Assembly (NCBI RefSeq): GCF_000020785.1
Contig: NC_011126.1
Span: 1,054,001 to 1,118,000 of the forward strand
Direction of reading: 5' to 3'
Length of the DNA: 64,000 nt
Origin: Hydrogenobaculum sp. Y04AAS1
GTDB taxonomy: Bacteria; Aquificota; Aquificia; Aquificales; Aquificaceae
The translations under genes were made by a program, and so were the position numbers. A model generated the notes under the pieces. That model was not told the origin of the DNA. It saw nothing but the letters and a program-made list of their open reading frames with translations, and searched no databases. Below, one piece after another: positions 1 through 64,000 of this stretch (its first letter is position 1; each line of letters starts with the position of its first letter).

Positions 1-80
1 TCATCTTTAGAGAATTCTATTTCATCTTCAAAAAATTCAAAAGCTACTATTGATCCTTTCCAGTTTGTATTTTGAAACTC
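1..80 (-). other. Coding-like remnant downstream of the ATPase stop codon
   Basis: Reading on past the TAA at 81-83 in the same minus-strand frame, the sequence stays open to the window edge (26 codons). It encodes a plausible last strand of a GHKL ATPase fold: residues NTNWKGSIVAFEFF, then an acidic stretch. This looks like the original C-terminus of the upstream gene, cut off by a nonsense change. It could also be unrelated sequence that happens to be open; the real downstream gene lies outside the window. Confidence 0.5.
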
Positions 81-815
81 TTATACAGTTAAATGGTTAT
101 CTCTGTCCAATCTTACCATGCCGTTGTTGGAAATTATCATTAGTTTTCCGTTTGTCTTTTCTATTATCGTTTTTAGAGCATAAAGTCCGTATCCAACATT
201 ATTATTTTGAGAATAATAAGTATTTATTTTTGCCAGTGGGCTACTAACACCTTTTTCAAGAGCTTTTAAAATCGCATCTTGTTCCGTATTTACTTGATAT
301 CGCCTTTGTATATTGTGTAAAAATCCTACTCCTCTATCTACTACAACTATTTGCAATCTTCTCTGGGCTGGGAAGTATTGACCAGTAATTATAGCTCCAA
401 TAGGACTAAGTGAGTGTTGAATGGCATTGTGTAATATCTCTCCTACCATGTAATCTAAATAACTCTTCAAATCTTTTTTGTCTTCATTTCTCAAGTCTTT
501 AAAATCACTCATTATCTTTTTTGCCAATCTATCTCTACTAATATCTAGATTACCACTCTTTACAACCTCTAAAGGAATGTAAGTTCTACTTTCATCGTAA
601 TGAGCTTCATTTAACGTTTTAAAATACGAATAAAAGCGTGAATTTGGATCTGATTTAATCTCAACATCTTCTATCTCTTGTTTTATAGCTTTTAGCATAG
701 CTATACCAACAGGCTCTACGTAATCATAACTTGAAACATCAATAGTACCATTTTCTATCTTTGTAAAATCACATATATTGTTGTGTAAGTTGTCAAAAAT
801 TAGTTCTCTTCTCAT
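81..815 (-). CDS. GHKL (histidine kinase-like) ATPase domain protein, probably truncated
   Basis: A 244-residue protein with a C-terminal HATPase_c domain: N-box at residues 125-135 (GEILHNAIQHS), G1 box around D160-G164 (DRGVGF) and G2 box at 208-213 (GYGLYA). The N-terminal 100 residues match nothing I know well. There is no kinase dimerisation domain or phospho-acceptor His, so it is more like an anti-sigma or STAS-partner type ATPase than a sensor kinase. Its start is 2 nt from the lepB stop, so the two are probably co-transcribed. The frame stays coding-like after the stop (positions 1-80), which suggests a nonsense mutation or a sequencing error close to the natural end. Confidence 0.75.
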   Translation of the reverse strand: MRRELIFDNLHNNICDFTKIENGTIDVSSYDYVEPVGIAMLKAIKQEIEDVEIKSDPNSRFYSYFKTLNEAHYDESRTYIPLEVVKSGNLDISRDRLAKKIMSDFKDLRNEDKKDLKSYLDYMVGEILHNAIQHSLSPIGAIITGQYFPAQRRLQIVVVDRGVGFLHNIQRRYQVNTEQDAILKALEKGVSSPLAKINTYYSQNNNVGYGLYALKTIIEKTNGKLMIISNNGMVRLDRDNHLTV

Positions 816-817
816 GA

Positions 818-1498
818 TTATCTCCTCATTAGTTGCATACCTATTCTATCTATCCTAGGGCTTATAAGGGCTAAAAATAGCTGTCTTAGACCAATGAGGG
901 GGCTATTTTCGGCGGTGGTAAGAGATGGGACATGACCAGAGAAGTATATAACAAAAGCATCGCCTATTAGGTCTTTCCTTGGTACAAAGCCCCAATACCT
1001 GCTGTCTTCTGAGTTGTCTCTGTTGTCTCCCATTACAAAATAATCTCCAGGCGGGACCACTACATCTACGTTTCTTCTTGGCACAAAAGGATGTTTGTAA
1101 ATAGCTATAAGATGTTTTCTAAACTTCCCATCACCTATTGGAAGATATTCATAGTAAATGAGTTTTCTATCAGTTTGTTTTACAAATTGCCATTTTATCT
1201 CTTTGCCGTTTATATAAAGGGTTTGACCTTTTACTACTATGTGATCTCCTGGAACACCTATTATCCTTTTTATAAAATCTATATTTGGATTAACAGGCCA
1301 CTTGAAAACCACTATATCCCCTCTTTTTGGCTGTGATATCTCATAAGCCAATCTATTTACAAGCACAAAATCCCCCACATCAAGGGTTGGCTTCATAGAA
1401 CCAGATGGTATATTGAAAGCCTCCACCACAAAAGCCCTTAAAAAAATCACCACTATTACGATGATTATTAATTCTTTTATCTCTTTTAAAAAGTTCAT
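818..1498 (-). CDS. lepB: Signal peptidase I
   Basis: A type I signal peptidase, which cleaves Sec and Tat signal peptides at the outer face of the inner membrane. One N-terminal membrane segment (about residues 9-25) is followed by box B, IPSGSMKPTL, with catalytic Ser34, and box D, DFIKRIIGVPGD, with the general base Lys77. Box E is GDNRDNSEDSRYWG. At 226 residues it is a normal short single-anchor form. It starts 7 nt after a TATAAT box, so the transcript is probably leaderless. It is read divergently from moeA and followed by the ATPase gene. Confidence 0.96.
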   Translation of the reverse strand: MNFLKEIKELIIIVIVVIFLRAFVVEAFNIPSGSMKPTLDVGDFVLVNRLAYEISQPKRGDIVVFKWPVNPNIDFIKRIIGVPGDHIVVKGQTLYINGKEIKWQFVKQTDRKLIYYEYLPIGDGKFRKHLIAIYKHPFVPRRNVDVVVPPGDYFVMGDNRDNSEDSRYWGFVPRKDLIGDAFVIYFSGHVPSLTTAENSPLIGLRQLFLALISPRIDRIGMQLMRR

Positions 1499-1505
1499 TT
1501 GGTAT

Positions 1506-1511
1506 ATTATA
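1506..1511 (-). promoter_or_regulatory. -10 box of lepB (leaderless type)
   Basis: TATAAT on the minus strand, ending 7 nt before the lepB ATG. No Shine-Dalgarno sequence fits in that gap, so transcription probably starts at or next to the ATG. Confidence 0.6.
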
Positions 1512-1553
1512 CTAAAAGCCTATAAAATTTGCATGAAAAGGGTAAAACAATGC

Positions 1554-1559
1554 TAAAAT
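1554..1559 (+). promoter_or_regulatory. -10 box of moeA (leaderless type)
   Basis: TAAAAT preceded by TGC (extended -10), 6 nt before the moeA ATG. No ribosome binding site is visible. Confidence 0.45.
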
Positions 1560-1565
1560 AAAATT

Positions 1566-2783
1566 ATGATAGATTTTGAAGAGGCTTTAAGGATTATTTT
1601 AAACAATACAAAAACTTTGGATGATGAGCGCATATTTTTAGATCAAGCACTAAATAGAGTGCTTTTTAAAGACATCTACGCCAAAGAAAACATACCAAGC
1701 TTTGATAATGCGGCGATGGATGGTTTTGCGCTTTTAAATGAAGATTTATTGCCTTTGAAAAACGCACTGCCGGTAAAGCTAAAGATAGCTGGGGAAGTAT
1801 CAGCTGGAGCAAAACCAATACCTATTAAAAAAGGAGAAGCTGTTAAGATATACACAGGTGCTCCTATACCACAAGGGGCGGATACTGTGATAGAGCTTGA
1901 ACTCACAAAAGTAAACGCCGATGAGGTAGAGATTTTAGCTTATAAAGAAAAAGGATCAAACATAAGAAGAATAGGTGAAGATATCAAAAAAGGCGATTTA
2001 TTGCTTGAATCTGGCAAAGTACTAAGAGGATACGAGCTTGGTATTTTGGCTTCTCAGAATATAGTTACATTTGATGTGTTTAGAATGCCAAGGGTTGGTA
2101 TTTTTGTCACCGGGGATGAGGTCTTAGATGTAGGACAAGAAAAAACAAGCGATGCTCAAATAAGAAGCTCAAACCATATAAGCATAATGGGACTTTTGGA
2201 AAGCATGGGTGTAAAACCAACATTTTTAGGTATAATAAAAGATGACAAAGAATCAATAAAAAACGCCTTAAACCGCATAGAGGAGTTTGATATTCTTATA
2301 TCCACTGGTGGAGTATCTGTAAGCGATAAAGATTTTACGAAAGAAGCGGTAAAAGAGTTAGGTTTTGATGTAAAATTTCACAAAGTAGCTATAAAGCCTG
2401 GAAAACCTATTGTGTTTGCTACAAAAGGCGATAAGCTGTTTTTTGGACTTCCGGGAAACCCAGTATCTTGTGTTATAAACTTTGATATATTTGTAAGACC
2501 TTCTATCAAAAAGATGATGGGATACAAAGATATTATAAAACCTTTCATGAGAGCGAAACTAATAGCCCCAATAAAAAGAAAATCTTCAGATAGACTTGAG
2601 TTCTTAAGAGGTATATTAAATTTAGAACAAGAGCTTTTGGTGGAGGCTCTTCCTAAGCAAGGTTCTCACATGCTTACAGAGTTTAGAAGCGCCAATTGTT
2701 ATATATTGGTACCAAAGGGTGTAAACGAAATACCTGCTGGGGAGTTTGTGGATGTAATAATGTTTTCATCATACATAAGATAA
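1566..2783 (+). CDS. moeA: Molybdopterin molybdenumtransferase MoeA
   Basis: Inserts molybdate into adenylylated molybdopterin, the last step of molybdenum cofactor synthesis in the cytoplasm. The 405-residue length is typical. Visible signatures are the N-terminal SFDNAAMDGFAL motif (about residues 45-56), the domain III stretch with RSSNHISIMGLLESMG and ISTGGVSVSDKD (about 200-260), and the FGLPGNPVS loop near residue 300. A C-terminal beta-barrel domain follows. It is the first gene of a plus-strand run that continues with thiamine genes; no other molybdenum cofactor gene lies in the window. Confidence 0.96.
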   Translation: MIDFEEALRIILNNTKTLDDERIFLDQALNRVLFKDIYAKENIPSFDNAAMDGFALLNEDLLPLKNALPVKLKIAGEVSAGAKPIPIKKGEAVKIYTGAPIPQGADTVIELELTKVNADEVEILAYKEKGSNIRRIGEDIKKGDLLLESGKVLRGYELGILASQNIVTFDVFRMPRVGIFVTGDEVLDVGQEKTSDAQIRSSNHISIMGLLESMGVKPTFLGIIKDDKESIKNALNRIEEFDILISTGGVSVSDKDFTKEAVKELGFDVKFHKVAIKPGKPIVFATKGDKLFFGLPGNPVSCVINFDIFVRPSIKKMMGYKDIIKPFMRAKLIAPIKRKSSDRLEFLRGILNLEQELLVEALPKQGSHMLTEFRSANCYILVPKGVNEIPAGEFVDVIMFSSYIR

Positions 2784-2805
2784 GTTTTTTAATTAAATTT
2801 TTAAT

Positions 2806-3012
2806 GTGCGTATCAAGGTTAACGGTGAATATTTTGATTTTGAAAAGCCCATAAACATTTTGGAGCTTATAGAAACTTTTGGAGTAAAACTAAGGCCTGT
2901 TGGTCTTGCTGTTGCCGTCAACGAAGACATCGTACCAAAATCCAAGTATCAAGAAGTCTTCATAAAAGATGGCGATTGTGTTGAGATTATAGAGTTGGTA
3001 GGAGGCGGTTAA
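2806..3012 (+). CDS. thiS: Sulfur carrier protein ThiS
   Basis: A 68-residue ubiquitin-like sulfur carrier for the thiazole ring of thiamine. The C-terminus ends in VGGG, the diglycine tail that is adenylylated and converted to a thiocarboxylate. The start chosen is GTG; the ATG two bases upstream is in another frame. The stop codon touches the thiG start directly, as expected for the ThiS-ThiG pair. Confidence 0.92.
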   Translation: MRIKVNGEYFDFEKPINILELIETFGVKLRPVGLAVAVNEDIVPKSKYQEVFIKDGDCVEIIELVGGG

Positions 3013-3804
3013 ATGGAAGATCTCATGTCTTTTGATCCTTTGGTAATAGCTGGAAGAGAGTTTAAATCTAGGCTGTTTATAGGTTCTGGTAAGTTTAAAA
3101 GCTTTCAAGAAAACAAAGAAGTATTAGAAGCATCTGGTGCTGAAGTAATAACGGTAGCTGTAAGAAGGGTAAATATCACAGACAGGACAAAAGAAAATCT
3201 CCTTGATTACATAGACCCAAACAAATACCTCATACTTCCAAACACCGCTGGTTGTTATACGGCAAAAGATGCTATAAACACAGCTATGCTTGCAAGAGAA
3301 GCCACTGGTATAGATTGGATAAAATTAGAGGTGATAGGAGATCAAAAAACCCTATACCCAGATATGGAACAAACTCTAGAAGCAGCTAAAGTGCTTGTAA
3401 AAGAAGGATTCAAGGTGCTACCATACATATTTGACGATCCTATAGCTGCTAAAAAGCTTGAAGATATTGGATGTGTAGCGGTTATGCCACTGGCAAGCCC
3501 TATAGGTTCTGGTCTTGGTGTTCAAAACAGATACAACATTATGTTTATAAAAGAGGCTGTATCTGTGCCTGTAATAGTAGATGCTGGTATAGGAAGTGCT
3601 GCCGATATTCCTATCGTTTTTGAGCTTGGAGCAGATGCGGTACTAACAAACACAGCCTTGGCAGAAGCTCAAAATCCTATTTTGATGGCAAAAGCTATGA
3701 AACACGCCTGGATAGCCGGTAGAATGTCTTATTTAGCCGGTAGAATGCCAAAAAGAACATATGCAGTCCCATCATCTCCTTTAACGGGAGTACCTTTTAA
3801 ATGA
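3013..3804 (+). CDS. thiG: Thiazole synthase ThiG
   Basis: Forms the thiazole phosphate of thiamine from 1-deoxyxylulose 5-phosphate, dehydroglycine and ThiS-thiocarboxylate. At 263 residues it is a full-length TIM-barrel protein. The substrate-binding lysine lies in the WIKLEVIGD strand, followed by [13 protein letters not shown]. The phosphate-binding loops [15 protein letters not shown] and [12 protein letters not shown] are intact. It is translated with thiS (no gap) and overlaps the next gene by 4 nt (ATGA). The iminoglycine-forming enzyme (ThiH or ThiO) is not in the window. Confidence 0.96.
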
Positions 3805-5126
3805 AAGATGCCGTTGTAATAGGTGCAGGCGTTAGTGGAATAGTAGCAGCTTATACGCTTAAAAAAGCTGGTTTTGATCCTCTTGTTATAGAAAAAGAGC
3901 CTCACATAGGTGGTTCTACCCATACTTTGAGAGAAGATGGACGTATCATAGAGCTTGGCGTGCAATCTGTGCTTGGTCAAGAAGAATTTATGGCTTTTGC
4001 CAAAGAACTAAATTTAAAGCCTCTACATCCACTAAAAGAGCACGCCAACACAAGGTACGTATATTTAAACGGTCAGCTTAAGAAAATGCCATCAAACCCG
4101 ATTGAGTTTTTAACCTCTGATTTTTTTTCTATATTTGGTAAAATCAGGCTTTTAAGAGAACCATTTATACCACCAAAAGACGATCCCAAAGAAAGTATAA
4201 GCGATTTTGTAACAAGGCGTCTTGGCAAAGAGTTTTTGGATAAGATAGTAGAACCCTTTGTATGCGGTATATACGCTGGAGACCCAGACAAATTGTCTGC
4301 CAAATACGCCGTTAGAAGGGTAAAAGCCTTAGAAGATGAATATGGGTCTATCATAAAAGGTTCTATGAAGAAAAAAGCCCTTGGCCCTCAAGGTGAGATC
4401 ACATCTTTTGAAGGTGGGCTTTTAACATTTTTAGAAAAAATGGCCTCTGGCATAGATATATCTTTGGAAAATGTGGCACTTAAAATCACTAAAAAAGACG
4501 ATATATATACTATAGATACTAAAAGCGGTAAAATTCAAACAAAATCTATACTCATAGCCACACCAGCCTACAGTGCATCTTATCTTCTTAGAAATCTCAC
4601 TTGGAGCATGTCTGCGGAGTTAGACCAGATAGAGTATGCACCTGTTATAGTGATAAGCGCTATCGTAAAACATCCTCTTCCAAAGGGTTTTGGGTTTTTA
4701 ATACCAAGAAAAGAAAATACCATCATGCTTGGAGCACTTTTTTCAAGCAATCTATTTAAAATCTGCAAAGAAGATGAAAACATTATCACTATATATGTAG
4801 GCGGTGAAAGAAGAAAAGATGTAGCAGATTGGCCAGAGGAAAAGATCATTTCACAAGTAAAGAAGGAGTTAAAGCAAATACTTGGTATAGAGGATTTTGA
4901 AAAATATTATTTCAAAAAATGGAAAAAAGCCATACCTCAATACAACATAGGCTACGAGAAATTTATAAACACCGTAAAGGATATAGAGAATATGAACAAA
5001 GGTGTTTTTATAGCAGGAAACTATATTGAAGGTAATTCTTTTAACGACTCTTTAAGATACGCCATGAAAAAAGCAAACGAACAAATTTTATTTCTTAAAA
5101 AAGGAGTGGCTCATGCACAAGTTTAA
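3801..5126 (+). CDS. hemY: HemY-type protoporphyrinogen/coproporphyrinogen oxidase
   Basis: An FAD flavoenzyme of 441 residues with an N-terminal Rossmann motif ([19 protein letters not shown], residues 6-24) and the family signature [10 protein letters not shown]. The middle contains [19 protein letters not shown], and the C-terminus has the second FAD segment, [16 protein letters not shown]. The HemY/PPOX family oxidises porphyrinogens in haem synthesis, acting on protoporphyrinogen IX or coproporphyrinogen III; sequence alone does not say which. It overlaps thiG by 4 nt and the methyltransferase by 14 nt. Confidence 0.88.
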
Positions 5127-5739
5127 TCCAGAACATTTACATCGTCTTGACAACGAAGAGCGTCTTGAGCTTTTTGACCCAGAGAAAACTCTAAAACAGT
5201 TTGGCCTTAAACCAGGTTATAAAGTGCTCGATGTGGGCACAGGAGCTGGTTTTTATCTTCCTTACCTTAGCAAGATGGTAGGCCCAGAGGGAAAAGTTTA
5301 TGCCATAGACTCTCAGCCGGCGGCGGTGGAGTATGCAAAAAACAAGGTAGAAAAGCTTTGTCTTCAAAACGTAGTAGTGCTTCAATCTGAAGAAAATAAA
5401 ATTCCACTTCCCGATCAAATAATAGATTTTGCATATATGGCTTTTGTATTTCATGAGCTTACGAATCCCGGTGAGTTTTTATCCGAGCTTTTAAGAGTAT
5501 TAAAACCAGGTGGTTTGATAGGTATTGTAGAATGGAAAAAAGAGGATAGAGATAAAGGTCCACCAAAAGAAGAAGTACCTTCCGAATGGGAGCTTGGCCT
5601 TGCGTTAGAAGACGTTGGTGTAAAAGTAGGGCGTATGGTGGATCTTGGTAAATACTGCTACGGGGTTTACGCTATGGCACCAGACCCAGAGTTAGAAAAG
5701 AAGATGAACAACCCCATAAAGATACCCCCAAGCTTATAA
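5113..5739 (+). CDS. Class I SAM-dependent methyltransferase
   Basis: A 208-residue UbiE-like Rossmann methyltransferase. Motif I is VLDVGTGAGFYLPYL (about residues 38-52) and the acidic strand 2 end is VYAIDSQPAAVEYA. The later FVFHELTNPGEFLSELLRVLKPGGLIGIVEW is typical of the UbiE/Coq5 group. The substrate is unknown. Quinone or porphyrin-related methylation is possible from the neighbour, but arsenite or small-molecule methyltransferases look similar. The start overlaps the HemY gene by 14 nt. Confidence 0.85.
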   Translation: MHKFNPEHLHRLDNEERLELFDPEKTLKQFGLKPGYKVLDVGTGAGFYLPYLSKMVGPEGKVYAIDSQPAAVEYAKNKVEKLCLQNVVVLQSEENKIPLPDQIIDFAYMAFVFHELTNPGEFLSELLRVLKPGGLIGIVEWKKEDRDKGPPKEEVPSEWELGLALEDVGVKVGRMVDLGKYCYGVYAMAPDPELEKKMNNPIKIPPSL

Positions 5740-5747
5740 AACTTTAT

Positions 5748-6470
5748 ATGATATATTTTATATCGCATGGGTCTCCCATGCTTTTATTGGAAAACAACGA
5801 TTTTACAAAGATGTTAAAAAACCAAGAAAAACGGATAAAATCTTCAAAATACATCATAGTACTATCTTCTCATTGGCTTACAGAAGAACCTATGATAAGC
5901 GAAAACCCTTATCCTATAATGTATGATTTTTACGGCTTTCCAAAAGAGCTTTATTCTATAGATTACAAGGCTTTTACCGATAAAAACATCGTAGATAGTA
6001 TATCTTCTAAGCTTCACTTGGCAAAAACCAAAAGAGGTTTAGACCATGGAGCATGGGCTTTGCTCTATCACATGCTAAAAGACGCCTCTTTACCTATAGT
6101 ACAAATTAGCATACCCATTGGTAAAGATCTCGATTTTTATATAGATTTTGGTGAGAAATTATCGCACTTTAAAGATGAAGCAAGCATTTTGTTTAGTGGG
6201 GGTGCCATACACAATCTAATGCTTATAAAAGATACTACAGAAGATTGGGCTTACGAGTTTCACGATTTTATAAAAAACGCAGTTTTAAACCATGATATCA
6301 AAAGCCTAAAAAACTTCAAACATCATAGATACGCCAATATCGCCCACCCTACTATAGAGCATTTTATACCGCTTTTTTACTTTATAGGTGCTTGCCAAAG
6401 ACCAACGCTACTCTACGATGGTTTTGAGTTGGGTAATCTCTCCCTTCTTAGTTTTGGGTGTATAAATTAG
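5748..6470 (+). CDS. LigB-type (DODA) extradiol ring-cleavage dioxygenase family protein
   Basis: A 240-residue protein of the class III extradiol dioxygenase family, close in layout to E. coli YgiD. Likely metal ligands are the early His in FISHGSP, the His in LSSHWL, and the GLDHGAW and HPTIEHF histidines. Family members cleave catechol-like rings such as DOPA with non-haem metal; the substrate here is unknown. It starts 8 nt after the methyltransferase and closes this run. An aromatic degradation role is unlikely in an autotroph, so the function stays open. Confidence 0.82.
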   Translation: MIYFISHGSPMLLLENNDFTKMLKNQEKRIKSSKYIIVLSSHWLTEEPMISENPYPIMYDFYGFPKELYSIDYKAFTDKNIVDSISSKLHLAKTKRGLDHGAWALLYHMLKDASLPIVQISIPIGKDLDFYIDFGEKLSHFKDEASILFSGGAIHNLMLIKDTTEDWAYEFHDFIKNAVLNHDIKSLKNFKHHRYANIAHPTIEHFIPLFYFIGACQRPTLLYDGFELGNLSLLSFGCIN

Positions 6471-6490
6471 TTTTTTGCTTTTAAAAACTA

Positions 6491-6496
6491 TAAAAT
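6491..6496 (+). promoter_or_regulatory. -10 box of the nucleotidyltransferase gene (leaderless type)
   Basis: TAAAAT overlapping TATAAA, ending 6 nt before the ATG at 6503. No ribosome binding site is visible. Confidence 0.4.
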
Positions 6497-6502
6497 AAAT
6501 AT

Positions 6503-6817
6503 ATGGATAGACGAATAAGGCTTAAAGATGAAGAGATAGAGATTATAAAAGAAGTGGCAATTGAGATATTTGGGGAAGATGCAAAGGTTTATATATTTGG
6601 TAGCAGGGTAGACTTAACAAAAAAAGGTGGTGATATAGATATTTTCATAGAAACCCAAAAGGAGGTTTCTCTTAATCAAGAGATTGATTTTTTGGCAAAG
6701 CTTGAGTTAAAAGGTATAGAAAGGAGCGTTGATGTTTTAATAAAAGCCAAAAACAGAGATAATAAACCAATCTTTGAAGAGGCAAAAAGAACAGGCGTTT
6801 TGATAGAAAGCTTTTAG
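6503..6817 (+). CDS. Minimal nucleotidyltransferase (MNT) domain protein
   Basis: A 104-residue protein with the polymerase-beta type nucleotidyltransferase signature: FGSR at residues 34-37 and, ten residues on, GGDIDIFIE with the catalytic DxD pair. Proteins of this size are usually the MntA antitoxin half of HEPN-MNT modules, which AMPylate the HEPN toxin. No HEPN gene lies on either side: upstream is the dioxygenase and downstream bamD. It may be an orphan antitoxin or have another nucleotidyl transfer role. The transcript is probably leaderless. Confidence 0.8.
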   Translation: MDRRIRLKDEEIEIIKEVAIEIFGEDAKVYIFGSRVDLTKKGGDIDIFIETQKEVSLNQEIDFLAKLELKGIERSVDVLIKAKNRDNKPIFEEAKRTGVLIESF

Positions 6818-6842
6818 ATTTTTAAAAAATGCTTTGGAGTGG

Positions 6843-6848
6843 TATAAT
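6843..6848 (+). promoter_or_regulatory. -10 box of bamD (leaderless type)
   Basis: TATAAT preceded by TGG (extended -10), 6 nt before the ATG at 6855. This spacing supports 6855 as the start and not the upstream in-frame TTG at 6834, which would lie in front of the promoter box. Confidence 0.6.
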
Positions 6849-6854
6849 ATCTAT

Positions 6855-7781
6855 ATGAAAAAATACTTTAAAGTGTTTACTCTTTCTATGGTGATTTTGG
6901 GAGCTTCTTTGATGGTTAGCTCATGTGCTAAGGTAACCCAGAAAGAAAGGGAGCAAAGGGCTATAAACGGATATATCAAAGGCTCGGAAGCTTTTACAAA
7001 CGGAGATTACTCTTCTGCGGAAGAAAACCTAAAAAGAGCTTTAAAATACCTTGAAAACCTTACCCCAGAGCAAATAGAAAGAGCTAGGTTTATGCTGGCC
7101 AAAAGCTATTATCTTGACCATGATTATACAAATGCCATCATATACCTTGAAAGCTTTTTATACTATTATCCAAACTCTCCAGAAGCCCCTCAGGCCACAT
7201 ACATGCTTATAAAAAGCTATTATAAAATAGCTCCGGACGCTTACAGAGACCAAACCTACACTTACAAAGCTATAGACTTGGCAAAGGAATTTCTGAGCAA
7301 ATACCCAAACAATCCTTACGACTCGGATGTAAGAGCCCTTATAGATAAAGCCAGACAAAAAATAGCAAAACACGATGAGCTTATAGCAAAATTTTACGAA
7401 GATTACGGTTTTTACTATCCGGCTGCCGAACGCTACAAAGACATGCTAATAAACGACACGCAGTATATATCCAAAACAAAAACCTACTACAGGCTAATAA
7501 AAAATCTTTTACTAGTACCAAAACAAGCTAAAAGGTATGAAGATAAGTATAAGGATATGCTAAAAAAAGATGAAGACAAGCTTCGTCATGCAAAAGCCCA
7601 AGACAAACCATTTATAGAAAAACGTATAAAATTCTGGAAACTTCAGATAAAAAGATGGGAAGATTTAGCAAAAAAATCAAGAAAAGAAGGTTTAGAATAC
7701 TTTGAAAAGTATAAAAAAATATTTGGCAATACACCTTACGTATCAAAACTGGAGAGAATAATAAAAGAAACAAATGGATAA
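6855..7781 (+). CDS. bamD: Outer membrane assembly lipoprotein BamD-like TPR protein
   Basis: A 308-residue lipoprotein: a hydrophobic signal ends in MVSSC, with the lipidated Cys followed by TPR-like helices (GDYSSAEENLKRALKYL, DYTNAIIYLESFLYYYPNSPEA). This is the BamD (YfiO/ComL) pattern, the essential TPR subunit of the beta-barrel assembly machine at the inner face of the outer membrane. The C-terminal third is highly charged and longer than in E. coli BamD (about 245 residues). The ATG at 6855 is chosen because the TATAAT box sits right before it. It overlaps rsfS by 8 nt. Confidence 0.85.
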   Translation: MKKYFKVFTLSMVILGASLMVSSCAKVTQKEREQRAINGYIKGSEAFTNGDYSSAEENLKRALKYLENLTPEQIERARFMLAKSYYLDHDYTNAIIYLESFLYYYPNSPEAPQATYMLIKSYYKIAPDAYRDQTYTYKAIDLAKEFLSKYPNNPYDSDVRALIDKARQKIAKHDELIAKFYEDYGFYYPAAERYKDMLINDTQYISKTKTYYRLIKNLLLVPKQAKRYEDKYKDMLKKDEDKLRHAKAQDKPFIEKRIKFWKLQIKRWEDLAKKSRKEGLEYFEKYKKIFGNTPYVSKLERIIKETNG

Positions 7782-8106
7782 GCTTAAACTTATAAAAACG
7801 TTGTTGGAAGATAAAAAAGCAGAAGATATATCGGTTTTAGACGTTAGAAAACACACGAATATAGCCGATTATTTTATAATAGCTACTGCCAATTCAAGCG
7901 TTCATGCAAAAGCTTTAGCAGAACATTTGGAAAAAGAGCTAAAAAATAGAGACATTAACATAGACCACGTAGAAGGTTTAAACGAACATGCTCAATGGAT
8001 ATTGATAGATTTGCTAGATATTATAGTGCATATACAAACCAAAGAGGCTAGAGAGTATTACAACCTTGACTGGCTTTGGTCAAATGCAGAGAGGGTAAGC
8101 TTATGA
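7774..8106 (+). CDS. rsfS: Ribosomal silencing factor RsfS
   Basis: A 110-residue Iojap/YbeB/DUF143 protein. It binds uL14 on the large ribosomal subunit and blocks subunit joining during starvation. Family motifs are DISVLDVRKHTNIADYFIIATANS, the HVEGLNEHAQWILIDLLDIIVHI block and the terminal REYYNLDWLW. Length and content are standard. It overlaps bamD by 8 nt and the LapA/LapB-like gene by 4 nt (ATGA). Confidence 0.95.
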   Translation: MDKLKLIKTLLEDKKAEDISVLDVRKHTNIADYFIIATANSSVHAKALAEHLEKELKNRDINIDHVEGLNEHAQWILIDLLDIIVHIQTKEAREYYNLDWLWSNAERVSL

Positions 8107-9206
8107 AGTTTGTAAACATTCTAAAAATTTTATTTTTGGGGCTTTTAATAATATTTTTCATTGTATTTATAGCCCAACACATGTACGATGTGAATGTATA
8201 CTTCCTAACCTATACGTTTAAAGTACCTTTGTTTGTGTTGGTGCTTAGCTTTACTTTCATAGGTTTTATAATACCTACTTTGATATTTTCTTTTAGAGAG
8301 AGAAACCTAAGTTCAAAGCTATCAAATATTTTTAACATATCAAAAGCTGCATTTTTTTCAAAATATCAAAAGCCAAAAACAAACTTAGACATCATAAAAG
8401 ATATCAAACCCCTTTACTTTATACTAGCAAATATATTAAAACAAACACCCAACTACGATACAGATATGTACAGTGAATTTGAAAAGGCAAAATCTCTAAG
8501 GATTGAAAACCCTCAAGAAGCTATAAGAATTTTAGATAATATTGAAGAAAAGTATCCGGCTTTTCAGCTAAAAAGAGATATACTTTTTGATATAAAAGAT
8601 TACCAAGGGGCATACGATGCTCAAAACCAAGTTTTAAAACTAACACCTAGATCTGAAAAACCCTATCAAAAAGATATATTAAACACCATAAAGAGTTTAA
8701 ACGCTTTAAACATAGAAGATAAAACAAAATGCCTAAATGAGCTAGAAGATGCCTTTGATGATACAAAAAACGAAATAACAGGATTTTTATATGTATCAGA
8801 GCTTTTAGCCCAAGAAAAAACAAAAGATGCCTCAAAGACAATAGACAGCTTAAGCCAGTTAAACTTGCAAGATAAGATTTTGTTGGTGGGATGCTCATTG
8901 CCAGAAAGAGCCGTTTACTTGATGAGTACAAACATAGAAAAAAGCGCTTCAAAAGATGTGCTTAGTATATTTTTTATACATATAGGGGCTCCTCAAAAGA
9001 TAAAGGTTTTAGCAGATACCAGCAACGAAGTTGTAGATTTTCTCCTAAAAGCTTATCAAGACCAATCCCAAAAAGAGGGGTTTGATATTGTTTTTAAAAA
9101 CCTAAAACTATGGAAATGTAAAGATTGTGGTAATACTTTTAAAAATTATTCTCCAAAGTGCTCTTGCGATAGTTGGTTTAGTCTAGAACCTCATATAAGC
9201 TTATGA
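8103..9206 (+). CDS. Fused LapA/LapB-like membrane protein with TPR and rubredoxin-like zinc site
   Basis: A 367-residue protein with two N-terminal membrane segments (about residues 5-26 and 39-60). Between them is the short LapA-type loop containing QHMYDVNVYFLTYTFKVPL. A charged linker, TPR-like helices (SLRIENPQEAIRILDNIEEKYPAF) and a C-terminal four-Cys module (CKDCGN and CSCDSWF) follow. In E. coli, LapA and LapB (YciM) are separate adjacent proteins that control LpxC and lipopolysaccharide synthesis; LapB has the TPRs and rubredoxin fold. Here both look joined. The ATG at 8103 is chosen because it overlaps the rsfS stop and starts just before the membrane helix. Confidence 0.75.
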   Translation: MKFVNILKILFLGLLIIFFIVFIAQHMYDVNVYFLTYTFKVPLFVLVLSFTFIGFIIPTLIFSFRERNLSSKLSNIFNISKAAFFSKYQKPKTNLDIIKDIKPLYFILANILKQTPNYDTDMYSEFEKAKSLRIENPQEAIRILDNIEEKYPAFQLKRDILFDIKDYQGAYDAQNQVLKLTPRSEKPYQKDILNTIKSLNALNIEDKTKCLNELEDAFDDTKNEITGFLYVSELLAQEKTKDASKTIDSLSQLNLQDKILLVGCSLPERAVYLMSTNIEKSASKDVLSIFFIHIGAPQKIKVLADTSNEVVDFLLKAYQDQSQKEGFDIVFKNLKLWKCKDCGNTFKNYSPKCSCDSWFSLEPHISL

Positions 9207-9880
9207 GCCTTAAAGCTCTTATAGTAGAAGATGATGAGCTTTTACTAGAAACGTTAGAAAAGGGGTTTAGACACGAAGGATTTGAAGTAGATATAGCAAA
9301 AGACGGCTTTCAGGCTCTTCAAAAGGCAAAAACAAACAGCTACGATATCATAATTCTCGATGTTGTAATTCCCAAAATAGACGGTGTAAAAGTATGTAAA
9401 CAGTTAAGACTTCAAAGTGAAATCCCCATTATTATGCTAACGGCAAAATCTCAGCTAGAGGATAAGCTAGAGGGCCTTGAAGCAGGAGCAGACGATTACA
9501 TCACAAAGCCCTTTTCTTTTAAAGAACTCATAATGAGGGTAAAAACCGTTTTAAGACGTTATAACAAAGTGCAAGAAGAAAAGATAGTTTTAAAAGACCT
9601 CACAATGGATTTAAAAGATTTTAAGGTATTTTATAAAGGAAAAGCTATAAACCTTACACCAAAAGAGTTTGAGCTTTTAAAAGTTTTAGCTCAAAACCCA
9701 AACAAAACCATAAGAAGAGAAGTGCTTTTAAACAAAGTATGGGGCATAGCCTCCGATTACGATTCAAACATCGTAGATGTCTATATAAAAAATATCCGTA
9801 ACAAACTAGAAGATAAACCCCCAAAGCTTATCCTCACCATAAGAGGAAGAGGTTATATGTTAAGCACAGAGCAAAGTTGA
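9203..9880 (+). CDS. OmpR/PhoB-family response regulator
   Basis: A 225-residue two-domain regulator. The receiver domain has the acidic pocket EDDE (residues 9-12), the phospho-acceptor Asp in IILDVVIPKIDG, the switch Thr in IIMLTAKS and the Lys in ITKPFSF. The C-terminal winged helix carries LTPKEFELLKVLAQNPNKTI and RGRGYML. It overlaps the previous gene by 4 nt and is followed by mutS2, so no histidine kinase gene is adjacent; the partner kinase must be encoded elsewhere. Confidence 0.94.
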   Translation: MSLKALIVEDDELLLETLEKGFRHEGFEVDIAKDGFQALQKAKTNSYDIIILDVVIPKIDGVKVCKQLRLQSEIPIIMLTAKSQLEDKLEGLEAGADDYITKPFSFKELIMRVKTVLRRYNKVQEEKIVLKDLTMDLKDFKVFYKGKAINLTPKEFELLKVLAQNPNKTIRREVLLNKVWGIASDYDSNIVDVYIKNIRNKLEDKPPKLILTIRGRGYMLSTEQS

Positions 9881-9896
9881 TGTTATTATATTAAAT

Positions 9897-12170
9897 ATGA
9901 GAGAATATGAGCTTAAGAAGTTAGAGTTTCACAAGATAAAAGAAAACCTTAAGATAAGGACCCATTCTGTAGCAAGTTTAGAGTATATAGAAAATATAAA
10001 ACCTATCCCAAAAGAGGAACTTTTACAAGAACAAAAGCTTGTTGAATGTTTTATGAGGCTTTTAAGACAAAGAGAAAACATATTATATAGCTTTGATGAT
10101 ATTTCTAAAAGCCTAAAAAAAGCAATGATAGAAGAAAGTGTTTTAGGAATAGACGAAATACTTAGCATATACAAAGTTTTAAAAATTATAAAAGATGTAA
10201 GAAAATTTTTAGTGGATGCCTTAGATAGGTGCGATTTATTCAATAAAATACTAAAAGATTTAGGTACGTTTCAAACCTTAGAAGCTGAAATAGAAAGAGC
10301 CATAGACAATTCTGGTGTTGTAAAATCAGAAGCCTCTAGGGATCTTTTTGAGATAAGAAAAGAGATAAAGCAAGTAGAAAAAACTATCACGGAGAAACTA
10401 GAAGCTCTTTTCCAAAGACCCGATAGCGATATTTTATTTTCTGAAAAGCTTATCACAGTAAGACAAAATAGATATGTGGTGCCTGTAAAAACCCAAAGCG
10501 TCAAAAGGATAGTGGGGATAGTGCACGGTGTTTCTTCTTCTGGTTTTACCACATATTTAGAGCCCCAGATAGTGGTGGATTTAAACAACAAGCTTGCAGT
10601 TTTAAGAATAGAGGAAGAAAAAGAGATACATCTTGTATTAAAAAAACTCACTTCATTTATAAGAGAAAGGGCAAATAGACTTTTAGAATCTTTCAATACG
10701 CTTGTTAAAATAGATATTCTGATGGCAAAAGCATCCTTTGGCATAGAATACGAGTGCTCATTACCTTCTATTGGCGATTGTATAGAGCTTTTAGAAGCAA
10801 GAAATCCAATTATGACAATTTTATCTCAAAATCCTATTCCAGTGGATATAATTTTAAAAGACAAAAAAGGGCTTGTGCTTACAGGGCCAAACACTGGCGG
10901 AAAAACCGTTTTCCTAAAAACCCTTGGACTTAGTTATATCATGTTTTTACACGCTATACCTATACCTGCCTCACCTAATAGCAAACTGCCTATTTTTGAC
11001 AATATTTTTGTGGATATAGGAGATGAACAAGACATATCACAGTCTTTATCGACTTTTTCTTCTCATATAAAAAATATCTCGGAGATTTTACAAAGATCCA
11101 CAGAAAAAACGCTGATATTGATAGACGAATTAGGAGCTGGCACAGACCCACTGGAGGGTTCTGCTCTTGGTATAGCAATCCTTGATTATATAAAGAAGTT
11201 AAACGCTTTTGTAGTGGTTTCCACTCATCACACACCCATAAAGCTTTGGGCTGTAAACTCTGATTATTACGAACCGGCTACGTTGATGTTTGATAGGGAT
11301 ACCTTAAGACCTCTTTACAAAGTGCTTTACGGCACCATTGGAGAAAGCATGGGTATAGAAGTGGCTAAAAGGTTTGGGATACCAAAGGAAGTTATTTTAG
11401 AAGCCCAAAAACTTCTTGGAGAGAATACTTTGGAATACCAAGGTGTTATGGAAAACTTAAATAGACTTGTCAGAGAATACCAAGACAAAATGGAAATATT
11501 GGAAAAACATAGAGAGGAGCTTGAACTTTTAAAAAGAAAATACGAATCTCTCGTAGAAGAGATGGAAAAAGCCAAAGAAGATGCATGGAAAAATGCCGCA
11601 AAAGAGGCTCAAAACTATTTGGAACAACTTAAGAAAGAAGCTCAGGAATTTTTGGTTGGTCTTAAAGAAAAAGCTAGTTTAAAAGATTTTATAAAACAAA
11701 AGCAAGAAGAGTTAAAAAAGTTTGAAAAAGAAGAAGAGCAGCAAATAGAAGTAGGAGATTGGGTAGAGTTTATGGGTGGAAAAGGTAGGGTTTTAGAAAT
11801 AAGGCAAGACAAAGCTCAAGTGATGTTTGGGGATATAAAGGCTTGGATAAAGCTAAAAGATCTTTCAAAAACCACCAAAATACCAAGAACTCACACTACA
11901 AATATAAGCATAGAAAGGTTTGAAAACAAAAAAGCCGGTATGCCAGAGATAAATTTAACCGGGCTTTCAGTAGAAGAAGCTATAAGTAAACTTGATAAAT
12001 TTTTAGATAGCGCTTTTGCAAGTGGAGTTAAAATGGCAAAAGTAATACACGGTGTTGGGGTACTTAAGAAAGCTGTATCAGACTATCTTTCGTCATCTTC
12101 TTACGTTGTATTCTACAGAGATGCCTATCCAAAAGAAGGTGGACCTGGTACCACCATAGTATATTTTTAG
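9897..12170 (+). CDS. mutS2: Endonuclease MutS2
   Basis: A 757-residue MutS2. The core and lever helices come first, then the ABC ATPase with Walker A GPNTGGKTV (about residue 330), Walker B LILIDELGAGTDPLEGSAL and the STHHTPIK switch. A long coiled coil (about 500-620) leads to a KOW-like segment and the C-terminal Smr nuclease domain (VIHGVGVLKKAVSDYL, GPGTTIVYF). MutS2 lacks the mismatch-reading domain. It acts on recombination intermediates or on collided ribosomes, depending on species. The only promoter-like element is TATTAT 7 nt upstream of the ATG. Confidence 0.96.
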   Translation: MREYELKKLEFHKIKENLKIRTHSVASLEYIENIKPIPKEELLQEQKLVECFMRLLRQRENILYSFDDISKSLKKAMIEESVLGIDEILSIYKVLKIIKDVRKFLVDALDRCDLFNKILKDLGTFQTLEAEIERAIDNSGVVKSEASRDLFEIRKEIKQVEKTITEKLEALFQRPDSDILFSEKLITVRQNRYVVPVKTQSVKRIVGIVHGVSSSGFTTYLEPQIVVDLNNKLAVLRIEEEKEIHLVLKKLTSFIRERANRLLESFNTLVKIDILMAKASFGIEYECSLPSIGDCIELLEARNPIMTILSQNPIPVDIILKDKKGLVLTGPNTGGKTVFLKTLGLSYIMFLHAIPIPASPNSKLPIFDNIFVDIGDEQDISQSLSTFSSHIKNISEILQRSTEKTLILIDELGAGTDPLEGSALGIAILDYIKKLNAFVVVSTHHTPIKLWAVNSDYYEPATLMFDRDTLRPLYKVLYGTIGESMGIEVAKRFGIPKEVILEAQKLLGENTLEYQGVMENLNRLVREYQDKMEILEKHREELELLKRKYESLVEEMEKAKEDAWKNAAKEAQNYLEQLKKEAQEFLVGLKEKASLKDFIKQKQEELKKFEKEEEQQIEVGDWVEFMGGKGRVLEIRQDKAQVMFGDIKAWIKLKDLSKTTKIPRTHTTNISIERFENKKAGMPEINLTGLSVEEAISKLDKFLDSAFASGVKMAKVIHGVGVLKKAVSDYLSSSSYVVFYRDAYPKEGGPGTTIVYF

Positions 12171-12171
12171 T

Positions 12172-13230
12172 ATGGACAAAATAACAATCACCAGACATCT
12201 AAGGTTAGAGTTCCTGGGTCACATTTTTAAAAGTAGAGAAGAATACGGTTTAGTGGTGTTTGGTTTTTACAGTATTTTATTCTTTGGTATAGGGTTTTTA
12301 ATAGGAGTATTTCTAAATACCGTTTTTAAAAGCTTTAAAACCACCAACAAAATAAGCATAAGCCCGTTTCTCATAGGACTTTGGAGCACTTTCTTAGGAG
12401 CTTATCTATCTTCTGATTATCTTTACATCACAAAAAAAGCTCATCATGTAATAGATAGGACTATACTATTTGGTCTTATTTTTATCGGTTTTTATATACT
12501 TTCAAACATTATAGGAGAGATAATAGCCTTATACATAAAGTCTAAAACCAATGAAGTACCTTTTTCTATGTTAAAAGCTTCAATAGTGGCATTTGTTTCC
12601 ATTATCGGGCTTTTTATAGCTTTTCAAAGTATAGGGCTTTCCATAACCCCACTCATTACAACCTTAGGAGTTGGCACCGTAGTAATAGGTCTTGCTCTTC
12701 AAGATACCCTATCAAACTTCTTATCTGGGTTTTATATACTAGTTAGTAAAAATATAAGAGTAGGGGATTACATAAAGTTTGATGTGTACGAGGGATATGT
12801 AGAAGATATATATTGGCGTACCACCCACATAAGAACTCTTTCTGGAAACGTTATAGTGGTACCAAACTCAAAACTCACATCTTCTGTAATTACAAACTAT
12901 CACCTTCCATATGAGAACATGGCAGTGGTGTTTTCTTTTTCTGTAGGTTATAAAGAAGATCTTGAAAGAGTAGAAAAGCTTCTTATAGAAACAGCAAAAG
13001 AGGTTGTAAACAAAGTAGAGGGTGCAGACAAAACCTATGAGCCAGTCGTAAGATACAGGTCTTTTGGTAGTTCTGGCATAGATTTAAGCCTAGTTGTAAA
13101 AGCAAAAGAATTCCTAAACCAATACCTTATAATTCATGAGCTTATAAAAGCCATAAAAAAGCGATTTGAGGAAGAAAACATAGAAATACCATATCAGACG
13201 ATAAATGTAATAATAAAAAACGAAAGTTGA
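12172..13230 (+). CDS. MscS-family mechanosensitive ion channel
   Basis: A 352-residue protein with about five hydrophobic segments in the first 190 residues. The pore helix and beta domain follow with the family signature LGVGTVVIGLALQDTLSNFLSGFYIL, then RVGDYIKF and VVPNSKLTSSVITNYHLP. The C-terminal alpha/beta cage domain ends the protein. It releases solutes under hypo-osmotic stress at the inner membrane. It starts 1 nt after the mutS2 stop, so it is co-transcribed with it. Confidence 0.92.
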   Translation: MDKITITRHLRLEFLGHIFKSREEYGLVVFGFYSILFFGIGFLIGVFLNTVFKSFKTTNKISISPFLIGLWSTFLGAYLSSDYLYITKKAHHVIDRTILFGLIFIGFYILSNIIGEIIALYIKSKTNEVPFSMLKASIVAFVSIIGLFIAFQSIGLSITPLITTLGVGTVVIGLALQDTLSNFLSGFYILVSKNIRVGDYIKFDVYEGYVEDIYWRTTHIRTLSGNVIVVPNSKLTSSVITNYHLPYENMAVVFSFSVGYKEDLERVEKLLIETAKEVVNKVEGADKTYEPVVRYRSFGSSGIDLSLVVKAKEFLNQYLIIHELIKAIKKRFEEENIEIPYQTINVIIKNES

Positions 13231-13236
13231 TATAAT
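13231..13236 (+). promoter_or_regulatory. -10 box of the epimerase gene (leaderless type)
   Basis: TATAAT preceded by TGA, 6 nt before the ATG at 13243. The box overlaps the last codons and the stop of the MscS gene. Confidence 0.55.
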
Positions 13237-13242
13237 TTTCAT

Positions 13243-14181
13243 ATGGAAAAAGATAAAAAGATAGTCCTTCCAGGTGGCGCTGGGCTTGTAGGCCAAAATC
13301 TTGTAGCCTTTCTTAAAGAAGCAGGGTATTCAAATATAGTGGTTATAGATAAACATAAGAAGAATTTAGATATATTAAAATCCCTTCATAAAGATGTGGT
13401 GGCAGTTTATGGGGATTTATCAGAAGAAGGAGATTGGGAAAGATCTATAGAAGGGGCAGATGTGGTAGTGATGCTCCAAGCTCAGATAGGAGCAAAAACC
13501 TATGAACCATTTTACAAAAATACCATAAAATCTACAGAAAATGTTTTAAAAGCCTGTAAGAAGTACAACATAGAATATATAGTACATATAAGCTCTTCGG
13601 TGGTAAACTCTGTGGCCGATGATTTTTATACACAAACCAAAAAAGACCAAGAGAAAATGGTATTAGAATCTGGTATAAAAAATGTTGTCTTAAGACCGAC
13701 CCTTATGTTTGGATGGTTTGATAGAAAACATCTTGGATGGCTTTCAAGATTTATGAAAAGAGTTCCTATATTTCCAATACCAGGAGACGGAAAGTATATA
13801 AGACAGCCCCTTTATGTAAAAGATTTTTGCAACATCATAATAGACTGCATTCAAACAAGAAAAGAAGGTATATACGATATTACTGGCATTGAAAAGGTAT
13901 ATTATACAGATATAATAAAAGCCATTAAAAAATATACAAAATCAAAAACTCTTATTTTAAACATCCCGTACTGGCTTTTTTATACGCTTTTATACATATG
14001 GGGGATTTTTGACCCAGATCCGCCTTTTACCGTAGACCAACTAAAGGCTCTTGTAGCAGGTGATATATTTGAGGTTATAGACTGGCCAAATATTTTCAAT
14101 GTAAAACCCACTCCTTTTGGAAAAGCCATTGAAGAGACTTTTACTCACCCTATATATTCTAAAGTGGTTTTGGAGTTTTAA
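13243..14181 (+). CDS. NAD-dependent epimerase/dehydratase family protein
   Basis: A 312-residue extended short-chain dehydrogenase. The Rossmann glycine motif is LPGGAGLVGQNLVAFL (residues 8-23), with an acidic residue after strand 2 (VVIDKHKKN). The usual YxxxK is altered: the matching place reads DFYTQTKKDQEKMV, with Tyr and Lys four apart (YTQTK). The hydrophobic stretch near residue 245 (IPYWLFYTLLYIWGIF) resembles membrane-associated sugar or lipid dehydrogenases. It touches the next flavoprotein gene, and the pair probably works on a glycan or lipid precursor. The substrate is unknown. Confidence 0.82.
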   Translation: MEKDKKIVLPGGAGLVGQNLVAFLKEAGYSNIVVIDKHKKNLDILKSLHKDVVAVYGDLSEEGDWERSIEGADVVVMLQAQIGAKTYEPFYKNTIKSTENVLKACKKYNIEYIVHISSSVVNSVADDFYTQTKKDQEKMVLESGIKNVVLRPTLMFGWFDRKHLGWLSRFMKRVPIFPIPGDGKYIRQPLYVKDFCNIIIDCIQTRKEGIYDITGIEKVYYTDIIKAIKKYTKSKTLILNIPYWLFYTLLYIWGIFDPDPPFTVDQLKALVAGDIFEVIDWPNIFNVKPTPFGKAIEETFTHPIYSKVVLEF

Positions 14182-15452
14182 TGAAAATAGCCATAATAGG
14201 CGGTGGACCCATGGGTCTTGCAGCTGGTTATTATGCCCTTAAAAAAGGCTACAGTGTTGATATATATGAAAAAGATAACGTATTGGGAGGTATGAGCGCA
14301 TCCTTTAACTTTGATGGGGATATTATAGAAAAATACTATCACTTTTTTTGTAAAACAGATTTAGCACTTTTTGAGCTTTTAAAAGAACTAAACATATATC
14401 ATCTTTTAAAATGGAAAAACACCACAATGGGATTTTATTACAAGCAAAAACTCCAGCCTTTTGGGGATCCTATAAGCCTTTTAAAGTTTGACGGGCTTGA
14501 TATAATATCTAAACTAAGGTATGGTTTTTTGGCTTTTTATAGCACAAAAATTAACGATTGGAGTAGTTTAGACAAAAAATACGCTATAGATTGGGTAAAA
14601 TCAATAATAGGAGAAAAAGCCTACAGCGTTTTGTGGGATAAGCTTTTTTCTTTAAAGTTTTATAAGTATCAAACCAAAATATCAGCAGCTTGGATATGGA
14701 ACAGGATAAAAAGAGTGGGACTTTCAAGGGATAATATATTCAAAGAATCCCTTGGATATGTGGAAGGAGGAGTAAAAACGATAATAGATGGCTTAGGGAA
14801 AGCGCTTCTTGAAAAAGGAGCAAATATATATCTAAACAGCCCCGTTGACAAAATCCTTATAGAAAATAACACTCTAAAAGGTATAAAGATAAAAGATATA
14901 GTGCTTAACTACGACAAGGTGATAAGCACGATACCTATCAACATACTTCAGCATCTTATAACAGATGAAAAAATAGCCTCTAAGTATAAAGATTTTACAT
15001 ACCTTGATGTGATGTGTGTGGTTATAAAACTAAGAAAACCATTTTCAAAGCATTTTTGGATAAATATAAATGATGAGGATATAAAAATACCAGGAATAAT
15101 AAACTACAGCGCTTTAAGAAAAGATATAAAATCAAACATAGTCTACATACCTTTTTATCTTCCAAAAGACCATGAACTTCTTAAAAAAGATGAAGCTTAT
15201 ATAAAAGAGCTTTGTAAAAGTTATCTTAAAAAGATAAACAAAGATCTAAAAGACGAAGATTTTTTGGCTTTTAGTATAAACATATATAAAAATGCCCAAG
15301 GAGTGTATGAACCGCTTTATCTTTACAAACTCCCGCCTATAAACATAGCAAACAACTTATACGCTCTTGATACCACATACTATTATCCAGAGGATAGGGG
15401 TTTTTCAGAAAGTGTTAGAATAGCAAAGTATGTGGTGGATAGATACCTTTAG
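14181..15452 (+). CDS. FAD-dependent amine oxidase-like oxidoreductase
   Basis: A 423-residue flavoprotein with an N-terminal dinucleotide-binding motif, IIGGGPMGLAAGYYALKKGY (residues 4-23), and the VLGGMSASF family loop. The central EGGVKTIIDGLGKALLEKGA is typical of the amine oxidase/protoporphyrinogen oxidase/UDP-galactopyranose mutase superfamily. Similar enzymes often sit beside an epimerase and a glycosyltransferase in polysaccharide clusters. That is the arrangement here: the epimerase precedes with a 1-nt overlap and a GT39-type gene follows convergently with a 4-nt overlap. The reaction is unknown. Confidence 0.82.
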   Translation: MKIAIIGGGPMGLAAGYYALKKGYSVDIYEKDNVLGGMSASFNFDGDIIEKYYHFFCKTDLALFELLKELNIYHLLKWKNTTMGFYYKQKLQPFGDPISLLKFDGLDIISKLRYGFLAFYSTKINDWSSLDKKYAIDWVKSIIGEKAYSVLWDKLFSLKFYKYQTKISAAWIWNRIKRVGLSRDNIFKESLGYVEGGVKTIIDGLGKALLEKGANIYLNSPVDKILIENNTLKGIKIKDIVLNYDKVISTIPINILQHLITDEKIASKYKDFTYLDVMCVVIKLRKPFSKHFWININDEDIKIPGIINYSALRKDIKSNIVYIPFYLPKDHELLKKDEAYIKELCKSYLKKINKDLKDEDFLAFSINIYKNAQGVYEPLYLYKLPPINIANNLYALDTTYYYPEDRGFSESVRIAKYVVDRYL

Positions 15453-16801
15453 AATTTACATACAAGATAGTCTGAGTTTTGATAATTTCTTACTATCTTA
15501 AAATCCTTATACTTTGATAAGTTTGCTGTAAACACACACCCATACGTTAGATCCTTTGGCGGATATAAGATAGGTTTATGTATTTTTACATCTATATTTG
15601 CTATCACCGAAAAACCCACCCAGCCATCATCATCACAGTACAAAGGTATGCCTTTTTTTATGGTGAGGTTGTAAACTTCTCTTGCTATCTTGTTGGTATT
15701 TTCTCTTATGTGTCCATAGTATATGGGAAAGACTATACCAAGGGCTACAAACTTAAACACTATAGCAAAGTATATAAACTTTAACATCAAATCCTTAAAC
15801 TTTGGATACAGCATAACACTAAAGCAAAGTGCAAAGATGCTGTACAAAGGAGCAGCGTATCTTATACCGCTAAAAGGTGGAAGCCAATAGGGTATAAAAT
15901 TTACAATCCCCACTATCCAAGCGTTTAATAAAAACTTATCGGTTTTTAAAATATCTAAATCTACTTTTCTTTTAAAAGCCAAATACAAAAACACCAAAGA
16001 GTTTAAAGACATATTTAACCAAAATTGAACAGGATAACCAAAAAATTGCTTTAAATAAGGTATTATACCTTTAAATCTGAATTTGTTTATTATATCCCAT
16101 AGCATCCCATGTTCGCTAACGTTTGATTTTGGAGCAAAACCATACCAAAGAATCAAGAAAAACAAAGGCACTATAGAGCTTATAAAAGCGGTTTTATATA
16201 TATTTAGTTTTTTGGGTTTTAGTATGTAAAAAGATATTATAAGAGTAGCATAAAAATAAACAAAAGAAGTGAGGGCTTTGGTCAAAAATGCCCCAGTGGC
16301 AAGCGCTGATCCAAAAAATATAAACATATAAGACCCTTCATACACCCCAAACATCGTAAACAGCATAGACATAGAAGAAAAGCCTATGTAAACCCCATCT
16401 TCGTATCCAAGCCATCCATCGTGAATCATTACATCCCCAAGGCTTAGATATATAAGAGCTCCAAACCATCCAAGCTTTTCATCTTTGTAAACTCTTTTTA
16501 GCACATACCTTATGCTTAGAGCTGTAAGTATAGTCATTGCTATAGTCTGAAGCCTTTGGATAGCTTTGGCGTATTCCCATCCAAAAAGCTTTGAAAATAC
16601 GATAGTGGGATAGTTAAAAAGAGGAGGTCTATAATAAGGTACTTTGTATATTGTTTGAAGTACGTATTCTTTGAAATAGCTCATCTCAAAAGATGGTATA
16701 ACCCAGTTTGCCTCTTCTCCCACGTAAGGAAGGTTTAATACAAAAAGGTATGGTACTATTAAAAGTAAAAACAAGACCCTATAATCTTTTAAAAGCTTCA
16801 T
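15449..16801 (-). CDS. GT39/ArnT-like polyprenol-phosphate glycosyltransferase (membrane)
   Basis: A 450-residue protein with ten or more predicted membrane segments. The first loop carries acidic residues in YVGEEANWV, and the segment YYRPPLFNYPTIVFSKLFG matches the conserved first loop of PMT/ArnT-type (GT-C fold) enzymes, which transfer sugars from a polyprenyl-phosphate donor outside the membrane. The acceptor is unknown. It is the last gene of a minus-strand operon after the sigma-54 activator (1-nt gap) and overlaps the FAD enzyme gene tail to tail by 4 nt. Confidence 0.8.
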   Translation of the reverse strand: MKLLKDYRVLFLLLIVPYLFVLNLPYVGEEANWVIPSFEMSYFKEYVLQTIYKVPYYRPPLFNYPTIVFSKLFGWEYAKAIQRLQTIAMTILTALSIRYVLKRVYKDEKLGWFGALIYLSLGDVMIHDGWLGYEDGVYIGFSSMSMLFTMFGVYEGSYMFIFFGSALATGAFLTKALTSFVYFYATLIISFYILKPKKLNIYKTAFISSIVPLFFLILWYGFAPKSNVSEHGMLWDIINKFRFKGIIPYLKQFFGYPVQFWLNMSLNSLVFLYLAFKRKVDLDILKTDKFLLNAWIVGIVNFIPYWLPPFSGIRYAAPLYSIFALCFSVMLYPKFKDLMLKFIYFAIVFKFVALGIVFPIYYGHIRENTNKIAREVYNLTIKKGIPLYCDDDGWVGFSVIANIDVKIHKPILYPPKDLTYGCVFTANLSKYKDFKIVRNYQNSDYLVCKF

Positions 16802-16802
16802 A

Positions 16803-18311
16803 TCAAAGCCTTTCTATAGGTATGTTGTATTTTTTTATTCTGTAGTCTAACTGTCTTAATGTGAGGCCTAGGATTTTTGCAGCTTTTGACTTCACATAAC
16901 CACATTTTTCCAAAGCTTTTTTGATAGCCTCTTTTTCGGTAGATTCTATAATGCTTGGTATGTCAGTTTGTAGTTTATTAGAATTTATCTTGGTAGCCAG
17001 CAAAACGTCTTCTTTTGTAATGTCTTTGTTGTTTATAACCACAAGACGCTCTATAAGGTTTTCAAGCTCTCTTATGTTGCCAGGCCAATTGTAATTCACA
17101 AGAGCCTCCATAGCTTCTTTTTCTATATTTATATGTTTTTTATAATGCTTGTTAAATTTATCTAAGAAATGTTTTACCAAAAGGGGTATATCTTCTTTTC
17201 TTTCTCTTAGAGCCGGTACTCTTATAGGTATTACGTTTAACCTGTAATACAAATCCTCTCTAAACTCTCCTCTTGCCACCATAGATGCTAAATCTTTGTT
17301 GGTGGATGCTATTACTCTCACATTTACAAATATACTCTTTTCAGCCCCAAGTTTTTCTAATTCCTTTTCCTGTATAACCCTTAACAGTTTTGATTGAGAT
17401 TGAAGAGGGAGCTCACCTATCTCATCTAAAAAAATTGTACCTCCGTTTGCCAGCTCAAATTTACCTTTTTTAGAATGAACAGCCCCTGTAAAAGCCCCTT
17501 TTTCATACCCAAACAACTCTGCTTCAAGAAGCGTTTCTGGTATTGCTGCGCAGTTTACAGATATAAAAGGTTTATCTTTTCTTTCACTCAAAGTGTGTAT
17601 CGCCTTTGCTATGAGCGTTTTACCCACTCCGCTTTCTCCCAACAAAAGTACTGTGCTATCTGTCATCGCTATTTTTTGGATAGTATCTTTTAATGTAATT
17701 ATAGCTTCTGATTTTCCAACAAATCCTTCTATGCTAAAAGTATCTGAAAACTCTTTTGCCAAAAGTTGCCTTTGCTCTTCCCAAGAGGCTTTTTCTTCTT
17801 GTAAAATCCCAAAAAGTTTGTAAGACATACCTATCATAGCACTTACTACAAGCATAATATCCACAATACGCGTTAGTTCTTCGTGTTTGTTTAGGTCTTT
17901 AAAAAGACAAAAAACCCCTATGGTTCTATCCTCTGATCTTATGGGAACCCCTATAAAAGCTTCATTTTTTATCTTGTCTAAGATTTTTGTTTTGTTCAAA
18001 AAAGCCTTGTCGTGTTTTGGATCTTTTATTACAACAGGTATACTATTTTTAAATATATTTCCTACTATCCCCTTTCCGGATTCAAAAAGTATCTTCTTTA
18101 CACTTTGATTAAAACCAAAGGCTTCTCTTATTTTTATAGTTTTTGTGCTTTTATCATAAAAAGCTATGTAAGAGTATTCCACACCCCAAAAAGAGTAAAA
18201 TATTTTTAAAATATCCCTTAAAGCCTTGTCGAAATCTTTTTGAGAAAGAGCTTTGCTTACAGAGGTCAAAAGCGATACATCTATATTTTCAAGCTTTATC
18301 TTATTACTCAT
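16803..18311 (-). CDS. Sigma-54-dependent activator with GAF domain (NifA-like)
   Basis: A 502-residue enhancer-binding protein. Residues about 20-170 form a GAF sensor domain. The AAA+ domain has Walker A LLGESGVGKT, the sigma-54 contact loop GAFTGA and Walker B GGTIFLDEIGEL, then the sensor motifs FREDLYYRLNVIPI and the NWPGNIREL block. The C-terminus is a Fis-type helix-turn-helix (KSKAAKILGLTLRQLDYRI). It turns on genes with -24/-12 promoters in response to a GAF ligand; nitrogen-related control is possible but not shown. It overlaps gpsA by 8 nt. The cognate rpoN gene is also in this window (62156-63343). Confidence 0.93.
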   Translation of the reverse strand: MSNKIKLENIDVSLLTSVSKALSQKDFDKALRDILKIFYSFWGVEYSYIAFYDKSTKTIKIREAFGFNQSVKKILFESGKGIVGNIFKNSIPVVIKDPKHDKAFLNKTKILDKIKNEAFIGVPIRSEDRTIGVFCLFKDLNKHEELTRIVDIMLVVSAMIGMSYKLFGILQEEKASWEEQRQLLAKEFSDTFSIEGFVGKSEAIITLKDTIQKIAMTDSTVLLLGESGVGKTLIAKAIHTLSERKDKPFISVNCAAIPETLLEAELFGYEKGAFTGAVHSKKGKFELANGGTIFLDEIGELPLQSQSKLLRVIQEKELEKLGAEKSIFVNVRVIASTNKDLASMVARGEFREDLYYRLNVIPIRVPALRERKEDIPLLVKHFLDKFNKHYKKHINIEKEAMEALVNYNWPGNIRELENLIERLVVINNKDITKEDVLLATKINSNKLQTDIPSIIESTEKEAIKKALEKCGYVKSKAAKILGLTLRQLDYRIKKYNIPIERL

Positions 18312-19239
18312 CTTCTTCTTTTAGTTCTCTTGATAAAAGTGCATTCATACTTTCCTCAATGGACATATTTTCATAAAGTACTTTATAAACAGCTTTGGTT
18401 ATAGGAAGGTCTAAATGTCTTTCTATTGCTATGTCGTATAGTGCTTTTACGGTATAATAACCTTCTACTACTTCTTTTATTTCTTCTAACGCTTCCTTTG
18501 GGGATTTCTTTTTTCCTATCAAAAGCCCAAAACGCTTATTCCTAGATTTATTTGAGCTTGCCGTTAAGAACAAATCTCCAACTCCTGAGAGTCCATAGAA
18601 GGTTTTTTCTCTAGCGCCCATCAATTTTCCTATTTTAATCATCTCTTTTAGCCCTCTTGTTACCAAAGCCGCTTGAGCACTTTCACCCAAACCTGCTCCT
18701 TCCACTATACCAGATGCTATAGCCATCACGTTTTTGATGGCACCCCCCAATGCCACACCTTTTATATCACTAGAAGTGTATATTCTAAAAAGCTGTGATG
18801 ACAGTAAGTTTTGAAGCTTTAAAGCTTTTTCCTTGTTAAAATATCCAAGCGTTAGAGCCACTGGCAAATCTTTTAGGACATCTTCAGCAAAAGATGGCCC
18901 AGATAAAACAAAGATGTTTGACTTTTCTATATTGTACTCCAAGGCTAAGTCTATAACATCCTTATGTGTGGATATATCTATACCTTTTGAAGCTATTATT
19001 GTATCTTTATCTTTACAATTTTCTATTATATGTTTGATGCTTTGGGTTGGTGTTGCTATAATTACAATCTTGTTTTTTAATACATCCTCAATATCTGTAG
19101 TGGTTTTTATATAAGGATGTTTTGGTATATTTTTTAGTGCTTCTTTTTTTATATCGTATATGGTTATCGGTATTCTTTTTTTGCTAAAAGCATAAGACAG
19201 AGCATAGCCCCATTTACCGGCTCCAAATATAAAAATCAT
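18304..19239 (-). CDS. gpsA: Glycerol-3-phosphate dehydrogenase [NAD(P)+]
   Basis: Reduces dihydroxyacetone phosphate to sn-glycerol 3-phosphate for phospholipid synthesis. The 311-residue protein has an N-terminal IFGAGKWGYALSYAFSKK nucleotide-binding motif, VLSGPSFAEDV, the catalytic Lys in GGAIKNVMAIASGI and the ASSNKSRNKRFG substrate loop. It is the first gene of a three-gene minus-strand operon. The product feeds plsY, which is encoded at 43.9 kb. Confidence 0.96.
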   Translation of the reverse strand: MIFIFGAGKWGYALSYAFSKKRIPITIYDIKKEALKNIPKHPYIKTTTDIEDVLKNKIVIIATPTQSIKHIIENCKDKDTIIASKGIDISTHKDVIDLALEYNIEKSNIFVLSGPSFAEDVLKDLPVALTLGYFNKEKALKLQNLLSSQLFRIYTSSDIKGVALGGAIKNVMAIASGIVEGAGLGESAQAALVTRGLKEMIKIGKLMGAREKTFYGLSGVGDLFLTASSNKSRNKRFGLLIGKKKSPKEALEEIKEVVEGYYTVKALYDIAIERHLDLPITKAVYKVLYENMSIEESMNALLSRELKEEDE

Positions 19240-19246
19240 ATTTAAT

Positions 19247-19252
19247 ATTATA
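19247..19252 (-). promoter_or_regulatory. -10 box of gpsA (leaderless type)
   Basis: TATAAT on the minus strand preceded by TGA, ending 7 nt before the gpsA ATG. Confidence 0.6.
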
Positions 19253-19338
19253 TCAGAACACCTATTGCATATTTTCTTAACAAGAAATGATATATATCAT
19301 GGAAATGTTAATGATGCATATAATAAAATGAAAAAACT

Positions 19339-19971
19339 ATGAAGAAGGTAAAATATGTAGGGGTGGTTTTAGCAAGCTTGGTGTTGGCTTTTAATGTCGC
19401 TTACGGAAGCGAATTTGTAAGTCCCATAAGGCAAATAATAAACTATCACAAATATGGACAGGACGTTTATAAAGACCCTATACTAAATATAATAGAAAAG
19501 TCTAAAGTAGAATTAAAAGAGCCTCAAACTATTTCAGAACTCGTAAGATACAGCATAGGCAAACCTCCTATTCCTAAGAAAATAGCCTCAGATAAGTTTG
19601 ACAAAAAATTGGTACAAAAGCTTATTGAAATAGCAAAGCAATACTTGGGTACTCCGTATAGATTTGGTGGCACATCCAGATACGGCATAGACTGCTCTGG
19701 TTTTACTATGAAAGTTTTCGATAAGCTAGGGATAAAGCTTCCAAGAACCGCTTCAGAACAAGCTCATGTTGGGAAATTGGCTATAAACTTAAAACCTGGG
19801 GATCTATTATTTTTCAAAACCTATAGGAAAAATCATCCGGGACATGTGGGAATATATATAGGTCACGGTCTTATGATAGATGCATCCTCTGCTTACGGTA
19901 AAGTAGTTATAGAGCCTATAAATCAACCTTACTTTAGAAAACACTTTTTATTTGCAAAAAGTTTATTTTAG
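19339..19971 (+). CDS. Secreted NlpC/P60 (C40) cell wall peptidase
   Basis: A 210-residue exported protein. Residues 1-23 form a signal peptide (MKKVKYVGVVLASL, then a cleavage-like site after NVAYG). The C-terminal NlpC/P60 domain has the catalytic Cys in YGIDCSGFTMKVF and His in HPGHVGIYIGHG, with the polar third residue supplied further on near DASSAYGKV. Such enzymes cut D-gamma-Glu-diaminopimelate bonds in peptidoglycan stems. It precedes a YkuD gene 38 nt downstream, so the two form an envelope pair. Confidence 0.93.
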   Translation: MKKVKYVGVVLASLVLAFNVAYGSEFVSPIRQIINYHKYGQDVYKDPILNIIEKSKVELKEPQTISELVRYSIGKPPIPKKIASDKFDKKLVQKLIEIAKQYLGTPYRFGGTSRYGIDCSGFTMKVFDKLGIKLPRTASEQAHVGKLAINLKPGDLLFFKTYRKNHPGHVGIYIGHGLMIDASSAYGKVVIEPINQPYFRKHFLFAKSLF

Positions 19972-19996
19972 TGTTTGTTTTATAGGCTTTCATAAA

Positions 19997-20002
19997 TATA
20001 TT
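19997..20002 (+). promoter_or_regulatory. -10 box of the YkuD gene (leaderless type)
   Basis: TATATT ending 7 nt before the ATG at 20010. No ribosome binding site is visible. Confidence 0.35.
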
Positions 20003-20009
20003 TATTATA

Positions 20010-21062
20010 ATGGATAGCAAAAGGCTTGTAGTAACCTTATTTTTTTCTTGCTTAAGCTTAGCCTATGCGGAATCTATTTTTAAACCAATTCCCATACAAG
20101 CCTACGAGGAAATAAAACCTAAAGTATATAGTGTAAATGTAAAAATTAAAAATGTTTCTTATACATCAGGATCTTCCATAAATTATTCACCACCTAAAAC
20201 CATCACAAAGTCAACACCATCCGAAATAAAACCGTTAAAGTTTAAAAATTCTATTTTTATAACAGATAAATACCTCATAAAAGATATCAACTATTTATAC
20301 AACATAGGTTATTTGCCTTTTAAGGTTATAAGTTATAAAACCGTGGCAGACTCCTTGACCGTGGCAGACTTGTCACCACATAAGAAAGGTTATAAGATTA
20401 CTTATGAATGGGACGCAGAAGATGTACCGCCAAAACTTGTAAAACTAAGCATCACAAGCAAAAATAGTATTCTTTATAAAAGTGCCATTTTAAGGTTTAT
20501 GAAAGATTACAAAATAAAGTTTAATCCGGATAATACAGCTTTAGCCAGCATTATTTTACAACAAGCCTATAAGACGGGTTTTAAAGCTAAGAAACCATTT
20601 GTATGGGTTTATGTGGATCAACATATACCTCAAAAAGTATATGTGTGGGAAAATGGAAAATACATATTTGAAAGCCCAACAAATACAGGAGTGATGGGTA
20701 CAACCAACACGGGCACATATATGGTTTATCTTCGTTTTAAAAAAACTGAAATGAAAGGCATCTTCCCTGGCTCTGGTGTAAAGTATGATGATCCTGATGT
20801 GCCTTGGGTAAATTATTTTTACAAAGGGGAAGCGCTACACGGTTTTCCAAGAAAAAGTTACGGTTATCCACAATCTGCAGGATGCGTTGAGCTTCCAATA
20901 CCAAAAGCCAAAGAGTTGTACAAAATCTTGTATAAATACGCTGTAGTAACCCTATCAAACTACGATAAGAGATATCTTGCCACACATCCTTATATAAATG
21001 TCAAGAAAACCAAAACTTTTAAGCCTTTAAATCCTATAAAATTTACTTTTGAAAGCTGGTAA
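20010..21062 (+). CDS. L,D-transpeptidase (YkuD domain), exported
   Basis: A 350-residue protein with a signal peptide (residues 1-20, ending SLAYAES). A long low-conservation middle is followed by a YkuD domain from about residue 195. The catalytic region has ALHGFPRKSYGYPQSAGCVEL, with His, and Ser and Cys in SAGC where SHGC is usual. These enzymes make 3-3 peptidoglycan crosslinks or attach proteins to the wall. Codons 111-122 are two copies of an 18-bp DNA repeat that also lies just after the stop codon and in the GGDEF gene. It is in-frame here but adds only TVADSL and TVADLS. Confidence 0.88.
   Translation: MDSKRLVVTLFFSCLSLAYAESIFKPIPIQAYEEIKPKVYSVNVKIKNVSYTSGSSINYSPPKTITKSTPSEIKPLKFKNSIFITDKYLIKDINYLYNIGYLPFKVISYKTVADSLTVADLSPHKKGYKITYEWDAEDVPPKLVKLSITSKNSILYKSAILRFMKDYKIKFNPDNTALASIILQQAYKTGFKAKKPFVWVYVDQHIPQKVYVWENGKYIFESPTNTGVMGTTNTGTYMVYLRFKKTEMKGIFPGSGVKYDDPDVPWVNYFYKGEALHGFPRKSYGYPQSAGCVELPIPKAKELYKILYKYAVVTLSNYDKRYLATHPYINVKKTKTFKPLNPIKFTFESW
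20340..20375 (+). repeat. 18-bp dispersed repeat, 2 units inside the YkuD gene
   Basis: Two tandem 18-bp units, 20340-20357 and 20358-20375, each starting ACCGTGGCAGACT. They match the 18-bp repeat core CGTGGYARACTTGTR found at 21071 and 29680. Here the core is read as V-A-D-L, a different frame from the GGDEF gene copy, which reads R-G-R-L-V. Confidence 0.8.
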
Positions 21063-21070
21063 TAACTGTA

Positions 21071-21154
21071 AATCGTGGTAGACTTGTAAATCGTGGCAAA
21101 CTTGTGGATCGTGGCATACTTGTAAACCGTGGTAGAGTTGTAGAGCATGGTATA
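21071..21154 (+). repeat. 18-bp dispersed repeat, about 4.7 units between YkuD gene and ispF
   Basis: Four 18-bp units at 21071, 21089, 21107 and 21125, plus a degenerate partial unit at 21143-21154. They begin 8 nt after the YkuD stop and fill almost the whole gap to ispF. The last partial unit reads GAGCATGGTATA and forms the extended -10 box of ispF. Units are less alike than those in the GGDEF gene, which suggests an older tract. Confidence 0.85.
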
Positions 21155-21156
21155 AT
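21151..21156 (+). promoter_or_regulatory. -10 box of ispF (leaderless type, inside repeat tract)
   Basis: TATAAT preceded by TGG, 6 nt before the ispF ATG. It lies at the degenerate end of the 18-bp repeat tract, so the repeat appears to have supplied the promoter. Confidence 0.55.
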
Positions 21157-21162
21157 TTTTTC

Positions 21163-21633
21163 ATGTATAGGATAGGCATAGGTCAAGACGCTCATTATTT
21201 TGAAAAAGGGAAAAAGCTATATTTAGGGGGTGAAGAGTTTGATATAGGATATGGCTTAAAAGGGCATTCGGATGGTGATGCTCTTTTGCATGCAATAACA
21301 GATGCTATTTTAGGGGCGTTGGCAAAAACCGATATAGGCACTCTTTTTCCCGATAAAAGCAAAGAAAACAAAAATAGAAACAGCGTAGACTTTCTAAATA
21401 AAGCTTTAGAGATTATGTACGACATGGATTATTCAATAGTTAATTTAGACTGCAACATAATAGCAGATAAACCAAACATATCAAGCGTTAGAGATAAAAT
21501 AATAGAAAGTCTATCGAGGCTTTTAAGTATACCAAAAGATAATATATCTATAAAAGCCAAAACTAAAGAAGGTTACAACAAAGAAGATAGCTTAGAGGTA
21601 GTATGCATAGCGCTTTTGCAGAAAATGATATAG
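21163..21633 (+). CDS. ispF: 2-C-methyl-D-erythritol 2,4-cyclodiphosphate synthase
   Basis: Converts CDP-methylerythritol 2-phosphate to the cyclodiphosphate in the non-mevalonate isoprenoid pathway. At 156 residues it is a standard trimeric zinc enzyme. The metal ligands lie in GQDAHYF (Asp, His) and the GHSDGDALLHAITDAILGA block, and the C-terminal family motif is IKAKTKEGY. It overlaps the patatin gene by 31 nt. Confidence 0.96.
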   Translation: MYRIGIGQDAHYFEKGKKLYLGGEEFDIGYGLKGHSDGDALLHAITDAILGALAKTDIGTLFPDKSKENKNRNSVDFLNKALEIMYDMDYSIVNLDCNIIADKPNISSVRDKIIESLSRLLSIPKDNISIKAKTKEGYNKEDSLEVVCIALLQKMI

Positions 21634-22367
21634 GAGTATGTCTTTCTGGAGGTGTAGCAAGAGGTGCAGCCCACATTGGAGTTTTACAGGCTCTTTTAGA
21701 AAGGGGTTTTAATGTAAAAGCTGTATCTGGGGCAAGTGCTGGTGCTTTGGTGGGATTGTTTTTCGCAGCAGGTTATAAGCCTCATGAGATGCTTTCTATA
21801 TTAAAATCTATAAACTGGTTTACTACTTTTACAGTAGGAAAAGGGGGAATACTTGGGTTTAAAAAGGCTTTTAGAATCATTAGAAGCTACATACCATATG
21901 ATAATATAAAAGATTTGCCTATTTATTACAACGCCAGCGTGTTAGATTTGTTTTCTGGTGAAACCCTTTATTTAGATGAAGGTGACCCAGCTTCTATAGC
22001 CATTGGGGCTTGCGCTTTGCCGTTTATTTTTGAACCGGTAGCTTATAAGGATATGCTTTTAGTAGATGGTGGATTAACAGAAAATTTGCCTGTTAATCCA
22101 ATAAAAATTAAGTATCCCAATCTAAAGGTTGTATGTTCTGATATAATGCCAAATGTTTTGATAAAAGAAAACTTAGGTGCTTTTGGAAACTTATTAAGAT
22201 CGACATTCTTAATAGCAAGAAGAAATATGGATCTTAGCAAAAAACTTTGTGATATATATCTGGAGCTTCCAGTGCATCACATTAGTTTTATAAATTACAA
22301 AAAATTTGATGAGCTTTATAATATAGGATATTCTTATACAAAATCCGTTATAGACAAAAATTTATAA
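21603..22367 (+). CDS. Patatin-like phospholipase family protein
   Basis: A 254-residue RssA-type patatin. It has the oxyanion glycine-rich loop LSGGVARGAAHIG (about residues 14-26), the nucleophile elbow GASAG (Ser about 41) and the catalytic Asp in LLVDGGLTENLPV. The family hydrolyses acyl chains of lipids; the substrate and membrane partner are unknown. There is no signal peptide. The start ATG lies 31 nt inside ispF, and I see no better start before the glycine loop, so translation is probably coupled to ispF. Confidence 0.9.
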   Translation: MHSAFAENDIGVCLSGGVARGAAHIGVLQALLERGFNVKAVSGASAGALVGLFFAAGYKPHEMLSILKSINWFTTFTVGKGGILGFKKAFRIIRSYIPYDNIKDLPIYYNASVLDLFSGETLYLDEGDPASIAIGACALPFIFEPVAYKDMLLVDGGLTENLPVNPIKIKYPNLKVVCSDIMPNVLIKENLGAFGNLLRSTFLIARRNMDLSKKLCDIYLELPVHHISFINYKKFDELYNIGYSYTKSVIDKNL

Positions 22368-22479
22368 AGTTTTTATTTTTTATGGATTTTCATTGTATTA
22401 AAATGTTTTATATCATAGCTTTTTTAATATATAATAGGTTATTATATAAGATAATTTTTATTTTTAGGAGGTTTTAAAA

Positions 22480-23073
22480 ATGAAGAAGACACTTTTAGGT
22501 GCTGCAGTTTTAGCCCTAGGCCTTGTGGCATGTAGCCACCAACAATCAAGCGAGTCATCATCTGCAAGCTCAGAACAACCAGCAGCTGCAACTACTTCTA
22601 CGCCATCATCTCCGTCTACAACTTCTACATCTACAACCACAACCTCATCTTCTTCATCAGCTCAAATATGTTCTGGTACCGGCGCTCAACAAGTATGTGC
22701 TAGCGCATCTTCTATAAACCAAGACGATGCTAAGAAGTTGGTAGCTATGGCTGGTACAAAAGGATGTTTGGCTTGTCACGCTGTAGACAAGCAAGTGGTA
22801 GGGCCAGCTTGGATAGACGTTGCTAAAAAATACGCTGGTAAACCAAACGCTGTAGAAACACTGGCAAAAGGTATAAAGAACGGTAATCAAGGTATATGGG
22901 GTGCTGTACCAATGCCAGCGCAAACATCTTTGAGCGATGCTGACGCTAAACAATTGGCTCAGATGGTATTAGCTCTTTACAACAAAAATTCTTCCAGCTC
23001 ATCTTCATCATCAAGCAACAACAAAGAGAAAAGCTCTAAGAAAGAAGAAAAGAAAACTGAAAAGAAAGGTTAA
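22480..23073 (+). CDS. Cytochrome c lipoprotein with Ser/Thr-rich linker
   Basis: A 197-residue lipoprotein: signal and lipobox LGLVAC put the lipidated Cys at residue 18. A Ser/Thr/Ala/Pro-rich linker of about 50 residues follows, then a cytochrome c551/c552-type domain with haem motif GCLACH (Cys96 to His100) and the axial Met in VPMPAQT (about residue 145). The tail is Ser-rich, then Lys/Glu-rich, about 30 residues, and likely disordered. It should carry electrons in the periplasm tethered to a membrane. A clear AGGAGG lies 8 nt before the ATG, and a strong terminator follows, so it is a single-gene unit. Confidence 0.9.
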   Translation: MKKTLLGAAVLALGLVACSHQQSSESSSASSEQPAAATTSTPSSPSTTSTSTTTTSSSSSAQICSGTGAQQVCASASSINQDDAKKLVAMAGTKGCLACHAVDKQVVGPAWIDVAKKYAGKPNAVETLAKGIKNGNQGIWGAVPMPAQTSLSDADAKQLAQMVLALYNKNSSSSSSSSSNNKEKSSKKEEKKTEKKG

Positions 23074-23089
23074 TACAAGTTTTATGACA

Positions 23090-23119
23090 CCTTCCCAATA
23101 TGGGAGGGTTTTTGTTTTT
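23090..23119 (+). terminator. Rho-independent terminator after the cytochrome c gene
   Basis: An 8-bp stem (CCTTCCCA with TGGGAGGG, one G-U pair) closed by a 3-nt ATA loop and followed by TTTTTGTTTTT. It is the clearest intrinsic terminator in the window. Confidence 0.85.
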
Positions 23120-23139
23120 CTTAAAATGTGAGGGTTTTT

Positions 23140-24534
23140 ATGAAAAAGAATTTTTTCGCTTTGGGTTTAGCTTTATCTATCCTAGGGTCAAACGTTAGTG
23201 CAGTATCTGGTCCAATTTTAGAGCAATTTCAAAAAGAAGTAGAACAAATAGTAGATAAAGTCTCACCTTCAGTAGTAACAATTTACGCTACTCAGATAGT
23301 GAAAGCTCCTTTAAACACTCAAATATTTCCAGGATTTCCACCGTTTATGATGCCAGGTATTCCAACTCCAGAAATCCCAGAGAAAGAAAAAGATTTGGGT
23401 TCTGGTATTATAATTAAATACATTCAATCTAAAAATGCCTTTATAATTTTAACAAACAATCATGTTGTAGGAAATTCAAAAGATGTAATGGTAAAATTAT
23501 CTAGAACTATTGAAAGAAAAGCTAAGGTTTTAGGTAGGGACCCTAAAACAGATTTAGCAGTGCTAGAAGTTAGCGCTGAGGGCATAGATAACCCTAGTTC
23601 TAGAGTGGCTACTCTTGGGGATTCTTCTCATGTAAGAATAGGACAACTTGTCATAGCTATAGGGAATCCATACGGTTTTAGTAGAACTGTTACAATGGGA
23701 GTAATATCTGCTTTAAACAGAAGGCTTGGCCTTTCTCAATATGAAGATTATATACAAACGGATGCTGCTATAAACCCAGGCAACAGCGGTGGTCCTCTCA
23801 TAAATATAGAAGGCAAAGTGATAGGTATAAATACTGCAATGGTGAAAGGGGGTCAAGGGCTTAGTTTTGCCATACCTATAAATTTAGCTAAATGGGTTTA
23901 TCATCAAATAATGGAGTATGGTAAAGTTATAAGAGGCTGGCTTGGTGTATCTATACAGCAGATAACACCTCAGATGGCCTCCTCTTTAGGTGTAAACTAC
24001 GGCGCTATCGTCGCTCAAGTATTTCCAGGCTCACCTGCTCAAAAGTACGGTCTTAAAGTAGGGGATATAATAGTATCAGTGGATGGAAAACCCCTTGAAA
24101 GCATAGACGAGCTCCAATTTAAAACCATGGAATCTCCACCTGGCACTGTCTTGACTTTGGGTGTTATAAGAAATCATAAGCTTATTACGATTAAAGTGAA
24201 AACTGCAAAAATGCCAAGCAACACTAGCAATATAGGTGTTGTATCGGAAGCTAAAGATTTGGGCCTTATGGTAAGACCTCTAAATCCTCAAGAGCAAAGA
24301 CGTTACGAAGTAAAAGGCGGCCTTTTGGTGGAAGATGTACTGATGGGTTCTCCTGCTTACGAAGCCGGTATAAGAGCCGGTGATATCATTCTTAGCATAA
24401 ACCTTCATAGAATCTATACAAAAGCCGAGATGGACAATATATTAGAACGCTTAATATCTGAACATAAAGATACTGCTACTTTCCTAGTAGATAGAAACGG
24501 TCAAAACATCTTTGTTACAGTGAGATTAAAATAA
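23140..24534 (+). CDS. Do-type periplasmic serine protease (DegP/DegQ-like)
   Basis: A 464-residue HtrA-family protease/chaperone. A signal peptide (residues 1-22) precedes the trypsin-like domain with the catalytic triad in LTNNHVVG (His), DPKTDLAVLEV (Asp) and NPGNSGGPL (Ser). Two PDZ domains follow (IRGWLGVSIQQITPQMA; LVEDVLMGSPAYEAGIRAGD). It degrades or refolds damaged envelope proteins. The ATG at 23140 is chosen over the GTG at 23128 because GAGGG lies 5 nt upstream and the signal peptide then starts with MKK. Confidence 0.95.
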   Translation: MKKNFFALGLALSILGSNVSAVSGPILEQFQKEVEQIVDKVSPSVVTIYATQIVKAPLNTQIFPGFPPFMMPGIPTPEIPEKEKDLGSGIIIKYIQSKNAFIILTNNHVVGNSKDVMVKLSRTIERKAKVLGRDPKTDLAVLEVSAEGIDNPSSRVATLGDSSHVRIGQLVIAIGNPYGFSRTVTMGVISALNRRLGLSQYEDYIQTDAAINPGNSGGPLINIEGKVIGINTAMVKGGQGLSFAIPINLAKWVYHQIMEYGKVIRGWLGVSIQQITPQMASSLGVNYGAIVAQVFPGSPAQKYGLKVGDIIVSVDGKPLESIDELQFKTMESPPGTVLTLGVIRNHKLITIKVKTAKMPSNTSNIGVVSEAKDLGLMVRPLNPQEQRRYEVKGGLLVEDVLMGSPAYEAGIRAGDIILSINLHRIYTKAEMDNILERLISEHKDTATFLVDRNGQNIFVTVRLK

Positions 24535-24535
24535 T

Positions 24536-25369
24536 ATGCTTATAACAAAATATCAAGGTTCTGGCAACGATTTTATTATCATAGATAATAGGGATAATTT
24601 TGTTTATAAAGAGATAGAAAAGTTAGGTTTAAGTATAAACGAATTTGTTAGAAAACTTTGTGAACAGCATACATCAGTGGGTGCAGACGGTGTTATACTT
24701 ATAGAAAAAGCCAGAAATACTAAAAATCATTTTAGCTGGGCGTTTTTCAACGCCGATGGTTCGGCAGCTGAGATGTGTGGCAACGGTTCTCGTTGCGCTG
24801 CAAGATTTGCCTACGAGAAAGATATTGCTCCAAAGGATATTGTCTTTGAAACAATAGCTGGCGAGATAGAAGCTCACATAATGGATTCAAAAAGGGTAAA
24901 AGTGCAACTTACCCCTTATCATTCACATCAAAAGAATATAGAAATCAAAACTGAGTATGGCACTTTCAAAGGTCATTTTGTCAATACTGGGGTGCCACAT
25001 TTTGTTATATTTGTGGATGAAGATGAACTTGATAACTTAGATGTGGAAAAAGTAGGTAGAGCCATAAGATATCATGAGTATTTTGCTCCAAAAGGAACAA
25101 ATGTAAATTTTGTGGCAAAAACAAAAAACGGCAGTTTTAGAATAAGAACTTACGAAAGGGGCGTTGAAGGTGAAACCCTTGCCTGTGGGACCGGTAGCGC
25201 AGCTTGTGGTATAAACGCATATCTTCTTGGTTTATCGGCTTCTAACATAGTAGACATCATCACCAAATCCGGTGAGCTCTTAAAAATAACCATAGAGAAT
25301 GATAAGGTATTTTTAGAAGGTCCCACTACAAAAGTATTTGAAGGCATGCTCTCTTACGAGATCTTCTAA
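24536..25369 (+). CDS. dapF: Diaminopimelate epimerase
   Basis: Interconverts LL- and meso-diaminopimelate for lysine and peptidoglycan synthesis. At 277 residues the length is normal. The two catalytic cysteines are in EMCGNGSRCAARF and TLACGTGSAACG, and the N-terminal KYQGSGNDFIIID is diagnostic. It starts 1 nt after the protease stop and overlaps the next gene by 1 nt. Confidence 0.97.
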   Translation: MLITKYQGSGNDFIIIDNRDNFVYKEIEKLGLSINEFVRKLCEQHTSVGADGVILIEKARNTKNHFSWAFFNADGSAAEMCGNGSRCAARFAYEKDIAPKDIVFETIAGEIEAHIMDSKRVKVQLTPYHSHQKNIEIKTEYGTFKGHFVNTGVPHFVIFVDEDELDNLDVEKVGRAIRYHEYFAPKGTNVNFVAKTKNGSFRIRTYERGVEGETLACGTGSAACGINAYLLGLSASNIVDIITKSGELLKITIENDKVFLEGPTTKVFEGMLSYEIF

Positions 25370-25785
25370 TGGATTTATACTTTTATCTCGATACTTATGT
25401 AGGTGAATACCTGATAAATTTTTACATGGTATCTTTTAAACTTCTTGATCTAGACTCGGTAGAGATTACCGATTTTTACGGTTCGAAACTAATATCAAAT
25501 ATATTAGATTGGGACGCTTTCTCTAGCTCCGTAGGAAACATATACCTTCTTGAATACGGTGATCCCATTCAGAGGTTTTACAACATAGAAGAAGCCATTA
25601 AGACAGGGTACGATATTATTTTTGAAATAGCGAAATCTTCTACAAATGTTTTAAAACCAAGGCCTATGATTGGAGTAGGCTATCCACCGTTATTTTTATT
25701 AAAAAAGCTTTACCCAAATTTATTTGAAGACATGCTCTTTAGGCAAAGTCTTGATGAGTTTTTAGACCAAATACTATTCACCTAA
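25369..25785 (+). CDS. Conserved-looking hypothetical protein, 138 residues
   Basis: I do not recognise this protein. It is acidic and aromatic-rich at the N-terminus (MDLYFYLDTYVGEYLINFYM), with no signal peptide, Cys cluster or clear membrane helix. The middle has YNIEEAIKTGYDIIFEIAKSS and the C-terminus is helical and charged. Its ATG shares one base with the dapF stop (TAATG), so it is translated with dapF. It looks real from its codon use and tight spacing. Confidence 0.7.
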   Translation: MDLYFYLDTYVGEYLINFYMVSFKLLDLDSVEITDFYGSKLISNILDWDAFSSSVGNIYLLEYGDPIQRFYNIEEAIKTGYDIIFEIAKSSTNVLKPRPMIGVGYPPLFLLKKLYPNLFEDMLFRQSLDEFLDQILFT

Positions 25786-25839
25786 CCTAAAATATAAAAG
25801 TTTTATGATTTTACTAAAAGCCATATACCAAATAAAATC

Positions 25840-25845
25840 TATATT
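25840..25845 (+). promoter_or_regulatory. -10 box of the GlcF-like gene (leaderless type)
   Basis: TATATT ending 6 nt before the ATG at 25852. No ribosome binding site is visible. Confidence 0.4.
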
Positions 25846-25851
25846 TTAATT

Positions 25852-27066
25852 ATGGAAGAAAAACATTTTGAAATACCCATAGATTTGCTACAAAAGTGCG
25901 TTAGATGTGGTCTTTGTAAATCGGTATGCCCTACATATAGGGTAAATGAAGAAGAAAGAAGCTTTGCAAGAGGAAGACTAGCTTTGGCTCAGATGGTCCT
26001 ATCTGGAGAACTGCCTCTTACCAAAGATGTGGCAAGACAGTGGGACGAATGCGCCATGTGTAGAAGATGTGAGTGGATCTGTCCAAACAACGTAGAGTAC
26101 AAAGAGATTATGTCAAAAGCCAAAGAGCTTCAATCAAACACCCTTGGCAAAGATCCATTCAAATACACCGCTCTAAGCGCTCTTGAGCTAATGCAAACAA
26201 ACGTTGGTAGAACTGTCGTAAAAATGGCTGGTTCTTTATTATCTTTAATCCCCAAAAAAGAACTAAAAACTTACATACCTTCTGGTATAAACGGTGCTGT
26301 AAAGTTCATGCCAAAACCCTCCAAAGACGCTTTTGGTATAAGAGGACAAACCTTTAAAACCGATAAAACCCCTTCCAAAGGCACACTTCTTTTCTTTACC
26401 GGTTGCATGGTAGATGCTTTTTACACTACCACTGGTAAAAATGCCATAAAAGTCTTGAACAAAGCAGGTTATGATGTAATTGTACCAAAGGATATAAAGT
26501 GTTGCGGTGCTCCTCATCTTTACTCTGGGAATATTGAGGCTTTTAATATACTAAAAGCCAAAAACCAAGAGGAGATTTCAAAATACAACTTTGATGCTAT
26601 AGTGGTAGTTTGTCCCACCTGCGGTGGTGCACTGTTGGAAGATTATGGATATAAAAATGTTTTAGATTTTGCAAGCATTGTAGCGTCTTCAAACGATCTT
26701 GTTTTAAAGTCAAAATCAAAAGAATCTGTCACTTTCCATGTACCCTGCCACTCTTACAGCGCTATGAAAACACCGGTATCCGATTTTGAAAACACCATAA
26801 AGAAAATAGAAAATGTAGAGTACAATAAAGCTTCTAAAGCTCAAAGCTGTTGTGGTTTTGCTGGGCTTTTTTCCATGAAAAACCCGGAGCTTTCTACAGC
26901 TATTCAAAAAGAGAAAATGGAAGACTTCAAATCCACAAACGCAGAATATATACTAAGCGCTTGTCCTGGATGTGTTTTACAGCTTCAAGATGGCAACCTT
27001 AAGTTTAAAAATAATCAAAAGATCATGCATATAGCAGATTTTGTGGCAAACAAGTTAGAAGATTGA
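25852..27066 (+). CDS. GlcF/HdrD-like iron-sulfur oxidoreductase subunit
   Basis: A 404-residue protein with two N-terminal 4Fe-4S motifs (CVRCGLCKSVCP and CAMCRRCEWICP) and two CCG-domain repeats (CCGAPHLYSG and CCGFAGLFS, each with an upstream CxxC or Cys). This is the layout of the glycolate oxidase iron-sulfur subunit GlcF and the heterodisulfide-reductase D-like proteins, which pass electrons between a flavoprotein and quinone or thiol acceptors. No FAD subunit (GlcD/GlcE) is adjacent, so the partner and substrate are unknown. Confidence 0.87.
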   Translation: MEEKHFEIPIDLLQKCVRCGLCKSVCPTYRVNEEERSFARGRLALAQMVLSGELPLTKDVARQWDECAMCRRCEWICPNNVEYKEIMSKAKELQSNTLGKDPFKYTALSALELMQTNVGRTVVKMAGSLLSLIPKKELKTYIPSGINGAVKFMPKPSKDAFGIRGQTFKTDKTPSKGTLLFFTGCMVDAFYTTTGKNAIKVLNKAGYDVIVPKDIKCCGAPHLYSGNIEAFNILKAKNQEEISKYNFDAIVVVCPTCGGALLEDYGYKNVLDFASIVASSNDLVLKSKSKESVTFHVPCHSYSAMKTPVSDFENTIKKIENVEYNKASKAQSCCGFAGLFSMKNPELSTAIQKEKMEDFKSTNAEYILSACPGCVLQLQDGNLKFKNNQKIMHIADFVANKLED

Positions 27067-27150
27067 AGTTTTTTGGTTTTTAAAAACTTGCTTTAGCTCA
27101 TTTTTGTTTGGTTTATAATGTTTATATTAGTAAATTTTTAAGGAGAAATT

Positions 27151-27993
27151 ATGGAGCAAATTATTAGAGTGGCTCACAGCCCAGACTCAGACGATGCTTT
27201 TATGTTTTATCCTATGGTTAAAGGTCTTATAGACACCTATGGATTTAAGATAGAACACATTTTAAAAGATATAGAAAGCCTTAACGAAGACGCTAAAAAG
27301 GGTACATACGAACTATCTGCAATTTCTTTTCATGCATACCCATACGTAGCAGATAAGTACTACGTTTTACCAAGCGGTGGAAGCGTAGGAGAAGGATATG
27401 GTCCTATCGTTGTCACAAAAGAACCCACAAACACCATAAAAGGAAAAAGAATAGGGATACCAGGAGAACTAACAACGGCTTACCTTGTTTTAAGGCTATT
27501 CGAAGAGGATTTTGAACCAGTTGTTATGCCTTTTGATAAGATATTGGATGAGGTGGAGAAGGGCAGTGTAGATGCTGGTCTTATTATACACGAAGGGCAA
27601 CTTACATACAAAGACAAAGGACTATACAAGTTTGTAGACCTTGGGGAAGATTGGAAGAAAAAATACAACCTACCACTTCCATTAGGATGCAACATAGTAA
27701 GAAAAGATCTTGGTTTAGATATCATAAAAAAACTTGAAAACATAATGAGAGAAAGTGTTAAAAAAGCCCTAGAGATAAGAAAAGAGGCCTTAAATTACGC
27801 TATAAATTATGCAAGGGACTTAGAAAACGACGAGGCAAGGGCTTCAAAGTTTGTAAGCATGTATGTGAACGAAAGAACTATAGACTATGGGCCGGATGGA
27901 AAAGAAGCGGTAAAGCTTTTATATAAACTTGGCAAAGAAAAAGGTATCATAAAAGCAAAGATACCAGATATTATCTTCACAGACGAACTTTAA
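27151..27993 (+). CDS. mqnD: 1,4-dihydroxy-6-naphthoate synthase MqnD
   Basis: A 280-residue periplasmic-binding-protein fold enzyme of the futalosine route to menaquinone; it converts cyclic dehypoxanthine futalosine to dihydroxynaphthoate. Diagnostic segments are AHSPDSDDAFMFYPMVKG at the N-terminus, SAISFHAYPYVADKY and LPLPLGCNIV. It has an AAGGAG ribosome binding site 7 nt upstream of the ATG. It heads a run with two hypothetical or membrane genes; other mqn genes are not in the window. Confidence 0.9.
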   Translation: MEQIIRVAHSPDSDDAFMFYPMVKGLIDTYGFKIEHILKDIESLNEDAKKGTYELSAISFHAYPYVADKYYVLPSGGSVGEGYGPIVVTKEPTNTIKGKRIGIPGELTTAYLVLRLFEEDFEPVVMPFDKILDEVEKGSVDAGLIIHEGQLTYKDKGLYKFVDLGEDWKKKYNLPLPLGCNIVRKDLGLDIIKKLENIMRESVKKALEIRKEALNYAINYARDLENDEARASKFVSMYVNERTIDYGPDGKEAVKLLYKLGKEKGIIKAKIPDIIFTDEL

Positions 27994-28004
27994 AGGAGAG
28001 TGTT

Positions 28005-28649
28005 ATGATTTTACAAAAAATATACGACGAGAACGTAGAAAACGATATAAAAAATCTTTTTGAGGCCTGGCCAGAAATCTCTTACAAGGTTAGTATAAAA
28101 CCAGTAAAAGTAGGGGATGAATCTATAAACGTGGTTTATATAGAGGCAAACGATGAGGGCTTTGAGAAATCTGTGGGAGTGTTTGAATCCAAAGAAGAGG
28201 CAATGGGCGCTTTTAGAAGTTTTGCCTATGAGCTTGGGTTTGAAGATTATCCTACAAACATAGCATTTTTACATGCTGGGTTTGATGGTGATAAACTTTT
28301 TCTTTTTTTAAAAGCCAAAAACGACGATAATATAAAACAATTTGACCAACTTAGTGTAGAAAAGCTTACCAAAGAACTTCCAAATTATCAAAGAGTGGTG
28401 ATATATCAAAGCGCTGTTTTAACTTATTTAAAAGACATATACCCAGCTATAGACAACATAGCTTATGTAATACCGCACAAACTTTCAAACATAGGTTGTC
28501 AAACGCCTGATTTATCAGACTTAGCAAAAATATACGGCGTTTCTTTAAATACAAAAGAAGATGAAATAAGATTTATAGAAAAGCTTCTTCAAGACCCAAA
28601 AGGTCTTTGCAAAGACAAAGAACCCCCGCCTATAGATATACCTTTATGA
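28005..28649 (+). CDS. Hypothetical protein, 214 residues
   Basis: I do not recognise it. It is a soluble, acidic protein with mixed alpha/beta character, no signal peptide and no obvious motif; it has a proline-rich C-terminus (KEPPPIDIPL). It has an AAGGAG site 7 nt before the ATG, lies 11 nt after mqnD and overlaps pgpA by 4 nt, so it is a true gene co-expressed with mqnD and pgpA. Confidence 0.75.
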   Translation: MILQKIYDENVENDIKNLFEAWPEISYKVSIKPVKVGDESINVVYIEANDEGFEKSVGVFESKEEAMGAFRSFAYELGFEDYPTNIAFLHAGFDGDKLFLFLKAKNDDNIKQFDQLSVEKLTKELPNYQRVVIYQSAVLTYLKDIYPAIDNIAYVIPHKLSNIGCQTPDLSDLAKIYGVSLNTKEDEIRFIEKLLQDPKGLCKDKEPPPIDIPL

Positions 28650-29095
28650 ATTACAAAGACTCATTTTTAAAAATTGTAGCCACTGGCTTTGGGCTCGGGA
28701 AAGCTCCTGTGGCTCCTGGTACTGTAGGCACTTTAAGTGCGATACCTTTTATATATTTGTTGGGTAATAATTTATTTGAAAAGCTCTTATTCTTTATAGT
28801 GTTTATTCCTATTGGTGTTGTAGCCTCTCAATATGTAATAGATATTACGGGAAACAAAGACCCAGATGAAGTTGTAGTAGATGAGCTTGTAGGATACTTT
28901 ATAACAATGATGTTTATACCACATACCTTTTGGTGGATGGTTTTAGGTTTTCTTGTTTTTAGGCTTTTAGATATAACAAAACCTTTTGGCATAAGAAAAT
29001 TAGAAACTCCAAATGGAATTGGTGTTATGCTAGATGATATTGCCGCTGGTTTATTAGGGGCTATTTTATTGTTTATTTTTAAAATGATTATATGA
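28646..29095 (+). CDS. pgpA: Phosphatidylglycerophosphatase A
   Basis: Removes the phosphate from phosphatidylglycerophosphate to give phosphatidylglycerol at the inner membrane. The 149-residue protein has the family signature GLGKAPVAPGTVGTL, the DPDEVVVDELVGYF catalytic loop, four hydrophobic segments and GIGVMLDDIAAGL near the end. The ATG at 28646 is chosen because it overlaps the previous stop by 4 nt and starts just before the signature; an in-frame upstream start would overlap by 43 nt. It overlaps the GGDEF gene by 4 nt. Confidence 0.95.
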   Translation: MNYKDSFLKIVATGFGLGKAPVAPGTVGTLSAIPFIYLLGNNLFEKLLFFIVFIPIGVVASQYVIDITGNKDPDEVVVDELVGYFITMMFIPHTFWWMVLGFLVFRLLDITKPFGIRKLETPNGIGVMLDDIAAGLLGAILLFIFKMII

Positions 29096-31842
29096 GCTAT
29101 ACCGTTTATTTGGCTTTAAAAAATGAGGAAGTTGTAAATTTTCTAAAGGTTGAAGCCAGTACGCCTACAAAATATGCTATACAGCTGATGGCTAATTTTG
29201 ATAAGGACTACGTAGTTGTTGTTGAGAACAATAAAACGGTGGGTATTTTGTCCGAGTCTGATGTTTTAAAGTTAAAATACGCCAACGAAAATCTTGATAA
29301 AAACGTATTAGAGTATGCCTCAAAACCAGCAATAACCGTTAGAAGCTCTTTCAACCTCTTTGAGGCCATTAATTTAATGATAGAAAACGATATATCAAAG
29401 CTTATTGTAGTTGATGATGAAGATACACCAATAGGTGTGCTTACTCAAAGAACTCTTATAAAAACAATAGACCAGGAGATGTTAAAAAGACACAAACATG
29501 TTAAAGATATATTAAGACAAAGAGATTTGATAAGTTTATCCCCCACGGATACTCTTAGTCTAGCTCTTAAAACCCTCGTAGAAAACAAAATAAGAGCAGT
29601 AGTAATATTAGAACCCAACAAGACAAATAGTAGTGAATTTGACGAAAACGAGCAAGATACAAACGATGGCAAACTTGTTGATCGTGGTAGACTTGTAAGC
29701 CGTGGTAGACTTGTGGATCGTGGTAGACTTGTAAGCCGTGGTAGACTTGTGGATCGTGGTAGACTTGTAGGTATAATAACTCAAAAAGATTTGACTAAGC
29801 TCATATCTGTCGGTGTTGATTTAGATAAAGCTTTGATTAAAGATTATATGAAATCCCCTGTAATAACTTGCAGAATGGACACGCCTCTTATAGAAGCTTC
29901 AAAGATGATGGCAAGCTTTAATATAAGAAGACTCGTAGTGGTAGATGAAAAAGACAATCCCATAGGCATAGTAACCCAAGGAGATATAATAAGAAATCTT
30001 GAGGAAAAATATGAAGAATATATAGAGAAAAAGTTAAAACACTTAAGATCTATGCTAAATATAATGCAAGATCCAGTGTTAGAGATTGTGGATGCTGGTG
30101 TTTTTGATTCTTCCTCTGGCGTGATAATATGGCAAAATGATAGTGCAAAGAGCATATTTGGAAACTTTTTAGGGAAAAATATAGAAGAAATTATAGATCA
30201 TTATACATGGAAATATATATACGAAAAGCTTAAAAATGAAAAAAATGTAAACTATGAGCCTATATTTATAAAAGATTATATATATCATATATCCTGTGTG
30301 TATATTGAGGATGAACAAAAAATAATAGACGGTAGAATCAAAATTTTGTTTAAAGACATAACAAAAGCCTATAAATCTGAGTTAGAGCTAAAAAAGATAA
30401 ATAAGCAATATAAAAATATTTTAGACGCAATGAACGATATGGTTATAATCTACGATGCCTATGATTATAAAATCAAATTTGTTAATAAATCTACTTTAGA
30501 ACACTTGGGATATACAGAAGAAGAGCTTACAAACAAAAATTTCTTCGATATCATACTAAATCCAGAAAATGTAATAAAACATTTCATAGAACGCATTGTA
30601 AAAGAAAACAGAAAAGTGGTAGGAAGACGAGTGTATATCAAAAAGAATGGAGACTTTTTACCAGTGCATGTAGTAGCAACAAAAGTAGAATTTGAAAATC
30701 ACACTAGCAAAGAACATATACTTGTGGTAGCAAGAGATATATCAAAAGAGTTAATCATAGAAGAAAAACTAAAAAATACAAACAAAGATCTAAATATACT
30801 TTATTCTTTTATTACAGATCTTTCTAAAGCGCATCAAGAAGATGAAGCTTATGATATTCTTATTCATTACTTAAAGAGGCTAGGAATAGAATACGTGCAT
30901 ATGTACAAACTAAATCCATCCCTAAACAAAATCGTGTCCTCTTATTTGCTAAAGACAAAAAGCATATATCAACCACATGATGAGAGCAACGTGTGGGTAA
31001 ATGATTGTTTAGAAGACAATCCGTCTTTGTGTAAAGTTATAAAATCTGGAACTACTTTAGCTATTCCCAATATCACTATAGATTATGGCTGTCCTAGGAT
31101 TGCTTTAGGATCTTCTATAAAATCTTATATGTGCGTACCTATTTTTATAGGCGGTATTTACATAACAAACGCCACAGCTATCTTAACCCTAATGTCTTCT
31201 AAAGAAAATTTTTTCACCGAAGATACAAAGAATAAAGTAAATAAATTTATAGAGGCTTTTATACCTGTAGTTAGCAATTTAAGACTCATAGAAATAAATA
31301 AAGAGCTTTCTATAAGAGATCCTCTCACAAATGCTTACAATAGGCGGTTTTTGGATGAGATATTGCAAAAGGAATTTCAAAAAGCTCTAAGATATCAAAC
31401 CAAATTATCGATTGTTATGCTAGACGTAGATAACTTTAAAAAATTTAACGATACATACGGCCATAGGGCAGGGGATATGGCTTTACAACATCTATCTAAA
31501 GTAGTTCAAGAAAGCATAAGAGTTACAGATATATTTGCTAGATATGGTGGTGAGGAGTTTACGATAGTGCTTCCAGAAACATCTAAAGAATATGCAACCG
31601 AAATAGCAAATAGAATAAAGGACGCTCTATCAAGCAAAATGTTTTATGCAAACTCTTTGGAATCTAAAGACATAAGCACATTAAATATAGATGATATTTA
31701 TACAAAGTATTATATAACCGCGTCTTTTGGTGTAGCTACTTTTGATGATGATGCCAAAAATTTAGAAGAATTGATAAAAGTAGCTGATATGAGGCTATAT
31801 AAAGCAAAAGAATTAGGTAAAAATAGAGTGGTATATAATTAA
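29092..31842 (+). CDS. CBS-PAS-GAF-GGDEF diguanylate cyclase with expanded repeat insertion
   Basis: A 916-residue soluble multidomain protein. Residues 1 to about 330 hold four CBS modules (two Bateman pairs), residues about 330-560 two PAS-like domains, about 570-730 a GAF domain, and about 740-916 a GGDEF domain. The cyclase motif is GGEEF, with an RVTD inhibitory site five residues before it, so it should make c-di-GMP and be product-inhibited. Residues 197-226 are five copies of a six-residue unit (DRGRLV/SRGRLV) encoded by an 18-bp repeat. They are inserted where a normal CBS module would simply read GKLVGIITQKDL. It overlaps pgpA by 4 nt. Confidence 0.9.
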   Translation: MSYTVYLALKNEEVVNFLKVEASTPTKYAIQLMANFDKDYVVVVENNKTVGILSESDVLKLKYANENLDKNVLEYASKPAITVRSSFNLFEAINLMIENDISKLIVVDDEDTPIGVLTQRTLIKTIDQEMLKRHKHVKDILRQRDLISLSPTDTLSLALKTLVENKIRAVVILEPNKTNSSEFDENEQDTNDGKLVDRGRLVSRGRLVDRGRLVSRGRLVDRGRLVGIITQKDLTKLISVGVDLDKALIKDYMKSPVITCRMDTPLIEASKMMASFNIRRLVVVDEKDNPIGIVTQGDIIRNLEEKYEEYIEKKLKHLRSMLNIMQDPVLEIVDAGVFDSSSGVIIWQNDSAKSIFGNFLGKNIEEIIDHYTWKYIYEKLKNEKNVNYEPIFIKDYIYHISCVYIEDEQKIIDGRIKILFKDITKAYKSELELKKINKQYKNILDAMNDMVIIYDAYDYKIKFVNKSTLEHLGYTEEELTNKNFFDIILNPENVIKHFIERIVKENRKVVGRRVYIKKNGDFLPVHVVATKVEFENHTSKEHILVVARDISKELIIEEKLKNTNKDLNILYSFITDLSKAHQEDEAYDILIHYLKRLGIEYVHMYKLNPSLNKIVSSYLLKTKSIYQPHDESNVWVNDCLEDNPSLCKVIKSGTTLAIPNITIDYGCPRIALGSSIKSYMCVPIFIGGIYITNATAILTLMSSKENFFTEDTKNKVNKFIEAFIPVVSNLRLIEINKELSIRDPLTNAYNRRFLDEILQKEFQKALRYQTKLSIVMLDVDNFKKFNDTYGHRAGDMALQHLSKVVQESIRVTDIFARYGGEEFTIVLPETSKEYATEIANRIKDALSSKMFYANSLESKDISTLNIDDIYTKYYITASFGVATFDDDAKNLEELIKVADMRLYKAKELGKNRVVYN
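29680..29769 (+). repeat. 18-bp dispersed repeat, 5 units inside a CBS module
   Basis: Five perfect-length 18-bp units with starts at 29680, 29698, 29716, 29734 and 29752. They alternate GAT...GTA and AGC...GTG forms, so there is also a 36-bp higher-order period. A degenerate partial unit (GATGGCAAACTTGTT) precedes at 29665-29679. The near-identity of units, against the diverged tracts at 20340 and 21071, points to recent expansion. Confidence 0.95.
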
Positions 31843-31859
31843 AGATATAGGAGGTTTAT

Positions 31860-32144
31860 ATGGAACTATTCAAAAAATATATCATTGAACTGGTGATTTA
31901 TGTGACCTCTGTTGGATTATCAGTTATGGCTATGGGTTTTCTAGCAGACAGAAACTTCATATTTGGAAGTCTTTTTATGTTTATGCTCCTTCTTTTCCAA
32001 GTTTTCGTGATTTTAGGAGCAAAAGGAGATAAAGAATTCCCAAAAGCTTACGATAAAGATATAAAAGACGTAGGGCTTTTCAACGCACTTATGCTTATAT
32101 ATTTTGGAGTTTTTACAGCTGGTATATTGATGACTTTAGTTTAA
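31860..32144 (+). CDS. Small membrane protein, 94 residues, unknown function
   Basis: I do not recognise it. Three hydrophobic segments (about residues 8-28, 31-52 and 74-93) flank a charged loop GAKGDKEFPKAYDKDIKD. A clear AGGAGG precedes the ATG by 6 nt. It lies 17 nt after the GGDEF gene and 2 nt before thiE, so it is part of the same transcript. Confidence 0.75.
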   Translation: MELFKKYIIELVIYVTSVGLSVMAMGFLADRNFIFGSLFMFMLLLFQVFVILGAKGDKEFPKAYDKDIKDVGLFNALMLIYFGVFTAGILMTLV

Positions 32145-32146
32145 TT

Positions 32147-32704
32147 ATGAAACTTTCAAAATATCTTACGATAGTTGATGTTGATGTATTTAAAGATGAT
32201 ATAACAGAAAAAACAAAGAAGATTGTAGAAACTTACAAACCAAGCATTATGCTAAGGGCCAAAAACCTAAAAGGAAAATATTTTTATGAATATGCAAAAG
32301 CTATAAGAGATATCACACTAAATTACGGTGTTTTATTTTTTGTAAATGAGCGCTTTGATATAGCACTGGCTGTAGGGGCAAACGGGGTACATCTTCCATC
32401 GAACGCTTTAGATGTATCTGTTGTAAAAAATATATGTAAAGATATGACCATAGGATATTCGGCTCATTCAAAAGAAGATGCGCTTGAGGCTTTTCAAAAA
32501 GGTGCAGATTACGTCACGCTTAGCCCTATTTTTCCTACTAAAAGCCATGAAAACGCAACACCCCTTGGTTTAGAATATTTAGAAGATGTGGTCAAGTCCT
32601 CCAAAAAACCCATATTTGCCCTTGGAGGTATCACAAAAGAAAATATAGATGATGTTTTTAAAACTGGAGTTTACGGTATAGCTTCTATAAGATTTTTCCT
32701 ATAA
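32147..32704 (+). CDS. thiE: Thiamine phosphate synthase family protein (ThiE/TenI)
   Basis: A 185-residue TIM-barrel protein, shorter than typical ThiE (about 210). It has IMLRAKNL at the pyrophosphate-binding strand, GANGVHLPSN, IGYSAHS, YVTLSPIFPTKSHENATPLG and the phosphate loop FALGGITKENI. ThiE joins the thiazole and pyrimidine halves of thiamine; TenI is an aromatase with the same fold. The IMLRAKNL motif and the SPIFPT segment favour ThiE, but TenI is not excluded. It would act downstream of ThiS/ThiG at 2.8-3.8 kb. Confidence 0.75.
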   Translation: MKLSKYLTIVDVDVFKDDITEKTKKIVETYKPSIMLRAKNLKGKYFYEYAKAIRDITLNYGVLFFVNERFDIALAVGANGVHLPSNALDVSVVKNICKDMTIGYSAHSKEDALEAFQKGADYVTLSPIFPTKSHENATPLGLEYLEDVVKSSKKPIFALGGITKENIDDVFKTGVYGIASIRFFL

Positions 32705-32802
32705 ATTGAAATATCATAAGTGAAGTATATCTAATTTAAGGAGGTATACAACATTTGCGATTTTCTGTAAGAAAGTGTATAATATTAAACTATGGGCGGG
32801 AA

Positions 32803-34488
32803 ATGTTAACACTTCAATGTATACTTGAATTTAAAAATGAGAAAGATAAAGAAGTTGTATTAGATTTAATGCGTAGGTTTTCATCTGCAATGAGATATGC
32901 ATATAAAAGGTTGTTAGAAAGTGAAAAAAGAAAGGACTTAAAAAAGCATTTATCTAAAACATTTAACATAAATACAAGATATTCAGATGATGCAATACTG
33001 CTAGCTAAGCAAACGATAGAGACATACAAATCGCATAATAAAAATCCAAAAAAGGTTATATTTGGCTCAAGAATGTTATTTGATAAGCTAAACAAGAAAC
33101 ACTTAACTGGAGAATCAAGAAAGAGTCTTATAAAAAAGTGGAGAGAAAAAAGGCAAGGTAATCTTTATTCAAGAGGCGATAAATCTAAACAAGGAAATCT
33201 AAATTTAAGACTGCAGTGGATAGATGATAAACTTTACTTGAGAATAAATATAGGAGATAGACAGTATATTTATGCAAAAGTAATTAGAACTGTAAGCAGG
33301 AAGAATGATAAATGGATAGATTTTATGTTAATGCTATTGAAAGCTAAAGAATCTGGTAGTTGGTTTCCATATAGTGTTAGGCTAGCATTGAAAAACGGTA
33401 AAGTTTATGCTTTCATATCTGTTGAAGAAAAATTACCACCTGTTACAATTAAAAAAGATAGTGGAGTTATAGGTATAGACATAAACGCTTATCCATTTCA
33501 TTTAGCATTAGCAACCGCATCAAAAGATGGAAATCTGGAAAACTATCAAGCAATAAGCTTGCATGAGTTATTGGATGTTAGCTCAGAGAAAAGACAATAT
33601 TTAGAATGGCGGATAGCACATCAAATAATAGAAATTGCCAAGAAGGAAAACAAAGCTATTGCAATAGAAAACTTAGATAAACTACCAAAAGGTAAAAGAG
33701 GAAATGGATTTGCTAAACTAAGACAGAAATTGCAAAAGTGGATATACAAGAGATTATTAAATAAAATAGAGATTACAGCAAGAAGAAATGGAATAGAAAT
33801 TAGAAAAGTAAATCCAGCGTATACATCTTTAATAGGCAAATTAAAATACGCACCACAATTTAACATAGATAAGGATATTGCAGCAGCATTTGTAATAGCA
33901 AGAAGAGGATTAGGATATAAGGAAAAACTACCAAAGAATTATAGAGAGGTATTGAATGATATTGACTTTCTATCATATAGTATTGCAAGAATTGAGGATG
34001 ATATTAAAAGGGTAAAGGAAAATATAAAAGATGAAAAGAATCCATATATTAGAAATAGATTAAAAAGTATGTTAGCAAAATTAAGAAAAGAACTTAAAGC
34101 ACTACAAAAACATTTGTCGTTTATTATACAAAGTGAAAAGAGTAAGTCAGTTTCTCAACAACCTGTCAACCAACGGAAGGAACAGGTGAGAAGTTCCGCT
34201 TATGCGGGATACAAAAACTGGCAAGTTCTTTTCACAGCCTTTGCCTTCTGCTATCTTGAAAAATCATACAGAGATTTTTCTCCTTTGAAGCAATTAATAG
34301 TTTCAAAAGATTGGATAGCAGTGGCAAATAGGTTAGCTCCTGTGCTTGGTGCAGGGACTACAAGTATGCCACGGTTTATGATACTTCCAAAATACCGCCT
34401 GTTGGGGTTGGAAGTGTCTGAAATGGCGGAATACAAATACCCCAACTCAAGCTGTACAGAGCAATACAGTTTTGTACAGTTTGGTTGA
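32803..34488 (+). CDS. TnpB-like RuvC nuclease lacking the zinc ribbon (IS200/IS605-related)
   Basis: A 561-residue protein. A TnpB/Cas12-type RuvC fold is visible: GIDINAYPFHLAL with Asp226, IAIENLDKLP with Glu289, and an Asp pair D356/D358 in NIDKDIAAAFVIARRG. The four-Cys zinc ribbon that normally lies between the second and third RuvC motifs is missing; the segment there reads NPAYTSLIGKLKYAP. This matches a TnpB-related family I remember from thermophiles. About 200 residues follow the last RuvC motif, with the last 100 codons richer in GC and in short inverted repeats. No TnpA gene is present. The TTG at 32755 with GGAGG upstream is an alternative start. Confidence 0.8.
   Translation: MLTLQCILEFKNEKDKEVVLDLMRRFSSAMRYAYKRLLESEKRKDLKKHLSKTFNINTRYSDDAILLAKQTIETYKSHNKNPKKVIFGSRMLFDKLNKKHLTGESRKSLIKKWREKRQGNLYSRGDKSKQGNLNLRLQWIDDKLYLRINIGDRQYIYAKVIRTVSRKNDKWIDFMLMLLKAKESGSWFPYSVRLALKNGKVYAFISVEEKLPPVTIKKDSGVIGIDINAYPFHLALATASKDGNLENYQAISLHELLDVSSEKRQYLEWRIAHQIIEIAKKENKAIAIENLDKLPKGKRGNGFAKLRQKLQKWIYKRLLNKIEITARRNGIEIRKVNPAYTSLIGKLKYAPQFNIDKDIAAAFVIARRGLGYKEKLPKNYREVLNDIDFLSYSIARIEDDIKRVKENIKDEKNPYIRNRLKSMLAKLRKELKALQKHLSFIIQSEKSKSVSQQPVNQRKEQVRSSAYAGYKNWQVLFTAFAFCYLEKSYRDFSPLKQLIVSKDWIAVANRLAPVLGAGTTSMPRFMILPKYRLLGLEVSEMAEYKYPNSSCTEQYSFVQFG
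34161..34479 (+). other. Structured 3' end of the TnpB-like gene, possible guide-RNA (omega RNA) or element end
   Basis: Four inverted repeats lie here: 34161-34166 with 34182-34187 (ACCTGT/ACAGGT), 34194-34199 with 34204-34209 (TTCCGC/GCGGGA, 4-nt loop), 34401-34408 with 34439-34446 (GTTGGGGT/ACCCCAAC) and 34452-34457 with 34474-34479 (CTGTAC/GTACAG). In known TnpB elements the guide RNA overlaps the 3' end of the gene. Whether this stretch is RNA, protein-coding, or both is not settled. Confidence 0.35.
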
Positions 34489-34499
34489 CCAGGTTAAAA

Positions 34500-34706
34500 A
34501 TGATAGGAATATTGACATTAACAGTCATAACCCAAAGGGCCACAAGCCTTAATTACGGGGAGAACATAGGCAATGTATCAATTCTTAAGAAACTTTCCCT
34601 AGGGGACAGCTCTCAGCTCACCTATGTGTCGGACAAAGCGCTAAAGTATGATATAAAGAGGAAAGGTAGAGAAGAGAAGGGATGGAAATTGTTGGATGGT
34701 TTCTAA
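34500..34706 (+). pseudogene. 5' fragment of a type I-B cas7 (cst2/devR) gene
   Basis: A 68-codon open frame from ATG 34500 reads like the N-terminus of Cas7 of the Cst2/DevR family: a first beta strand (ILTLTVITQRA), then SLNYGENIGNVSILKKLS, QLTYVSDKALKYDIKRKG and GWKLLD. The full protein is about 300 residues, so over three quarters is missing. The frame ends at a TAA inside the CRISPR repeat at 34699-34727, meaning the gene was cut and joined to the repeat. CAGG lies about 7 nt before the ATG. The identification rests on remembered family features, not a search. Confidence 0.7.
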
Positions 34707-34727
34707 TTAACCGTTTGGAGTTGAAAG
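34699..34727 (+). CRISPR. Solitary CRISPR repeat, copy 1
   Basis: A 29-nt sequence beginning GTTTCTAATTAACCGTTTGG and ending AGTTGAAAG, the form of CRISPR repeats in thermophiles (GTTTC start, TTGAAAG 3' handle). It differs by one base from copy 2. It is fused to the truncated cas7 frame. It has no neighbour at normal spacer distance, so it is a relic, not a working array. Confidence 0.75.
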
Positions 34728-34965
34728 ATGGTGGGTATAGAGGCAGTGTTTTTGGGATATTAGGTTTTATGGGTAGAGGTAGTTATCTTTGGTGGCTGGG
34801 AAGCTTTGTCTGGTAATGAGGTGCTGTGATGGGGTTTGAGGGGTTGGGTAAAGTATACTAAGCTTAAGACACTTATTGATTTAGATTTATTAGTAGAAGT
34901 CTATAATGTGATATATTATTGACTTCGTATAAATTTTTTATACTTTATATAGTGAGGTATTTGTT
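34728..34965 (+). other. Non-coding gap between CRISPR repeat 1 and hicB, strongly G-over-C skewed
   Basis: The first 130 bases of this 238-bp gap contain only a handful of C but many G and T on the plus strand, unlike the rest of the window. I see no gene, no further repeat copy and no tRNA. The last 50 bases hold the hicB promoter region. Confidence 0.5.
34927..34943 (+). promoter_or_regulatory. Palindrome in the hicBA promoter, candidate operator
   Basis: GTATAAATTTTTTATAC: perfect 7-bp arms around TTT, 22 bp upstream of the hicB ATG and just after TTGACT (34919-34924). It overlaps the TATACT that could serve as -10 box. HicB or HicAB complexes usually repress their own promoter at such sites, but this HicB has no visible DNA-binding domain. 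Confidence 0.4.
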
Positions 34966-35175
34966 ATGAGAGAATTTCATGTAGTAGTTACTCAAGATGA
35001 AGAAGGTTATTTTGTGGCTGAAGTATCTGAGTTGTCTGGTTGTCATACTCAAGCAAAGTCTCACGATGAGTTAATGGAAAGAATAAAAGAAGCTATTGAG
35101 CTTTATTTAGATGTTGTAGAAGGTCAAATCCCAGAAGAGATTAAGATTATAGAGACCCAAGCGGCTCTAACGTGA
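34966..35175 (+). CDS. hicB: HicB-family antitoxin
   Basis: A 69-residue HicB-type antitoxin of the partial RNase H fold: FHVVVTQDEEGYFVAEVSELSGCHTQ, then SHDELMERIKEAIELYLD. It lacks the extra C-terminal ribbon-helix-helix or helix-turn-helix that longer HicB proteins use for DNA binding. GAGG lies 8 nt before the ATG. It overlaps the hicA start (GTGA, 4 nt) and lies between two lone CRISPR repeats. The frame is intact although the toxin gene is broken. Confidence 0.9.
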   Translation: MREFHVVVTQDEEGYFVAEVSELSGCHTQAKSHDELMERIKEAIELYLDVVEGQIPEEIKIIETQAALT

Positions 35176-35406
35176 AATTTCCTTCTCTGACAGGTAAAGA
35201 GATAGTAGAAATCTTAAAGAAAATAGGTTTTGAAGAGATTAGACAAAGAGGAAGCCATGTATTTTTAAAGCATCCAGACGGAAGAATAACCGGTTGTTCC
35301 ATTGCATTCAGGAGAAACTGTTGGACCAGGATTATTTTCTAAAATCCTTAAAGATATAGGGCTTACAAAAGAAGAGTTTTATAATTTAATGAGAAATAAA
35401 AAATAA
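35172..35406 (+). pseudogene. hicA: hicA toxin gene with a one-base frameshift
   Basis: HicA is a small double-stranded-RNA-binding-fold mRNA interferase. From the GTG, the frame reads KFPSLTGKEIVEILKKIGFE and [14 protein letters not shown], including the catalytic His in GSH. It then shifts: with both G at 35292-35293 the frame ends at 35342 (56 residues). Dropping one G restores [15 protein letters not shown], then [14 protein letters not shown], to a stop at 35406, the normal HicA ending. So the toxin is inactivated, or the sequence has an error at a GG. Confidence 0.88.
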
Positions 35407-35418
35407 AAAAATATTGAG

Positions 35419-35447
35419 GTTTCTAATTAACCGTGTGGAGTTGAAAG
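35419..35447 (+). CRISPR. Solitary CRISPR repeat, copy 2
   Basis: 29 nt identical to copy 1 except CCGTGTGG for CCGTTTGG. It lies 12 nt after the restored hicA stop and 2 nt before the stop of the gspC-like gene. Same orientation as copy 1; the starts are 720 bp apart. Confidence 0.78.
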
Positions 35448-35449
35448 TT

Positions 35450-36235
35450 TCATTCTACTTTGTAATAAAGGGTTATCTCTTTGTTGTCCCTTATGATTTT
35501 TACGCTGAAGCTTTGGCTGTTTCTTAATGTACCTAATATTCTAAAAGCATCTTCTGGAGAGTTTAGACTTTCATTGTTTATAGAAAGAAGTATATCACCT
35601 GGTCTTATACCCATCTGGGCAAAAAGCGATCCTGGTTTTACGCTTTTAAACATAAAACCCTTTGGAGTGGGTACAAGGTCTATATCGCTAAACATCTTAT
35701 AGGGGTTTGATGTAATTTCAAGAAGCTCGTTTCTATTTACTGTATAAGTATTTTGATTTAAGCTACCGTTTAAAAGTTCTTTCAAAGAAGGAAGACCACT
35801 TGGTGTATTGGCACTGTTTATCTTAGCACCTTTTGAAAGTTTTAGAGTAAGGGTTTTGCCGTCGTTGCTTGCTATTATATAAAAAGGTTTTATCTCTTCT
35901 ATTGTAAAACCGCAAAAACTATCTCCTACCATAAGCACTTTTTTACCACAATTAGAGCTTACAAGCACCATAGAATAAGCGGGATTTTCACTGTAGGCTA
36001 TAGCAAGTACTTCCATGTTTGAGCTTGGGCTAGTGGTTTGAGGAGTTATTTTTTGGTGTGCAAATTTACTTATAGCTTCCATTAGATCATTTTCATTAAA
36101 AGAAGATGGTATCGTTGGCATTTCTTGATTCAATACAATTTTTAGGCTTTTAATATTGTAATAAGAAGATAAAATACTTGTAAGTATAAGCAAAATACTA
36201 ACTATTAGGCTGTATGTTGCATAAGACTTTTTCAA
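35450..36235 (-). CDS. GspC-like type II secretion protein with PDZ domain
   Basis: A 261-residue protein with one N-terminal membrane anchor (about residues 8-27), a periplasmic homology-region-like beta domain (about 75-150) and a C-terminal PDZ domain (GFMFKSVKPGSLFAQMGIRPGDILLSIN). This is the order seen in GspC, the inner-membrane link to the secretin. It is the last gene of the queF-gspL-gspM-gspC run, overlapping the previous gene by 4 nt. The secretin, ATPase and pseudopilins are not in the window. Confidence 0.72.
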   Translation of the reverse strand: MKKSYATYSLIVSILLILTSILSSYYNIKSLKIVLNQEMPTIPSSFNENDLMEAISKFAHQKITPQTTSPSSNMEVLAIAYSENPAYSMVLVSSNCGKKVLMVGDSFCGFTIEEIKPFYIIASNDGKTLTLKLSKGAKINSANTPSGLPSLKELLNGSLNQNTYTVNRNELLEITSNPYKMFSDIDLVPTPKGFMFKSVKPGSLFAQMGIRPGDILLSINNESLNSPEDAFRILGTLRNSQSFSVKIIRDNKEITLYYKVE

Positions 36236-36660
36236 GGGCTTATCTCCATAAGAAGATCAAAGTTTTGTTCTCCAGTGTAGTCTGTAGCTTTTAAAAAATT
36301 TATCTTAAAACCATCGTTTTCTATCTGATAAACTATATTAGCAAGTGTTTTAATATCAACGTTTGATGCTTTTACGTTGTAAAAACCGTTTTCATATTTT
36401 ATATAATCTACTTTTGTATGTGAAAATAAATTTCTAACATAATTTTCGTTTAAAGTTTTTGTTTTGGATTTACCATTTTTGATAAGAAAACTTATATATT
36501 CATACTGGGCTATTTTATTGTAAAGTGCTTCTTTTTCTTTTTTTACACTATTAAAAGCCTCAAGAAAAATAGCTACAAAAATTACAACATATAAAATATA
36601 CCTTATTCTATATAAAAAATAAACATACCTTGGTGATATATTTATCTTCCTAAAATCCAT
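36232..36660 (-). CDS. GspM-like inner membrane protein
   Basis: A 142-residue protein with a membrane helix at about residues 18-34, a coiled-coil-like segment and a small C-terminal ferredoxin-like domain (VDYIKYENGFYNVKASNVDIK). Its size, topology and place between gspL-like and gspC-like genes indicate GspM (PilO-like). Sequence conservation in this family is weak, so the call rests mainly on context. It overlaps both neighbours. Confidence 0.6.
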   Translation of the reverse strand: MDFRKINISPRYVYFLYRIRYILYVVIFVAIFLEAFNSVKKEKEALYNKIAQYEYISFLIKNGKSKTKTLNENYVRNLFSHTKVDYIKYENGFYNVKASNVDIKTLANIVYQIENDGFKINFLKATDYTGEQNFDLLMEISP

Positions 36661-37610
36661 TTTTGAACTACCTCTTGTTTGTTTCCCTCACTTAGATTTC
36701 TTGAAGAAACCACATTTTCTAACGAGCTTAATTCATACGAGCTAATCTCTGATTTTACACTTATAGCGTTATCTTTGTAAAAAAGCTCATATACTTTGGC
36801 ATCTGGTGGTAAGTTTTTATAGGCTTTTAAAAGGAGTTTAGAGAGTTTAAAGCTGTCTTTTGGTATTATAGAAGCTTTAGTTTGCTCTTTTATATCCACT
36901 ATCGGGATATTTGGAAAAGCTTTTTCAAAAATATGTTTTTCTTTTTCTTTTACTATTTTTATTTGATAATGTACTGATAAAAGAAACACCAAGTAGCTTA
37001 TTAAAATCCCCAAAACAAATATACCTATACTTACAAATTCTTTTTTTAGCTTTTGAAAAGATATCCTTTGAATTTGGTTAAATCTATCTTTGACTTTTTT
37101 TAAAGCACCACCAAAAGCTATAAGTTGACCCTTTTTAATATATAGCATAGGTAATGCTCTTAAGTTAGGAGCTTTTATATCTTCTATATCGTAAAGTATA
37201 TCACCTTCAATTGTGTTTAGTTTGTCTATAAGTTCATCTTTGTCAAATATTACCTCATAGTAAACTATATCCTTATTCTCTACTCTACAAAGCACATAAG
37301 CATAAACATCTTTAAAAACCACGTAAAGGTTGTCATAGCCCATGATATCAAGAGCCCTTAAAAGAGCCAAAGCCCATATATCTTCTGTGTCAAAGTCTAT
37401 AGGCTTTTTGGTTAAAAATTTATATCCAGATATATCCAATATACTTGATGTAGGATCAATACTTGAAGTATCTTTTATCAAAAGAGCATCCTTTACAGGT
37501 AGTACTCTAATTGTTACATCTTCTTTACCTTTATTTTCTACTATTTCAAAAGAATTTTTTATTTTTCTTAGAACTACCGAAGTGTCTAAATATATACTCC
37601 TTATGAGCAT
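36642..37610 (-). CDS. GspL-like inner membrane protein
   Basis: A 322-residue protein. The first 180 residues look like the cytoplasmic actin-like domain of GspL, rich in short beta strands (YLDTSVVLRKIKN, YDNLYVVFKDVYAYVLCRVE). One membrane helix follows at about 190-210 (IGIFVLGILISYLVFLLSVHY), then a periplasmic part with a ferredoxin-like segment. GspL recruits the secretion ATPase GspE to the membrane. It starts directly after the queF stop. PilM/PilN-type fusions of the pilus system are the alternative. Confidence 0.65.
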   Translation of the reverse strand: MLIRSIYLDTSVVLRKIKNSFEIVENKGKEDVTIRVLPVKDALLIKDTSSIDPTSSILDISGYKFLTKKPIDFDTEDIWALALLRALDIMGYDNLYVVFKDVYAYVLCRVENKDIVYYEVIFDKDELIDKLNTIEGDILYDIEDIKAPNLRALPMLYIKKGQLIAFGGALKKVKDRFNQIQRISFQKLKKEFVSIGIFVLGILISYLVFLLSVHYQIKIVKEKEKHIFEKAFPNIPIVDIKEQTKASIIPKDSFKLSKLLLKAYKNLPPDAKVYELFYKDNAISVKSEISSYELSSLENVVSSRNLSEGNKQEVVQKWILGR

Positions 37611-37997
37611 TTAATCATATTTTTTATCAGACCTTACTCTTACTACGGTGTGAAGATTTCCCCTTGGATGAAAATCCCCTATTACCTCTAAAAATTTTGG
37701 TTTTAAAAGCTCAAAAAGTTTGTTGTATATGGTGTTTGTAGCTGCTTCATGAGATATATATTGATTTCTAAAAGAGTTTAGCCATAGTTTTAAAGATTTT
37801 AATTCTACAATGTATTCGTTTGGTATATACCTTATCTTTATGGTGGCGTAATCAGGATAACCAGACCTAGGGCAAAGACAGCTAAACTCTGGAAAAGACA
37901 TTTCTATTATATAGTCGTTTTCTTTGGCTGGGTTTTCCCATGGTTCTAAAGCTGCTTTTTCTATTTCAATTTCACCGTACTTTTTCTCTTGTTGCAT
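37611..37997 (-). CDS. queF: NADPH-dependent 7-cyano-7-deazaguanine reductase QueF
   Basis: Reduces preQ0 to preQ1 for queuosine in tRNA. At 128 residues it is the short, unimodular form. Signatures are the catalytic Cys in [14 protein letters not shown], the [25 protein letters not shown] block (family ESKSLK...FRN..(Y/H)E) and [12 protein letters not shown]. The ATG at 37997 is chosen; upstream starts would add a hydrophobic stretch foreign to the family. Confidence 0.94.
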
Positions 37998-38047
37998 AAT
38001 GGGTATAATGATAATACAAATAAGATGTTTTGTCAATTACAGAGTAT

Positions 38048-38053
38048 TATAAT
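38048..38053 (+). promoter_or_regulatory. -10 box of the binding-protein gene (leaderless type)
   Basis: TATAAT exactly 6 nt before the ATG at 38060, in the 62-bp gap divergent from queF. It supports 38060 as the start and not the ATG at 38030, which would lie upstream of the promoter box. Confidence 0.55.
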
Positions 38054-38059
38054 TATCTT

Positions 38060-39805
38060 ATGTATTTTGCTTTTAAAATACTCAAAAATCCCTACATTAA
38101 CGGTATTTTATTTACGCTCATATGTTTTTTGCCTATATATTTTTCCAAAAGCCCAAAAGTCTCCAACATATCTATAAAAACTGTAGACCTAAGAAAAGCT
38201 CATATATCCATTGGCAAAACATCTAACATCGCTTATATCGTTTTAGCTTCAGATCCCAAAACCCTAAACCCAGTACTAGCTCAAGAGACATCTTCCACCG
38301 ATGTAATCGCCCCTCTTTTTAACGGCCTTACAAAGATTGACTTAAAAACTATGAGCATAAAACCAGAACTCGCCTCTTCTTGGAAAATACTAAATAACGG
38401 AAAAACCTACATAATATATCTTAGAAAAGGTTTAAAATGGTCCGATGGAAAACCCCTAACCGCTTACGATGTAGAGTTTACCTACAACGATATATATTAT
38501 AACCCTCATATTCCAAATTCTATAAAAGATACGTTATCAGTGGATGGTAAACCTTTCAAGGTAAAAGCGTTAAACAAATACACTGTAGAGTTTGATTTGC
38601 CTCACCGGTTTGCCCCCTTTCTACAATCTATAAGCGCTCCCATACTACCAAAGCATATTTTAGAAAACGCTGTAAAACAAAATACCTTTAACACATTTTG
38701 GAGTGTATCTCAAAAGCCTTCTTTAATAGTAGGCTCTGGTCCTTATAAGCTCGTCAAATATGTAAAAGGCCAATATGTAGAATATGAGGCAAATCCATAT
38801 TATTATAAAAGCCCGAAAAACCTCCCTTATATAAAACGTATCAAAGCTTTTATTATACAAGATAAAAATATAGCCCTCATTCAGTTTTTAGAAGGAGATA
38901 TATCTTACATTGGACTATCCCCAGAAGATCTATCTTACTTTGCTTTAAACAAACCAAAAACCCCGGCTATAGTATATGACTTAGGGGAGACTCCAACCAC
39001 CACGTTTATCACATTCAATCAAAATCCTCATGCAGATATACCAAAATACAAACTAAAATGGTTTCAAAACAGATTTTTTAGAGTGGCTATATCTTACGCC
39101 ATAGATAGAAAAGCTATAGCTTCTATGGTTTACAACAACATGGCAAGCCCGCTCTATGGACCGATAACCCCCGCCAACAGACCCTACTATAAAAAAGGTT
39201 TATTTAAACGTTATCCTTTTAATCTATCAAAAGCCAAAAAACTTTTTATAAAAGCTGGTTTTTATTACAAAAAAGGTAAGCTCTACGATAAAGATGGTCA
39301 TAGAGTAGAGTTTAGTCTTATCACAAACTCAGATGCCCAAGATAGAAAATATATAGGAGCCATTGTAAAAGAAGACTTGGAAAAAATAGGTATAAAAGTG
39401 ATATTTCAACCAATAGACTTTAACTCTTTGGTATCTAAACTTACAACACCTCCTTATCAATGGGAAAGCGTTTTGATAGGGCTAACTGGTTCCATTGACC
39501 CAAACGATGGTAAAAACGTTTGGTATTCAAAGGGTTCTTTACATATATGGCATCCTATGGAGAAAAAACCAGCCACACTTTGGGAAAAAGAGCTCGATAC
39601 GTTGTTTGACGAAGGGTCAAAAACTATAAATCCCAAAAAGCGTATAGATATATATAGAGCCGCTTTTTATTTAATTCAGCATTACGAGCCTATGGTTTTC
39701 ATAGTCACGCCTAAAAGCCTAATGACCTCAAAAGTTTATATGAAAAATTTTTATCCTACAGTCTGGGGCTTTTATAAAAAAGATTATATGTATATTAAAA
39801 GGTGA
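38060..39805 (+). CDS. Peptide/oligopeptide ABC transporter substrate-binding protein
   Basis: A 581-residue family 5 extracellular solute-binding protein with an N-terminal membrane anchor or signal (NGILFTLICFLPIYFSKS). Typical segments are DPKTLNPVLAQETSS, APLFNGLTKID, LRKGLKWSDGKPLTAYDVEFTYN and FRVAISYAIDRKAI. The family delivers peptides, nickel or other ligands to an ABC permease. No permease or ATPase genes are next to it, so it is an orphan binding protein, or the partners are elsewhere. Confidence 0.9.
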   Translation: MYFAFKILKNPYINGILFTLICFLPIYFSKSPKVSNISIKTVDLRKAHISIGKTSNIAYIVLASDPKTLNPVLAQETSSTDVIAPLFNGLTKIDLKTMSIKPELASSWKILNNGKTYIIYLRKGLKWSDGKPLTAYDVEFTYNDIYYNPHIPNSIKDTLSVDGKPFKVKALNKYTVEFDLPHRFAPFLQSISAPILPKHILENAVKQNTFNTFWSVSQKPSLIVGSGPYKLVKYVKGQYVEYEANPYYYKSPKNLPYIKRIKAFIIQDKNIALIQFLEGDISYIGLSPEDLSYFALNKPKTPAIVYDLGETPTTTFITFNQNPHADIPKYKLKWFQNRFFRVAISYAIDRKAIASMVYNNMASPLYGPITPANRPYYKKGLFKRYPFNLSKAKKLFIKAGFYYKKGKLYDKDGHRVEFSLITNSDAQDRKYIGAIVKEDLEKIGIKVIFQPIDFNSLVSKLTTPPYQWESVLIGLTGSIDPNDGKNVWYSKGSLHIWHPMEKKPATLWEKELDTLFDEGSKTINPKKRIDIYRAAFYLIQHYEPMVFIVTPKSLMTSKVYMKNFYPTVWGFYKKDYMYIKR

Positions 39806-39904
39806 AAGGCTATTAGATAGAAGTTTCTGTTATAACACGATATAATAAAGACACAAACTGATTAGTTTCATAGTTTTTAATGATAAGAATTAGATATTAT
39901 TTTT

Positions 39905-41452
39905 ATGGATGATAAAAGAGTATATATATTTGATACGACGTTAAGAGACGGTGAGCAAGCCCCTGGTTTTTCAATGACCATAGACGAAAAGCTCCAAATG
40001 GCTCATCAGCTGGCAAGACTTGGGGTTGATATCATAGAAGCTGGTTTTGCCATAGCTTCTAAAGGAGATTTCGAAGCTATAAAACTAATCTCTGAGGAAG
40101 TAAAAGGACCTACCATATGCTCTTTGGCAAGGGCAAACGAAGCTGATATAGAAAGAGCTGCCGAGGCTTTAAAATCAGCCGAAAGAAAACGCATACACAC
40201 TTTTATAGCCACATCCGATATACACATGCAGTACAAACTCAAAAAAACCAAAGAAGAAGTGTTAGAACTTGCTAAAAAAGCGGTAAGGTTTGCAAGAAAC
40301 TTTACAGACGATGTAGAGTTTTCCTGTGAAGATGCCACCAGAAGCTCAAAAGACTTTCTTTACAAAATCATAGAAGAGGCTATAAAAGAAGGTGCCACCA
40401 CTATAAATATTCCAGACACCGTTGGATACGCTACGCCTTTGGAGTTTTATGAGCTTATAAAAAGCATAAAAGAAAATGTTCCAAATATAGACAAAGCCAT
40501 TATAAGTGTGCATTGCCACAACGATCTTGGCATGGCTACAGCAAACTCACTTATGGCTTTAAAAGCTGGGGCAAGACAGATAGAATGCACTATAAACGCC
40601 ATAGGAGAAAGGGCTGGAAACGCAGGACTTGAAGAAGTGGCGATGGCTTTGGTAGTAAGAAAAGAATACTTTGATAATCTTTATACCAATATCAACACAA
40701 AAGAGATATACAAAACCAGTAGGCTTTTATGTAGAATCACCAGCAGCTTCGTACAACCAAATAAAGCTGTGGTAGGAGACAACGCCTTTGCCCATGAGTC
40801 TGGCATTCATCAGCACGGTGTGTTGTCAAATCCTATGACCTACGAGATCATGAAACCAGAAGATGTAGGATTTCCATCAAACAGAGTTGTACTTGGTAAG
40901 CACTCCGGAAGACACGCTTTAAAATCTCGTTTGCAAGAGCTTGGCATAGAACTCCCAGAAGAAGAGTTTGAAAAGCTTTTTGAGGAGTTTAAAGCTCTTT
41001 CTGATAAGAAAAAATACATATACGACGAAGACATAGAAGCCCTCATTTACAAAGATGTATTAAAACAAGACAACAAGTCTTTAAAACTAATAAGCTTTCA
41101 AGTCCAAACTGGAGACAATTTACTTCCCACTGCCACAGTTAGTTTAGAGATAAACGGCGAAAAGAAAATTTTTACAGCCACCGGCGATGGTCCTGTAGAT
41201 GCTGTTATAAAAGCTATAGAAAAAGCTCTACCTCAAGAACCTAAATTCTTGGATTACTCCATAAAAGCCCTTACACCAAACACCGATGCCCAGGCAGAAG
41301 CAAGGGTTTTGATAGAGCTAAACGATATAAAATCCTCTGGCAGTTCCACAGATACAGATATAGTAAAAGCCAGTGCAAATGCCTTCTTGGATGCTGTAAA
41401 CAAAGCGCTTTTCAAAAAACAAGTAAAAGAAAAAGCTATAGAAGGAGTTTAA
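39905..41452 (+). CDS. leuA: 2-isopropylmalate synthase
   Basis: First committed step of leucine synthesis: acetyl-CoA plus 2-ketoisovalerate. A 515-residue enzyme with the HMGL-like barrel (FDTTLRDGEQAPGFSMT, residues 9-25), metal-binding HCHNDLG (HxH), the NAIGERAGNAGLEE block and a C-terminal LeuA allosteric domain (about 390-510) that senses leucine. It is monocistronic here and converges on aroE with a 4-nt overlap. The related cimA is at 59.5 kb. Confidence 0.95.
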   Translation: MDDKRVYIFDTTLRDGEQAPGFSMTIDEKLQMAHQLARLGVDIIEAGFAIASKGDFEAIKLISEEVKGPTICSLARANEADIERAAEALKSAERKRIHTFIATSDIHMQYKLKKTKEEVLELAKKAVRFARNFTDDVEFSCEDATRSSKDFLYKIIEEAIKEGATTINIPDTVGYATPLEFYELIKSIKENVPNIDKAIISVHCHNDLGMATANSLMALKAGARQIECTINAIGERAGNAGLEEVAMALVVRKEYFDNLYTNINTKEIYKTSRLLCRITSSFVQPNKAVVGDNAFAHESGIHQHGVLSNPMTYEIMKPEDVGFPSNRVVLGKHSGRHALKSRLQELGIELPEEEFEKLFEEFKALSDKKKYIYDEDIEALIYKDVLKQDNKSLKLISFQVQTGDNLLPTATVSLEINGEKKIFTATGDGPVDAVIKAIEKALPQEPKFLDYSIKALTPNTDAQAEARVLIELNDIKSSGSSTDTDIVKASANAFLDAVNKALFKKQVKEKAIEGV

Positions 41453-42270
41453 GTTTTATATGATTTTAAAAGCTCAAAAATCTGAGGCGCTATATCAAAA
41501 GCATCAACACCTGTCCATATTCTAAAGCTCTCTAAGCCCTGATAAACGAGCATGGGAAGGCCGTTTACAGCAACGGCTCCTTTCTCTTTTGCTTTTTTTA
41601 TAAGAGCTGTATCTTTGTATATCACATCAAAAACTATATGATGAGCTGATATCTTATCGTAATCAAAAAGAGCTTTATCATCATCTTTTAATCCCACAGA
41701 TGTGGTATTTACTATGATATCTACGTATTGAAGTATATCTTCTATGTGTCCTACCACTTCTAAATCAAAAATCTCTTTTAGTTTTAGGGCTTTTTCTATG
41801 GTTCTATTGTGAAGGTAAACTTTTACACCAGAGCTTGTAAGAGCGTATATTATAGCTTTTGAAGTCCCACCAGCTCCAAGCACAAGAGCTTTTTTGCCAT
41901 TTAAAGAAGTTTTTTCTTCCAAAGCCCTTTTAAAACCTATATAATCTGTGTTGTAGGCTTTTATAATGTTTTCTTCAAAAAAAAGTGTATTGCAAGAACC
42001 TATTTTCTTTACATCATCAGAGATCACATCTACAAATTCCAACACGTTTTCTTTATGGGGTATTGTAATATTTAGGCCTTTTATAGACATTGCTTTTGCG
42101 CCTTTTATAGCAATTTCCAAGTCTTCTGGTTTAACTTCAAAAGGCATATATATAGCGTTTATATTCTTTTTACTAAAAGCAAAAGACTGAAAAACAGGGG
42201 ATAAACTATGTTTAACTGGATACCCAAAGATACCATAGCAAAGGGTTTTACCGTTTGGTAAGCTCATCAT
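41449..42270 (-). CDS. aroE: Shikimate dehydrogenase (NADP+)
   Basis: Reduces 3-dehydroshikimate in the chorismate pathway. The 273-residue protein has the substrate motif GYPVKHSLSP near residue 16, NITIPHKE with the catalytic Lys, the NADP loop LVLGAGGTSKAI and NTTSVGL near residue 190. It is the last gene of a seven-gene minus-strand operon, overlapping mraY by 4 nt. Confidence 0.96.
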   Translation of the reverse strand: MMSLPNGKTLCYGIFGYPVKHSLSPVFQSFAFSKKNINAIYMPFEVKPEDLEIAIKGAKAMSIKGLNITIPHKENVLEFVDVISDDVKKIGSCNTLFFEENIIKAYNTDYIGFKRALEEKTSLNGKKALVLGAGGTSKAIIYALTSSGVKVYLHNRTIEKALKLKEIFDLEVVGHIEDILQYVDIIVNTTSVGLKDDDKALFDYDKISAHHIVFDVIYKDTALIKKAKEKGAVAVNGLPMLVYQGLESFRIWTGVDAFDIAPQIFELLKSYKT

Positions 42271-43346
42271 CTTAATTTTAACGTAGCTATGGTAAAAATT
42301 GCAAGAAGTATAGATATTATCCAGATTCTTACAACAATCTTTGGTTCTGGAGTGCCGTTTAATTCAAAATGATGATGAATGGGTGCCATTTTAAAAACCC
42401 GTTTTCCTTTTGTAATCTTAAAAACGCTTACTTGAATTATTACACTAAGGGCTTCCACCACAAACACCCCACCAGCTATTATAAGGGTTAGTTCTTGCTT
42501 TGACATGATAGCAAGCATACCAAGGGCTGCTCCAAGCCCAAGAGATCCCACATCCCCCATAAACATTTGAGCGGGAAAAGAGTTAAACCACAAAAACCCA
42601 AGACCAGCCCCTACTACAGCCATGCCAAATATAGCAAGTTCTCCGGCGTTTTCAACATAATGAATCTCCAAATACCTTGCTAATATGCTATTACCAGCCA
42701 CGTAAGAGATGATCCCAAGAGCAAAAGCAGTAGTCATAGCTGGGACTATAGCAAGTCCATCAAGTCCGTCTGTAAGGTTTACAGCATTTGAAGTGGCTAT
42801 TAGTATAAGCATTACAAAAACTATATAAAAATATCCCAAATCTAATTTTAGGCTTTTAAAAAAAGGGAAATATATATGAGTATCTATGTGCATAACAAAG
42901 TAAAGAAGCGACGCACTTACAAAGCTCACTATTATCTGACCGAGCATCTTAGACCTTGCGGATATACCTTTTTTATTTTTTAACTTTACAAAATCATCTA
43001 TAAAACCAACAATGGCAAAACCAAAAACCGTAAAAGCCATTATCCATGTTTGGGCTATATCAAGCCTCATGAGCAAAATTGAGGATAATTCAAGGCTAAG
43101 TATTATTATAAGCCCGCCCATTGAAGGCACAAACTTTTTCTTAGAATGAGTCTCTGGGGTATCTTCCCTTACATAGCCCCCGTATAATCTATTTAGGGCT
43201 GTTACTTTTCTCATAAAAATAGGAGATAAAACAAGCGTAATAAGAAAACTTACGATAACAGCTATCAAAGCCCTAAAGGTGATATATCTTAATACGTTGA
43301 ATAAAAATATATGACTTTTAAGGACTAACCCAAGCCAATATAACAT
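42267..43346 (-). CDS. mraY: Phospho-N-acetylmuramoyl-pentapeptide transferase
   Basis: Makes lipid I by moving phospho-MurNAc-pentapeptide to undecaprenyl phosphate at the inner membrane. The 359-residue protein has ten hydrophobic segments and the signature blocks FVPSMGGLIII, FIDDFVKLKNKKG (DD motif), ATSNAVNLTDGLDGLA, MFMGDVGSLGLGA and PIHHHFELNG. It is adjacent to an RNA methyltransferase gene and not within a large mur cluster. Confidence 0.97.
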   Translation of the reverse strand: MLYWLGLVLKSHIFLFNVLRYITFRALIAVIVSFLITLVLSPIFMRKVTALNRLYGGYVREDTPETHSKKKFVPSMGGLIIILSLELSSILLMRLDIAQTWIMAFTVFGFAIVGFIDDFVKLKNKKGISARSKMLGQIIVSFVSASLLYFVMHIDTHIYFPFFKSLKLDLGYFYIVFVMLILIATSNAVNLTDGLDGLAIVPAMTTAFALGIISYVAGNSILARYLEIHYVENAGELAIFGMAVVGAGLGFLWFNSFPAQMFMGDVGSLGLGAALGMLAIMSKQELTLIIAGGVFVVEALSVIIQVSVFKITKGKRVFKMAPIHHHFELNGTPEPKIVVRIWIISILLAIFTIATLKLR

Positions 43347-43910
43347 TTAGCACCTGTTTCTACTAAGAAGCCTATCTAAGATTATGGCGGCGGCGTTTCT
43401 AACCGAAAGATGATTCCAATCGGAAACCCCGTAGATGGGTTCTAATATAAGATCAAAGGTTTCCATCAAAGATTTTGGTATACCATATCCTGTACCAAAT
43501 ATTATAAGATAATCATTATCATTAGATTTTATAGCCTTAGAAAGCTCTTTGTAAGATATCGTATTTGGATAAGTCCTCGCGTCGGTACCCACCGTTATGG
43601 GTTTTTTGCCTTTTTTAGAGATAATATCTTCTATAATCTCTTCATAGTTATAAACAAGTTTTACCAAAGATACGCTTTCATACCTTGTAAATTGTTTATC
43701 TTTGTTTTCTTGGGAAGTCCAATACTCTATCTGTCTTTGGATAATCTCCCTTTGAGCATCCACCGGATGAGCTATATAGTAAGTCTCTACACCGTAGGTT
43801 TTTGCAGGTCTTGCTATATCATGAAGATCAAGGGTAGTAAAAGATGTGATAATTCTATTGCCGTATCTATCTGTAGCGGGCCAATGCAAAACTCCTATAA
43901 AAACGCTCAT
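43347..43910 (-). CDS. SPOUT-like RNA methyltransferase (Methyltrn_RNA_4-type)
   Basis: A 187-residue protein. The N-terminal block FIGVLHWPATDRYGN, then TTLDLHDIARPAKTYGVETYYIAHPVDAQ, and the later FGTGYGIPKSLMETFD and LSVRNAAAIILDRLL match the SAM-dependent RNA methyltransferase family often found beside trmD. The YGIPK and LSVRNAA loops are SPOUT-knot-like. The RNA target is unknown. It overlaps plsY by 4 nt. Confidence 0.78.
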   Translation of the reverse strand: MSVFIGVLHWPATDRYGNRIITSFTTLDLHDIARPAKTYGVETYYIAHPVDAQREIIQRQIEYWTSQENKDKQFTRYESVSLVKLVYNYEEIIEDIISKKGKKPITVGTDARTYPNTISYKELSKAIKSNDNDYLIIFGTGYGIPKSLMETFDLILEPIYGVSDWNHLSVRNAAAIILDRLLSRNRC

Positions 43911-44497
43911 TTAAACTTGTGTTCCTCTTTTCTTAAAAGCCTAAAAACGTTGTCTTTGTGCTTATAAAGTATAAGAAAAGCTATCATTGTAGCCCCAAGT
44001 TTTTGAGATGTGCTAAAATCTCCTTCCAAAAACAAAAAATACCCTACTAACACAGATGTTATAGAAGCTAAAGATACATATCTAAAAAGGTAAAACACAA
44101 AAGCCCAAACCAAAAACATCTTTAAAGCAAGTAAAGGCGATATCCCAAACACCACTCCAAAAGCTGTAGCTACCCCTTTTCCACCTTTAAAATCAGATCT
44201 ATAAGAGTATATATGACCAATCACCGGTGATACCATCACAATCCCAAACCAAAGAGAGCTTGGGTCTATATAAAATCTATCTAAAATAGCTATCAAAAAT
44301 CCTTTAAAAGCATCCAGCAAAAACACCAAAGCACCGTATTTTTTACCAAGGGTTCTGGTGACGTTTGTGGCCCCTGCACTTTTACTACCAACAGATGTGA
44401 TATCTATACCTTTGTAAGAGGCTACTATCTTAGCAAACAATATAGAACCAAGAAGATAACCAAAAACGCTTAAAAGAAAACCTATTATAAACCCCAT
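43907..44497 (-). CDS. plsY: Acyl-phosphate:glycerol-3-phosphate acyltransferase PlsY
   Basis: First acylation of glycerol 3-phosphate in phospholipid synthesis, using acyl phosphate. The 196-residue membrane protein has five to seven helices and the three PlsY motifs: GSKSAGATNVTRTLGKK, FKGGKGVATAFG and the C-terminal KHKDNVFRLLRKEE (consensus RHxxNIxRLxxGxE). Its substrate comes from GpsA. It overlaps the RNA methyltransferase by 4 nt and starts 1 nt after the phospholipase-D-like gene. Confidence 0.95.
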   Translation of the reverse strand: MGFIIGFLLSVFGYLLGSILFAKIVASYKGIDITSVGSKSAGATNVTRTLGKKYGALVFLLDAFKGFLIAILDRFYIDPSSLWFGIVMVSPVIGHIYSYRSDFKGGKGVATAFGVVFGISPLLALKMFLVWAFVFYLFRYVSLASITSVLVGYFLFLEGDFSTSQKLGATMIAFLILYKHKDNVFRLLRKEEHKFK

Positions 44498-44498
44498 A

Positions 44499-45089
44499 TC
44501 AATAACCGCTCTCTTCCTTAGGCTTAAAATCGTTTCCTATAGAAAACATCCAATTAAAATATTTTTCATAAATATCTGCTAGTTTTTGGCTTTTAATAAT
44601 AAGAAGGTTTTCATAGTTTAGTTTTTCAGCAGATGCAGTCCAGTTGTAAGAACCAGTGATTATCTCTTTACCATCTATAACAGCAAATTTGTTGTGCATA
44701 AGACCTTTTACAAACCTTGTTTCCTCAACGGGTAGGGTCTTTATAGGAATACCGGCTCTGTAGAAAAATCTTGATCTTGAAAACCTTGTATTGGCTTCTC
44801 TTACATCCATTACAAGTCTAACTTTTACACCTCTTTTGTAAGCATCTATAACCGCCTGGCCAATGGGTCTTGATGTAAAAGCATACATTGCTATATCTAT
44901 AAAAGAATGTGCATGATTGATCTCTCTTATAATAGCATCCGATGCTCCGCCGTTGGGTGAAAAGTACACGGAAACTTGGGTGTTGTTTATATTTATAGTT
45001 TTAGCACCAGAGGGTTTAGAAGAGCAAGAAAATATAAATATGCTAAAAATGGCAATTAGTATAGGTGTAAGATAAATTTTTAATCTCAT
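44499..45089 (-). CDS. Phospholipase D-like nuclease, lipoprotein
   Basis: A 196-residue protein with a lipoprotein signal (FIFSCSS, Cys about residue 22) and a single PLD domain: FIDIAMYAFTSRPIGQ, then the HKD motif LMHNKFAVIDGKEIITGSYNWT. Single-HKD proteins of this size, such as Nuc, dimerise and cut DNA in the envelope; some family members are mitochondrial-like phospholipases. It overlaps purD by 4 nt. Confidence 0.88.
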   Translation of the reverse strand: MRLKIYLTPILIAIFSIFIFSCSSKPSGAKTININNTQVSVYFSPNGGASDAIIREINHAHSFIDIAMYAFTSRPIGQAVIDAYKRGVKVRLVMDVREANTRFSRSRFFYRAGIPIKTLPVEETRFVKGLMHNKFAVIDGKEIITGSYNWTASAEKLNYENLLIIKSQKLADIYEKYFNWMFSIGNDFKPKEESGY

Positions 45090-46339
45090 AGGTATTTAAA
45101 GGCTTTCTTAGCTATGTCTTTTCTATAAACAGCATCTTTAAAATCTATAAGGGATATTGCATCGTATATATCATCGATAGCTTTTTGTAGATCTTTTGAT
45201 TTGGCACAAACGGTCAAAGCCCTCCCGCCTGAAGAGTAGATCTCGCCATTTATTAGCTTTGTGTTGGCTTGAAACACTAAAACACCTTTTTGCTGGGCTT
45301 TTTCCAAATTTCTTATAGGTGTTGGCTCGCAGTTTGAATAAGGGTAGTTTTTACAAGCCATAACAACTCCCACTGCAAACTCATCGGATATAGCATCTTC
45401 CAATGTTTGTGGGTTATTCACTATATCTAAAAGGTCCCTTTTAAGCCTCATCATAAGCACTTGAGCTTCTGGGTCTCCAAGCCTCACGTTAAATTCTAAA
45501 ACGTAAGGTTCACCTTCAGATATCATAAGCCCTATATACAAAAACCCCGTATAGTTTAAACCTTCTTGTTCTAAGCCATACATTACAGGCTTCACAATCT
45601 TTTCTATTATCTTCTTATCTAGTTCTTTATCAATAATAGGAGCCGGTGAATAAGCGCCCATGCCACCGGTGTTGGGTCCCTCGTCGTTGTCTTTTAACCT
45701 TTTATGATCTTGAGATGTGGGTAGAACCCCAAACTTACCATCTTTTATAGCTATTATGTAAGAAGCTTCCTCTCCTCGTAGAAATTCTTCTATCACTACT
45801 TTTTTACCAGATTCACCAAGTTTATTCTTTATCATAAAATCTTCTAAAACTTGAGAAGCCTCTTGTCTTGAAGACACTATGACTACCCCTTTACCAGAAG
45901 CAAGACCATCGGCTTTTATAACAGCAGGATAACCTATGTCTTCTATAAAGTTTAGCGCTTTTTTAGGATCTGTAAAACTACCATAGTTAGCGGTAGGTAT
46001 TTCATATTTTGACATGAAGCTTTTGGCAAAATCTTTGGAGCTTTCAAGGTTTGATGCTTTTTGAGACGGTCCAAACACCAAAGCTTTATCTTTTAGTAAA
46101 TCTTTTATGCCTTTTACCAGATATATCTCTTGGCCAGGTATTACTACGTTGATGTTATTTTTTATTATAAAATCTGCTATATCTTCTATCTGATTGGCAT
46201 TTAGATCCACATTGGTGGCTATTTGGGTGGTACCGGCATTTCCTGGGAAAACAAATATTTCTTTTATGCGTGGGTCTTGTTTTAATTTCCAAACTATAGC
46301 GTGCTCTCTAGCCCCAGAACCAAGTACTGCTACTTTCAT
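45086..46339 (-). CDS. purD: Phosphoribosylamine-glycine ligase
   Basis: ATP-grasp enzyme of purine synthesis that joins phosphoribosylamine and glycine. At 417 residues the length is standard. Signatures are VLGSGAREHAIVWKL (N-terminus), VIPGQEIYLVKGI, the ATP-grasp lysine in VIKADGLASGKGVVI and the metal-binding VLEFNVRLGDPEAQVLM. The family's usual VxGPE in the second position reads IPGQE here. It overlaps the small gene upstream by 4 nt. Confidence 0.96.
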   Translation of the reverse strand: MKVAVLGSGAREHAIVWKLKQDPRIKEIFVFPGNAGTTQIATNVDLNANQIEDIADFIIKNNINVVIPGQEIYLVKGIKDLLKDKALVFGPSQKASNLESSKDFAKSFMSKYEIPTANYGSFTDPKKALNFIEDIGYPAVIKADGLASGKGVVIVSSRQEASQVLEDFMIKNKLGESGKKVVIEEFLRGEEASYIIAIKDGKFGVLPTSQDHKRLKDNDEGPNTGGMGAYSPAPIIDKELDKKIIEKIVKPVMYGLEQEGLNYTGFLYIGLMISEGEPYVLEFNVRLGDPEAQVLMMRLKRDLLDIVNNPQTLEDAISDEFAVGVVMACKNYPYSNCEPTPIRNLEKAQQKGVLVFQANTKLINGEIYSSGGRALTVCAKSKDLQKAIDDIYDAISLIDFKDAVYRKDIAKKAFKYL

Positions 46340-46596
46340 CTTTTTTTATTGTAGTATAAAAGATCACCATCATCATCAAATTTTGCTATACCGTTACTCC
46401 CTTTCACAGTGTAAAGACAGCCTTTTTTGGTATGAGATACTTTTATATCTTTTATATCCCCCACATAAGAGCTAGCATCTGCAGTTATAGAATTAACGTC
46501 GCAGTTTGACATAGGCTCATATTTTCTATGCCATGCCAAAGATAAAGAAATCAGTCCTAAAATTAAAATAATCCCTTGTTTTAAAGCTTTTAACAT
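46336..46596 (-). CDS. Small exported hypothetical protein, 86 residues
   Basis: I do not recognise it. A hydrophobic N-terminus (residues 8-21) suggests a signal peptide; the mature part has two Cys (CDVNS and CLYTVKG) that could pair in the periplasm and a C-terminal motif GIAKFDDDGDLLYYNKKR. It overlaps the purD start by 4 nt and is first in the purD-aroE operon. TAAAAT lies 9 nt before its ATG. Confidence 0.65.
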   Translation of the reverse strand: MLKALKQGIILILGLISLSLAWHRKYEPMSNCDVNSITADASSYVGDIKDIKVSHTKKGCLYTVKGSNGIAKFDDDGDLLYYNKKR

Positions 46597-46657
46597 AACG
46601 ATATTATTTTATCATAAAAGCCTAAAATAAGCTTAAAAATAAAAAGTCTAGCAAATA

Positions 46658-47275
46658 TTACGGGACGTCGTGAATTACTATTGGTTTTCCAGCGTATTTG
46701 TTTAATATATTTATCCCCACCTGTACACCAGAACCAGCCGCACAAGTAAACATAGAACTAAAACCTGCTAAAAGCCCTGCTACATAAAGATTTTCTATAG
46801 CATCGCCGTTTTTATCAAAAGCCTCATAGTTTTTGTTTGTTTTTATCATAACCCTTCCTGGTTTTGGAGAAAGAGGGTTTTCTACAACATCTATTTCTAA
46901 CCCTTCTATATCAAAAGCCTTAAAACCAGTAGCCAAAACCAATACATCTGCCTCAAAAGTATCACCAGAATCAGTTTGCACTGAAAAGATGCCATTTTTT
47001 GAAATCTTTTGAACAGTACCTTCTACTATCTCTACACAAGGATACTCTTTGGCTTGGTCTTTTATCTGTTCTAATAGTTCTTTTCCGATGGTACCTCTTT
47101 TTATACCGGGTACGTTGTTTAGTTTTGCGCTTTTAAGATCAGAATTCCCATTATCTATAACAAGCACTTTTTTGCCTTTGGCAAACTCCATTTCGTGTTC
47201 TACCGCAGAACCTACTGTAATAGCACAAGAAAGCCCAGCAGGTCCACCGCCAACGATTAGAATATCGTATCTCAT
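46658..47275 (-). CDS. Short thioredoxin-reductase-like FAD protein without CxxC
   Basis: A 205-residue flavoprotein. The N-terminal FAD motif is ILIVGGGPAGLSCAITVGSA (residues 5-24), the middle strand ends in DVLVLATGFKAF and the C-terminal FAD segment reads NLYVAGLLAGFSSMFTCAAGSGVQVG. It is about 100 residues shorter than thioredoxin reductase: the NADPH domain and the CxxC disulfide are absent. Similar proteins are single-domain oxidoreductases of unknown substrate. The ATG at 47275 is chosen because the FAD motif starts right there and a TAAAAT lies 7 nt upstream. Confidence 0.8.
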   Translation of the reverse strand: MRYDILIVGGGPAGLSCAITVGSAVEHEMEFAKGKKVLVIDNGNSDLKSAKLNNVPGIKRGTIGKELLEQIKDQAKEYPCVEIVEGTVQKISKNGIFSVQTDSGDTFEADVLVLATGFKAFDIEGLEIDVVENPLSPKPGRVMIKTNKNYEAFDKNGDAIENLYVAGLLAGFSSMFTCAAGSGVQVGINILNKYAGKPIVIHDVP

Positions 47276-47282
47276 GAAAAAG

Positions 47283-47288
47283 ATTTTA
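47283..47288 (-). promoter_or_regulatory. -10 box of the FAD protein gene (leaderless type)
   Basis: TAAAAT on the minus strand ending 7 nt before the ATG at 47275. Confidence 0.35.
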
Positions 47289-47334
47289 ACCCACCAGAGC
47301 AAGATCTTTCAATGGTTTTTATCACAAGCAGGTC

Positions 47335-48000
47335 TCACAAGAAACTAAGAAACTCAATCATTTCTTGTTCTATGTTATACATATTGTCTATCATAAATTT
47401 TTGGATTTTATTTTTATAAAAACTATCCGCTAAAAACTCAACACCAGCAAAAAACTGCTCAAGGTTTGTTTTACTTATCCAAGCAAAACGTATTTTCATT
47501 CTAATTATAGTATTTAAAAGAGTAAATTGTATATCTGCATATTTATTGGAAAATGCGTCTAAAGGTTTATTTGTGTTTATTATAATACCGGCTCCAGCCT
47601 CAGATATATCTATTATTCTTGCCTGGAAGAACAAGTTGCTAATTATCACGGTGGCATCTATTGGGTCCTCGAGATTTATCCTTAAGAATCTTCTTTTTTC
47701 TCTATCTACAGCTACTATGTTGATATAATTAAGATTAGCTATAGATTTTTCTTTAGACACCACATTACAAAGAAGAGGCCTCAAAAGTATGCCAGTCCTA
47801 ACCAACACATTTTTGCCAGGAGATATAGAATAAAGCGTTTCTTGATGCTCAAAAGCTAAAGATATAGATTCGTTTGATACATTTACTATAGTTGCTATAC
47901 TACCGTTTAATACCGATTCTTCTTGCCATGTTACAAACACATTTTTGTTTCTAGCTTTTAAAAACATTAAAATTTTGAAAATATAATCTTTTTCAAGCAT
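47335..48000 (-). CDS. PilZ-domain protein, paralogue A
   Basis: A 221-residue protein with a PilZ-type c-di-GMP-binding site: RRFLRINLE (about residues 99-107; RxxxR pattern EKRRFLR) and DISEAGAGI (about 131-139). The N-terminal 90 residues resemble the YcgR-N-type barrel that often precedes PilZ. It lies 17 nt from a close tandem paralogue and starts with the same MLEKDY; a GGAGGT lies a few nt upstream. No flagellar or pilus gene is adjacent, so the target is unknown. Confidence 0.82.
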   Translation of the reverse strand: MLEKDYIFKILMFLKARNKNVFVTWQEESVLNGSIATIVNVSNESISLAFEHQETLYSISPGKNVLVRTGILLRPLLCNVVSKEKSIANLNYINIVAVDREKRRFLRINLEDPIDATVIISNLFFQARIIDISEAGAGIIINTNKPLDAFSNKYADIQFTLLNTIIRMKIRFAWISKTNLEQFFAGVEFLADSFYKNKIQKFMIDNMYNIEQEMIEFLSFL

Positions 48001-48017
48001 TTATACCTCCAAAAATT

Positions 48018-48686
48018 TTACAAAAATTTGAGTAAATCGAATATCTGGTCTTCTGTACTGTATATGTGTTCTGTGATAAACCTCTTTACCTTGTCCTTTT
48101 GAGCATCATCCAAATGAAACTCAACGCCTGCAAAAAACTGCCCAGAGCTTGTCTTGCTAATCCAAACAAAACGCACTCTACTTTTTATGATAGTGTCAAA
48201 TATACTAAACTGCAATTCGGCATTTTTGCTATAAAGTGTATCCAAAGGCACATTGGCGTTTATTGTAATACCAGCAGCACCGCCTTCTGATATATCCATT
48301 ATCCATGTTGGAAAGAACTTATCACCAACAAACAAAATGCCCTCAATGGGTTCTTCAAGATAAACTCTTAAAAATCTTCTTCTTTCTTTTTCTGCAGGTG
48401 CTATACCCATGTACTTAAGTAAAACTCCGTCTTTTTCTTTAGATTTAAAACTAAAGAGTATGGGCCTCAAAAGCATGCTTGTTCTTAGGAATATGTATTT
48501 GCCAGAAGATAGTGTTGACATAGCATCTTGATGTTCAAGAGAAAATAGAGCGCTATCATCAAGTATATCCACTACCTTGGCTAAATCCCCATTTAAGCCA
48601 GTGTCCTCTTGCCAAACTAAAAATACATGTTTGTTTTTGGCTTTTAAAAAAGATAGTATCTTTATTGCATAATCTTTTTCAAGCAT
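48018..48686 (-). CDS. PilZ-domain protein, paralogue B
   Basis: A 222-residue tandem duplicate of the downstream gene, alike over the whole length (MLEKDYAIKILSFLKAKNKHV versus MLEKDYIFKILMFLKARNKNV). The c-di-GMP site reads ERRRFLRVYLE and MDISEGGAAGI; there is one extra residue in the second loop compared with paralogue A. Its ATG is 1 nt after the uvrA stop. The divergence between the two suggests an old duplication with separate roles. Confidence 0.82.
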   Translation of the reverse strand: MLEKDYAIKILSFLKAKNKHVFLVWQEDTGLNGDLAKVVDILDDSALFSLEHQDAMSTLSSGKYIFLRTSMLLRPILFSFKSKEKDGVLLKYMGIAPAEKERRRFLRVYLEEPIEGILFVGDKFFPTWIMDISEGGAAGITINANVPLDTLYSKNAELQFSIFDTIIKSRVRFVWISKTSSGQFFAGVEFHLDDAQKDKVKRFITEHIYSTEDQIFDLLKFL

Positions 48687-51485
48687 CTACGCCTCCAAAA
48701 TAGGCTTTAGAGCTTTTGCAGTGTAGGAGTGCGGATGATGGATAAGCTCTTCCGGTGGGCCTTCAAAAAGAAGATATCCCCCTTTATCACCGCTTTCTGG
48801 CCCTATATCTATTATCCAATCTGCACATTTTATAACATCTAAGTTATGCTCTATTACCACCACAGTATTTCCTTTGTCCACAAGCCTTTGAAGTATAGAG
48901 ATTAGCTTTTTTATATCGTCAGTATGAAGACCTGTAGTAGGTTCATCAAGAAGATAAAGTGTATTGCCAGTATCTTTTTTGGAAAGTTCTTTTGAAAGCT
49001 TTATCCTTTGAGCTTCACCACCAGACAAGGTAGTAGCGTTTTGCCCAAGAGACATATAACCAAGTCCCACCTCTTGAAGGAGTTTTAGTTTCCTTGATAT
49101 AGAAGGTATATTCTTAAAAAATTCGTAAGCCTCATCTACAGTCATATTTAAAACATCCGATATATTCTTACCGTTATATCTTATGTCAAGCGTCTCTTTG
49201 TTGTATCTTGCACCTTTACAAACATCGCAAGTTACATAGACAGGCGGTAAAAAGTGCATCTCCACCTTTATAACACCTTCTCCTTGACAAGCCTCACAAC
49301 GCCCACCTTCTACGTTAAAAGAAAATCTACCCGGTGTATATCCCCTTGCTTTTGCCTCGGGGGTTTGGCTAAAAAGCTCTCTTATAGCATCAAAGACTTT
49401 TACATAGGTGGCTGGGTTGCTTCTGGGAGTCCTTCCTATGGGGGATTGATCTATGTTTATAGCTTTATCAAAAAGCTCAATACCTTCTATTTTATCAAAC
49501 TTACCTATATACTCGTAAGAGCTGTAAAAATGCCTTTTGGCGTATTGCCATAGTATATCGTAAACTAAACTTGATTTTCCGCTACCAGAAACCCCTGTAA
49601 CACATATAAAAAGCCCCGCTGGAAAATGCACCGTTATATTTTTTAAGTTGTTTTCTTTGGCCCCTACTATGGTAAGAAAACCTTTTTCTGGTTTTCTTCT
49701 TTCTTTTGGTATCTCTATAAAAAGCCTACCTGAAAGATATCCACCGGTTAAGGATTTCTTATCTTTTTTAATCTGCTCTACGCTACCTTTAGATACTATA
49801 TAACCGCCGTTTTTACCAGCACCGGGCCCAAGCTCCAATATGTAGTCAGCTGATTCTATAGTTCCGTGATCATGCTCTACCACTATAACGGTGTTTCCAA
49901 GATCCCTTAACTCCTTTAATGTGTTTATAAGCTTTCCAGTGTCTCTTGGATGAAGGCCAATGGAGGGTTCATCCAACACATACAAAACACCGGTGAGCTT
50001 AGAGCCTACTTGTGTAGCAAGCCTTATACGTTGCATCTCGCCACCAGATAGCGTATTTGCACTCCTTCCCAAAGATATGTAGTCAAGCCCTACATCTAGT
50101 AAAAATTTTATACGATTTTTTATTTCTTTTAAAAGTGGTTTTGCTATCTCTTTTTCTTTGTCAGTTAGCTTATCTTCTATAATATCAAAAAACTCATGGG
50201 TTTTATCCACAGAAACCTTAATCACATCCCATATATTTTTATCAAGTACAAAAACAGACAAAGCCTCTTGTTTTAATCTTGAACCTTCGCAGACAGGACA
50301 TGGGTTTTCTCTTATAAAACCTTCAAGCATATCTTTAACACGATCTGATTCTTCAGCGTTCATATACCTTTGTTCTAAGTGCGGTATGATACCTTCAAAA
50401 TAGAAACTGTAGTTGCCTCTCGAGCCATACAGTATAAGCTCTCTTATTTCTTTAGGTATATTTTTAAAAGCTGTATTTGGGTTTATTTTAAACTTTCTTA
50501 AAATCTCTAAAACTGGATACTTTAAATAATCAAAAAACTGATATTCGTTGAATATCCTTATAGCGTTGATAGCACTTTGGTTTTCATCTATTAAAGCCTC
50601 GTGTTCTATTTCCCATTTTACACCTATACCTTTGCAGACAGGACAAGCACCGTATGGAGAGTTGAAGCTAAAAAGCCTTGGGCTTAACTCTTGAATAGAA
50701 AATCCATGCTCTGGACAAACCATATTTTCACTAAAGAGCTCAAAAGAACCATCTTCAACATTTTCTATTTTCACAAGCCCCTCAGCGTGTTCTAAAGCTT
50801 TTTCTATGGCAAGTAAAGCCCTTGGTCTTTCTTCTTCAATCAAAGTAAGTCTATCTATTATAATGTCTATGTCGTGTTTTTGGTTTTTGTTAAGAGAAGG
50901 CACTTCTGATATTCTATATATATCGCCATCTACTTTTACCCTTGAAAATCCTTGTTTTTCTATGCTTTTAAAAACATCTTTAAACTCGCCTTTCTTTCCT
51001 CTTACTATGGGAGATAGTATGTTTATTTTTTTATCTTTATATTTTTTGTAAACGTGTTCTAATATCTCGTGAGCTGAAAGCCCTTCCAAAACCCTTCCGC
51101 ATATAGGACATCTTGGTTTTCCAAGGTTTGCCCAAAAAACCCTTATATAATCGTATATTTCTGTGATGGTGCCCACTGTAGAACGTGGGTTGTGAGAGGT
51201 AGTTTTTTGGTCTATGGCAATGGCAGGAGAAAGCCCTTCTATGCTGTCTACTTCTGGTTTATCCATAACATTTAAAAACTGTCTTGCATAAGAAGACAGA
51301 GATTCCACATACCTTCTTTGACCTTCCGCATATATTGTATCGAAAGCCAAAGAAGATTTACCGCTACCAGAAGGTCCCGTTATTACTACAAGTTTATTTT
51401 TTGGAATATCTACATCTATATTCTTAAGATTGTGTTGCCTTGCTCCTTTTACTATTATATAGTTATGTATTGTTTTGTTTTTCAT
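48687..51485 (-). CDS. uvrA: Excinuclease ABC subunit A
   Basis: Damage sensor of nucleotide excision repair. A 932-residue protein with two ABC ATPase halves: Walker [14 protein letters not shown] at the N-terminus and [13 protein letters not shown] near residue 630, with signature motifs [11 protein letters not shown] and [10 protein letters not shown]. Zinc-binding Cys pairs include CPICG, CPVCKG and CEACQGEG with CDVCKG. Length is normal. The start overlaps the NYN gene by 23 nt. Confidence 0.97.
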
Positions 51486-51993
51486 GCTCTTCTAATTTTA
51501 TAAAAGGTGCCAAATCTTTTAACTCCACAAAAAGATCACATATGTTTACAAGCTCTATGGAAGAACTATCTTTTGTGGAAACCACTATTATCTGTTTGCC
51601 AAAGGTCCTTAAAATGTTTATAAGCTTTTCAAAATCGCTATCTCCAGTTACAAGTATCGCCACATCGTAGTTGTCTTTGGTAAGAAGGCAATCCATCGCA
51701 AGATCCACATCCAGGTTTCCCTTCATGCTACCGTCTTTTAGTTGCTTTACTGCTTTCTTGATGACGGTGACCCCACCAAAGGTAAGCATTCTGTAAAACT
51801 TATTTTGTTTTTCTTCCTCTTCTTTATAAGCCAGATAAAAAAATGTATTGTATATGGCAAAGTAGTTTGCAAAATACCTAACGAGCTTTAATATATCTAC
51901 TTTAAAATCCAAAAACTGTTTTTGGACAAAGTAAAGGTTTGTCCCATCTATAAATATACCAGCTATTTTTCTAGAGTTTGGCACCAGCATCAT
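51463..51993 (-). CDS. NYN-domain (LabA/DUF88-type) putative ribonuclease
   Basis: A 176-residue PIN-like protein of the NYN family. The acidic active site is visible as AGIFIDGTNLYF (Asp about residue 16), KGNLDVDLAMDCL and LVTGDSDFEKLI. NYN proteins are thought to cut RNA; LabA-type members take part in gene regulation in cyanobacteria. The role here is unknown. It overlaps grpE by 4 nt and uvrA by 23 nt. Confidence 0.88.
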   Translation of the reverse strand: MMLVPNSRKIAGIFIDGTNLYFVQKQFLDFKVDILKLVRYFANYFAIYNTFFYLAYKEEEEKQNKFYRMLTFGGVTVIKKAVKQLKDGSMKGNLDVDLAMDCLLTKDNYDVAILVTGDSDFEKLINILRTFGKQIIVVSTKDSSSIELVNICDLFVELKDLAPFIKLEEHEKQNNT

Positions 51994-52580
51994 GTGATTT
52001 CTTCTCTTGCAACGTTTACCACCACTCTTGCCGCCCTTATAACCTTATCGTGCAATCTATAGCCTTTTGTAATTACTTCAACTATTTCATCTGGTCCAAA
52101 GTTATCATCTTGTATAGTATCTACAGCTTCCGCTAAGGTAGGATCAAATATCTGACCTTTTAGCTCAAGTTCTTCTACTCCATGCTTTTTAAGTATGTTC
52201 TTTAAATCTTTATATATCATATCTATACCTATAAGTATATTTTTTGTATTTTGGTCCAAAGATTCCATGTTGCCAAATTGAGCTATCGCCCTTTCAAAAT
52301 TATCAATTACATCAAGCATATCTTTTACTATGCCCTCATAAGCGTATTTTTTAAGTTGCTCACGCTCTTTTCTATAATGCTCTTTTAGCTGCTCTAACTC
52401 CCTATTTAAAGAAATAAGTTTTTCATTTGAAGCTCTGACAAGAGCCTCTAACTTTGAACATCTTTCTTTCTGGACTTCGTATTCTTTTTCTAAATAAGAA
52501 AGTTTTTCTATAAGCTGTTCTTTGGTAAGCTCTTGTTCTTCTTGAATATTCTCATTTCCTTGCTTGATTTCTTCTTCCAT
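51990..52580 (-). CDS. grpE: Nucleotide exchange factor GrpE
   Basis: DnaK co-chaperone that exchanges ADP for ATP. The 196-residue protein has a long N-terminal coiled coil (about residues 10-75) and the conserved C-terminal domain (YKDLKNILKKHGVEELELKGQIFDPTLAEAV; VIRAARVVVN). The ATG at 52580 is chosen because AAGGAGG lies 10 nt upstream; the GTG at 52592 would sit directly against it. dnaK and dnaJ are not adjacent. Confidence 0.94.
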   Translation of the reverse strand: MEEEIKQGNENIQEEQELTKEQLIEKLSYLEKEYEVQKERCSKLEALVRASNEKLISLNRELEQLKEHYRKEREQLKKYAYEGIVKDMLDVIDNFERAIAQFGNMESLDQNTKNILIGIDMIYKDLKNILKKHGVEELELKGQIFDPTLAEAVDTIQDDNFGPDEIVEVITKGYRLHDKVIRAARVVVNVAREEIT

Positions 52581-52613
52581 AGGTGTTTTCACCTCCTTAA
52601 ATTATATATTATA

Positions 52614-53462
52614 TCAAAAGCCTTGAAACATATACATGGTGTGGATCGGTGCCATAAGCTCAAACTTATCCAAAGTCCCGCCAAAGGAGCTTTCCATAAG
52701 CTCTTTCAAGAAAGGTTTTTCCTTTTTATAAAACACTACCACAGGATGTTTTATATGGGCAAGCTCTGCTGCTTTTTTTATAGCATCTTCTAAGTTTCCT
52801 ATACCATCCACAAGACCCACTTCTTTTGCCTGAACACCCGTTAGAACTCTACCGTCTGCTATGGATAAAAGCTCTTGTTTTGAGATTTTATTGGACCTAT
52901 AAGCCAGTATTGCATTTATAAACTGCTCATAGGTGTTATCTATAAGATATTGAAGATAGGCCTTATCGTCTTTTGAAAGCTTTTTCCAAGGCACCAAGAT
53001 ATCTTTGTATTGGCCGGTTTTTATATCCCCTTGTTCTACACCTATTTTTTTAAGTAGGTCTTTGTAGTTTAGATAATCTATGATAACGCCTATGCTGGCT
53101 GTAAGAGTGCCAGGGTTTGCGTATATGTAGTTTGCAGGGGCAGATATATAATACCCGCCAGAGGCTGCCAAGCTTCCCATTGAAACTACGATGGGCTTTT
53201 TATGGGCTCTAAATATCTCTAAGGCTCTATAGATTTCCTGAGCTGCTCCCACAGCCCCACCCGGGCTATCCACTCTTAGCACAAGAGCTTTTATATTTGG
53301 GTCTTTCTGGGCTTTTTCTATCTGTTTTTCTATAGGAAGTGGGTTTAAGATAACACCTCTTACTCTTATTATCGCTATATTTGGAGATCTTCTATTTAAA
53401 AACGCAAAAACAAGCGAAAAGACAAATATAACACCTAAAAATATAAGCACTCTTTTTACCAT
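52614..53462 (-). CDS. sppA: Signal peptide peptidase SppA
   Basis: Membrane-anchored serine protease that degrades cleaved signal peptides. The 282-residue short form (single domain, 36K type) has one N-terminal membrane helix (residues 5-22), VLRVDSPGGAVGAAQEIY, the nucleophile Ser in MGSLAASGGYY and the general base Lys in IKTGQYKDI. It overlaps trpC by 7 nt. Confidence 0.95.
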   Translation of the reverse strand: MVKRVLIFLGVIFVFSLVFAFLNRRSPNIAIIRVRGVILNPLPIEKQIEKAQKDPNIKALVLRVDSPGGAVGAAQEIYRALEIFRAHKKPIVVSMGSLAASGGYYISAPANYIYANPGTLTASIGVIIDYLNYKDLLKKIGVEQGDIKTGQYKDILVPWKKLSKDDKAYLQYLIDNTYEQFINAILAYRSNKISKQELLSIADGRVLTGVQAKEVGLVDGIGNLEDAIKKAAELAHIKHPVVVFYKKEKPFLKELMESSFGGTLDKFELMAPIHTMYMFQGF

Positions 53463-54223
53463 ACAAGCTCCTTCAGTTTTTTGGCTGGATCATCTTCTTT
53501 CATAATGGATGTACCCACCAAAAATCCGTCATATCCTTTTAAAAACTCAATATCTTCTTTTGAAGATATCCCGCTTTCTGCTATCAAAACAGCTTTTGTA
53601 TAATCTTTTAAAATAGGAAGCATCTCTTTGCTTTTGTTGATATCTATATCAAGAGTATCCAAATCTCTGTTGTTTAAGCCAATTATCTCAAACTCTTTTA
53701 CCTTTTCTATCTCATGCTCTTCAAAAATTTCCATCAATATTTCTAAACCAAGCTTTTTTGCCTCATAAGATATATCTTCAATCTGATATTTGTCTAAAAT
53801 CCTTGCTATAAGAAGTATGGCATCGGCTTTATAAGCCCTTGCCTCATATACTTGAAGAGGATCTATTATAAAATCCTTTCTCATAACAGGTATATTTACA
53901 ACACTTTTTACATCTTCAAGAAAACTAAGTTTTCCATTGAAAAATTTCTCTTCTGTAAGGACCGATATAGCGCAAGCCCCAGCTTCTTGATATATGTAAG
54001 CTTGATCTTTTATATCAACATTTTTTATACGACCCATAGAAGGGGATGCTTGTTTTATCTCGGCTATGATAGGGGTTTTTATAGCTTTTGATGATAGTAT
54101 ACTCTCTTTTAAAGACAAGACAGGCTTTGCCTCTTTTATCCTGCCCAAAAGCTCATCAAAATAACTATAGGACTTGTTTAAGCTTTTCTTTTTATACTCT
54201 ACTATCTCTTCTAAAAAGCCCAT
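53456..54223 (-). CDS. trpC: Indole-3-glycerol phosphate synthase
   Basis: Closes the indole ring in tryptophan synthesis. The 255-residue TIM barrel has the N-terminal PIIAEIKQASPSMG (catalytic Lys), PVMRKDFIIDPLQVYEAR, ADAILLIARIL, GLNNRDLDTL and LIAESGISSKEDIE, ending with the phosphate loop GFLVGTSIM. Other trp genes are not nearby. It touches the dienelactone hydrolase gene by one base and overlaps sppA by 7 nt. Confidence 0.96.
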   Translation of the reverse strand: MGFLEEIVEYKKKSLNKSYSYFDELLGRIKEAKPVLSLKESILSSKAIKTPIIAEIKQASPSMGRIKNVDIKDQAYIYQEAGACAISVLTEEKFFNGKLSFLEDVKSVVNIPVMRKDFIIDPLQVYEARAYKADAILLIARILDKYQIEDISYEAKKLGLEILMEIFEEHEIEKVKEFEIIGLNNRDLDTLDIDINKSKEMLPILKDYTKAVLIAESGISSKEDIEFLKGYDGFLVGTSIMKEDDPAKKLKELVW

Positions 54224-54867
54224 CAGCTAAGATGTTTTTTGAAAAAGTTCACAGCCTTTTCCCAGGCGTCTTTTGCAGCTTTTTCGTTGTAAACCTCTGG
54301 CCTTGTATCGTTTAGAAAAGCGTGATTTACACCTGGATATACGATAAACTCAGCTTTTATACCATGCTTCTTACACTCTTCTTTGGCTTTTTCTACATCA
54401 GAAAGGGGCACAAACTCATCTTTCTCAGCGTGTATAGCTAAAACAGGTGCTTTTATAGAAGAAAAATCAATGGGAGCAAGTTGATAAAGAGCATAAAAAG
54501 GCACCAAAGCATCGGCGTATTTGCCAAAATACCATGTCAGGGTCCCACCACAGCAAAAACCTGTAAGACCTATCTTTTTAGCCCCTTGGGATTTTAGATA
54601 ATCTATCGTTTCTTTCATTGTATCTTCTGCTTTTGATAAATCTGAAAATAGATGTTGCATGAGAGCTCCCGCATCGTTTGGGTTATCGGCGGTTTTACCA
54701 TCGTAAAGATCGGGGGCTATAGCTAAAAAACCTTCTTTTGCAAACCTATTTGTTATATCTTTTATATGTGGCACAAGTCCCCACCATTCATGAAGGACTA
54801 TAATAGCTTTATTACCTTCTCCAGACAAATAAGCTTTAGCATTTTTTAAAGAGATTTCTTTTCCCAT
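54223..54867 (-). CDS. Dienelactone hydrolase family protein
   Basis: A 214-residue alpha/beta hydrolase. The catalytic triad is in GLTGFCCGG (nucleophile Cys), AEKDEFVP (Asp) and GVNHAFLND (His), the typical Cys-Asp-His set of dienelactone hydrolases. Early HEWWGL and PDLYDG are family signatures. The substrate is unknown; a metabolite-repair role is as likely as aromatic degradation. A strong AAGGAGGTG lies 5 nt before the ATG, inside the end of hemE (32-nt overlap). Confidence 0.9.
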   Translation of the reverse strand: MGKEISLKNAKAYLSGEGNKAIIVLHEWWGLVPHIKDITNRFAKEGFLAIAPDLYDGKTADNPNDAGALMQHLFSDLSKAEDTMKETIDYLKSQGAKKIGLTGFCCGGTLTWYFGKYADALVPFYALYQLAPIDFSSIKAPVLAIHAEKDEFVPLSDVEKAKEECKKHGIKAEFIVYPGVNHAFLNDTRPEVYNEKAAKDAWEKAVNFFKKHLS

Positions 54868-55879
54868 AAGACACCTCCTTCACACATTCTACAAAATATT
54901 TTACATTATCTTTAGATACATCTGGGGTTATACCATGCCCTAGATTTACCACAAAAGCAGTATCCCTTGGTATGCACATCACAAATTCTTCCACATGCTT
55001 TCTTATATTTTCTTTGTCTAACAAAAGTATCTGAGGTTCTAAATTGCCTTGGAAAACCAAATCCGGATAGCGTTTACAGACATCGTTTATGCAAACACTC
55101 CAATCCACGCTCAAAGCGTCAGCGCCTAAATCAACAGCATCCTCTATATGAGAAGAAGAACCTCTAAAAAAGTATATGATAGGGGTGTTGGGATGTTTTT
55201 GTTTTATAGATTTTATAATAAAAGCATTATAATCATACACGTATTCTTTGTAAGCAAATCTCGATAAACTCATACTCCAAGAATCAAAAATTTGGATTAC
55301 ATCAGCCCCAGATTTAATTTGATGATCTATATACTCTACAAGAGCTTCTGATAGCTTTTCCATCAAGATGTGAAAATCTTTTTGGTTTTCATACATAAAT
55401 ACCTTTGTTTTGGTAAAATCCCTTGAGCTTTCTTTTTCTATCACATAAGAGGCCAACGTAAAAGGCGCTCCGCAAAAACCTATCACAGGCACCGGAGATT
55501 TTTCTTTTAATACTTTTAAAAGCTCAAAAACATAAGATAGATCACCAGATATACCCTGAGATTTTAGGTTTTTAAAATCAAAATTGTGGTCCAAAACAGG
55601 GCCTTCCCCAGCCTCAAAGGAGACTTTTATACCCATTGGTTCTAACAATACAAGGATATCTGAGAACATGATTACAGCATCCACACCCAGTATATCCACC
55701 GGCTGAAGGGATACAATAGCTGCATCTTCTACATTTTTACAAAAATCCAAAAAACTTTTGTATTTTTGCCTTATAGCTCTATACTCTGGTAAATATCTAC
55801 CCGCTTGACGCATTAGCCAAACCGGATACCTTGCTATAGGCTCTTTTTTTAGGCTTTTAAGAAAAATATCATTTTTCAT
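54836..55879 (-). CDS. hemE: Uroporphyrinogen decarboxylase
   Basis: Converts uroporphyrinogen III to coproporphyrinogen III in haem synthesis. The 347-residue protein has PVWLMRQAGRYLPEYR at the N-terminus, FSDILVLLEPMGI, GFCGAPFTLASYVIE and IFDSWSMSLS; the C-terminal NLGHGITPDV is intact. The HemY-type oxidase at 3.8 kb acts later in the same pathway. It shares one base with the HDOD gene stop. Confidence 0.96.
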   Translation of the reverse strand: MKNDIFLKSLKKEPIARYPVWLMRQAGRYLPEYRAIRQKYKSFLDFCKNVEDAAIVSLQPVDILGVDAVIMFSDILVLLEPMGIKVSFEAGEGPVLDHNFDFKNLKSQGISGDLSYVFELLKVLKEKSPVPVIGFCGAPFTLASYVIEKESSRDFTKTKVFMYENQKDFHILMEKLSEALVEYIDHQIKSGADVIQIFDSWSMSLSRFAYKEYVYDYNAFIIKSIKQKHPNTPIIYFFRGSSSHIEDAVDLGADALSVDWSVCINDVCKRYPDLVFQGNLEPQILLLDKENIRKHVEEFVMCIPRDTAFVVNLGHGITPDVSKDNVKYFVECVKEVSYGKRNLFKKC

Positions 55880-57090
55880 TAACGTATAGCTTCTATAAAT
55901 CTATCGTACTCGTAAAGGGCTTCTAAGTAAATTCTCTCAACCCTATCTTTATTTAAATTGTATTTTGACACATAAAAATCTATCTTCTCTTTGTCTTGAA
56001 ACTCAAAAGCTCTCACCAAATCAAGAAGCTCTGCAAATATGCTCTTTCCTTCTATAAGGGCTTCCGCCACATCCGGAGAAACAGGTATATCTTCAAATAT
56101 CTCTTGAAAGCTTTTCCCCAAAAGCACATCCATGAAAGATAAAATACCCGCCATGTAAGCTGTGGGTGCTTTTGTGCTATCTATAAGCTTACAAACTTTT
56201 TCCATAAAATAGGCCCTAGCTACAGCTTTTTCCACATATACATTTTTAGCTGGATTTGGCACCGAAGAAGACAAAAATACCAAGTTTACCCATTTCTTTA
56301 AATTGTTAAATCCAAGAAGAGTCACAGCCGCTTCCACAGATGAAACCCTTGAGGGTATCGGAAAAAAAGCGGAGTTTATAAATTTCAATATGCTAAAAGT
56401 AAGCTCTGGTGATCTTTTTATTATATCTATAGCCTCCTTTAAATCTTCTGGTGTTCTTAACTTTATAAAGAGCTCCGTTATCATAGAAGATGGTTTTTCA
56501 ATCCTGTTTATATTTAAATTTTTAGGAGATTCTATATAATAACCCATATAGTAGGAAAATAGTTCATTCTTTAAAGCTATGTCCATTTCCTCCATAGAGT
56601 TAATATCTTTACATATGAGGCTAATACCCATGTTTACATAAGGAGCATAAACCTCTGGATTTACCGATACTGGCACCATTATGAAAGATATTCTCTTTAA
56701 AATATTATCGGATATTTCTGATTCCCCAGGGTTAAAATTGAAAACACATGTGCTTATATTCTCTACACTTAATTTTTCAAAGACATCTTCTATATAGCTT
56801 AACGTATAAGAAAAAGAAAGTTTTCTATAGTCAAGGATACAAACAAGCTTCATGTCTTTCTCAACGCGTGGAAGGAAATCGTTGTATATAAAATCAACAT
56901 CTATTCCTACGTCTATAAAAGTGCTAAATCCATGGGTTAACTTTCTAAAATCAAACTCTATAAGAGAACTAAGAATAACAGCAGCATCGTTTTGAACAAA
57001 CTCATCTTCACTTTCTAAAGAAAACTTATAGCCAAAGGTAGAAAAATCCCTCTTTACAATAGACTCTCTTTTTAATTTAGTAGCCAACAT
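55879..57090 (-). CDS. EAL-HDOD (YuxH-type) signalling protein with degenerate EAL half
   Basis: A 403-residue protein. The first 190 residues have EAL-like secondary structure but no EAL or catalytic metal motif, so this half cannot be an active phosphodiesterase. From about residue 200 there is an HDOD domain (LKEAIDIIKRSPELTFSILKFINSAFFPIPSRVSSVEAAVTLLGFNNLKKWVNLVF is the core; the usual HD residues are absent, as in HDOD). The family links to c-di-GMP signalling. The ATG at 57090 is chosen over the one 9 nt upstream because that one lies inside the TATAAT box. Confidence 0.8.
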   Translation of the reverse strand: MLATKLKRESIVKRDFSTFGYKFSLESEDEFVQNDAAVILSSLIEFDFRKLTHGFSTFIDVGIDVDFIYNDFLPRVEKDMKLVCILDYRKLSFSYTLSYIEDVFEKLSVENISTCVFNFNPGESEISDNILKRISFIMVPVSVNPEVYAPYVNMGISLICKDINSMEEMDIALKNELFSYYMGYYIESPKNLNINRIEKPSSMITELFIKLRTPEDLKEAIDIIKRSPELTFSILKFINSAFFPIPSRVSSVEAAVTLLGFNNLKKWVNLVFLSSSVPNPAKNVYVEKAVARAYFMEKVCKLIDSTKAPTAYMAGILSFMDVLLGKSFQEIFEDIPVSPDVAEALIEGKSIFAELLDLVRAFEFQDKEKIDFYVSKYNLNKDRVERIYLEALYEYDRFIEAIR

Positions 57091-57097
57091 GTATAAC

Positions 57098-57103
57098 ATT
57101 ATA
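57098..57103 (-). promoter_or_regulatory. -10 box of the EAL-HDOD gene (leaderless type)
   Basis: TATAAT on the minus strand ending 7 nt before the ATG at 57090. Confidence 0.55.
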
Positions 57104-57115
57104 ATATATTCGGCT

Positions 57116-57667
57116 TTAATCTTGTATTTCTTCTAAAACAGACTCTCTTTTTAACGTGATCTTTCCAGTGGTGGCCATCTCCTTTATACCAAAAGGTCTT
57201 ACTAAGTTTAAAAAAGCTTTTATCTTTTCACTATCTCCTGTTAGCTCTATCATTATGCTGTCCTGAGAAATATCCACCACTTTGCCTCTAAAAATCTGGG
57301 CTATCCTAAGTATCTCGTCTCTTTCTTTATGAGAAGGAGCATGTAATTTTATAAGCATAAGTTCCCTCTCAACCCTCGGCATATCTGTCAAATCCCTTAC
57401 CTTTACCGTATCTATCAATCTTCTTAGCTGCTTTATCATCTGGTCTATAACTATATCATCACCTTTTACCTCTATCGTTATGCGTGATAGATTTGCTTCC
57501 GAGGTCTCGCCTACGCTAAGGCTTTCTATATTATAGCCTTTACCAGCAATCAAAGTTGCTATGCGAGCCAAAACCCCAAATTCATTGTTTACTAATATGC
57601 TTATGATGTGCCTTCTGGTCTCGCCCTTTTTAATCTCTCTTTTAGGTCCTCCGTTTATTGCCTCCAT
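57116..57667 (-). CDS. ilvN: Acetolactate synthase small (regulatory) subunit
   Basis: A 183-residue regulatory subunit with an N-terminal ACT domain (HIISILVNNEFGVLARIATLIAGKGYNIESLSVG) that binds valine and a C-terminal second domain (MLIKLHAPSHKERDEILRIA; FGIKEMATTGKITLKRE). It activates IlvB and gives feedback control. AAAGGAG lies 5 nt before the ATG; the gap to ilvB is 10 nt. Confidence 0.96.
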   Translation of the reverse strand: MEAINGGPKREIKKGETRRHIISILVNNEFGVLARIATLIAGKGYNIESLSVGETSEANLSRITIEVKGDDIVIDQMIKQLRRLIDTVKVRDLTDMPRVERELMLIKLHAPSHKERDEILRIAQIFRGKVVDISQDSIMIELTGDSEKIKAFLNLVRPFGIKEMATTGKITLKRESVLEEIQD

Positions 57668-57677
57668 TTCTTCTCCT

Positions 57678-59432
57678 TTATCCTACTAAATACATTGTTT
57701 CAGCTTCTACATTCTTGCCATCGGACAATAACATATCCTTATAGCTTTTTCCGGCAGGTACCATAGGTAAGCAGTTTTCCTCTCTATCTACTATCACTTC
57801 CACCAACACAGGTTTATCGTTTACGTTTTTTGCTTTTAACAATACATCTTTTAGCTCTTTCGGATTGTCAGTTCTCATGCCTACAGCACCGCAGGCTTCT
57901 GCGAGTTTTCCAAAATCTGGTTGGAAAGACAAATCAACTTCAGAGTATCTTTTGTTGTAGAAAAGTTCTTGCCATTGACGTACCATGCCGTAATAAGCGT
58001 TATTTAATATTATTACCTTTATAGGTATGTTGTAGTGAGCTGCAGTTATAAGCTCCTGCATCGTCATCAAAAACGAACCATCTCCATCTATTATAAAAAC
58101 ATCCTTATCTGGCTTCGCAACTTTTGCACCTATACCGGCTGGCAAACCAAAGCCCATTGTACCAAGTCCACCAGAGTTTATAAACTGCCTTGGGAAAGAG
58201 TACTTATAAAACATAGCGCTCCACATTTGATGCTGTCCTACTCCTGTAGTAATTATAGCGTTTCCCTCGGTCACATCGTATATAGTTTCTATGAGAAACT
58301 GTGGTTTTACAACCTTATCAGAAGGCTTGTAAGACAACGGGTAAGCTTTTTTCCAAGCATCTATTTGTTCAAGCCATGTTTTTCTTTCTTCTTCGTGCAC
58401 TATCTTAGAATTTTTACCTTTAATCTCCTCTATAAGTCTTACCAAAACGCTTCTTATATCACCTACTATAGGTACATCCACAGTAATATTCTTCGATATA
58501 GAGGCTGGGTCTATGTCTATATGTATTATCTTGGCAAACGGAGCAAACTCATCCACTTTACCAGTGACCCTATCATCGAAGCGAGAGCCTACAGCAATAA
58601 GAAGGTCTGAGTGGTAAACTGCCATGTTGGCATAATATGTGCCGTGCATACCTAGCATCCTTAAAGAAAGCGGATGCCTTTCGTCGAAAGCTCCTTTACC
58701 CATATTTGTGGTGGTAACTGGTATTTTCATAAGCTCCGCAAGTTCTGCGATTTCTGCGTTCGCTTCTGCTGCTACCGCCCCGCCACCTACGTAAAGCACT
58801 GGTCTTTTGGCTTCTAATATGAGTTGAGCAGCTCTTTTTATTTGCTGAGGATTTCCTTCTATGTGAGGCTTATAACCTGGCAAAGAGTTTATAACTTCTT
58901 CATCAGAAGGTATCTCTACGTCTGTCATAGTTTGGGTTATATCTTTTGGGATATCCACCAAAACAGGCCCAGGCCTTCCGGTTTTTGCTATGTAAAAAGC
59001 CTGTCTTATAATAAGAGGTAAATCTTCTACTCTTTTTACCAAGAAGTTATGCTTTGTTACTGGTCTTGTCATCCCTACTATATCCACCTCTTGAAAAGCA
59101 TCGTTTCCTATCAAAAACGTAGGTACTTGGCCCGTTAAAAATACCACTGGCACAGAATCCATATAGGCATCCGCTATTGCAGTTATAAGGTTTGTAGCAC
59201 CGGGCCCTGATGTAGCTAAAGCTACACCTACTTTTCCAGATGCTTTGGCATATCCTTCTGCCATATGTCCAGCACCTTGCTCATGTCTTGCCAATATGTG
59301 TTTTATTTTATTTATCCTGTATAAAGCATCGTATATTTCCATATTTGCACCACCAGGTATACCAAATATAACATCAACGCCTTCTTTTAAAAGCGTCTCA
59401 ATAACAACATCGGCTCCTTTACGCATTTCCAT
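57678..59432 (-). CDS. ilvB: Acetolactate synthase large (catalytic) subunit
   Basis: Thiamine-diphosphate enzyme that condenses pyruvate with pyruvate or 2-ketobutyrate for valine/leucine and isoleucine. The 584-residue protein has the cofactor Glu in LARHEQGAGHMAEGYA, the FAD-binding middle domain and the ThDP motif GDGSFLMTMQELITAAHYNI then LNNAYYGMVRQWQELFY. The ATG at 59432 is chosen over 59450 because GGAGG lies 8 nt upstream and the protein then begins MEMRKGADVV. Confidence 0.96.
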   Translation of the reverse strand: MEMRKGADVVIETLLKEGVDVIFGIPGGANMEIYDALYRINKIKHILARHEQGAGHMAEGYAKASGKVGVALATSGPGATNLITAIADAYMDSVPVVFLTGQVPTFLIGNDAFQEVDIVGMTRPVTKHNFLVKRVEDLPLIIRQAFYIAKTGRPGPVLVDIPKDITQTMTDVEIPSDEEVINSLPGYKPHIEGNPQQIKRAAQLILEAKRPVLYVGGGAVAAEANAEIAELAELMKIPVTTTNMGKGAFDERHPLSLRMLGMHGTYYANMAVYHSDLLIAVGSRFDDRVTGKVDEFAPFAKIIHIDIDPASISKNITVDVPIVGDIRSVLVRLIEEIKGKNSKIVHEEERKTWLEQIDAWKKAYPLSYKPSDKVVKPQFLIETIYDVTEGNAIITTGVGQHQMWSAMFYKYSFPRQFINSGGLGTMGFGLPAGIGAKVAKPDKDVFIIDGDGSFLMTMQELITAAHYNIPIKVIILNNAYYGMVRQWQELFYNKRYSEVDLSFQPDFGKLAEACGAVGMRTDNPKELKDVLLKAKNVNDKPVLVEVIVDREENCLPMVPAGKSYKDMLLSDGKNVEAETMYLVG

Positions 59433-59484
59433 AGCCAAAACCTCCAACAATATTTCTTAAATATAATACGCTTTTTTTAAAAAA

Positions 59485-61059
59485 CTATAAATTTTCTTCT
59501 TCATCTTTCAGAAGCTTAAAACTAATACTATCCACCAGGGCTTTCCAAGAGGCATCTATAACGTTGTAAGAGACTCCTACGGTACCCCAAGTTCTGACCC
59601 CATCAGTGGATTCTATAAGCACCCTAACCTTTGCAGATGTCCCTTCAGTTTCATTTACTATCCTAACCTTATAATCTATTAGCTCTAAAGACTCAAGGTT
59701 CGGATAGATATCTATCAAAGCTTTTCTAAGGGCGTTATCCAACGCGTTTACAGGACCATTTCCTAAAGCTGCGGTATGTTGGTAAGTATCTCCTATTTTT
59801 ATCCTCACGGTAGCTTCTGAGAGCTCCTCGTGATTTTTACTAAAAACTTCCACTTTATAAAAATCTAACTCAAAATAATCTTTTGCAATACCAAAATGCT
59901 TTTTAAGAAGAAGTTCTAAAGAGGCATCGGCAGCTTCAAACACATATCCTTCTTTTTCAAGGTTTTTAATATGCTCCACAAGCTTTATAACATCCGGAGA
60001 GTTTTCATCTACACTGAGACCAAACTCTTTTAGTTTATAAAGTATGTTGCTTTTACCAGCCATATCAGATATGGTAATCTTACGTGCGTTTCCCACAAGC
60101 TCTGGTCTTATATGCTCATACATATCAGTTTTTTTACTAACAGCTGAAGCATGCACACCAGCTTTATGAGCAAAAGCGCTTGCTCCAACATAAGGCATAT
60201 TTTTTGGAAGCGGTACGTTTGATACCTCTGATACAAACCTTGCAAGCTCTGTGAGATTTCTCAAAGATTCCTCTGGCACAGTTTGAAATCCCATCTTTAA
60301 AGAAAGCGCTGGTATTATAGAGCATAGGTTTGCATTGCCTGTTCTTTCACCTATGCCGTTTATAGTCCCATGCACTTGTCTACAGCCCATCTTTATAGCT
60401 ATAAGAGAGCTGGCCACTGCACACTCTGCATCGTTGTGAGCATGTATACCTATGTTTGCATTTTTAAACCTATCAAACACCTCTTTAAATATTTCTATCA
60501 TTTCAAAAGGAAGCGTACCGCCGTTGGTATCGCAAAGCACCACCCAATCAGCCCCTGCATCAAAAGCTACTTCTATCGTTTTTAAAGCATAATCCTTATT
60601 TGATTTAAAACCATCAAAAAAATGCTCCGCATCAAATATAACTTCTTTTCCTTCTTTTTTCAAAAAAGATATAGTATCGTATATCATATTTAGATTTTCT
60701 TCTAAGGTGGTGTTTATAGCATCTAGTACATGATAATCCCAAGATTTACCAAATATGGTAATAGCTGGTGTTTGAGCTTTTAAAAGCGATAAAACTTGAG
60801 GATCTGAAGAGGCTGTTAGAGCTTTTTTTCTTGTAGAACCAAAAGCCACTATCTTGGCATGTTTTAAAGATACATTTTTAATCTTTTCAAAGTAAAATGT
60901 ATCTTTTGGATTTGAACCAGGCCAGCCAGCTTCTATATAATCTATACCAAAATCATCTAAGTGTTTTGTTATAAGTAGTTTATCTTCTATGCTAAAATTT
61001 ACCCCTTCCGATTGTGAACCATCTCTTAGCGTCGTATCGTAAATGTAAACTTTCTCCAT
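59485..61059 (-). CDS. cimA: (R)-citramalate synthase
   Basis: Condenses pyruvate and acetyl-CoA to citramalate, the threonine-independent entry to isoleucine. The 524-residue protein has the barrel signature YIYDTTLRDGSQSEGVNFSIED, YIEAGWPGSNPKD (CimA-type, not LeuA-type), GIHAHNDAECAVA and NGIGERTGNANL; a C-terminal LeuA-like regulatory domain follows (about residues 390-515). It lies just upstream of ilvBN on the same strand, consistent with isoleucine synthesis. Confidence 0.93.
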   Translation of the reverse strand: MEKVYIYDTTLRDGSQSEGVNFSIEDKLLITKHLDDFGIDYIEAGWPGSNPKDTFYFEKIKNVSLKHAKIVAFGSTRKKALTASSDPQVLSLLKAQTPAITIFGKSWDYHVLDAINTTLEENLNMIYDTISFLKKEGKEVIFDAEHFFDGFKSNKDYALKTIEVAFDAGADWVVLCDTNGGTLPFEMIEIFKEVFDRFKNANIGIHAHNDAECAVASSLIAIKMGCRQVHGTINGIGERTGNANLCSIIPALSLKMGFQTVPEESLRNLTELARFVSEVSNVPLPKNMPYVGASAFAHKAGVHASAVSKKTDMYEHIRPELVGNARKITISDMAGKSNILYKLKEFGLSVDENSPDVIKLVEHIKNLEKEGYVFEAADASLELLLKKHFGIAKDYFELDFYKVEVFSKNHEELSEATVRIKIGDTYQHTAALGNGPVNALDNALRKALIDIYPNLESLELIDYKVRIVNETEGTSAKVRVLIESTDGVRTWGTVGVSYNVIDASWKALVDSISFKLLKDEEENL

Positions 61060-61066
61060 AAAATAT

Positions 61067-61072
61067 ATTATA
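61067..61072 (-). promoter_or_regulatory. -10 box of cimA (leaderless type)
   Basis: TATAAT on the minus strand ending 7 nt before the cimA ATG, in a purely A/T context. Confidence 0.5.
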
Positions 61073-61103
61073 TATATTAGTTTTCAAGATTTTAAAATAT
61101 AAA

Positions 61104-62159
61104 TCATAAAACCACCAAATCAAGGCTTATAGAAGACATAACCTTTGGATATCCATTTTCTATATAGACAATGTTTTCAAGCCTTACACCAAAGTGGTTT
61201 GGTAAATATATACCCGGTTCTATGGTAAATACATATCCCTCTTCTATAACATCCTCTGATGTTTTGTAAACTCTTGGATCTTCATGTATTTCAAGACCAA
61301 CCCCGTGCCCAGTAGAATGTGTAAAATAATCCCCATATCCTTTTGATGCTATGTAATCCCTTGCCGCCAAATCCACATCTTTTAGAATATTACCAGATTT
61401 AGCTTTTTCTATGGCAAAAAGATGAGCATCTTTTACGATGTTGTAAACTTTTAAAAACTCATCTGAGGGCTTACCTATGTGAAAAGTCCTTGTAAAATCA
61501 GTGGCATAATGGCCCCACATAAGCCCCATATCCACTAAAAGAGGCTTATCCTTTTCTACAACATCAAAAGAAGTCTCATGATGAGGCACAGCTGAGTTTT
61601 TGCCGCTGGCCACTATGGCATCAAAACTCTCTTCTTGGGCTTTTTCTTTTAAAAACTCACAGATTATAAAATCTCTTATCTCTTTCTCGCTCATACCAGG
61701 TTTTACAAAATCAAGAAGCCTTTTATAAACAGCATCGGATTTTTTAACACCTTCTTTCATGGTGTTTATCTCTTCTTTTGACTTTACCTTTCTAAGTAAA
61801 AAAGTAGGGTCTTTTTCAAAAGATACGTTTAGATATTTTGAAAGCTCTTCGTAAAAAGCGTAAGAAATGGATTTATCTATGTGTATAGAATCTATGTTTT
61901 TGGCTTTTAAAAACTTTGAGATAAACTCTATAAAATCTCCCTCTATATTTATCACTTCCATATGTTTTATCTTTTCTTTAGCCCCTTGTACATACCTTGA
62001 GTCTGTAAAAAAGAAAAATTCACCTTCCAAGCAAAGTACATAAGCGTTTGAAGATTTAAACTTAGATAGGTATAAAACATTTGGTTTGTAGGTTACTAAA
62101 AAGCTATTTATATGTTTTTCTTTTAAAAGCCCATAAAACTTTTCTAAAATATCTTTCAT
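61104..62159 (-). CDS. M24-family Xaa-Pro aminopeptidase/dipeptidase
   Basis: A 351-residue metallopeptidase with a creatinase-like N-terminal domain (about residues 1-120) and a pita-bread catalytic domain. Metal ligands are the two Asp in LVDMGLMWGHYATDFTRTF, the His in STGHGVGLEIHE, and the two Glu in FTIEPGIYL and VRLENIVYI. It removes residues next to proline from peptides in the cytoplasm; PepP and PepQ cannot be told apart here. It overlaps rpoN by 4 nt. Confidence 0.92.
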   Translation of the reverse strand: MKDILEKFYGLLKEKHINSFLVTYKPNVLYLSKFKSSNAYVLCLEGEFFFFTDSRYVQGAKEKIKHMEVINIEGDFIEFISKFLKAKNIDSIHIDKSISYAFYEELSKYLNVSFEKDPTFLLRKVKSKEEINTMKEGVKKSDAVYKRLLDFVKPGMSEKEIRDFIICEFLKEKAQEESFDAIVASGKNSAVPHHETSFDVVEKDKPLLVDMGLMWGHYATDFTRTFHIGKPSDEFLKVYNIVKDAHLFAIEKAKSGNILKDVDLAARDYIASKGYGDYFTHSTGHGVGLEIHEDPRVYKTSEDVIEEGYVFTIEPGIYLPNHFGVRLENIVYIENGYPKVMSSISLDLVVL

Positions 62160-63343
62160 CTTTTTCTAGAACTCCCGATACCAAGCTTTGCCCTATACTT
62201 TGCCACTGTGCGCCTTGATATATTTATGCCGTAATTTCTTAAAATCTCTTCTATATCTTTATCGGTGTATACAGTTTCTTCGTTTTGAATAAGTTTTTTT
62301 ATCATGTTTAGTATCTCCTCTTGACTTTTTGAGGATACGCTCTCTCTTACAAAAAAAGACCTCAACTTAAACACTCCTTTTGGCGTTTTTACATACTTTG
62401 AATTTACAAGCCTTGACACAGTGGATATAGAAATACCAAACTCACCTGCCACATCTTTTAGCATCAAGCTTTTAAGAGGTTTATCTTTTAAAAAAAAGTC
62501 CTGCTGTCTTTCTACAACAATCTTTGTGAGCTCTTTCATAAACTTCCTTCTTAAGTTTATAGCCTCTACAAACCTTCTAGCCCTTTGTTTTAAATATCTT
62601 TCAAGCTCCTTGTCCTCTAAGCTTTCTTCTATATTTTCTTGAGAAATCTCTACATAGTTATCAAATATATCGTATAAAATCTCCCCTTGATCTATTTCTA
62701 TTACAATATCCACTTTAGAGGGTAAAAGGTTTGTTTTATCTATCTGAATGGGCGTTTTTTTGAGACTCGAGAAAAACTCCATAGCCTCTTTAGGTATTTT
62801 TTTCCTTTCTTCTAAATCTTTTAAATATTTTATATACTCTTTTTTGTCTTTGTAATAAGTCCTTATCTGAAGTTCCATGTACTCAAAAGGATTCAAAGCC
62901 CCGTGCCCTATGGGCTCTATCTCCATCACAAAAGCCCTGGCATCATCTACGATATCCCAATCTACGCCAAAATGATTTTTTATATCCTCTAACGTCTCAA
63001 GAGATATGAAACCGCTACTATCAAGAGAATAAACTATTTCTTTGGCTATCTCTTTCTCTATGCCCTCTAGCTCTTCATTTATAGCCTTTATGAGATGTTC
63101 CTTATAAGAGTAAGAGTAAGCTATATTTTGGGTGTAGTCTTCTTTGTTTATAAAAAACTTTTTCGGCGGTTTTAGTACTTTTAGTTTTAAGAAAGGATTT
63201 AGCTCCTCTTCTACTTTAAGCTCTTGCTCTAAATCTGTTGCAGTATCTTGTAGAAGTTCAACATTTTGACTTAGTACCAGAAATAGGTTTAAACCTATCT
63301 TATTTTCAAGCTTTTGATCTAGGTTTATACCTTCTGGACACAT
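62156..63343 (-). CDS. rpoN: RNA polymerase sigma-54 factor
   Basis: A 395-residue sigma-54, shorter than the usual 450-500. The N-terminal activator-interacting region is reduced (NLFLVLSQNVELLQDTATDLEQEL, then EEELNPFL); the core-binding domain follows, then the helix-turn-helix (VAGEFGISISTVSRLVNSKYV) and the RpoN box SRRTVAKYRAKLG. It recognises -24/-12 promoters with activators such as the one at 16.8 kb. The ATG at 63343 (19-nt overlap with the gltB-like gene) is preferred; an ATG at 63370 is possible. Confidence 0.93.
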   Translation of the reverse strand: MCPEGINLDQKLENKIGLNLFLVLSQNVELLQDTATDLEQELKVEEELNPFLKLKVLKPPKKFFINKEDYTQNIAYSYSYKEHLIKAINEELEGIEKEIAKEIVYSLDSSGFISLETLEDIKNHFGVDWDIVDDARAFVMEIEPIGHGALNPFEYMELQIRTYYKDKKEYIKYLKDLEERKKIPKEAMEFFSSLKKTPIQIDKTNLLPSKVDIVIEIDQGEILYDIFDNYVEISQENIEESLEDKELERYLKQRARRFVEAINLRRKFMKELTKIVVERQQDFFLKDKPLKSLMLKDVAGEFGISISTVSRLVNSKYVKTPKGVFKLRSFFVRESVSSKSQEEILNMIKKLIQNEETVYTDKDIEEILRNYGINISRRTVAKYRAKLGIGSSRKR

Positions 63344-64000
63344 TCGTCTGAACTCTCTGACCTCACACAAAGCTCTATCGGCATAATCTTTTTAAAAGCA
63401 TCAAATCCACCTTCTAATATCTCTTTAGCTTTAGGGCTATCTGTATATTTTACATGGGATTCAAGCATAGACCTTATAAGCTCTATATCTTCTTCGGTTA
63501 TATCTTGCACCAGTACGTAAGATGTGTTTATATGCTTTTCCAAAACCCCTTCTTTGTCGTAGAAATAGGCCATGCCGCCAGTCATACCAGCACCTACGTT
63601 GTAGCCAAAATTCCCTATATTTACGACAACGCCGCCGGTCATATACTCAAGTGCATGATGACCCACTCCTTCTACCACCGCTTTTGCACCACTGTTTCTA
63701 ACGGCAAAACGTTCACCCACAGACCCAGCTATGTAAAGCTCACCACCGGTGGCTCCGTAAAGGATCGTGTTTCCAGCCAAAACAAAAGGTTTATCAGCAT
63801 AATAAAACGGCTTTATAGATATGATGCCCCCGTGCATTCCCTTTCCTACATAATCGTTTGCCATACCTTTTAAAAATAAGTTTATACCTTTGTGGTTAAA
63901 AGCTCCAAAACTTTGACCTGCAACACCTTCAAAATAAAGGTTCAATGTGGTCGGTGGCAAGCCCTTATCCCTATGATAAATAGCCGTATAATAACTTATG
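63325..64000 (-). CDS. Glutamate synthase large-subunit C-terminal (GXGXG) domain, 5' end outside window
   Basis: The frame is open to the window edge, so this is a partial gene; the visible part is 224 residues. It has the repeated glycine right-handed helix of GltB: NLYFEGVAGQSFGAFNHKG, YVGKGMHGGIISI, ILYGATGGELYIAGSVGERF, AVVEGVGHHALEYMTGG and NVGAGMTGGMAYFYD. It may be the end of a full GltB or a separate archaeal-type GXGXG subunit; the sequence before residue 1 (SYYTAIYHRDKGLPPTT) fits either. Its neighbour rpoN suggests nitrogen control. Confidence 0.85.
   Translation of the reverse strand, partial: ISYYTAIYHRDKGLPPTTLNLYFEGVAGQSFGAFNHKGINLFLKGMANDYVGKGMHGGIISIKPFYYADKPFVLAGNTILYGATGGELYIAGSVGERFAVRNSGAKAVVEGVGHHALEYMTGGVVVNIGNFGYNVGAGMTGGMAYFYDKEGVLEKHINTSYVLVQDITEEDIELIRSMLESHVKYTDSPKAKEILEGGFDAFKKIMPIELCVRSESSDECVQKV

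Follow-up and report, generated by a model that had tools for sequence, protein, structure and literature searches.

A complete type I-B CRISPR-Cas locus almost certainly once stood in the window analysed here (64,000 nucleotides of the Hydrogenobaculum sp. Y04AAS1 genome) and was lost by a deletion running from cas7 codon 67 through most of the array, with a tnpB element and a hicBA segment arriving separately and the remnant left to decay. No evidence contradicting the loss of the locus was found. Two features had gone unnoticed in the original prediction: the hicBA segment between the repeats and the tnpB element that parts the cas7 remnant from its ribosome-binding site. The CRISPR scar in itself is ordinary locus decay, and the greater surprise is where the tnpB element lies.

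Identification of a cas7 remnant

A frame of 68 codons on the forward strand (nt 34500–34706), opening with an ATG at 34500, ends at a TAA (nt 34704–34706) that lies inside the CRISPR repeat at 34699–34727. Its first 66 codons (nt 34500–34698) correspond to the N-terminal 66 residues of a type I-B Cas7 (Cst2/DevR), and the last two codons and the TAA derive from the junction and the repeat. Profile searches with the translation, as proposed in the original prediction, retrieved NCBIfam TIGR01875 (E 6.3e-15, profile positions 1–61 of 240), TIGR02585 Cst2/DevR (E 1.6e-7) and several PADLOC Cas7 models (best E 1.7e-15), as well as Pfam DevR at E 0.0027, below the DevR cut-off. Both the assignment of the frame to the N-terminus of Cas7/Cst2 and its termination by a TAA made by the CRISPR repeat were thus borne out. 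The remnant misses the family cut-off for full-length Cas7 (54.9 bits vs 67.3) and measures 68 aa vs the 328 aa of the Cas7 encoded by the congeneric genome G003; it counts as a Cas7 fragment rather than as a Cas7 proper.

At the DNA level, nt 34495–34698 are 94.6% identical to G003, where the frame goes on to 328 aa. Eleven of the 66 codons differ between the remnant and the G003 gene, five of them nonsynonymously; with so few substitutions relaxed selection cannot show, the remnant being either too young or too short for it. Matches occur in 30 other Aquificales genomes, where the homologous frames mostly run to some 300–360 aa and two are interrupted by a stop. The short frame is therefore not conserved as a gene of its own in relatives, and a conserved small independent gene was ruled out on these grounds; a chance resemblance of a short frame to Cas7 was ruled out by the profile matches together with synteny. 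That the frame is nevertheless a functional gene in itself, e.g., a Cas7-derived regulator retained after loss of the system, would agree with its being open and with just 5 of the 11 differing codons being nonsynonymous with respect to G003. It is very improbable, however, for a frame that spans roughly one quarter of the Cas7 profile, whose end is an accident of a repeat, whose original ribosome-binding site lies 1.75 kb away, and whose relatives have full-length genes.

Comparison with the intact locus of G003

An intact type I-B locus occupies the same site in G003, in the order thiE, cas7, Cas5-Cas8b fusion, cas3, cas4, cas1, cas2, cas6, array and gspC-like gene. By profile its genes are Cas7, a Cas5-Cas8b1 fusion, Cas3, Cas4, Cas1b, Cas2 and Cas6, the type I-B reference set being Cst2/Cas7, Cas5t, Cst1/Cas8b1, Cas3, Cas4, Cas1b, Cas2 and Cas6; the array counts 51 repeats with spacers of 35–42 nt. 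The original prediction had marked this spot as a former I-B locus and had proposed a comparison with related strains, and in G003 the cas operon and array do stand intact at the same place, between thiE and the gsp genes.

The left flank of the window is collinear with G003 over nt 13284–32746 (93.5% identity), and on the right nt 35414–38038 correspond to the trailer end of the G003 array and the downstream genes (97.2% identity). Between cas7 codon 66 and the array, 11,457 G003 bases have no equivalent in the window; since both flanks match, about 11.46 kb, relative to G003, are missing. The junction between effector gene and array falls at 34698/34699, exact to about one base (TTGGATG/GTTTCTAATTAACC), and cas3, cas5, cas8, cas1 and cas2 are all absent between 34698 and 35419. 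The direct joining of the effector gene to the array, proposed from the window, is thus seen against an intact relative. The site shares with type I-B CRISPR-Cas systems the Cas7 N-terminus, the repeat sequence and the location of the intact G003 locus, and differs from them in keeping only 66 codons and two repeats, all other genes of the locus being gone.

The intact relatives encode a single protein of 717–740 aa (L026:984-3206 and L027:9670-11823), an apparent natural Cas5-Cas8 fusion; in the 740-aa protein of G003 the N-terminal part is Cas5 and the C-terminal part Cst1/Cas8b1. The G003 cas6 frame (L026:7123-7848) starts late, giving 140 aa that match profile positions 60–200, so that the gene may be disrupted in G003 or its start misassigned.

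Surviving repeats and the hicBA segment

Repeat 1 (nt 34699–34727, forward strand) is one base off the G003 consensus. Repeat 2 (nt 35419–35447, forward strand) is the trailer-end repeat, from which the right flank is collinear with G003; this second copy is 97% identical over 30 nt (35418–35447). They are the only two copies of this repeat type in the whole genome, and a genome search found no second array of the same repeat elsewhere. Being 691 nt apart, they are not regularly spaced like an array such as that of G003. No Cas1 match was found in the Y04AAS1 genome by a search that found two in G003; no RAMP match was found in it either, and the three helicases matching cas3_core were all below cut-off. 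A published survey reported CRISPR clusters in Hydrogenobaculum sp. Y04AAS1, none of them with cas genes (PMC4227106); since it counted at least one cluster, the genome may hold an array with another repeat.

The 691 nt between the repeats (nt 34728–35418, forward strand) hold a hicB-hicA pair and a G-rich stretch. The hicB-like antitoxin gene (nt 34966–35175, forward strand) matches Pfam PF15919 (E 2.3e-6), and the hicA-like toxin gene (nt 35172–35408, forward strand) matches PF07927 in its first part (E 1.1e-11), the rest lying in another frame. The pair resembles HicBA toxin-antitoxin systems in having HicB-like and HicA-like genes in the order hicB, hicA; it differs in its location between two CRISPR repeats and in a frameshift that splits hicA, and is therefore not intact. 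Only short fragments of the segment were matched in 30 related genomes, and nothing was found in phage or plasmid collections, nor in viral contigs queried with one 20-nt probe. A comparable segment between widely spaced repeats was sought in genome G021 and rejected, as the 914 nt between the repeats there contain an unrelated frame resembling an outer-membrane protein.

A simple deletion does not account for the segment, which calls for either an additional event or an ancestral array of another make-up. The exact placement of a toxin-antitoxin pair between two well-preserved repeats could also recall a working regulatory unit, either CreTA-like or a CRISPR-guarded toxin-antitoxin, rather than leftovers. 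Such a unit is extremely improbable, however, as hicA carries the frameshift, the genome lacks a cas1, RAMP or above-cut-off cas3 match, and 691 nt between repeats is no spacer; moreover, CreTA is an RNA pair, whereas HicBA is a protein pair.

A tnpB element between the cas7 Shine-Dalgarno sequence and ATG

In G003 the site directly before cas7 is empty and reads GAAGGAGG/TAAAAATG, the leader being AAGGAGG-TAAAAATG. In the window the AAGGAGG, the original cas7 Shine-Dalgarno sequence (nt 32738–32744, forward strand), is left 5' of a 1.75 kb IS607-family tnpB element without tnpA (nt 32745–34493, forward strand) that is absent at the G003 site. The element ends with TTTGGTTGACCAGG, and its right end before cas7 reads CCAGG-TTAAAAATG. 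The RuvC-type tnpB frame (nt 32803–34488, forward strand; TIGR01765/TIGR01766) overlaps in its 3' part the conserved right-end RNA/DNA region, so that the true protein end is uncertain; with this proviso the frame encodes about 560 aa, vs 387 aa in ISFba1.

Copies of the element, 84–88% identical, occur at three other G003 sites, and related elements are found across Aquificales. Where these are complete, they encode an IS607 transposase, a TnpA with MerR-type HTH and serine-recombinase domains (L117: NF033518, E 1.4e-66); an IS605 origin was dropped once these relatives with an IS607 TnpA turned up. Sites with and without an element, compared in G003 and in the Y04AAS1 genome, have GG on both sides and no target-site duplication. 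For two of the G003 copies the empty sites are available in the Y04AAS1 genome (TTAGGAGG/TACATAATG and AAAGGAGG/TGTAAATTATG), the latter differing by 2 nt at its right border. IS607 elements are known to end in GG, to insert at GG and to make no target duplication (PMC6188088).

The window element shares with TnpB-carrying IS607 elements the GG borders, the lack of target duplication, the RuvC-type TnpB and a structured right end; the MerR-HTH and serine-recombinase TnpA is present in its relatives, and the window copy has no tnpA. In sequence, the AGGAG at its left border matches the published TnpB TAM (PMC11061315). No Rfam family was found in the right end up to E 1. A second, more distant tnpB element in G003 (L026:14433-15887), absent at nt 38038–38043 of the window, sits at the start of an oligopeptide-binding-protein-like gene, and its borders are not GGAGG.

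Insertion sites of the tnpB family

The insertion habit was examined in 41 copies (the window copy and 40 from Aquificales), and the right end could be read in 34 of them. In 30 of these 34 the terminal CCAGG is followed, at a distance of 1–12 nt, by the start codon of a frame of 50 codons or more; the distance is 5–9 nt in 26 of the 30, and the frame reaches 100 codons or more in 28 copies. Under the same lenient test, 12.9% of the GG sites and 35% of the GGAGG sites of the window qualify; the corresponding binomial probabilities for 30/34 (6e-23 on the GG background and 2e-10 on the GGAGG background) are indicative only, as the copies were treated as independent, the background comes from one window and the right-end pattern was written after the copies had been looked at. 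The left borders are mostly (A)GGAGG, and in most copies a hairpin precedes CCAGG, with stems that are changed and still pair. Ten downstream genes could be named by profile: ftsH, trpS, hslU, lexA, gpsA, guaB, metE, flgC, nuoK and a DJ-1 family gene. Insertion before such genes, ftsH, trpS, guaB and hslU among them, suggests that they stay translated, and the right-end CCAGG, placed at Shine-Dalgarno spacing, could serve the downstream gene.

The element is probably a member of an IS607-type family whose landing site is the Shine-Dalgarno sequence itself, with insertion before the start codon in the orientation of the gene. The right-end CCAGG would keep the downstream gene, even an essential one, translatable by virtue of its normal Shine-Dalgarno spacing, and the putative guide RNA would then carry the first codons of that gene, here cas7, as its guide. 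IS607 itself showed no target preference beyond (G)GG; the copies studied here, by contrast, gather in the space from the Shine-Dalgarno sequence to the start codon. IS607 TnpB nucleases have a 5'-AGGAG TAM in 18 of 22 strains tested (PMC11061315), a motif that the Shine-Dalgarno habit, read from the insertion sites, fits. The words 'Shine', 'ribosome' and 'start codon' are absent from the main text of PMC11061315, and we found no published link of TnpB or IS607 with the Shine-Dalgarno sequence or ribosome binding in a search of mostly open-access literature.

History of the site

From these data, the site would have started with a complete type I-B locus like that of G003. A single deletion, as we infer, would have taken cas7 from codon 67 on, the other cas genes and almost the whole array (about 11.46 kb in G003 coordinates), fusing the 5' end of cas7 to an array repeat whose TAA now closes the frame. 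Independently of it, the IS607-type tnpB element would have entered between the Shine-Dalgarno sequence and the ATG of cas7, and the hicBA segment, again independently, would have come to sit between the two surviving repeats. The remnant would provide neither a functional Cas7 nor immunity, and would be decaying DNA.

The tnpB insertion might itself have caused the loss, by silencing the leading cas gene and leaving the rest free for deletion, given that the element separates the Shine-Dalgarno sequence from the ATG in cas7, which leads the cas genes of G003. We regard this as rather unlikely: the insertion may have come before or after the deletion, 205 nt separate the deletion junction from the end of the element, and relatives tolerate like insertions before genes usually held essential, so that the insertion may not silence at all.

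The scar shows at base resolution how cas genes came to be missing at this site from one Hydrogenobaculum strain and not from a close relative, with the window and G003 as a clean pair in which to study the loss of CRISPR loci. Of the two, the tnpB element may be more important than the scar. If its proposed habit is true, a guide-RNA nuclease motif that coincides with the ribosome-binding site would let the element sit before essential genes with the host surviving, and TnpB guides would be steered to gene starts.

Elsewhere in the left flank, an 18-nt unit (TGTAAATCGTGGTAGACT-like) is repeated in tandem at nt 21049–21175 and nt 29640–29802, 8.5 kb apart, the one at 29640 lying inside a coding frame.
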